Both the position numbers and the translations under genes were made by a program. Positions 1-25,608 of a stretch of 25,608 bases of DNA are shown in pieces. Where the stretch lies: positions 1-25,608 of IMG/VR virus record IMGVR_UViG_3300035670_001146, one strand, 5' to 3'. The notes under the pieces were generated by a model. That model worked only from the letters and a program-made list of their open reading frames with translations, was not told where the DNA came from and searched no databases. Each line of letters opens with the position of its first letter. Positions within the stretch are counted from its first letter, which is position 1. This DNA is from a virus.

Positions 1-1
1 A

Positions 2-316
2 ATTTTAGCGTGTGGTACTGTTGGAACGGTAGCAACTCAAACGGTAGCAACGACGACTGCTACCGTAAACCCATCTAAAACGCCACAGGAAGCGCCACAA
101 GCGACGGAAACGGCAAAGCCGATACAATCCCCCACTCCTACCCTGTTAGCAGTTTTAGGATGTTGGAACATTAGGAGCGGTCCAGGTGAGATATACGAAA
201 TAAAGCGCGTCCAGTGTGGCGGAGAATTGCTACCGCTCGAAAATATGCGCGGATGGGTGTATGTTGCTGACGGCTGGATTTGCGGGCGTGCCTTTGGGAT
301 GGATGCGTGCGAATGA
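2..316 (+). CDS. Lipoprotein with SH3-like domain (5' truncated)
   Basis: This frame is open from the window edge to a TGA at 314-316, giving about 104 residues; the true start lies to the left. It opens with ILACG, which fits a lipoprotein lipobox with the acylated Cys at residue 4. A Thr/Pro/Ala-rich linker follows (roughly residues 8-45). The C-terminal part (about residues 46-104) reads CWNIRSGPG, then GGELLPLE, then GWVYVADGWICGR, the pattern of a bacterial SH3-like (SH3b) domain. I infer an envelope-anchored protein with a small wall- or ligand-binding module. Sitting just before the lysis genes, it could be a spanin-like or superinfection-exclusion lipoprotein, but nothing seen proves either. 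Its stop overlaps the next start as ATGA. The linker carries two copies of a 12-base repeat encoding TVAT-type units. Confidence 0.6.
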   Translation: MLACGTVGTVATQTVATTTATVNPSKTPQEAPQATETAKPIQSPTPTLLAVLGCWNIRSGPGEIYEIKRVQCGGELLPLENMRGWVYVADGWICGRAFGMDACE

Positions 317-453
317 AAGCGGTTATATTCATTGCTACCCCGCCGTTGTTTTGTTTTGGTTTTCTCGTTGGCTTTATGTTGTCATTGATGGAAATCGAAC
401 ACGTCGGTATCCCGTTCAATGACAACGGGATTGAAAAGAGAATAAAGGTATAA
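313..453 (+). CDS. Small single-pass membrane protein
   Basis: This 46-residue frame starts at an ATG overlapping the preceding stop (ATGA), which suggests translational coupling. Residues about 3-26 are strongly hydrophobic (VIFIATPPLFCFGFLVGFML) and form one membrane segment. A short polar, charged tail follows (GIEKRIKV). No family is recognised. Between an envelope lipoprotein and the endolysin it could be a lysis accessory such as a holin or spanin subunit, which is inference from place and topology only. Confidence 0.45.
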   Translation: MKAVIFIATPPLFCFGFLVGFMLSLMEIEHVGIPFNDNGIEKRIKV

Positions 454-460
454 TAGGCGC

Positions 461-631
461 ATGAAACACATCATCCATGAAATAATCAAGCATTACGAAA
501 GCGAGTCCATGAAAATGAAAAAGTGGATGTCTGAGAATGAGGACGTAAAAGGCTCGCTGGCATACGAGACTGCCTTACTTTCTGTTAGGTGCAATGAATT
601 ATGGATAGAGATTTGGAGTGCTTTTTTATGA
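461..631 (+). CDS. Hypothetical protein, 56 aa
   Basis: This short frame begins at ATG 461, eight bases after the previous stop. It encodes an N-terminal His-rich, charged segment (MKHIIHEIIKHYESES) and then a helix-prone stretch with aromatic residues near the end. It has no recognisable motif. Support comes from the tight packing: its TGA (629-631) overlaps the preferred endolysin start as ATGA, and a GGAG motif at 615-618 inside it would serve as that start's ribosome binding site. The product's function is unknown. Confidence 0.45.
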   Translation: MKHIIHEIIKHYESESMKMKKWMSENEDVKGSLAYETALLSVRCNELWIEIWSAFL

Positions 632-2292
632 ACTTCAAACAACACGGTTTCGATGTCTCCACATATCAGGACGCCGCGGACACCCCGGCGGTAATAGACT
701 TCCAAAAGTTGAAAGATTGGGGCGCGGAGTTTGTCATTATAAAAGTGGGTCAAGGAAGTTGGGTTGACCAGGATTGGCAGGTATCACAAACGAACTCACG
801 CGGGATATTGCCAAGAGCAGGCTATTGGTATTATGACCCGCGCTATAATCCGACAACACAAGCACAGGTTTGTATAAATGCGCTAAAAGATTCGGGTGTT
901 GTCAGATTATGGATTGACCTTGAATTTATCACGACGGGTGATTACTCACCCCCGCAATATTGGAAGCAATTTGCAGAGTTAATTTTAGCGGCTGGTTACA
1001 AGATCGGAATATACACAAGACAAACGTGGTGGGATGACAAGGTTGGGAGTTATGCGTCATACTTCGGACAGTTTCCTTTTTGGGTTGCACAGTACAACAC
1101 ATCATTGACTCTCATCCCGCTTGGATGCCAAAAAGTATACATCTGGCAGAATGCGATTTTAGTATGTGCGGACATCGGCTTAATCGGAGCCGTTGAAAGT
1201 AAAGAGATTGACCATGATTACTGGAATAATGATTTCGATTTTAAGACTGAATGGGGTGTAGCAACCACCCCTCCCGATGACGTAATCACAACGCCTTATG
1301 ACGGCGTTACCACCATCAAAGGAATCAGGAGCGGTTGGGATTACTGGCTGGATGTCATTGATACAAATAAGGCAGCGTTTGAATTTACACACGGCTCGCC
1401 ATTAGCGCGCCCGTCAGATGTTGCAAAGAGCAAAGGCGCACAACTTGGATACAACGGAGGAGAGTGGGATAAGGTATCCATGCCGCAAGATTTATCCATG
1501 CAGAATGGTTCGGTGTATGTTGCGCGCGTGGCAGACCGCCCAAGCCTGTACATTATGAATGACGGGAGTGCAGTCATTGACCATGTGAACAGGTCAGGCG
1601 TAAAGCACGCGATTACAGGGCTTCGCTATCTTGTCCGTGATGGTGATATACAACAATATTTATATGGAACAGAAGCACAGTACACCGAAGGACACGCGCG
1701 GACGTGCTACGGATTGGATGAAGCTGGGCGTGTGATGGTGTTTGTCTGCAATGGCTTATATCCAAATCAAGGCTTGAAACTTTTTGAAGTTGCTGAGATC
1801 ATGTGGCAACATGGCGCGGTTGTAGCCTTTGACGCTGGAGGTGGTGGGGATAGCGTCAGGGTCAAAGATGGAACAGTGACAAACGTCCCGCAGGATGGGG
1901 CAGTTCGCTATGTTCCTGAATCAGTTTTGGTTTATGCAGGAGATGAAATGGCAACGAAACAAATCATAAAAGGTTATGCGGTAGACGTGACAAAGATTTG
2001 TAGTACTCCGAAAGGCACGCAGATCGGCACGCTGGCGGTCAATCAAGCATTTGAGGGCGACGCAACAAGCGGCGTGGATGTTTACAATGACCAGTGGATA
2101 CACATCTATTCACCAATGTCAGGCTGGATTGTGAAGTCGTCCGTACATTGGGAATGGGTGACGGTTGTGATTGATGACCCGGTGGAGCCGCCAGTCGAAC
2201 CGCCAGTCGAACCGCCTGCCAATGTAAACATTCACGTTGAAATGGATTTACTGGACGATGGAACGGTGTCAGGAACATGGCAGCAGTTGTAA
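628..2292 (+). CDS. Modular endolysin: GH25 muramidase + phosphodiester glycosidase + SH3-like domain
   Basis: A 554-residue lysis enzyme expected to cut peptidoglycan at the end of infection. Residues about 1-205 match the glycoside hydrolase 25 (lysozyme) fold: GFDVSTYQ at 7-14, FVIIKVGQG at 35-43, the catalytic-type WIDLE (Asp97, Glu99), IGIYT at 126-130, FWVAQY near 151 and DHDYW near 195. Residues about 260-435 look like a phosphodiester glycosidase (NAGPA/DUF2233 type), with YNGG near 275 and the glycine-rich FDAGGGGDS at 401-409. Residues about 445-510 resemble an SH3b-type wall-binding module, and an EPPV repeat linker follows. ATG 628 is preferred over ATG 601 because GGAG at 615-618 is nine bases upstream and the start overlaps the previous stop. 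No signal peptide is seen, so release probably depends on a holin. Pairing the two catalytic domains in one lysin is unusual. Confidence 0.85.
   Translation: MNFKQHGFDVSTYQDAADTPAVIDFQKLKDWGAEFVIIKVGQGSWVDQDWQVSQTNSRGILPRAGYWYYDPRYNPTTQAQVCINALKDSGVVRLWIDLEFITTGDYSPPQYWKQFAELILAAGYKIGIYTRQTWWDDKVGSYASYFGQFPFWVAQYNTSLTLIPLGCQKVYIWQNAILVCADIGLIGAVESKEIDHDYWNNDFDFKTEWGVATTPPDDVITTPYDGVTTIKGIRSGWDYWLDVIDTNKAAFEFTHGSPLARPSDVAKSKGAQLGYNGGEWDKVSMPQDLSMQNGSVYVARVADRPSLYIMNDGSAVIDHVNRSGVKHAITGLRYLVRDGDIQQYLYGTEAQYTEGHARTCYGLDEAGRVMVFVCNGLYPNQGLKLFEVAEIMWQHGAVVAFDAGGGGDSVRVKDGTVTNVPQDGAVRYVPESVLVYAGDEMATKQIIKGYAVDVTKICSTPKGTQIGTLAVNQAFEGDATSGVDVYNDQWIHIYSPMSGWIVKSSVHWEWVTVVIDDPVEPPVEPPVEPPANVNIHVEMDLLDDGTVSGTWQQL
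2182..2217 (+). repeat. 12-bp tandem repeat encoding (VEPP)3 linker
   Basis: Three tandem 12-base units (2182-2193, 2194-2205, 2206-2217) differ at only a few positions, and each encodes Val-Glu-Pro-Pro. They form a rigid linker between the SH3-like region and the short C-terminal tail of the endolysin. Such in-frame repeats can change copy number by slippage without breaking the reading frame. Confidence 0.8.
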
Positions 2293-2963
2293 GGCATTTG
2301 TCGCTTGACATCACCCGGACTGGTTCGGAAGTTCCGCCGCCCGCTACTATATACAAAGGCTTGCGATTTCAGTACAACCGCAACTATAACCCGGACGGTA
2401 TGCCTGCCGTTGGACCTGCTTTGATGGATGACACAAAGTATATCCGCCCCGTCGTGATGACAAAAGAGATCCAGTTATTTATTTGTGCATTCAGCCTGTC
2501 TCAAAACCCATTGATGAGCGATGACGACGTGGTGAAAACACTTGACAGGAAAATAGCCTTTGCCAATACTCAGGGCTGGGGATACCATGCGGATGATTTA
2601 GCGAAGCGCGCGAATTATATTTGGAATAAAGACCTTGAGTACGAAGAACCAAAACTTGAGGACGGTATCATTTGTGCTGGCTCTTTGTATCAGGGCGTGA
2701 CAGATGGCAAGCATCTAATACAGAAACCTGGTATACATGCGATTGACGGGAATAAACCCATGCCAACCATACAGGAAGTTTTAGATAAAGGCTGGTGGTT
2801 CTATGCGACATCATGGGAGAATCCAAACGCTTCGCACTTCCCGCAGGGGCGCGGTGGTATCGTAGCCATGCCGCACATAATTAGCGAAGATGCGTATTAT
2901 CCTCTTTGGTGGTTTGACTGGTACGAGAGTTACACGCCAAACAACCCGACAGCGGTGTTGTAA
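2277..2963 (+). CDS. Hypothetical protein, 228 aa, aromatic-rich
   Basis: No family is recognised. The protein is soluble-looking, with no signal peptide or membrane segment, and is rich in Trp and Tyr in its second half (GWWFYATSW near residue 170, YYPLWWFDWYESY near 205). Pro-rich residues occur near the start. The start overlaps the end of the endolysin gene by 16 bases. The only Shine-Dalgarno-like sequence, AGGA at 2271-2274, is very close to the ATG, so the start is uncertain. Place between endolysin and holin suggests a lysis or particle-surface role, but that is context only. The aromatic clusters would fit a carbohydrate- or protein-binding surface. Confidence 0.6.
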   Translation: MAAVVRHLSLDITRTGSEVPPPATIYKGLRFQYNRNYNPDGMPAVGPALMDDTKYIRPVVMTKEIQLFICAFSLSQNPLMSDDDVVKTLDRKIAFANTQGWGYHADDLAKRANYIWNKDLEYEEPKLEDGIICAGSLYQGVTDGKHLIQKPGIHAIDGNKPMPTIQEVLDKGWWFYATSWENPNASHFPQGRGGIVAMPHIISEDAYYPLWWFDWYESYTPNNPTAVL

Positions 2964-2965
2964 AC

Positions 2966-3130
2966 ATGAGTAATGAAACTCACACGATGGAGAGGAACGG
3001 GAATCAATGGACGTGTCCGATTTGTGGACGCTGTTTTATTGTGGTGAGTTGGAAACCGTTTAAGCGGATTGTATTGGTGATTGGAAACTTATTTGTAATC
3101 CATGATGGGTTTACAGTGAGCGGTGTATAA
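2966..3130 (+). CDS. Small zinc-ribbon-like protein, 54 aa
   Basis: ATG 2966 lies three bases after the previous stop. The 54-residue product contains WTCPICGRCF near residues 16-24, a CxxC knuckle typical of zinc ribbons, followed by WKPFKR and a His near residue 46 (VIHDG). Only one clear CxxC pair is present, so a complete four-ligand zinc site would need another Cys or His from within the protein or a partner. Small CxxC proteins of this kind are common in phages and usually unassigned. No strong ribosome binding site is visible, and translation is probably coupled to the upstream gene. Confidence 0.5.
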   Translation: MSNETHTMERNGNQWTCPICGRCFIVVSWKPFKRIVLVIGNLFVIHDGFTVSGV

Positions 3131-3139
3131 TGGTAATAA

Positions 3140-3165
3140 CAGCGGGCGCGGCTCGCTGACTTTTT
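3140..3165 (+). terminator. Hairpin followed by T-run before the holin gene
   Basis: An inverted repeat (3140-3147 with 3151-3158, eight base pairs including one G-T wobble, three-base loop) is followed by ACTTTTT. This fits a short intrinsic terminator or attenuator between the zinc-ribbon gene and the holin-like gene. The T-run is short, so partial readthrough is likely, which could separate holin expression from endolysin expression. Confidence 0.45.
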
Positions 3166-3180
3166 GAAAGGAGTCAAAAG

Positions 3181-3369
3181 ATGTTGTCAGAACTTGTAAA
3201 AGGTGCGTTGGTTCTCGTGATCGGCTTTGCGCTGAAGTGGTTTTTCGGTCTTATCAATTTCCCCATTGATGAGGCAGTTTTCAACGCATTGCTCGGCGCG
3301 ATCGTATCGTACCTGCTCGCTCTGTTCGGCCTCGAGGGTGTCAAGAAAGTCGCCCCGAAGTTGTTCTAG
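3181..3369 (+). CDS. Holin-like protein, two transmembrane segments
   Basis: A 62-residue protein with two predicted membrane spans: residues about 5-25 (LVKGALVLVIGFALKWFF) and about 34-53 (VFNALLGAIVSYLLALFGL). A short loop joins them and a Lys-rich tail ends the protein (VKKVAPK). That size and topology are typical of phage holins, which form holes in the inner membrane and release the endolysin. An excellent AAAGGAG site lies seven bases before the ATG. The gene sits close to the endolysin and is followed by a strong terminator, which supports a lysis cassette. The sequence alone cannot exclude another small membrane protein. Confidence 0.65.
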   Translation: MLSELVKGALVLVIGFALKWFFGLINFPIDEAVFNALLGAIVSYLLALFGLEGVKKVAPKLF

Positions 3370-3387
3370 CAGGGTTTTCTCCTCCCA

Positions 3388-3428
3388 GCCGCTCCGCCGT
3401 CGTGAGACAGACGGGGCGGCAACTTTTT
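3388..3428 (+). terminator. Rho-independent terminator after the lysis cassette
   Basis: A GC-rich stem (3388-3396 with 3412-3420, nine pairs with one G-T wobble) is followed directly by AACTTTTTAA. It lies 18 bases beyond the holin-like gene. This is the clearest intrinsic terminator in the left part of the window and should close the lysis transcription unit. Confidence 0.75.
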
Positions 3429-3485
3429 AACCTGTAACTTTTTGGGGGTGTAACCTTCTTGAAATTGTAGTATGATTTTATCGAA

Positions 3486-3545
3486 GCCGCCGCGTTTATA
3501 TTGGAGCGGGGCGCAAGAACCGGAAGCCAGCCCAAGCGCGGCGGC
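3486..3545 (+). promoter_or_regulatory. Long-range inverted repeat in the leader of the coiled-coil membrane gene
   Basis: GCCGCCGCG at 3486-3494 is perfectly complementary to CGCGGCGGC at 3537-3545, leaving a 42-base GC-rich loop that can form shorter internal stems. It ends ten bases before the GAGG ribosome binding site of the gene starting at 3564, so folding could influence translation. The surrounding non-coding stretch (3429-3563) also holds a TATGAT box at 3471-3476 resembling a -10 element, but no convincing -35 partner. Confidence 0.45.
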
Positions 3546-3563
3546 ATATTTTGTGAGGTGAAC

Positions 3564-3908
3564 ATGGCAGCACCGAGAGCATTGACAAAAGCATACTTTG
3601 ACAACGCGATGCTGAATACGTCGGCTGAAATCGCCAACATGCACGATGAGATAATGGAGATTAAAAAAATAGTAAAAGGCGACGGTAACGGCAATCCAGG
3701 CATGGGGGAAAGAATACGGGACAATGTGGCAGAGATTGAAAAGAATAAAAAGGATATAGCAGAGATCAAGGAGTTCATCAAAGAGATGCGCCCGATGCTT
3801 CCGATTATGCGCGGCATAATGTTTCTAAGTAGTGCATTCGGGATTACCTTAATCGCGTTTATATGGGGGATAGTAACTCATCAAATCAGTGTTAGTTTTT
3901 CCCCGTAA
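3564..3908 (+). CDS. Coiled-coil protein with C-terminal membrane anchor
   Basis: The 114-residue product has a charged helical middle region with Ile/Leu/Glu/Lys heptad character (about residues 18-75, for example EIEKNKKDIAEIKEFIKEM), interrupted by a Gly/Asn-rich loop (GDGNGNPGMG near 39-48). One hydrophobic segment follows near residues 83-104 (IMFLSSAFGITLIAFIWGIV). ATG 3564 is chosen because a GAGG site lies five bases upstream; the frame is open upstream, but without such a signal. A coiled coil plus one C-terminal span resembles XhlA-type accessory lysis proteins. That match is by architecture, not by clear sequence identity, so a holin-accessory role is a suggestion. Confidence 0.6.
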   Translation: MAAPRALTKAYFDNAMLNTSAEIANMHDEIMEIKKIVKGDGNGNPGMGERIRDNVAEIEKNKKDIAEIKEFIKEMRPMLPIMRGIMFLSSAFGITLIAFIWGIVTHQISVSFSP

Positions 3909-3909
3909 C

Positions 3910-3935
3910 TGTGAATATAAAAGACCATATTCACA
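3910..3935. promoter_or_regulatory. Perfect 9-bp dyad upstream of the metallophosphoesterase gene
   Basis: TGTGAATAT at 3910-3918 is an exact inverted copy of ATATTCACA at 3927-3935, with an eight-base spacer. It lies in the 60-base gap between the coiled-coil gene and the phosphoesterase gene. No T-run follows on either strand, so a terminator is unlikely. The AT-rich dyad could be a protein-binding operator or an mRNA hairpin. Confidence 0.45.
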
Positions 3936-3968
3936 CAATCGCGCAGGGGCGGGCGCAAGAGAGGCAAC

Positions 3969-4796
3969 TTGGCACAAGCAAAGGACGTATTGCGAGTCAT
4001 TGTCAGCGACATGCACTCAGGCAGCAACAAAGCCCTATTCCTAAGTGAAGAATGGCACGGCAAAAAGACAAGCCACAAGATACGCAGCGACCAGATAAAA
4101 ATCAGAAACCACTTTCACAAATTCATTGAAGAGGTACGGGTAAGTCGCAAGGGCAAGCGGGTGGAATTGATACACAACGGGGATGCAATAGACGGCGACC
4201 ATCACAACAGCGGGGACGTGTGTACACTCAACACAACAGAACAAGCAGACATTCACATCGGAATAATGAACTACTTCCAAAAAAAGATCAACTGGCAGGC
4301 GGGCGATAAACTTTACTACACACGCGGCACACACATCCACGTAACAGACAGGGAGGATTATATTGGAAACGAAATGAACGCCGTCATGGATGGGGATTTA
4401 TACGCGTGGGAAGTGCTGAGGCTGGAAACGAACAACACCTTATCATGGTTCTATCATCATGGGCCAAACAAGGGCAGCGGGGCAAATCGCGGTAACTCTT
4501 TGCGGAACTGGCTGAGAGATATTTATTTTGACGCGTTGGAAGATGGGCGCAGGTATCCAAACATCGTTTACACGGGACACGTGCATAATCCTGACTTCTC
4601 GACGTATGAGGCGAGATCCACAGATTTCAAGTTCGATGTCATGCAGGCGGTTATCCTTCCGTCGTGGCAGATGAAAACCACATACGCTTATGAAAAAGTC
4701 CCAACAGCCAGGAACAGAATCGGCGGCGTGATACATGAGATAAAAGCGGACGGGACGATTACTGTGCCGCGCTTTGTTGTTATGGATACGGAATGA
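3969..4796 (+). CDS. Calcineurin-like metallophosphoesterase
   Basis: A 275-residue protein carrying the ordered metal-binding blocks of the calcineurin-like phosphoesterase superfamily: DMH (Asp14, His16), GDAID (Asp72, with Asp75), a GTH block at 120-122 where GNH is usual, an HHG block at 163-165, and GHVH at 203-206. These ligands normally hold two metal ions that hydrolyse phosphomonoesters or phosphodiesters. The Asn-to-Thr change in the third block is a departure from the usual GNH. The start is a TTG at 3969 with GAGAGG four bases upstream; no ATG lies near. Substrate is unknown: nucleic acid, nucleotide and protein phosphate are all possible. Its stop overlaps the next start as ATGA, linking it to a small HExxH protein. 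Confidence 0.8.
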   Translation: MAQAKDVLRVIVSDMHSGSNKALFLSEEWHGKKTSHKIRSDQIKIRNHFHKFIEEVRVSRKGKRVELIHNGDAIDGDHHNSGDVCTLNTTEQADIHIGIMNYFQKKINWQAGDKLYYTRGTHIHVTDREDYIGNEMNAVMDGDLYAWEVLRLETNNTLSWFYHHGPNKGSGANRGNSLRNWLRDIYFDALEDGRRYPNIVYTGHVHNPDFSTYEARSTDFKFDVMQAVILPSWQMKTTYAYEKVPTARNRIGGVIHEIKADGTITVPRFVVMDTE

Positions 4797-5092
4797 ACAT
4801 CATAAAAATACCGATAGGTGCGCGCCAGTGGATTGAGATCGTATTCATCCCGCCAAACGATAAGCGATTGCAGGATTGTCACGCCTATTACATCTACAAC
4901 AAGGACAGAACAGAGAAGCGCGGGCTATTCGGTAGGATATTCATCCGCAACGACTGGAAGGGGTATAAACTAAAAGGACTGCTCGACCACGAGTTGCAGC
5001 ACTTTTACAATGATTGGATTGACGAAAGGGTGGCGACTTTAGCGGGTAAGGTGAGTGAACGACTTTGGCGCGCGTATGACGAAAGTGAGTAA
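4793..5092 (+). CDS. Small HExxH-motif protein (possible zinc metallopeptidase-like)
   Basis: A 99-residue protein with HELQH at residues 66-70 in the context LLDHELQHFYNDW. This fits the zincin consensus in which two His bind zinc and Glu activates water. Acidic residues downstream (Asp74, Asp77, Glu78) could supply a third ligand, but none sits at the exact spacing of a named clan. The N-terminal half looks like a beta-rich lead-in (IIKIPIGARQWIEIVFIP). It is coupled to the metallophosphoesterase by a four-base overlap. Its size is small for a peptidase, so it may be a minimal or inactive zincin, or the motif may be structural. No homologous family is recognised. Confidence 0.6.
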   Translation: MNIIKIPIGARQWIEIVFIPPNDKRLQDCHAYYIYNKDRTEKRGLFGRIFIRNDWKGYKLKGLLDHELQHFYNDWIDERVATLAGKVSERLWRAYDESE

Positions 5093-5106
5093 AATGGAGT
5101 AAAATG
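5087..5106 (+). repeat. Exact 10-bp tandem duplication spanning a stop codon
   Basis: GAGTAAAATG occurs twice in immediate succession (5087-5096, 5097-5106). The first copy contains the stop codon of the HExxH gene. It looks like a recent slippage duplication in the gap before the fibre genes. Confidence 0.7.
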
Positions 5107-5120
5107 TAACGAGAGGCACA

Positions 5121-5732
5121 ATGAAAAGACAAAAGATTGCTTTACTTGGAAATCAAAAGAGCCTGGCAGAGGTTCCATTTACCATCCAAACCGCTGGCGG
5201 GATTGATTCCTTTATTTGGGCGGGTAATCCCACCGTAAACTATAATACAGAAACATATTTGATTATAGGTGAACGTAATGATGCGTCGGGGGCGTATCGT
5301 GCAATCATCCACCCTGATTTATCTAGCATTCCAGCCGGGGCGGTAAATATTAGCATGGCATTACAGTTATATAGTTACTCCGACAAAAGCAGCAACGCCC
5401 GCACGATAAACGTATATAGATTGAAGGTCGCAAATACATTGTCACAGGTCACATGGAATGTCAGGGTAACTGGCACCGAGTGGACGGCGGCGGGCGGTTT
5501 CAATGCAGCAGATTGTGAACAAACTCCTATTGGAAGTCTTTCGTTAAGCGCAACTGAAGCGGCGGGTTTCAAGTCAATCCCATTAACACCGACCACAAAA
5601 AGCGGTCTGGATTTGGGTTTCGGCTGGCTTGTCAAGATGGACACCGAAACAGATGACGCATACGTTTATTATTCATCGGAAGATACAACAGAAAGCAACC
5701 GCCCGAAGTTAACGGGTTCGTATTTTATATAG
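5121..5732 (+). CDS. DNRLRE-like fibre/adhesin protein
   Basis: A 203-residue, beta-rich protein. Recognisable blocks include NTETYLIIGE, YRAIIHPDLSSIPAGA, NARTINVYRLK, GWLVKMDTETDDAYVYYSSE and NRPKL at the end. These match the layout of the DNRLRE (CBM-like, disaggregatase-related) beta-sandwich domain found in cell-surface and phage fibre proteins. The N-terminal 25 residues are less typical and may attach it to the particle. A GAGAGG motif lies upstream of the ATG. It is followed by an Ig-like protein and a GH16 tailspike-like protein whose middle domain is similar, suggesting one receptor-binding apparatus. Ligand is unknown; a polysaccharide is likely by family. Confidence 0.65.
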   Translation: MKRQKIALLGNQKSLAEVPFTIQTAGGIDSFIWAGNPTVNYNTETYLIIGERNDASGAYRAIIHPDLSSIPAGAVNISMALQLYSYSDKSSNARTINVYRLKVANTLSQVTWNVRVTGTEWTAAGGFNAADCEQTPIGSLSLSATEAAGFKSIPLTPTTKSGLDLGFGWLVKMDTETDDAYVYYSSEDTTESNRPKLTGSYFI

Positions 5733-5740
5733 GAGGCAGA

Positions 5741-6025
5741 ATGTCTTATATTGTGGGCGATGCGATAACCATCACGGCGACAATCACAAACTCAAGCGGG
5801 ACGGCAACCGACCCGACAGAATTGACATTACAGGTAAAAGACCCAAGCGGAAATACTGCCTTATATACTTATTCACTGTCTGAGATTACAAAATCTTCAA
5901 CGGGGGTGTATTATAAATCGGTTGCATTGGATGAGGCGGGGTACTGGTTTTGGGAATGGCAGGCAACCGGAACAGTAGCAAAGGTAGATAACGGTAGTGT
6001 TCACGTATTGGCTCAACTGATATGA
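5741..6025 (+). CDS. Small Ig-like virion protein
   Basis: A 94-residue beta-rich protein with the alternating Thr/Val pattern of an immunoglobulin-like sandwich: TITATITNSSGTATDP near the start, LTLQVKDPSGN in the middle and YYKSVALDEAGYWFWEWQA near residues 57-75. Small single-domain proteins like this are common in phage fibre regions. An AGGAGG ribosome binding site lies just upstream of the ATG, and its stop overlaps the tailspike start as ATGA. Likely an adaptor or fibre component; this is inferred from fold and position. Confidence 0.6.
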   Translation: MSYIVGDAITITATITNSSGTATDPTELTLQVKDPSGNTALYTYSLSEITKSSTGVYYKSVALDEAGYWFWEWQATGTVAKVDNGSVHVLAQLI

Positions 6026-7632
6026 CGATTTCAACCGCAATCACGTCTGATAATATTTCATCCGCAGTAACGTCCGGTAACATTGTTACAACAATAACCG
6101 AATCGTATGGTGTAGCTGTTTCACTTTCCGCCAGTAGTGCAACGAGTAATGTAATCCACATGGTTGTCACGTTTTCAAACCCCGTTTCAGGTTTCGCGGT
6201 TGGTGACATCACCATTTCGGCGGGCGGGTCATTGGCGAACTTTGCAGGAAGCGGATCCGAATATACGGTTGACTGGACGTTGGCGAGCGGTGCTAATACT
6301 TTCGACATTGCCGCCGATGTATGCACATCCACAGCGGGAGGGCTTGGCAATAGCGCGGCAGCACAGTTTGACGCTGGGTATTTGACCATGCAACCAGACA
6401 GCACCGCAGACGTTGACACGGTTCTAAAATTAAACGACTCTGCTAATTATGTAACCGCCACTAGTATATGGCTTGGAAATATAGCCGGAACGGTCAGGCG
6501 GTTGTTATTACGATTTGATACAACTGTCATTCCCAACGCGGCGACAATATCATCCAGTGTATTGACACTGAACCAAGAGGGCGAGAACTCGTCCAACGCC
6601 CGCCGTATTGAGATTTACAGGCTTGAACGTCCATTTGTGATGAATCAGGCTAGTTATTATGTATACTCAGTAGGCGTTGACGGTAAATGGCAGACGGATT
6701 TTTGTGACGGGGCAAATGATCGGGAGCAGACCGAATGGGTTGGTAGGAACGTGACTGCCACAGAAGCGAACGGCGCAAAAACTTTTACGCTTCCAGTTAC
6801 TGCAAAGGCGGATTTTGGGGAATATGGCTGGCTCGTCAAGTTGAATGATGAGTCTGCGGATTCGTATTTGATGTCCACATGTAATAGCACAACCGCCGCC
6901 AATCGTCCAAAGTTGGTCACGGTCTATTATGTCAACCCGTCAACAGAGTACACAGTGCCGGAAATGGACACGCCTTACTATTTCCCCGAAGGTTGGGAGG
7001 TATCATTTTTGGAAGAGTTTGCAGACCTTGACGCTTGGAACATGCGGACAGGCGAAAATATTGTATATCAAGATACTGTTTGGATCGAGGCGAATAATAC
7101 CATCCGTGAGGGCGGCGGCTTGCGCCAGGTCGGGAGTGATGTACTGGTAGACGGTAAATATCAGGGCGCGTTGCTGATTTCAGACGATGATTATAAATAC
7201 GGGTATTTTGAGTGTTACTGCAAACTCCCGACAGGGTACATCTGGCCCGCTTTCTTTTTGTATGATGAAGATCGCGACGATATTACAGTGCCTAAAAACG
7301 AGATAGACATTTTTGAGATACTTGGAACGAACATAATTTATGTCACCACCCATTTGTCAAATGCAATCAGCTACAGTTATACAAAGATATGGACAAGCGT
7401 TTTACAGGGTGAGTATCACAAGTGGGGTTGCTATTGGGACACGGACGGGATCACTGTTTATATTGATGATTTCCCGATTGTTACATTTCCGCCCGAAGAA
7501 ATGCCAACGGCTCGATTGCATATTTTGTTTCAATGGAGTTTTGATGGATTTGCCAACCCTCCTACTAATGTCACATTCCCCGCCTATTTCGATGTCGATT
7601 GGGTGAAGGTCTGGACAAAGGCAAACAGATGA
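6022..7632 (+). CDS. Tailspike-like protein: Ig-like + DNRLRE-like + GH16 glycoside hydrolase
   Basis: A 536-residue multidomain protein. Residues about 25-120 resemble a bacterial Ig-like domain (VVTFSNPVSGFAVGDITISA). Residues about 122-305 are a DNRLRE-like domain whose NARRIEIYRL, YGWLVKLNDESADSY and NRPKL blocks parallel the protein encoded at 5121-5732. Residues about 325-536 are a glycoside hydrolase 16 (laminarinase/agarase-type) domain with YGYFECYCKLP and the catalytic signature EIDIFE (Glu427 nucleophile, Asp429, Glu432 acid/base). GH16 enzymes usually cut beta-1,3 or beta-1,4 linkages in glucans and galactans. In a phage this suggests a depolymerase that opens host exopolysaccharide during adsorption. 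The start overlaps the previous stop as ATGA. The exact substrate cannot be told. Confidence 0.8.
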   Translation: MTISTAITSDNISSAVTSGNIVTTITESYGVAVSLSASSATSNVIHMVVTFSNPVSGFAVGDITISAGGSLANFAGSGSEYTVDWTLASGANTFDIAADVCTSTAGGLGNSAAAQFDAGYLTMQPDSTADVDTVLKLNDSANYVTATSIWLGNIAGTVRRLLLRFDTTVIPNAATISSSVLTLNQEGENSSNARRIEIYRLERPFVMNQASYYVYSVGVDGKWQTDFCDGANDREQTEWVGRNVTATEANGAKTFTLPVTAKADFGEYGWLVKLNDESADSYLMSTCNSTTAANRPKLVTVYYVNPSTEYTVPEMDTPYYFPEGWEVSFLEEFADLDAWNMRTGENIVYQDTVWIEANNTIREGGGLRQVGSDVLVDGKYQGALLISDDDYKYGYFECYCKLPTGYIWPAFFLYDEDRDDITVPKNEIDIFEILGTNIIYVTTHLSNAISYSYTKIWTSVLQGEYHKWGCYWDTDGITVYIDDFPIVTFPPEEMPTARLHILFQWSFDGFANPPTNVTFPAYFDVDWVKVWTKANR

Positions 7633-7862
7633 AGCATTTGGATTTTATGTTCCTGAAAGCGCACGAACTGGCGCACCTGATGAGCGGAGAACAAAACGAT
7701 GAGCCGCACATTTATATTTTCACGCGTCAGGACGGTATCAACATCCCGCCCGGTACGCAGATCAAAGTCACAGTGACTTGGGAACACAAGCCGCCGCATA
7801 AGGAACTTGAGGGACTGTTTGCAGGTGCGCGAGTGGAAGAACCGGAAGGGGTGACGGTGTGA
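7629..7862 (+). CDS. Hypothetical protein, 77 aa
   Basis: ATG 7629 overlaps the tailspike stop (ATGA), which favours it over an upstream TTG in frame. The 77-residue product has a helix-prone N-terminus and a beta-rich middle (PHIYIFTRQDG, IKVTVTWEHKP). A sequence HELAH occurs near residue 12 but is probably coincidental. The end overlaps the terminase small subunit start as GTGA. The position between tail and packaging genes gives no firm role. Confidence 0.5.
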   Translation: MKHLDFMFLKAHELAHLMSGEQNDEPHIYIFTRQDGINIPPGTQIKVTVTWEHKPPHKELEGLFAGARVEEPEGVTV

Positions 7863-8428
7863 ACAAAAAGCAGGCGCTATTTGTAGACTACTATTTACAG
7901 TCTTTTAACGCGTCTGATGCGGCAAGGAAAGCGGGGTATTCAGGGAAAACGGCATACTCACACGGCTCGCGTTTGTTGAAAGATGTTGAGATTTCAGCTG
8001 TAATCCAAGAACGATTGGCAGAAGTCCACATGAGCGCGGAAGAAGCATTAAAACTTACCGCTGATATTGCGCGCGGCGACATAGCGCAATTGATGGACGT
8101 TTCTTCTATGGGTTTCAGTCTCGATATGAGCAAGGCGAAAGAATTGGGATTAACTGGACTTATAAAGAAAGTCAAACAGCGCACTATTACACATTTAGCA
8201 AAAAGCGAAAGCGATGAGGATAGGGAGGTCATTGATTTGGAGGTTGAGTTATATGATAAGCAATCAGCGCTCCGCGATATTTTGAAGATACACGGAAAAT
8301 TCATCGAACGAACGGACGTGACCAGCGGCGGCGAGCCGTTGACGCCAAAGATAAGCGATGAGGATAAGATGCAACGCATGAAGGAACTCGCGCAGGCAAT
8401 AGCGCAGGAGATGAACAAGAGTGCTTGA
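7859..8428 (+). CDS. terS: Terminase small subunit
   Basis: A 189-residue protein that should bind phage DNA at the packaging start site and present it to the large subunit. The first 55 residues match the Terminase_2 (small subunit) pattern: ALFVDYYLQSFNASDAARKAGYS, then TAYSHGSRLLKDVEIS, a helix-turn-helix-like DNA-binding region. The central and C-terminal parts are charged and helical, as expected for an oligomerising ring protein. The GTG start overlaps the previous TGA (GTGA) and has GGAAGGGG upstream. It lies directly before the large subunit gene, the usual order. Confidence 0.88.
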   Translation: MNKKQALFVDYYLQSFNASDAARKAGYSGKTAYSHGSRLLKDVEISAVIQERLAEVHMSAEEALKLTADIARGDIAQLMDVSSMGFSLDMSKAKELGLTGLIKKVKQRTITHLAKSESDEDREVIDLEVELYDKQSALRDILKIHGKFIERTDVTSGGEPLTPKISDEDKMQRMKELAQAIAQEMNKSA

Positions 8429-9827
8429 CACGTATCTGAAAGAATGGGAAGTGTTGACCTATGATATGGTTTGGCAACCGCACCCCGCAAATTTTCCACA
8501 GGTCAATGCCTACTTTTCAGACGCTTTTGAAATACTTTACGGAGGCGCGGCGGGTGGTGGAAAGTCTGATTTATTATTAGGACTTGCCCGCACCATGCAC
8601 CGCCGTTCTTTACTATTGCGTAGGACATTCCCAGACTTGGAGCGGTCGCTTATTTCACGCTCTTTAGAGTTCTTTGGCGACAGGGGCGGATATAACGCAA
8701 GCAAGCATTTTTGGATGGTTGATGGCAGGCGTATCGAGTTTGGTCACATGGAGCGGGTCGGAACGCCACAGGTGCCGGGTGATGAATCGCAATATGCCTC
8801 CGCTCCGTATGACTTCATAGGATTTGACCAGTTGGAGCAGTTCCCAAAATACGCTTATGAGTTCATGTTTTCGCGTGCAAGATCAGCAGACGGGAAACGG
8901 GTCAGACTGGTATCGAGCGCCAATCCAATCGGTGAGGGTATAGAATGGATTATGCAACGCTGGCGGGCTTGGCTTGTAACGAAAGAAGCAAAGCCGGGTG
9001 AAATTAGATGGTATAAGCGGGACATTGACGGTAACGACGTGGAAACTACGAAGGATGACCCTGATGCACTTTCCCGCACATTCATTCCCGCAGGCTTGAA
9101 AGATAACCCGTTTTTAGGTGAGCAATATCGCCGCCAGTTGATGAGCATGGAGCCGATGTTGAGGGACGCACTACTAAATGGTGATTGGTCTGCCATGCTT
9201 ACAGATGACGCCTATCAGGTACTGCCGAGGGCATGGGTACAAGCGGCAATGGACAGATGGACACCTGAGCCGCCTGAAATGCTTCCGCTTGTTATTGGTG
9301 GAGATGTGGCAAGGGGCGGTGATGATAAGACCGTCAACGCGCCGAGGCGTGGCAGGTGGTTCGATAGGTTACAGAAACATTCAGGAAGGTCAACACCGGA
9401 TGGTCAAAGCGTTGTCGCTTTGTGGCAGGTATTGGGTGGGTCAATCAATGCGGATGTGATCGGTGTTGGTGCTTCCGCCTTTGACATTGGCAGGGAAAAG
9501 GGATTATCCATCACTCCCATAAACTTTGCAAACAAAAGCGACAGGACGGATAAAAGCGGACGGTTGCAATTTATAAATAAGCGGGCAGAATGTTACTGGT
9601 TATTTAGGGAAGCATTGGACCCGTCCAGTGGTTCAAATATCATGCTGCCGCCCGATGACGAACTACGCGCCGACTTGTGTGCGGCACGCTGGACAATGCA
9701 GAGCAACGGAATCAAGATAGAGGCAAAGGAAGATATAAAGAAACGTTTGGGCAGGTCGCCCGATTGTGCTGACGCGGTTGTGTTGGCTTGGGTTCCTGCT
9801 GAGTGGCTGATTAGCAGTTACGATTAG
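8421..9827 (+). CDS. terL: Terminase large subunit
   Basis: The 468-residue DNA-packaging motor ATPase and headful or cos nuclease. The Walker A block GGAAGGGKS is at residues 41-49. A Walker B-like IGFDQLEQF is near 133-141, with Gln following the Asp where Glu is more usual and Glu two places later. An SSANP coupling motif follows. The RNase H-like nuclease domain shows GGDVARGGDDKT near residue 295, VIGVGASAFD downstream, and the final acidic block SPDCADAVVLAW. The GTG start overlaps the small subunit gene by eight bases, and AGGAG lies ten bases upstream. The length is typical of terminase large subunits. Confidence 0.93.
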   Translation: MLDTYLKEWEVLTYDMVWQPHPANFPQVNAYFSDAFEILYGGAAGGGKSDLLLGLARTMHRRSLLLRRTFPDLERSLISRSLEFFGDRGGYNASKHFWMVDGRRIEFGHMERVGTPQVPGDESQYASAPYDFIGFDQLEQFPKYAYEFMFSRARSADGKRVRLVSSANPIGEGIEWIMQRWRAWLVTKEAKPGEIRWYKRDIDGNDVETTKDDPDALSRTFIPAGLKDNPFLGEQYRRQLMSMEPMLRDALLNGDWSAMLTDDAYQVLPRAWVQAAMDRWTPEPPEMLPLVIGGDVARGGDDKTVNAPRRGRWFDRLQKHSGRSTPDGQSVVALWQVLGGSINADVIGVGASAFDIGREKGLSITPINFANKSDRTDKSGRLQFINKRAECYWLFREALDPSSGSNIMLPPDDELRADLCAARWTMQSNGIKIEAKEDIKKRLGRSPDCADAVVLAWVPAEWLISSYD

Positions 9828-9834
9828 GAGCAAC

Positions 9835-11652
9835 ATGGCAAAGATAACATTTATGAACGGGCGCGAGATGAAAACGATTGACCCCTGGCATAGTGACGGG
9901 GAGATGTGGAAATATTCAACCGAACCGCCAGCATCCGAGAAGAAAGAGTTATATAGCCGTGTTGCAGCGGTATATCGTGCCGTCAACTTCACAGCGTCAA
10001 CGCTGGCAAACATGCCTTTTGCGGTGGTCAAGGGTGGTACTGATATTGACACAAGCGACGAATGGAAAAATGCAGTCGGCTTTATGCCCAATCCCCGCCA
10101 CTTGCTGAGGATGTGGACGCAATCGCTGTTGATGACAAATAAGGCATTCGGGTTTCAGGAAACGAAGGGAAGCCGATTATTGAATTTGCGTTACATTGCC
10201 CCGTCAACCATAACGAAGATGAAAACAGACGAAACGGGCGCGCTGGCAGGGTTTGAGCGTACCATTGGAACGACTGCCACATACTACCCCATCGAAAAGG
10301 GTTTCTGTAATATCTTTTATATCTTCAATCTGAATTGGGAGAATGAACTACTGCCAGATGACACCACCCCATTCAAAGCAATGATGAACGCGGCGGGTAT
10401 CGGATACTATGCAGACCTGTTCATCCGAGACTTCTTTGAGCGCGGTGGAATCAAGCCGACAATCTTGACATTTGACGGCGTGATGGATAAGGTTTCAGCG
10501 ACAGAGGTTGAGTCTGTTTGGACGAAAGTCATTCGCGGCTGGTATAAGTACATGGGCAAGGTGTTTAATGGAAAGTTCACCCCCATCACCATTGGCGACG
10601 GCGTGGAAAGTTTGCAGAAGCAGAACATTTACGATAATGCCCTGCGTAATATCGCTATTGCGGTGGGTATGCCACAGGACGCACTATTACAGAATGCGGA
10701 CAGTTACGCAACCGCACAGGTACATAAAAGCACGTGGTTTACTGATACCTTGACACCGATGGCATACAGTATGCAGGAGCCATTGAACAACCAGATATTC
10801 GAGCGTCTTGGGTATCGCTTCGAGTTTCGACCTGAGGGCGCCGAGCCGAGCATGGAAGAGGAAAGCCAACGTGTGGCAGGTGCGAAAACACTCTACCAGA
10901 TTTTATCTGACGCCCGCCGTGTGGATGCTGATAAGGCGGCAATCGAAGCGTTTGGAATTGACATGCCTCTCTGGTTTACATGGGAAGAAAAAGAACCAGA
11001 ACCCATCCCGCCACAACTTACAGGACAGCAACCAGCGGGAAACGTTGATGATATGGAAGATGTTGATTATGAGCCATACGAAGAGCCTATAAATATGCGG
11101 TCAGTATTCAACGTCAACCAGTTACGGGAGATGAAAACATGGCAGGATATAGCCTATCGTAAACTCAAGCGCGGTAACAGTCTTGTATTTGACTGGACGC
11201 CAAAGGACATTAGCGCGGAAGTTGCAGCACAGATCAAAGCGCGTTTGGATGTTGCTACTACTGAGGCAGAAATCAAGGCGGCGTTTGAAGTGGATCCGCC
11301 TAGTATGCCAGTTGTGGAAACTAACGACAATGAAATTAAGGCACTGGCTGAGGCGATAAACAAACTCGCAGAGAAGCATGACGCCCAGCCTGTGATCGTC
11401 AACCTGCCCGCCACGTCGTTTACCTTGAATGAAAAGGCGGTGGAAGTCAAGGCGGAGGCGCCGATTGTAAATGTCAACGTACCGGAACAGCCAGCCCCAG
11501 TGGTGAATGTGACAAATGAAGTCAATCCAACCCCTGTTGAGGTAATCAATAACATTGATGTTAAACCAGCCCCGGTGAAAGTGGATAAACCGAAGCGGGC
11601 GCGGGTGGTTCGTGACAGGGAAGGACGCATTGAAGGACTCGAGGCGCAATGA
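9835..11652 (+). CDS. Portal protein (HK97-type) with extended C-terminal tail
   Basis: A 605-residue protein forming the dodecameric vertex through which DNA enters and leaves the capsid. Family features include YSRVAAVYRAVNFTASTLANMPF near residues 40-63, NPRHLLRMWTQSLLMTNKAFGF near 86-108, IAPSTI, NIAIAVGMPQDALLQNADSYATA near 273-295, and PLNNQIFERLG. After about residue 410 the sequence changes to a long tail with Pro/Val/Asn repeats (VNVNVPEQPAPVVNVTNEV) ending in a basic RVVRDREGRIEGLE block. Similar tails occur in portal or MuF-type proteins of related phages and may contact other head proteins. AGGAG lies just upstream of the ATG. The end overlaps the next gene as ATGA. Confidence 0.9.
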   Translation: MAKITFMNGREMKTIDPWHSDGEMWKYSTEPPASEKKELYSRVAAVYRAVNFTASTLANMPFAVVKGGTDIDTSDEWKNAVGFMPNPRHLLRMWTQSLLMTNKAFGFQETKGSRLLNLRYIAPSTITKMKTDETGALAGFERTIGTTATYYPIEKGFCNIFYIFNLNWENELLPDDTTPFKAMMNAAGIGYYADLFIRDFFERGGIKPTILTFDGVMDKVSATEVESVWTKVIRGWYKYMGKVFNGKFTPITIGDGVESLQKQNIYDNALRNIAIAVGMPQDALLQNADSYATAQVHKSTWFTDTLTPMAYSMQEPLNNQIFERLGYRFEFRPEGAEPSMEEESQRVAGAKTLYQILSDARRVDADKAAIEAFGIDMPLWFTWEEKEPEPIPPQLTGQQPAGNVDDMEDVDYEPYEEPINMRSVFNVNQLREMKTWQDIAYRKLKRGNSLVFDWTPKDISAEVAAQIKARLDVATTEAEIKAAFEVDPPSMPVVETNDNEIKALAEAINKLAEKHDAQPVIVNLPATSFTLNEKAVEVKAEAPIVNVNVPEQPAPVVNVTNEVNPTPVEVINNIDVKPAPVKVDKPKRARVVRDREGRIEGLEAQ

Positions 11653-12536
11653 GCAACGTCACTTATAGGAGCAACGATAACCAGGCGGGTGCGATACCTG
11701 TTGACACTGTAATTGAAACGGAATTACAAGGTGACAATTCACAGCGTCAGGTGGTCAAGGCATACACGACTAGCGAAGATGAACTTACCGATTATTTCGG
11801 TGAAGTGGCATACGGGAACATTACAGGGCGAACCGTTGTAAATAAGTTCGGTATTGCCCCATCAGGGATACAAACTTCGATTACCGACGTTTGGAGCAGG
11901 GCGGACGCCGCCGCAACGCAACCCGTATGGTTGGCTCCTACCGCCGCCCGCGTTCATGCAATCGTTTCATCTTCTGCGGCTGATACCGGATTCAATGTGC
12001 GTGTCTATGGCTTGACTTCATGGGATACCGCAGAGACAAGCGAACTGGTTGCATTGAATGGCACAACGCCAGTCAACACCGTGAACAGTTACGTTATCAT
12101 CCACCGGATGAAGTGCATTTATACCGCTGCAAAGACCACCAACGCGGGAGTCATTAGTGCAACAGCGGCAGATGACGCGACAATAACGGCGGTGATTGCT
12201 GTTGGTGACGGTCAAACAGAAATGGCAATCTATGGCGTGCCTTCGATACAAAAGGCGTTATTGTGGCGGTGGGGCTGCTCGATTGATGGAGCATCCGCCG
12301 CCGCTGCAACGGTTGATTTTCAATTGCGTGTGAACGAGAACCCCAATGTACAAACGACGGGATTCTTACGCAAGGAAGATATGGGACTACAATCAACAGG
12401 CGCAAACTCTTTTGACAGGTATTGGAAAATACCGCCAGTCTTTGCGGGTCCGTGCATTATCAAGGTATCAGGCATCGGCTCTGCAAACGACATTGACGCA
12501 AAGAGCGGATTCGATTTGGAATTGGTTACTATATAA
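11649..12536 (+). CDS. Putative virion structural protein, 295 aa
   Basis: A soluble, Ala/Thr-rich, beta-prone protein with no named domain that I recognise. Notable blocks are DYFGEVAYGNITGRTVVNKFG near residues 48-68, VWLAPTAARVHAIVSSSAADTGF near 93-115 and GQTEMAIYGVPSIQKALLW near 187-205. The composition and position directly after the portal fit a phage structural protein, perhaps of the head or its decoration. It is coupled to the portal gene by ATGA and to the next small gene by TAATG. Sequence alone does not give a specific role. Confidence 0.6.
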   Translation: MSNVTYRSNDNQAGAIPVDTVIETELQGDNSQRQVVKAYTTSEDELTDYFGEVAYGNITGRTVVNKFGIAPSGIQTSITDVWSRADAAATQPVWLAPTAARVHAIVSSSAADTGFNVRVYGLTSWDTAETSELVALNGTTPVNTVNSYVIIHRMKCIYTAAKTTNAGVISATAADDATITAVIAVGDGQTEMAIYGVPSIQKALLWRWGCSIDGASAAAATVDFQLRVNENPNVQTTGFLRKEDMGLQSTGANSFDRYWKIPPVFAGPCIIKVSGIGSANDIDAKSGFDLELVTI

Positions 12537-12688
12537 TGTTGCTACTTTGGTATACTCCTCCACGAGCAGGCGCACAGATGCAAATTGCGCGTCATTTGAT
12601 GCAACGAATCAAGGAACAATACTACGTCAGGGATGACGAAGAGGCTCTCATACTGGCGTGGTGGTATCTAATCACAGGAGATAAATAA
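12536..12688 (+). CDS. Hypothetical protein, 50 aa
   Basis: A very small gene bridging two larger ones: its ATG overlaps the previous stop and its TAA overlaps the next ATG, both as TAATG. The product begins MLLLWYTPPRAG and continues with a helix-prone charged segment ending in AWWYLITGDK. It also carries the AGGAG (12676-12680) that serves the next gene. No family is recognised. The double coupling is the best evidence that it is translated. Confidence 0.5.
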   Translation: MLLLWYTPPRAGAQMQIARHLMQRIKEQYYVRDDEEALILAWWYLITGDK

Positions 12689-13005
12689 TGGCACTTTCAA
12701 AGATTTTGAGCGGACAAATCAGCTTGACGGCGGCAGTCGCCACACAGGGACCAGATGTAGGGAATATGTCATCTGGGTTATTCATCACCTTCCCCGGCAA
12801 GAATACCAGCACCTACGCATGGGTCGGGAACACGGCAAAGGAAACGTCCAGCGATGTTTCATCCTCCGACCTGTTCTACCTCAAAGATGACGGGTTGTTG
12901 TATTTTGAGGAAGGGCGCATTGCCAATCTAAACGAGTTGTGGGTCATGGGAGCAACGGACGCCAGCACAGACGGAAGTGACGTGATATGCTGGATTACGG
13001 GGTAG
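12688..13005 (+). CDS. Small virion-like protein, 105 aa
   Basis: A 105-residue beta-prone protein rich in Ser, Thr and Asp. The N-terminal region is LSGQISLTAAVATQGPDVGN and the C-terminal part contains LFYLKDDGLLYFEEGRI and ELWVMGATDASTDGSDVICW. The composition resembles small decoration or fibre-base proteins. AGGAG lies seven bases before the ATG. Its last 19 bases overlap the start of the radical SAM gene, so the cargo cassette begins inside this structural gene. No specific function can be assigned. Confidence 0.55.
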   Translation: MALSKILSGQISLTAAVATQGPDVGNMSSGLFITFPGKNTSTYAWVGNTAKETSSDVSSSDLFYLKDDGLLYFEEGRIANLNELWVMGATDASTDGSDVICWITG

Positions 13006-13790
13006 ACTTCCCCGATGTTGTCCGCATAGAAACGGCGGGCAGGTGTAATTTCAGATGCAGACATTGCCCAATTGAGAATTTGCGCGGGCTGTTGTCTTTT
13101 GAGTCATTTGTAGACATATTCACCCGCCTGCCATTCGTGCCGCGTGTTCTGGTCTTGTATCACGGTGGCGAACCGATGCTCAATAAAGACCTTGAGCGGA
13201 TTGTAGAGTTTGCATATATTCACGGTGTGCAAAAGACTACACTTGTCACCAATGCGTCACTCATCCGACCCATTCCTTACCTAACCGAGATGCGCGTTTC
13301 GTTCGATGGTACAACGCCGGAAGAAAACGACTATATCAGGATTGGCGGTAATTTCAGCAAGCACGCCCCGAAGGTGTTGGAGATCGCAAAGAAGCAAAAG
13401 GTGGTTATCAATAACACCTATGCCACAGGCGGAGAGGTTGCCACTGTCCCGCAATACCTGAAAGACTTTTTCGGGGATTGGGTCGAGTATAAATCCGTCC
13501 CGATGCACCAATGGTCCACACAGGAAACACCCTACGGGGAAACCGTATCACGCCCTACGGGTGCGCGATACTGCTCGAACCTGTTCGAGACATTCACAAT
13601 CCTGGCGAATGGCGACGTGGTGAAATGCTGCGAAGATTTGAACGGTGAATTTGTACACGGTAATATCTTACAAAATTCAGCGGTTGAAATATGGGAACGG
13701 ATGCGGGATATTCGTAAGAATTTTAGGAAGGGGATATATCCCGAACAGTGTAAAAAGTGTGCCATAGTGGCAGGTATATACATCAAGTAG
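12987..13790 (+). CDS. Radical SAM protein with SPASM-like C-terminal domain
   Basis: A 267-residue enzyme. CNFRCRHC at residues 20-27 is the canonical CxxxCxxC site binding the 4Fe-4S cluster that cleaves S-adenosylmethionine to a 5'-deoxyadenosyl radical. HGGEP at 59-63 and the TNAS and RVSFDG blocks match the radical SAM barrel. The C-terminal part carries Cys196, Cys214, Cys215, Cys255 and Cys258, in the layout of a SPASM/twitch auxiliary cluster domain (ILANGDVVKCC, PEQCKKC). Such proteins modify peptides or small sugars, among other substrates. Here the gene overlaps a virion gene by 19 bases and precedes a methyltransferase and glycosyltransferases, so a role in building or modifying a decoration is plausible. 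The substrate is unknown. Confidence 0.85.
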   Translation: MLDYGVDFPDVVRIETAGRCNFRCRHCPIENLRGLLSFESFVDIFTRLPFVPRVLVLYHGGEPMLNKDLERIVEFAYIHGVQKTTLVTNASLIRPIPYLTEMRVSFDGTTPEENDYIRIGGNFSKHAPKVLEIAKKQKVVINNTYATGGEVATVPQYLKDFFGDWVEYKSVPMHQWSTQETPYGETVSRPTGARYCSNLFETFTILANGDVVKCCEDLNGEFVHGNILQNSAVEIWERMRDIRKNFRKGIYPEQCKKCAIVAGIYIK

Positions 13791-13802
13791 AAAGGCTAAT
13801 AA

Positions 13803-14450
13803 ATGAATTTCAATCGTCAAGAGTTCTTCCGCTATCCATCCAAAGCAAACGAAGAAATCAGGAAAATTAACGGTGGGAAGCTGTACCGTTTCACACAACC
13901 TGAATTTTACCTAAAGATGGATGTTGGCTTAAAAATGATGTTATCCGTCATTCCCCGCTGGATTTTGCCTGATATGTCAATTCTTGAATACGGGTGCAAT
14001 ACGGGGAAATGCTTATCCATGCTGCATAGCAAAGGCTACACCAATTTGACGGGCTTGGAGATCAGCCCCGAAGCGCTGGAACTTGGGCGCAAACATTACA
14101 ACGGACTTGAGGGGATAAATATTATCAATGCGCCGCTTGAGGACGTAGTAAACGACTTGCCTGAGTTCGATGTCATCTATGGCGTGGGGGTATTGATGCA
14201 CCTGCCCTACGATTTGGATTGGGTCATTCATACGCTATTTAGCAAGGCAAAATACCTGATAATGACCGCAGAGAACGAAGAGGAAACGGACGGATATTTC
14301 AAATTCGCCCGCAATTACAAGGACATTATCGAGCCTTTAGGCTGGGCGCAAATCAAAAAGGAACACGGCGACCAGTACCCGCCCTATCCACACAGCACGA
14401 TCAAGCGCGTTTTCTTGCGGGATGAAAGCCAGTCATTCGATGAAGAATGA
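13803..14450 (+). CDS. Class I SAM-dependent methyltransferase
   Basis: A 215-residue protein with the Rossmann-type SAM-binding signature ILEYGCNTGKCLSML near residues 60-74, followed by the acidic strand end LTGLEIS (Glu near 86), an INAPLED segment and FDVIYGVGVLMHLP near 125-138. These are motifs I to IV of class I methyltransferases. The N-terminal 50 residues (RQEFFRYPSKANEE) may bind substrate. A TAGAAAGG ribosome-binding element precedes the ATG. The target (sugar, protein or small molecule) is not shown; the neighbours suggest a sugar or peptide. Confidence 0.82.
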   Translation: MNFNRQEFFRYPSKANEEIRKINGGKLYRFTQPEFYLKMDVGLKMMLSVIPRWILPDMSILEYGCNTGKCLSMLHSKGYTNLTGLEISPEALELGRKHYNGLEGINIINAPLEDVVNDLPEFDVIYGVGVLMHLPYDLDWVIHTLFSKAKYLIMTAENEEETDGYFKFARNYKDIIEPLGWAQIKKEHGDQYPPYPHSTIKRVFLRDESQSFDEE

Positions 14451-15051
14451 TACTTGTATTATTATTGGGAACGGTCCAAGCCTGAATGATGTACCGATGG
14501 GGTTTCTTCAAAAGTACCCGACATGGGGAGTAAATAAGATATTTTTACAGCGTGCGGATGGTCACATTATCCGCCCTGATTACTATGTGACAGTTCATGC
14601 GGACATGGCGCCACTTGCGGAAGAAATAAAATCGCTCAATTCGCAGATGTTCATCACTGACAAAATAGCGCACCTGTTCCCAGGGTGTCAACCGATTCAC
14701 TCTGTTGGTGAACATGCCTTTTTCAAAAGACACGGGAAACGTTGGGATCTGTGGGAAGGATGGAGCGTGATTTATGTATGTTTGCAGTTGGCTTATTGGC
14801 TGGATTTTAGAACAGCCCTGCTCGTGGGACTTGACCATGATTACACTTTCGGGTCATTCCACCCAGACTATGACAATGTTACCGGGACAGACCCACACGA
14901 CCAGGACAAGCTACTTCCCGCATTCAGACTGGCTAAACAGTATTGGGAAGCGGACGGTAGACGAATAATCAACATAACGCCGAACACAAAGGAACCGATA
15001 TTCGAGAAAGGATATATAACAAAATGGTTTCCATCATTATTGTGGGAGTGA
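14422..15051 (+). CDS. GNGPSL-motif DUF115-like protein
   Basis: A protein of about 209 residues with a Rossmann-like opening CIIIGNGPSLNDV (GNGPSL at residues 16-21), WGVNKIFLQ, PDYYVTVHADM, and later a GWSVIYVCLQLAYWLDFRTALLVGLDHDY block. This is the arrangement of DUF115/MptE-like proteins, a group including flagellin-modification (Maf-type) and pterin enzymes that act on phosphorylated or nucleotide-activated substrates. Start choice is open between ATG 14422 and ATG 14440; neither has a strong ribosome binding site, and both overlap the methyltransferase gene. It is a probable relative of the N-terminal half of the protein at 21034-22182. A role in glycan transfer is inferred from neighbours. 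Confidence 0.7.
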   Translation: MKASHSMKNDTCIIIGNGPSLNDVPMGFLQKYPTWGVNKIFLQRADGHIIRPDYYVTVHADMAPLAEEIKSLNSQMFITDKIAHLFPGCQPIHSVGEHAFFKRHGKRWDLWEGWSVIYVCLQLAYWLDFRTALLVGLDHDYTFGSFHPDYDNVTGTDPHDQDKLLPAFRLAKQYWEADGRRIINITPNTKEPIFEKGYITKWFPSLLWE

Positions 15052-15662
15052 AACGCTGGGAGGACTATACAAAGCCGTTCCTTGACAGCCTGAAACGAAA
15101 CGCGCCGACGTTGAATGTAGTTTGCGTGGATAATGGCTCATTCTATCCAGATTACGAAGGCGTGAAGATGGTCAGGACGCCAAATGTAATCTCCCTGCCC
15201 GCCGCGTTCAATGTGGGGCTAAAAGAAACACCCGATTCAGACTGGTATATAACGTCCAGTAATGACATGCTGATTACAAAGCCATTCCCCGCATATCGTT
15301 TCGAGTACATGGAGGATGACAGTCTGTATTCATTCGTTCATGTGGTGGATGCGCTTTACGGCTTTGAATATATCGAGAATTGGATGTTGTTCACGCCCCG
15401 CAAAGTCTATGAGGGGATCGGTAAATGGTGGGACGAAGCCTTTGCCCCAATGTGGTTTGAGGCGGCGGATTATGCGATCAGGGCAAAGAAAGCCGGGTAC
15501 AGGTGGACGATAATAGATCGTGAAGATTGGGGCGTGTATCATAGAGAAGAGGAACGAATGCCGGAACGTAAAGCATACATGAAGGAACACATGCCACAAC
15601 GCAAGGCGAACCGTGAATACTTGATGAGGAAGCATGACATCCCGTATAAGCGCCCTGGTTAG
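15024..15662 (+). CDS. Glycosyltransferase family 2-like protein (1)
   Basis: A 212-residue GT-A-fold protein. It begins MVSIIIVGVKRWEDYTKPFL, with the nucleotide-binding end of the first strands at VVCVDNGS (about 32-39). FNVGLKETPDSDWYITSSNDM follows, where NDM at 80-82 replaces the common DxD. WFEAADYAIRAKKAGY and the final HREE block complete the fold. Family-2 enzymes move sugars from nucleotide sugars to acceptors. The C-terminus is very basic (RKAYMKEHMPQRKANREYL). It overlaps the preceding gene by 28 bases and the next by 29, so the three act as one translational block. Donor and acceptor are unknown. Confidence 0.78.
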   Translation: MVSIIIVGVKRWEDYTKPFLDSLKRNAPTLNVVCVDNGSFYPDYEGVKMVRTPNVISLPAAFNVGLKETPDSDWYITSSNDMLITKPFPAYRFEYMEDDSLYSFVHVVDALYGFEYIENWMLFTPRKVYEGIGKWWDEAFAPMWFEAADYAIRAKKAGYRWTIIDREDWGVYHREEERMPERKAYMKEHMPQRKANREYLMRKHDIPYKRPG

Positions 15663-16281
15663 TGGTTACTATTCAGAGGATTATATTGAAACACGGCTAA
15701 TCAACCTGAAAAAGCAGGACTGTGAAATTGTGCTTATCTGTCAGGCGGGAAGCGCAGAGCATGAGATTGGGATGCAGTATGGATTGACCCCGATACTAAC
15801 CCCAGACATCCCGCCGCTGTATACGGCTTGGAACATGGGAATCAAACAATCACAGGGGAAGTATCTTACCAGTGCAAACACAGATGACTTATTCCACGAT
15901 AACGCCCTGACTATCATGGCGGATGAATTGGACAGGACGGGCGCGGCGATTTGTCACAGTTGGTTACATCGGAACACTGGCGGGACATTGGAACTGTGGG
16001 AGCGTACTACGGGCGATTACAACAAACTGAAAACGAGATGCTTCCCCGGTCCAATGCCGATGTGGAGAAAATCACTGCATGAAAAATACGGTTACTTCGA
16101 TGAGTCTTTTCAAGTAGCGGGCGATTGGGAATTTTGGCTTAGAGTAATGAAAGCGGGGGAAAAAGCATGTCATATTGAGCGCTCATTGGGTGTATACTTA
16201 TGGCGTAAAAAGAGTCTGGAACGGCGCGATGTGCAATTACACATAAAGGAACGCGAGCGGATAAGGAAGATGTATAAATGA
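15634..16281 (+). CDS. Glycosyltransferase family 2-like protein (2)
   Basis: A 215-residue GT-A glycosyltransferase: ISALVSGYYSEDYIETRL at the N-terminus, WNMGIKQSQGKYLTSANTDD at about 66-85 (TDD is the metal-binding DxD equivalent), and the acceptor-side block YFDESFQVAGDWEFWLRVMKAG at about 150-172. These match the family-2 order closely. ATG 15634 lies inside the previous gene, and no start inside the remaining frame would preserve the first strand. Its TGA overlaps the MuF-like gene start as ATGA, so cargo and head genes are translated without a break. It is more canonical than its neighbour at 15024. Confidence 0.85.
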   Translation: MTSRISALVSGYYSEDYIETRLINLKKQDCEIVLICQAGSAEHEIGMQYGLTPILTPDIPPLYTAWNMGIKQSQGKYLTSANTDDLFHDNALTIMADELDRTGAAICHSWLHRNTGGTLELWERTTGDYNKLKTRCFPGPMPMWRKSLHEKYGYFDESFQVAGDWEFWLRVMKAGEKACHIERSLGVYLWRKKSLERRDVQLHIKERERIRKMYK

Positions 16282-17084
16282 CGGATATAGTGCGAGACAC
16301 CATACAGACGATTACAAAGCGATTGCCCGCCATTGTCCCTTATCTGCATGGAAAGGCGGGGAGATTGTATTGTGAAGTCAAGGCAGTTGAACGCGACCCC
16401 AAAGAACCCATGCGGGATGAAAAGAGCAAGACTGAAAACAAGATCAGGCTTGCCATTTTACGACGTTTCAAGCGTCAGTTTGCCGCCATTCTCGAGGGTG
16501 TACAGGCAAACTATAAAGACATTATCGCCGCTGGCGTGTACGTCCAGAACGAGCCAGAGGAAATCAACGAATTGGTAATCTTATTGCGTAACGCAATCCT
16601 GGCGGGGATTTATGACCTTGAGGGTGAATTGGGATACACATTAGGCGAAACGGTTGTAAATGAGCGGGCGTTGCAGTTTGCGCGGGAGTATGTCACCGAT
16701 TGGGTGGCGAAACTTGACCAGACTACCGTTGATGCTTTGCGTCAGGCTTTGTCACTTATGCCAAGCGGTCAGGCGTCTTATGCTGATGTAGTTGCAATAT
16801 TAGAGCCTGTATTCGGGAACAATAGAGCGTTGAGGATTGCGGTCACAGAAACGACCCGCATTTATGCAGAGGCGACACAGATTTACGCCAATGAACTGGT
16901 AAAAGAATACCCAGGATTCAAGGTGATAAAACGCTGGTATACAAACGTGGACGATAGGGTCTGCCCAATTTGTGCGCCATTGGACGGGATGGAAGTTGCG
17001 CATGATGAAGATTTCAACGACGTTGAAAATCCGCCCGCCCATGTAAATTGTCGGTGTTGGATAACGACAACGGTGAAATCATAA
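16278..17084 (+). CDS. MuF-like minor head protein
   Basis: A 268-residue head morphogenesis protein. The C-terminal Phage_Mu_F signature is clear: TETTRIYAEATQIYA near 190-204, then VCPICAPLDGM (Cys229, Cys232) and PPAHVNCRCW (His255, Cys258, Cys260), which likely bind zinc. The N-terminal 120 residues are helical. MuF-like proteins are carried in the head, near the portal, and are sometimes injected. Here the gene is separated from the portal by a virion gene, two small genes and a five-gene cargo cassette, whereas portal and MuF are usually close neighbours. It overlaps both flanking genes (ATGA at the start, TAATG at the end). Confidence 0.88.
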   Translation: MTDIVRDTIQTITKRLPAIVPYLHGKAGRLYCEVKAVERDPKEPMRDEKSKTENKIRLAILRRFKRQFAAILEGVQANYKDIIAAGVYVQNEPEEINELVILLRNAILAGIYDLEGELGYTLGETVVNERALQFAREYVTDWVAKLDQTTVDALRQALSLMPSGQASYADVVAILEPVFGNNRALRIAVTETTRIYAEATQIYANELVKEYPGFKVIKRWYTNVDDRVCPICAPLDGMEVAHDEDFNDVENPPAHVNCRCWITTTVKS

Positions 17085-17548
17085 TGCCAGTTTCAATTAA
17101 CGTAGAGATTGACGCGGACAAAAAACAAATCGCGCTGAGCAAGTTTAGCGCGGAGTTGCCGCATTACTTACAGGGCGCACGCATTGAAATAACAGACTTG
17201 ATACTGGATACCAAAGGATTAAGGAATTATCCGCCTTCAACCGCAGCCAACCAGCCGCCTACACCTTTTTACATTCGCGGACGCGGAACACAGACATCCG
17301 CAGGTAGAAACACTCTATCATCTGAAAGACTAGGCACCCGCTGGCAAAGCGTCCCGTATAGTAAGATCGGGATGAAGATTTCCAACCCGGTATCTTATGC
17401 CTCATACGTACACGGTGAGCAGCAGGCGCGCCACATGGCTCGTATCGGCTGGCGCAAGTTGTACGAGACTGCAAAAGGAAAGACAAAGCAGATCGCCACG
17501 ATTTACAATCGTTGGATTGCCAGGCTTATCAAGAAACACGATTTATAA
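17084..17548 (+). CDS. Virion morphogenesis / gp10-like protein
   Basis: A 154-residue protein. ATG 17084 overlaps the MuF-gene stop (TAATG) and is preferred to an upstream TTG. The N-terminal half is helical (DADKKQIALSKFSAELPHYL). The middle has YPPSTAANQPPTPFYIRGRG and the end NPVSYASYVHGEQQARHMARIGWRKL, a layout common to HK97 gp10-like and virion morphogenesis proteins that complete the head-tail joint. The C-terminus is basic. Position between MuF and the capsid gene supports a head or neck role. The exact family cannot be fixed without a profile search. Confidence 0.6.
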   Translation: MPVSINVEIDADKKQIALSKFSAELPHYLQGARIEITDLILDTKGLRNYPPSTAANQPPTPFYIRGRGTQTSAGRNTLSSERLGTRWQSVPYSKIGMKISNPVSYASYVHGEQQARHMARIGWRKLYETAKGKTKQIATIYNRWIARLIKKHDL

Positions 17549-17579
17549 TTTTTGTGGTAAGATACTAACAATCTAATAA

Positions 17580-17676
17580 GGGACTGGACGGGCGCAGGTT
17601 GCGCGAAAATCCATAATCCCCTGCTGTTGATAGGTTATCAAAGCACAAATGACCGACATGGTTGTTTGTGCTTTTT
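17580..17676 (+). promoter_or_regulatory. Structured leader of the capsid gene: three hairpins, two mutually exclusive
   Basis: The 142-base gap before the capsid gene contains ordered inverted repeats. The first is a three-step stem: 17580-17583 with 17617-17620, 17585-17588 with 17610-17613, and 17592-17596 with 17600-17604. The second pairs TTGATA (17627-17632) with TATCAA (17636-17641), extended by TGCT and AGCA (17622-17625, 17642-17645). The third pairs AAAGCACAAA (17640-17649) with TTTGTGCTTT (17665-17674) and continues into a T-run ending at 17676, like a terminator. Hairpins two and three share 17640-17645 and cannot both form fully, which is the logic of an attenuator. A weak promoter-like pair (TTGTGG at 17552, TAATAA at 17574) lies upstream. 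Confidence 0.55.
17640..17676 (+). terminator. Terminator-like hairpin just before the capsid gene
   Basis: A perfect ten-base inverted repeat (17640-17649, 17665-17674) with a 15-base loop runs into a T-run (17672-17676). It ends 14 bases before the capsid start and five before the GAGGTG ribosome binding site. It could end transcription from upstream, with partial readthrough, or act as the terminator arm of an attenuator. Confidence 0.5.
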
Positions 17677-17690
17677 GCGTTGAGGTGAAT

Positions 17691-19403
17691 ATGGAAGAAT
17701 TAGAGACATTGGTAACTTTCGGTGATGCAATCAAGGCTCTCGGAGACAATAAATTCGGCGGGTATCTTGTGCGCTTTTCATCCCCAGAAGACCCGGACTT
17801 GACGGGCGATTTCTTCACGCCTGAAACTGATTACGACGTGGATTTTCCTGCAAAGTCAACCGTGTACTTCAATCACGGATTGGATAAGAACCTGAAACAC
17901 CGCAAACTTGGAAAGGCTGATTTATCCGTTGACGATGTTGGGGTGTGGGCAGAGTTCATCATGCAGGAGCGGGATGATTACGAAAAGGCGCTCGCAGAAC
18001 TGGCAAGGGCTGGAAAGTTGGGGTGGAGTTCTGGGACCGCCGCGCATCTTGTCGAGAGAACCCCGGTTGGAAAATCATACAGAATTGATAAGTGGTCATT
18101 GGGATTGGATGCAAGCATCACGCATACACCCGCAGAACCACGCAATGCGGTAGTGGCTCTAAAGTCATTACTACCACAGGAGAATAAGGACATGGAAAAA
18201 GAGGAAATGGTTGCACTGCTTGGTGATTTCAAAACCGAAGTGGTCAACGCGGCGAAAGAATCGGCTACCGCCGCAGTAAAGCAATTTGCCGATGAACTTG
18301 CCCCCGAAGTAAAAGCAGGATTCGCGGGGCATGTGGAGATCGTGAAGGATGAAGCCGACCAGCCCATGAACGCGGGTGACTTCCTCAAAGCGGTCAAGAA
18401 TGCCGCAATGCCGGGTGCTTCGCTTGACCCGCGTCTGAAATCACGCATGTCGGACGATGGATTTGTGGTCAAGAACATCAAAGCCACAGGCATGAACGAA
18501 GCCATTCCATCACAGGGCGGCTTCCTGGTACAGCAGGACGTACAGGCTGGCATTCTTCAACGGATGTACGGTGTTGGTCGTCTGCTTTCGTTCTTCAACC
18601 CCTTGACCGTATCAGGTAACGGGATGCTTATCAACGCGATTGACGAAACCAGCCGCGCCGATGGCTCCCGCTTTGGTGGCGTGTTGGGGTACTGGCTGAA
18701 TGAGGGCGGAACAAAGACCGCCACGAAGCCGAAATTCCGACAGATTGACCTGAAACTCAAAAGGGTTGCGGCTTTGTGCTACGCAACCGATGAACTGCTT
18801 GACGATGCTACCGCTCTTGAGGGGTGGATTAATCAGTATGTTCCCGAAGAACTGCGGTTCAAGGTTGAGGATTCAATCGTCAACGGCGACGGTGTTGGGA
18901 AACCGCTTGGTATTCTGACTTCGCCCGCGCTTGTGTCTGCAACCCGTACCGATGCGAGCGAGATTGACCACCTTGACATTGCCCGCATGTGGGCGCGGCG
19001 TTGGGTCGGTGTGTCAGATTACATTTGGCTTGCCTCCCCCAACATTCACCCGCAATTGATCAGCATGTCAGTTGGACAAATGCCCGTTTATCTGCCTCCC
19101 GGCGGAATGAGTGCATCACCTTACGGGACGATTTACGGACGCCCGCTTATCGAAACCGAATATAACCCCGCCCTCGGCACTTTGGGCGATTTGATGCTGG
19201 TCAGTCCTTCACAGTACGCCATGATTCAAAAAGGTGGCATTCAATCGGCATCTTCGATTCACGTCCAATTCGTGACCGATGAAACCGCCTTCCGCTTCGT
19301 GTACCGTGTGGATGGGCAACCCGCTTGGAATAGTGCCTTGACCCCGTTCAATGGTTCGAGCGATACCGTCAGCCCGTTCGTTGCTTTGGCTGCGACCACC
19401 TAA
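17691..19403 (+). CDS. Prohead protease-major capsid protein fusion (HK97-like)
   Basis: A 570-residue fusion. Residues about 1-160 match HK97-type prohead protease (peptidase S78-like): GGYLVRFSSPEDPDLTGDFF, His62 in YFNHGLDK, LGWSSGT with the likely nucleophile Ser113 or Ser114, and ASITHTPAEPRNAV. Residues about 168-245 are a charged helical segment, the expected delta (scaffold-like) domain. From about residue 265 the HK97-fold capsid appears: GGFLVQQDV, PKFRQIDLKLKRVAALCYATDELL, DSIVNGDGVGKPLGIL and the final RFVYRVDGQPAW. The product assembles the shell, and the protease then removes the delta domain. ATG 17691 has GAGGTG just upstream; the upstream ATG at 17649 lies in the leader hairpin and is rejected. 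An internal start near 18192 may give capsid without protease. Confidence 0.9.
   Translation: MEELETLVTFGDAIKALGDNKFGGYLVRFSSPEDPDLTGDFFTPETDYDVDFPAKSTVYFNHGLDKNLKHRKLGKADLSVDDVGVWAEFIMQERDDYEKALAELARAGKLGWSSGTAAHLVERTPVGKSYRIDKWSLGLDASITHTPAEPRNAVVALKSLLPQENKDMEKEEMVALLGDFKTEVVNAAKESATAAVKQFADELAPEVKAGFAGHVEIVKDEADQPMNAGDFLKAVKNAAMPGASLDPRLKSRMSDDGFVVKNIKATGMNEAIPSQGGFLVQQDVQAGILQRMYGVGRLLSFFNPLTVSGNGMLINAIDETSRADGSRFGGVLGYWLNEGGTKTATKPKFRQIDLKLKRVAALCYATDELLDDATALEGWINQYVPEELRFKVEDSIVNGDGVGKPLGILTSPALVSATRTDASEIDHLDIARMWARRWVGVSDYIWLASPNIHPQLISMSVGQMPVYLPPGGMSASPYGTIYGRPLIETEYNPALGTLGDLMLVSPSQYAMIQKGGIQSASSIHVQFVTDETAFRFVYRVDGQPAWNSALTPFNGSSDTVSPFVALAATT
18178..18194 (+). promoter_or_regulatory. 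Possible internal ribosome binding site and start (Met168) in the protease-capsid gene
   Basis: AGGAG at 18178-18182 lies nine bases before an in-frame ATG at 18192-18194. That is the junction between the protease domain and the helical delta domain. Starting there would give a capsid precursor of 403 residues without protease, solving the stoichiometry problem of a 1:1 fusion. Confidence 0.5.
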
Positions 19404-19430
19404 TACGGGATAAAAAAGGAGATATAGAAA

Positions 19431-19934
19431 ATGGCTAAAATTCGCTTTGCTGAGGCTCTCGAAGCCCTGCCCGTTCTTGTACCAGCGACAGCAACCAACG
19501 ATACCGCTCGTGTGAGTTCATTCGTTGACCTGTCCCTCTGCCATTGGGTTACTTTCGTGTGCAACTTTGGCGCGATTTCAGTGACCGATACTGGCTTGAT
19601 TACCGTCGCGGTGGAAGGTTCGACCACAGGCGCGGACAGTGACACAGAAGCAAACGTTGACTTCTCGTACCGCATTTCCAATGCGGTCGGTGGTGCGCCT
19701 TCAATGGGAACGATTACCGCCTGCGAGTCAACCGCAACCAACACCGTCGCCAGCACTGACGTTGCAAGTGCCTTGCTGGTCATCGAAGTCAACCCCGATG
19801 AGGTCCAGACCCGCTATGTGCGTGTCTCACTTGACCCCGCCGCCGATACTACCTCTTGGGTGGTCGGAATTGTGGCATACAAAGAACCGCGTTATCCCGG
19901 TAACGCCATGCCCAGCAACTTCACTTCGACCTAG
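19431..19934 (+). CDS. Head decoration-like protein
   Basis: A 167-residue Thr/Ala/Val-rich beta-prone protein directly after the capsid gene, the usual place of capsid decoration or stabilising proteins. Blocks include FVDLSLCHWVTFVCNFGAIS near 30-50, TGLITVAVEGSTTGAD near 54-70 and a final YVRVSLDPAADTTSWVVGIVAY. No named family is recognised with certainty. A strong AAAGGAG ribosome binding site precedes the ATG. A GC-rich hairpin follows 10 bases after the stop, closing the head block. Confidence 0.6.
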   Translation: MAKIRFAEALEALPVLVPATATNDTARVSSFVDLSLCHWVTFVCNFGAISVTDTGLITVAVEGSTTGADSDTEANVDFSYRISNAVGGAPSMGTITACESTATNTVASTDVASALLVIEVNPDEVQTRYVRVSLDPAADTTSWVVGIVAYKEPRYPGNAMPSNFTST

Positions 19935-19944
19935 TTAGATCAAC

Positions 19945-19970
19945 GGGGGAGGGTCTAACAGCCCTCCCCC
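19945..19970 (+). repeat. Perfect 9-bp GC-rich hairpin between head and connector genes
   Basis: GGGGGAGGG at 19945-19953 pairs perfectly with CCCTCCCCC at 19962-19970 across an eight-base loop. What follows is AAAATCCTT, not a T-run, so it is not a classical intrinsic terminator. It may slow polymerase, protect the 3' end of the capsid transcript, or mark a processing site. It ends ten bases before the next start codon, so it may also affect translation initiation there. Confidence 0.6.
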
Positions 19971-19979
19971 AAAATCCTT

Positions 19980-20603
19980 ATGGCTGATTATTGCACTCTC
20001 GCAGACCTGAAAGAAAATCCCGATTTGGGGCTTAGTGGTACTACGTCATACGACGACGCCCTTCCTGATTACATCACGCGCGCCAGTCGGATGATTGACC
20101 GCGCTTTGGGAAAATGGGATAACTACTTTTACCCAATTACAGTTGATGAAACCCGTTACTATACCAGCGGGGATGACTGCCTTGATATTGATGAGGCGGT
20201 TAGCATTACATCCATTGCGGTATCAGAGGGCGGAGAGGTCACATCGTCTGGTTACACATCTTTAGCGGCTACGGATTGGTACGCATGGCCCTATAACTAC
20301 GCCGCCAAAGCCGAACCCATCCGCAGGATTGAACTTGACACGGTAAACGGGAATTACTACTCATTCTATGGGTATCCCAAAGGTGTCAAGATCGTGGGCG
20401 TGTTCGGTTATTCTGCAACTCCTCCCGAAGATATAAAACAGGCGTGCATCATTCAGGCTACATCCCTTTTCATGCAGGAAAAGCAGGGATGGAGGGACGC
20501 CAGCGCGTCGGCGGAGTTGGGGCAGATGGTATACACCGCAGGCATTCACCCAGTAGCAAATGAAATCCTGCAAAAGTACATTTATAAGAGCGTGATTCCA
20601 TGA
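19980..20603 (+). CDS. Head-tail connector (gp6/Ad1-like)
   Basis: A 207-residue protein with the layout of head-tail adaptors: MADYCTLADLKENPDLGL at the start, DYITRASRMIDRALGKWDNYFYP near 36-58, RYYTSGDDCLDIDEAVSITSIAV near 66-88, and a C-terminal helical part (PPEDIKQACIIQATSLFMQEKQGW). It would sit under the portal. The start is unusual: no Shine-Dalgarno is visible between the GC-rich hairpin and the ATG. Its stop overlaps the next start as ATGA. Confidence 0.75.
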   Translation: MADYCTLADLKENPDLGLSGTTSYDDALPDYITRASRMIDRALGKWDNYFYPITVDETRYYTSGDDCLDIDEAVSITSIAVSEGGEVTSSGYTSLAATDWYAWPYNYAAKAEPIRRIELDTVNGNYYSFYGYPKGVKIVGVFGYSATPPEDIKQACIIQATSLFMQEKQGWRDASASAELGQMVYTAGIHPVANEILQKYIYKSVIP

Positions 20604-21019
20604 GCGTGATCGATAATGCCATTGCGCGATTACAAGACCTGGCTTTAGCCTGTACGAATATCCGTGCCGCGCCTGATTACCCCATCGAAGATGCGACCGC
20701 CCTGCCTTTGTCCATTGCCCACATTGCGGAAGGAAACGCGATAGCACAAAACGCAACCATGACGCAATGTAATATCAGCGTTCAAGTGGACTTCCACTTT
20801 TCACGCACGAACATAAAAGATGCTTACCAAAGAATAAACGTGCTTGTCCCTGAGTTCTTGACTCGCTTGGGCGGTGACCCGACATTGAACGGGACGGTAG
20901 ACACCATTCAATTTCCCGTTTCTTTTACCGTATCCCCTGCCCTATGGGACACGGTTACAACGCAAATGGTCAGTTTTAGCGTCCCATTCAAGACGCTTGA
21001 AACGCCAGTGAGTACCTAG
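20600..21019 (+). CDS. Tail terminator / minor tail-like protein
   Basis: A 139-residue protein following the connector with an ATGA overlap. It begins with a helix (SVIDNAIARLQDLALACTNI) and then alternates beta strands (CNISVQVDFHFSRTNIKDAY, TIQFPVSFTVSPALWDTVTT, MVSFSVPFKTLETP). This size and helix-then-sheet order fit tail terminator or tail-completion proteins, which cap the tail tube at its head-proximal end. The assignment rests on position and fold style, not on a strong motif. Confidence 0.55.
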   Translation: MSVIDNAIARLQDLALACTNIRAAPDYPIEDATALPLSIAHIAEGNAIAQNATMTQCNISVQVDFHFSRTNIKDAYQRINVLVPEFLTRLGGDPTLNGTVDTIQFPVSFTVSPALWDTVTTQMVSFSVPFKTLETPVST

Positions 21020-21033
21020 TAGAAAGGTTATGC

Positions 21034-22182
21034 TTGAAAGATACCGTTGCCATTGTAGGAAGTCACCCCAAGACGCGGACAGAGTTTGATTTCACGCGGA
21101 CGGATTGCGACATTTGGGTGTTCAATGAGGCACTAAGCAACCCAAGCGAAACATGGTGTCCTCGTGCGGATGCGGTTTTCCAGATGCACGCCCCGGTCAT
21201 TTGGAAGAACCCGAAGAACAGAAACCACGCGGGGCATTACGACTGGCTGAAAACACAAACTGAGACAGTCGTTTACATGCAGGATAAGTATGATGACGTG
21301 CCGAAATCGGTACGCTTCCCACTTGAAGATGTTTTTCAAGGCTTGCACTTTAACAAACGCTATATTACTTCATCGGTTGCTTATGCCTTGGCACTCGCCG
21401 CGTCCATGAACTACAAAAAGATTGAACTGTACGGCGTGGAGATGGAAACGGACACAGAGTATAGATACCAGCGCGACGGCGTGGCTTTGTGGGTCGGTGT
21501 GGCACTTGGCAGGGGCATCGAGGTCGAGTTGCATTGTGGGATGCTATCCGCCCCGCTGTATGGGTATGAAGGCGATGTAAAGATTGACTACAAACTGTTT
21601 ACAGACAAGATTGAGGAAGTCAACGCCAAACAACCAGACATCGAAGCGCAGTATAACGAAAAGATGAAAGCGACATCCGAGAAGATCAAGCATTTCATGG
21701 AAACTGGCAAGGATGGAGGCGAGATCGTCAAGGCGGTGCAGGAGCAATTGCATCACGGCATTCAGTTCGGGCAATTGGATGGTGTCAGGCAGGAGAATGA
21801 ACGCTATAAGGACAAAGCCGATACCATGATTGCCGCCTCCGGTGAATTCATCTTTTCAAGGCAGGAGTTTGAGGCAGCGCGACAGGCTTTGAATAAAAAG
21901 CAGGTCGAGTTAATGCAGAAAAGCAACGTACTTGCTGGACAGGTTGACGCCGCTTTCAAACGTGCGGAGAAAGTCAAGAATAAGCAACGCCGCAAAAAGG
22001 TTATGACCGATTTCATCAAGATGATGGACGCCTACATCAAAACGACCATTACCACCGCCATGATAGTGGGTGCAATCGAAGAAAACACACGCCTGTTAAA
22101 TATCCTTGACGAGAAGATCAAGGCGGCGGGCGGGTCCAAGTCTGAAGAGGTCATGTTGGAGGCGTATGCGAATCGGTCTTAA
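21034..22182 (+). CDS. DUF115-like N-domain fused to a long coiled coil
   Basis: A 382-residue protein starting at a TTG with AAAGG upstream; an ATG four bases earlier is in another frame and stops early. Residues about 1-180 resemble the GNGPSL/DUF115-type protein at 14422: VAIVGSHPKTRTEF at the N-terminus (GSHPKT in place of GNGPSL), CDIWVFNEAL, and VAYALALAASMNYKKIELYGVEM in the middle. Residues about 190-360 are highly charged and helical (EKMKATSEKIKHFMETG, YKDKADTMIAASGEFIFSRQ), probably a coiled coil. The fusion may tether a sugar- or nucleotide-binding domain to a structural partner. It overlaps the next glycosyltransferase gene by 17 bases. The enzymatic activity is not established. 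Confidence 0.65.
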   Translation: MKDTVAIVGSHPKTRTEFDFTRTDCDIWVFNEALSNPSETWCPRADAVFQMHAPVIWKNPKNRNHAGHYDWLKTQTETVVYMQDKYDDVPKSVRFPLEDVFQGLHFNKRYITSSVAYALALAASMNYKKIELYGVEMETDTEYRYQRDGVALWVGVALGRGIEVELHCGMLSAPLYGYEGDVKIDYKLFTDKIEEVNAKQPDIEAQYNEKMKATSEKIKHFMETGKDGGEIVKAVQEQLHHGIQFGQLDGVRQENERYKDKADTMIAASGEFIFSRQEFEAARQALNKKQVELMQKSNVLAGQVDAAFKRAEKVKNKQRRKKVMTDFIKMMDAYIKTTITTAMIVGAIEENTRLLNILDEKIKAAGGSKSEEVMLEAYANRS

Positions 22183-22999
22183 TCCCCTACGCTCTGCAAA
22201 GGTCGGATACTACCATCCCGTTATTCTTGCAGTTATCACCCACCTGCCCAATATGGAAGGGTATCACGAACACAGGCTGGAAGTTATCCAACGGTGCATT
22301 CAAAGTATGACAGAGTTTGCGGGACGCCCTTTCAGCCTTGCGGTTTGGGATAACGGCTCATGTCAATCGCTAAGGAACTGGATACCACTACTCAAGCCCG
22401 CTGTATTCGTTCAATCTGAGAATGTCGGTAAAGCATCGGCGCGAGTGGCATTGTTTCGGATGTTCCCGCCTAATAGCATTATCGCCATGAGTGACGACGA
22501 CATTTTATATTATCCCGGCTGGCTTGATGCTCAAATGGAATTACTCGAAACATATCCGAATGCGGCTTGTGTTTCAGGTAATCCGATTAGGACATCATTC
22601 CGCTGGGGATGTGAGAATACTAAAAAGTGGATGAAGAAGAACGCCAGTTTAGAGGTAGGCAGATTCATCCCCGACCAATACGAGCGTGATTTCTGTATAA
22701 GCATTGGGCGCGACCCGGTAGTTCATAAAAAGAACACGCTAAAGGATATGGACTACAGAGGACAATATAAAGGTGTGTACGCTTATGCGACATCTCATCA
22801 TTGCCAGTTTATCAGCGTGGCGGGCAGGGTGCTTGGCGCGATGAAGTACGATAACGACGCAATGGGCGACGAAAAGCCCTTTGATATAGCGATGGATAAA
22901 ATAGGATTGAGATTGTCAACAGTGAAACGGTACTCACGTCACATTGGCAATTTTATACACGATGAATTGAGAAAAGACATTAGAAATTTGGGACTTTAG
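22166..22999 (+). CDS. Glycosyltransferase family 2-like protein (3)
   Basis: A 277-residue GT-A protein. ATG 22166, with GGAGG just upstream, is preferred; an extension in frame to 22106 would add a basic segment overlapping the previous gene. Motifs: VILAVITHLPNMEGYHEHRLEV at 19-40, LAVWDNGS at 58-65, ENVGKASARVALF, and MSDDDILYYPGWL at 108-120, where Asp110-Asp112 is the metal-binding DxD. The second half contains VSGNPIRTSFRWG and YATSHHCQFISVAG. It lies between the tail terminator-like gene and the tail tube gene. Its product may glycosylate a virion protein or a host surface sugar; no acceptor can be read from the sequence. Confidence 0.85.
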   Translation: MRIGLNPLRSAKVGYYHPVILAVITHLPNMEGYHEHRLEVIQRCIQSMTEFAGRPFSLAVWDNGSCQSLRNWIPLLKPAVFVQSENVGKASARVALFRMFPPNSIIAMSDDDILYYPGWLDAQMELLETYPNAACVSGNPIRTSFRWGCENTKKWMKKNASLEVGRFIPDQYERDFCISIGRDPVVHKKNTLKDMDYRGQYKGVYAYATSHHCQFISVAGRVLGAMKYDNDAMGDEKPFDIAMDKIGLRLSTVKRYSRHIGNFIHDELRKDIRNLGL

Positions 23000-23054
23000 G
23001 GGAGCCGAAAGGCAGAAAGATTTGAGGTCTTGAATGATTAAAGGAGATTAGACC

Positions 23055-24071
23055 ATGCCAGGAATAACAGCATTACGCAAAGTACAGATCGGAACGATGG
23101 CACTAAACGGAACGACCGATATACCAACCTTCATGTGGACGGGGACGGGCGTGATTGACGACATCCGTGAGGTGGTATTCCCCGAGGAGAACGTCGGCAT
23201 CATCGGCGGCTCTGGACGTTCCTACACATCCAAAACAGGCGCAGAAATCACGCTGGAAGAGGCTTGCAGCTTTGAAGAACTGCCCTACATCCTCAATAGT
23301 GCAATTTATTCATCCACCGCCACAACCGACACAGGGGTGGGTACTGGATTGATACGCACATGGAACATGCAGACCGTTTCAACTGACTTGATCGCTTCGT
23401 CTGACATCGCCTATCTGGTAATCGAAGGAGGAGACAACCAGCAGGCGGAAATCATGCGTAGCGGTTTCGTCCGTGAGTTGACCTTTAGCGGTTCGCAGGG
23501 CGAGGCGGTTATGGTGTCTGCTCTTGTTGAAGGACAGGGCGTGACTACCACCACATACACAGCAGGATTAACCACCCTGTCAGGGATCGAAACGATCTTG
23601 ACCAGCAAGGGCAAAATCTGGATTGACCCATCGAGCGATACCATTGGGACTACACAAAAAAGTGCTACCCTCTTGTCATTTGAATTGACGATGAATCCGA
23701 CAGGCTGGCAGCCCATCCCCGTTGGTGACGGTAACCTGTATTTCACAAGCGTCAAATTTGTCGGCAACCAGCCAGAGCTACAGGTCACATTTGAGCATGA
23801 CGCCACAGCCACAGCCGAAATCGCCGCATGGCGGGCAGAAACCGAACGGGCGTTGAGGTTGCAATTTGAAGGTACAGCCTTGACCGCCGCAGGCGCGTAC
23901 ACGTACAAAACGCTCCGCTTTGACCTGTACGGTAAATGGATGGAGTTCGAGCCGCTGGACGATCAGGACGGCAATAATGTCGTGACTGGTACGTTCCGCG
24001 TGGCATGGTCAACAGCCGCCAGTAAAAAGGGAACGATTGTGCTTGTCAATGAGACAGTGGCGCCCGCTTAG
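23055..24071 (+). CDS. Major tail tube protein
   Basis: A 338-residue beta-rich protein, expected to stack as rings forming the inner tail tube. AAAGGAG lies upstream of the ATG. Support comes from composition (Thr/Gly/Val-rich, alternating strands such as GLIRTWNMQTVSTDLIA and REVVFPEENVGIIGGSGRSY), from the block YKTLRFDLYGKWMEFEPLDDQDGN near the end, and above all from its place: directly before the frameshifting chaperone pair and the tape measure gene. It is longer than the lambda-type tube protein, so an extra outer domain is possible. Confidence 0.75.
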   Translation: MPGITALRKVQIGTMALNGTTDIPTFMWTGTGVIDDIREVVFPEENVGIIGGSGRSYTSKTGAEITLEEACSFEELPYILNSAIYSSTATTDTGVGTGLIRTWNMQTVSTDLIASSDIAYLVIEGGDNQQAEIMRSGFVRELTFSGSQGEAVMVSALVEGQGVTTTTYTAGLTTLSGIETILTSKGKIWIDPSSDTIGTTQKSATLLSFELTMNPTGWQPIPVGDGNLYFTSVKFVGNQPELQVTFEHDATATAEIAAWRAETERALRLQFEGTALTAAGAYTYKTLRFDLYGKWMEFEPLDDQDGNNVVTGTFRVAWSTAASKKGTIVLVNETVAPA

Positions 24072-24085
24072 TAGAAAGGTAGAAT

Positions 24086-24349
24086 GTGACAACGATTAGA
24101 TTAGAGTTGAAAGAAGATGACATAAAACTGAAATGGCGCGATTTTGAGGCACTGGAAACAAAGCAGTTACACCTTTTACGCCCCATCATTGCCCGTTATA
24201 TGGTAGACGATAACGGCAACAGGATACCGGAAGCAAAAGCGAATGATATGTTGCTTGACCTTGATTTTGACCAGATGAACAAGGTCAGCGACGCATTTAT
24301 AAAGTTCATCACGGATAGCGCGCTAAACCCTCAGACCGCCGCCTCTTAG
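24086..24349 (+). CDS. Tail assembly chaperone, short form
   Basis: An 87-residue protein starting at GTG 24086 with an AAAGG site upstream. It is charged and helical (LELKEDDIKLKWRDFEALET, DFDQMNKVSDAFIKFITD). This place, between tail tube and tape measure, is where siphophages keep the chaperone (lambda gpG-type) that wraps the tape measure before tail polymerisation. A slippery heptamer 18 bases before its stop gives access to a second frame encoding the longer form. Confidence 0.75.
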   Translation: MTTIRLELKEDDIKLKWRDFEALETKQLHLLRPIIARYMVDDNGNRIPEAKANDMLLDLDFDQMNKVSDAFIKFITDSALNPQTAAS

Positions 24350-24576
24350 TAAGAGCCATACAGGGCGGGGCGAAAGATACCCCGCTCTGGTTTGGGGCAT
24401 GGAGCGCGGCGAAGGATTGGCACATTCCACCCTGGGAGATCATGAATGAACCGGGCGAAGATTGGACAAAAATGAAATGGCTAATCCGTCATAACTTTGT
24501 AATGGAACAACTAAACAAACGCGCCGAGCGTGAGGCGCGGTTTGCCAAGAGGCGAAAGAATGGCGCAAGAAGTTAG
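24086..24576 (+). CDS. Tail assembly chaperone, long form made by -1 frameshift (join 24086..24331, 24331..24576)
   Basis: After the slippery site the -1 frame stays open to TAG at 24574-24576, adding about 80 residues that have no start codon of their own near the beginning. The extension contains AIQGGAKDTPLWFGAWSAAKDWHIPPWEIM and ends with a basic helix (NKRAEREARFAKRRKNGARS). This is the gpGT-type chaperone layout of siphophages: a charged N-part shared with the short form and a C-part that binds the tail tube protein. The final 17 bases overlap the tape measure start. The efficiency of the shift cannot be judged from sequence. Confidence 0.75.
24325..24331 (+). promoter_or_regulatory. 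Programmed -1 frameshift slippery heptamer A-AAC-CCT
   Basis: In the zero frame the bases read A AAC CCT, an exact X-XXY-YYZ slippery heptamer. Shifting back one base moves the ribosome into the frame encoding the chaperone extension. Downstream stems that may stimulate the shift are CTCTT/AAGAG (24343-24355) and GCGGGG/CCCCGC (24365-24385). Confidence 0.75.
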
Positions 24577-25608
24577 CATAATCATAAACGGACAGGACAG
24601 GTCGCAGGGCGCATTCAAGAGCGCCCAAAATTCGATTAGCGGACTAATAAAAGGCGCGGGTCTTTTGGCGGCGGCTGGCGCGGCGGCGTTTGTGGCATTG
24701 GGCAAACAGGCACTGGACGCAACCGCAGAATGGGAACGCATGGAAATGACCATGCAATCCCTTGTCGCGCGTGAACTGAAAACAGCAGACGCCACAATGA
24801 CAATGACGGACGCACTCGCCGCCGCTGGTCCGCGTGCTGAGGAGCTTTTAGGCTGGATTCAAAAACTGGCTATTGAATCCCCGTTTGATATTGAGGGTGT
24901 GGCGACTGCCTATCGTACCGCTTTAGCCTATGGTTTCACGTCAGAACGGGCGCAAGAATTGACGCAAAACATGATTGACTTTGCCGCCGCAACCGGTCAG
25001 CCTGTTAGTGTAATGAACCAAATGGCGCTGGCATTGGGGCAGGTACAGGCAAAAGGCAAACTGGCAGGGCAGGAAATCCTACAGTTGGTTAATGCTGGCG
25101 TGCCTGTAAATGACATCTTAAAAAAGATGGGATATAACCTTGACGATGTAAGCAAGGGGCTTGTAAATGCAGATGATTTTCTTGCGGCGTTTAGTGAAAC
25201 GATGGAGAGCGATTTTGGAGGCGCGGCAAAGCGTCAGACAAATACATGGGCGGGGCTTTTGAACTCACTGGACGATATAAAGAAGATTGGTTTGCGTGAG
25301 TTCTTCGCTGGCATTTTCGACGTATTGCAGCCGCTTGTCTCAAAGTTTGCCGAATGGTTGCAGGGACCGGGGCTTGAGAAATTAAAAGAGTGGGGGCAGG
25401 CAATGGGTAATTTTACTCAAAATATCCTGAAAGGTTTTGAGGCGTTGCAGGGAATGAGCGCCGGGGATATGTTTGAAAAGATTTTACCGAGCGGCTTTAT
25501 AGACTTGACAAGCGCGTTCAAGAGTTCGATTGAGTCTGTTGACTGGCAGGGTATCAGCCGCGACATTGCCGCAAAGATTGATTCGATTGATTGGTCTGCG
25601 GCTGGCAA
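24560..25608 (+). CDS. Tape measure protein (3' truncated by window edge)
   Basis: The frame is open from ATG 24560 to the right edge, giving 349 residues of a longer protein that sets tail length. The N-terminus (MAQEVSIIINGQDRSQGAFK) is followed by a hydrophobic Ala-rich segment near 33-50 (KGAGLLAAAGAAAFVALG). Helical stretches follow, then the family block GQVQAKGKLAGQEILQLVNAGVPV near 170-195, typical of the tape measure N-terminal domain. DWQGIS, then SIDWSAAG near the end, suggest the start of short tryptophan-containing repeats. AAGAGG lies upstream, and the start overlaps the chaperone extension by 17 bases. Confidence 0.85.
   Translation, partial: MAQEVSIIINGQDRSQGAFKSAQNSISGLIKGAGLLAAAGAAAFVALGKQALDATAEWERMEMTMQSLVARELKTADATMTMTDALAAAGPRAEELLGWIQKLAIESPFDIEGVATAYRTALAYGFTSERAQELTQNMIDFAAATGQPVSVMNQMALALGQVQAKGKLAGQEILQLVNAGVPVNDILKKMGYNLDDVSKGLVNADDFLAAFSETMESDFGGAAKRQTNTWAGLLNSLDDIKKIGLREFFAGIFDVLQPLVSKFAEWLQGPGLEKLKEWGQAMGNFTQNILKGFEALQGMSAGDMFEKILPSGFIDLTSAFKSSIESVDWQGISRDIAAKIDSIDWSAAG

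Follow-up and report, generated by a model that had tools for sequence, protein, structure and literature searches.

The window analyzed here (25,608 nucleotides; positions 1-25,608 of IMG/VR record IMGVR_UViG_3300035670_001146) comes from an uncultivated phage known here from sequence alone. Five intact ORFs on the same strand are found between the portal and sm105 genes on one side and a MuF-like head morphogenesis gene on the other (Table 1). They encode a radical SAM protein, a methyltransferase (MT), an MptE-like (PF01973/DUF115) protein and two GT2-type glycosyltransferases, GTa and GTb. An earlier note, made by reading the sequence, had described such a cassette between the small sm105 gene and MuF with mostly overlapping junctions, and this layout was borne out. 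The overlaps measure 19 bases (sm105/radical SAM), 28 (MptE/GTa), 29 (GTa/GTb) and 4 (GTb/MuF), while that between MT and MptE is 29 bases, or 11 if MptE starts at 14440, a start that fits the homologue alignment better than 14422. The exception to this 4 to 29 base range is the radical SAM/MT junction, a 12-base gap with no overlap. A second sugar block, absent from the earlier note, consists of u382 and GTc and is located downstream of the capsid gene (21034-22999).

Table 1. Genes of the head region and its flanks in the window.
Gene product	Coordinates	Strand	Evidence
Portal protein, left border of the interval	9835..11652	+	PF04860 2.3e-19; 64% identity with L136
vir295, probable accessory virion protein	11649..12536	+	phrog_8198 (unknown function) 6e-17; L151 homologue at the same place, 1e-180
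sm105, small Ser/Thr-rich protein	12688..13005	+	70% identity in L136; homologues in L151, L152
Radical SAM protein, 4-Cys twitch-like C-terminus	12987..13790	+	PF04055 Radical_SAM 1.9e-9; PF13186 SPASM 1.1e-10
MT, class I SAM methyltransferase	13803..14450	+	PF13649 Methyltransf_25 8.7e-10
MptE-like/DUF115, predicted GT42/Maf-fold glycosyltransferase	14440..15051 (alternative start 14422)	+	PF01973 7.9e-9
GTa, GT2-type glycosyltransferase	15024..15662	+	Sub-threshold Pfam GT2 match, 18.3 bits vs cut-off 23.3
GTb, GT2 glycosyltransferase	15634..16281	+	PF00535 Glycos_transf_2 3e-7
MuF-like head morphogenesis protein, right border	16278..17084	+	PF04233 4e-14
Protease-capsid fusion (major capsid protein, MCP)	17649..19403	+	PF05065 6.9e-34; N-terminal part: weak Peptidase_S78 match
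u382, GT42-fold domain and long C-terminal helical bundle; conserved second-slot sugar gene	21034..22182	+	Predicted structure; kept in relatives
GTc, GT2 glycosyltransferase	22166..22999	+	PF00535 2e-8; 17-base overlap with u382; GGAGG upstream of start

No terminator-like sites were found on the + strand of the cassette region, and promoter-like sites were no more frequent than in shuffled sequence. Codon usage deviates in MptE and GTc only (z about -2.9, compared to -2.3 for TerL), and gives no sign that the cassette arrived recently.

Profile searches of each protein support the family calls of the earlier note for the radical SAM protein, MT, the PF01973 protein and GTb, the match of GTa being sub-threshold. 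The first of these had been called radical SAM/SPASM; it does match both Pfam families, but its four C-terminal cysteine positions are twitch-like and do not make up a full SPASM set. It combines a CX3CX2C motif (Cys 20/24/27) with a C-terminal set of four (Cys 196, 214/215, 255 and 258), as in a twitch-type auxiliary cluster domain, and the radical SAM protein of L155 has identical 18- and 3-residue C-terminal spacings. The closest solved relative is BtrN (1.6e-5 over residues 203-259), and a search of cultured phages gave only partial matches of 26-30% identity, in three faecal contigs. Exact-peptide scans with this protein alone or with the MCP alone returned no relatives. The nearest NCBIfam family to MT is TIGR03587, the pseudaminic-acid-associated methylase (7.9e-11), although its score of 42.5 bits lies below the family cut-off of 112.05. 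The homologues of GTc are 40-51% identical to it and conserve the motifs VWDNGSC, DDD and HHCQ.

The MptE-like protein passes the PF01973 gathering cut-off (35.9 bits vs 34.6); its relatives in L096 and L107 score below it. The best match to its predicted structure is the flagellin glycosyltransferase Maf (PDB 5mu5; Z 13.6, 176 of 203 residues, rmsd 3.3), followed by the sialyltransferase CstII (Z ~11-11.5), and an archaeal pterin diphosphokinase is also matched (Z 11). Independently of the model, a sequence profile (A8) reaches CstI/CstII, matching CstI at 1.5e-4. The protein is therefore predicted to adopt a Maf/GT42 fold and is a putative glycosyltransferase. It carries invariant Asp, His and Tyr residues in a GxDHxY motif. 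The similarity to Maf covers nearly the whole protein and includes the PF01973 match, but Maf is a multi-domain protein of more than 600 residues from flagellin/flagellar loci, whereas the MptE-like protein has 203-209 residues and is encoded in a phage head operon. The GT42 enzymes CstI and CstII share their fold with both the MptE-like protein and the N-domain of u382, at only 13-20% identity to the window proteins. In the u382 model (pLDDT 85.8), residues 1-173 match Cst-I (Z 10.5). The helical bundle that follows matches many unrelated helical proteins. Searches of cultured phages by tblastn with MptE, GTc and u382 gave no match, and a genome scan with u382 found just one contig, 6 kb long and from an Izemoplasmatales MAG (L148), which is too little to name a host.

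The cassette recurs in contig L136, where sm105, MT, MptE, GTa and GTb occur in the same order with 70, 63, 65, 82 and 50% amino-acid identity. Conservation is highest for GTa among the twelve genes that were compared, and in a scan with GTa this contig was the sole match. The cassette genes are about as conserved as the portal and capsid genes, while TerL is only 43% identical and MuF gave no full-length match. This recurrence of the five-gene order argues that the linkage is more than chance. L136 lacks the radical SAM gene, exactly at its junction, and retains the other four cassette genes. The idea that the cassette might be gained or lost as a block did not survive comparison of the portal-to-MuF interval among related phages: the interval is modular, and other relatives contain different cassettes or none.

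The window cassette belongs to a broader pattern: different sugar cassettes occupy the portal-to-capsid interval of relatives. In L151 the interval contains an RfbH-like dehydrase, a ThDP enzyme, SDRs, a methyltransferase and a radical SAM protein; in L090 it contains FkbM, RmlC and glycosyltransferases; and L137 has an RmlD-like protein. The L151 dehydrase matches CDP-4-keto-6-deoxyglucose-3-dehydrase at 4.6e-95, scoring just under the NCBIfam RfbH cut-off (386.7 vs 423). Its position beside the ThDP enzyme recalls the Yersinia-type CDP-3,6-dideoxysugar enzyme E1 (RfbH, 3bcx), with the difference that it is carried in a phage head operon. The interval lacks a cassette in 15 of 21 relatives. 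It contains homing endonucleases in L094 and L156, indicating that it accepts insertions. MptE and GTb are fused in L143 and L147. In other phages (L138, L141), related MptE-MT-GTb sets lie apart from the head genes, so the head location is not obligatory. A tblastn search of phages with the portal protein found nothing.

Genes also move between the portal-capsid and downstream-of-capsid sites. GTc, for example, occupies the portal-MuF slot in L102-L104 and a neck-tail slot elsewhere. When mapped by hand, all 15 GT2 matches above cut-off in 11 records of the clade lie between the portal and the major tail protein.

All four contigs with sm105 also carry sugar or methyl genes in the head operon. 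A cassette of at least four genes is present in 3/3 contigs with sm105 and in 1/18 without (hypergeometric p 0.003), an association that is only suggestive because it rests on related contigs and a gene inventory made by eye. A PHROGs search with sm105 returned no function; this small protein is a candidate acceptor of the sugar.

Most likely, the cassette decorates the phage's own particle with an unusual sugar. The locus would probably then be a swappable sugar-attachment module in the head operon of an uncultivated tailed-phage clade, acting in the late, cytoplasmic glycosylation of virion proteins. We infer that the cassette is transcribed late together with the head genes and that its soluble enzymes act on virion proteins in the cytoplasm, before or during assembly. 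A Maf/GT42-fold protein (the MptE-like one and perhaps u382 as well) or one of the GT2 enzymes would link an activated sugar to Ser/Thr residues of a virion protein, for instance a capsid or decoration protein; GTa and GTb, with GTc from downstream, may extend it; the methyltransferase could cap it; and the radical SAM protein could oxidize or epimerize a sugar. Since cassettes are exchanged, the sugar would vary and with it the particle surface. Maf itself glycosylates flagellin in the cytoplasm (PMC4065374), and the consistent sugar chemistry of the related cassettes in L151, L090 and L137 supports virion glycosylation. Counting against it are the lack of a cassette in the portal-capsid interval of most relatives, the MptE-MT-GTb sets found apart from head genes and the sub-threshold match of GTa. 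DUF115-fold proteins also include enzymes other than glycosyltransferases, and lipid-linked host glycans are further possible substrates of soluble GT2 enzymes. We propose more tentatively a modular exchangeable system whose small Maf/GT42-fold enzymes would add sugars specified by the phage to head proteins. Swapping at a fixed slot would yield antigenic-like particle variation, and in some lineages the phage itself would make a 3,6-dideoxy or branched sugar.

The main rival, which we consider rather unlikely, is that a host glycan (LPS, capsule or a teichoic-type polymer) is altered or built at a late stage of infection, which would keep competitors or the phage's own progeny from adsorbing. 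RmlC, RmlD, RfbH-like, GT2, GT61 and FkbM proteins are typical of surface polysaccharide loci, and two phage precedents have been read in this way: glycosyltransferase/radical SAM cassettes in a structural-region island of pelagimyophages as O-chain modification (PMC7029224), and a glycosyltransferase between the portal and capsid genes of Gratiaviridae as superinfection immunity or capsule modification (PMC8008677). However, serotype conversion of the GtrABC type involves GtrA and membrane-spanning glycosyltransferases, and we found no match to the GtrA flippase (PF04138) in 18 records, all of them fragments, and no membrane segments in the cassette proteins tested. All 25 sugar-gene proteins look soluble (maximum hydropathy 1.6, compared to 2.1 for two membrane controls). 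The Maf-like fold and the tight placement with head genes, instead of lysogeny or early genes, also speak against this alternative. The earlier note had offered virion decoration or a late host-surface change, the right pair of hypotheses; the Maf/GT42-like fold, soluble enzymes, lack of GtrA matches, constant head-operon place and cluster O precedent described below favor the former.

It is quite improbable that these are unlinked morons, metabolic genes that landed where the head operon tolerates insertions and that have no pathway common to each other or to the virion. The homing endonucleases in the same interval would fit such cargo, but the order and identity conserved with L136, the MptE-GTb fusions, the sugar chemistry that stays consistent across differing contents, the presence of another conserved sugar pair in this operon and the partly seen recurrence of one multi-gene set across independent lineages do not. 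Very improbable, too, is a RiPP-like modification in which the radical SAM protein matures sm105, with the remaining enzymes decorating this small protein. The two genes overlap, and the weak best NCBIfam matches of the radical SAM protein include peptide maturases; yet L136 has sm105 and a cassette lacking the radical SAM gene, the radical SAM gene of L151 does not adjoin sm105, and no precursor-like leader was seen. Hypermodification of bases in the packaged DNA by the glycosyltransferases and radical SAM protein is the least credible, since, although DNA-acting phage glycosyltransferases are known (Pyle 2024, as cited in PMC12619734), no thymidylate-synthase/hydroxymethylase gene (PF00303) was found in the window and 17 related records (fragments, most of which lack early regions) and the sugar-nucleotide and FkbM genes fit poorly.

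To our knowledge, the general assumption is that phage virions carry no glycosylation, with mycobacteriophages as the clear exceptions. Our comparison points to head-operon sugar cassettes that recur, in diverse forms, among uncultivated phages and that include a flagellin-glycosylation fold and nucleotide-sugar enzymes. If the proposed glycosylation is correct, capsid glycosylation would be a broad, fast-evolving phage trait. It would bear on the stability, adsorption and immune recognition of particles and on how many 'MptE-like' phage proteins are annotated. The small soluble enzymes adjoin candidate acceptors, which makes the question testable.

Among known systems, the pelagimyophage hypervariable island resembles the loci described here in its exchangeable sugar/radical SAM cassettes within a structural region, but it belongs to T4-like myophages and lies between VrlC and gp14, adjoining tail fibres. 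The Gratiaviridae glycosyltransferase shares the late-region position of the window cassette and is accompanied by a HipA kinase and an ATPase. The earlier note could name no system that combines such genes at this site; cluster O mycobacteriophages, however, carry an O-methyltransferase and three glycosyltransferases between the portal and protease genes (PMC4351075), as confirmed on the Firecracker and Catdawg records with which the Corndog-type comparison was made. Virions or capsids of cluster O (Corndog) are reported to be glycosylated (PMC12363180, citing Freeman 2023). Both systems place a SAM methyltransferase and several small soluble glycosyltransferases in the same interval as tight overlapping genes. 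In cluster O, whose hosts are actinobacterial, no DUF115/Maf-fold, radical SAM or sugar-nucleotide gene is annotated, and Firecracker gp33-gp36 matched neither the ORFs of these loci (phmmer, E 0.1) nor the local family HMMs (E 10), the sole likeness at the Pfam level being the class PF13578 shared with the methyltransferases of relatives. As these sugar-coated mycobacteriophages have a comparable gene set that is similarly placed, the window cassette represents a distinctive, new form of an arrangement that is known but rare, built from enzymes not detectably homologous to the Corndog-type ones.

The five-gene cassette proposed in the earlier note, encoding a radical SAM protein (rSAM), a methyltransferase (MT), an MptE-like protein (PF01973/DUF115) and two GT2-type glycosyltransferases (GTa and GTb), is a real feature of the head operon; four of its five annotations exceed the Pfam cut-off, and the fifth, GTa, falls under it. 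The window spans the whole of an IMG/VR virus record (25,608 bases) and contains lysin, terminase, head, connector, neck and tail genes and two sugar-gene blocks. A lysin-like protein (601-2292) joins GH25 and NAGPA phosphodiester glycosidase domains. Between the lysis genes and the terminase lie a CBM96/disaggregatase-repeat protein and a GH16 glycoside hydrolase protein (5121-7632), possibly virion proteins binding or degrading host glycan.

Portal-to-tail features of the window (the names deco167, connector, neck and tail are assigned by position)
Feature	Coordinates	Remark
portal	9835-11652	
vir295	11649-12536	accessory protein
sm105	12688-13005	small Ser/Thr-rich protein
five-gene cassette	12987-16281	
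MuF	16278-17084	head morphogenesis protein
protease-capsid fusion	17649-19403	
deco167		small protein, after capsid gene
connector and neck genes		after deco167
u382	21034-22182	second sugar pair
GTc	22166-22999	second sugar pair; GT2 glycosyltransferase
presumed major tail protein, then tape-measure-like gene		3' of second sugar pair

The related phage IMGVR_UViG_3300043432_000045 (L136) has the same order, sm105-MT-MptE-GTa-GTb, with amino-acid identities to the window of 70% (sm105), 63% (MT), 65% (MptE), 82% (GTa) and 50% (GTb), compared with 64% for the portal, 79% for the capsid, 73% for deco167 and 43% for TerL; a full-length match to MuF was not found in L136. By these identities, neither the terminase nor MuF follows the virion genes as faithfully as most of the sugar genes do. 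L136 lacks the rSAM gene at exactly the point where sm105 ends and the MT begins, which makes it a separable unit. The window terminase (8421-9827; L136 counterpart, 3964-5445) is BPP-1/Limnohabitans-phage-like, while those of two further relatives, L151 (1700-2917) and L156 (4681-5925), are apparently of another type, though portal and sugar genes are shared with the window. Judged by gene comparison, this is strong mosaicism.

The MptE-like protein, modelled with AlphaFold (pLDDT 84.3, pTM 0.85, 15 sequences), is structurally closest to Maf, a flagellin glycosyltransferase (5mu5; Z 13.6, rmsd 3.3, 176 residues). CstII sialyltransferases rank next at Z about 11.5, ahead of an archaeal pterin diphosphokinase at Z 11.0; a sequence-profile search returned CstI (1.5e-4) and CstII (about 6e-3). 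This fold is present in many uncultured phages in a library of predicted viral structures. The u382 model (pLDDT 85.8) combines a GT42-like N-terminal domain (Cst-I Z 10.5, 160 residues) with a long helical bundle. The MptE-like protein is a predicted glycosyltransferase and u382 a possible one, an activity that the fold alone does not prove. The rSAM protein has a CX3CX2C motif and further cysteines spaced as in the radical SAM protein of L155, and its closest solved relative is BtrN (1.6e-5, C-terminal part only). BtrN oxidizes an aminocyclitol, and a sugar substrate for rSAM is therefore plausible. The MT is closest to TIGR03587, a pseudaminic-acid-associated methylase, with a score far under the cut-off.

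The portal-capsid interval is a slot that takes different sugar cassettes. In IMGVR_UViG_3300028840_000716 (L151/L155), portal, vir295, sm105 and MuF are followed by a ThDP enzyme, an RfbH-like (CDP-4-keto-6-deoxyglucose-3-dehydrase-like) protein (4.6e-95 to 3bcx), an SDR epimerase, a methyltransferase, a second SDR, a radical SAM/SPASM protein and the capsid; nucleotide-sugar enzymes are thus phage-encoded within the head operon, between MuF and capsid (L151 6990-12019; L155 16242-17285, minus strand). IMGVR_UViG_3300013137_000709 (L090/L156) has portal, MuF, p166, a glycosyltransferase-like protein (called by eye, without Pfam support), an HNH endonuclease, GT2, FkbM methyltransferase, RmlC, a methyltransferase-like protein, GTb and capsid. 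Homing-endonuclease-like genes, identified by eye, lie in this interval at L094 4101-4814 and L156 9984-10277, one of them inside a sugar cassette. GTc and a Methyltransf_24-like protein separate portal from MuF in L102-L104; in L011 the two adjoin, with nothing between. Of 21 contigs inventoried by eye, 15 had an empty slot, L011 among them. All the related IMG/VR records may be fragments, their genes were called with a simple ORF script and slot contents were in part assigned by eye; as the contigs are related to one another, counts from them are not independent.

Downstream of the capsid gene lies a second slot, occupied in most relatives by u382 and GTc. A Methyltransf_24 protein often accompanies them, and several relatives also have an MptE-like, GTb, RmlD-like or GT34-like gene there. 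Sugar-gene homologues thus move between the two slots. In two other phages the MptE-like protein and GTb are fused as a single chain (L143 7959-9494; L147 7947-9512), after the capsid and a small protein and adjoining a GT61 gene. In 11 hand-mapped clade records, every one of the 15 GT2 matches over the cut-off falls in the stretch from portal to major tail protein. Two other phages (L138 and L141) carry an MptE-MT-GTb set with replication or lysis genes as neighbours; linkage to head genes is therefore strong, not absolute. A weak sulfotransferase-like gene (PF13469, under cut-off) lies a few genes 3' of u382 at L113 8200-8793. Contig L148 (1-6066), with neck, u382, MptE-like, GTc and major tail genes, belongs to a Candidatus Izemoplasmatales bin, the sole host hint and possibly a binning error.

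The interpretation in the earlier note is supported in part. Of its two readings, decoration of the virion is favoured: the cassette probably glycosylates a virion protein. Its genes would be co-expressed with the head genes, because they share a strand and overlapping junctions and no terminator-like site was found on the cassette strand. Overlap with the cassette and recurrence alongside sugar genes suggest sm105 as a candidate acceptor. Maf is a cytoplasmic enzyme whose acceptor is exported only after Maf has acted (PMC4065374), and virion-protein acceptors would need such cytoplasmic action. No membrane segments were predicted in the cassette proteins, and GtrA was not found in 18 records. 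The main rival, modification of host surface glycans, is distinctly less probable; it is how other authors read glycosyltransferases in the structural regions of pelagimyophages and Gratiaviridae. For DNA hypermodification, a partner enzyme was not found in the sequence examined. Conserved gene order, fusions and consistent chemistry disfavour unlinked cargo, and peptide maturation of sm105 is disfavoured since sm105 also occurs without the rSAM gene.

The earlier note knew of no named system with this gene set in such a position, a remark that needs correcting or completing. The closest functional parallel is found in the cluster O mycobacteriophages, whose portal-protease interval encodes one O-methyltransferase and three glycosyltransferases (PMC4351075; also records L158 and L159, Firecracker and Catdawg). 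Homology of these enzymes to those of the cassette was not detected. For the cluster O phages, PMC12363180, citing Freeman 2023, reports capsid glycosylation and names Corndog gp38 as essential.
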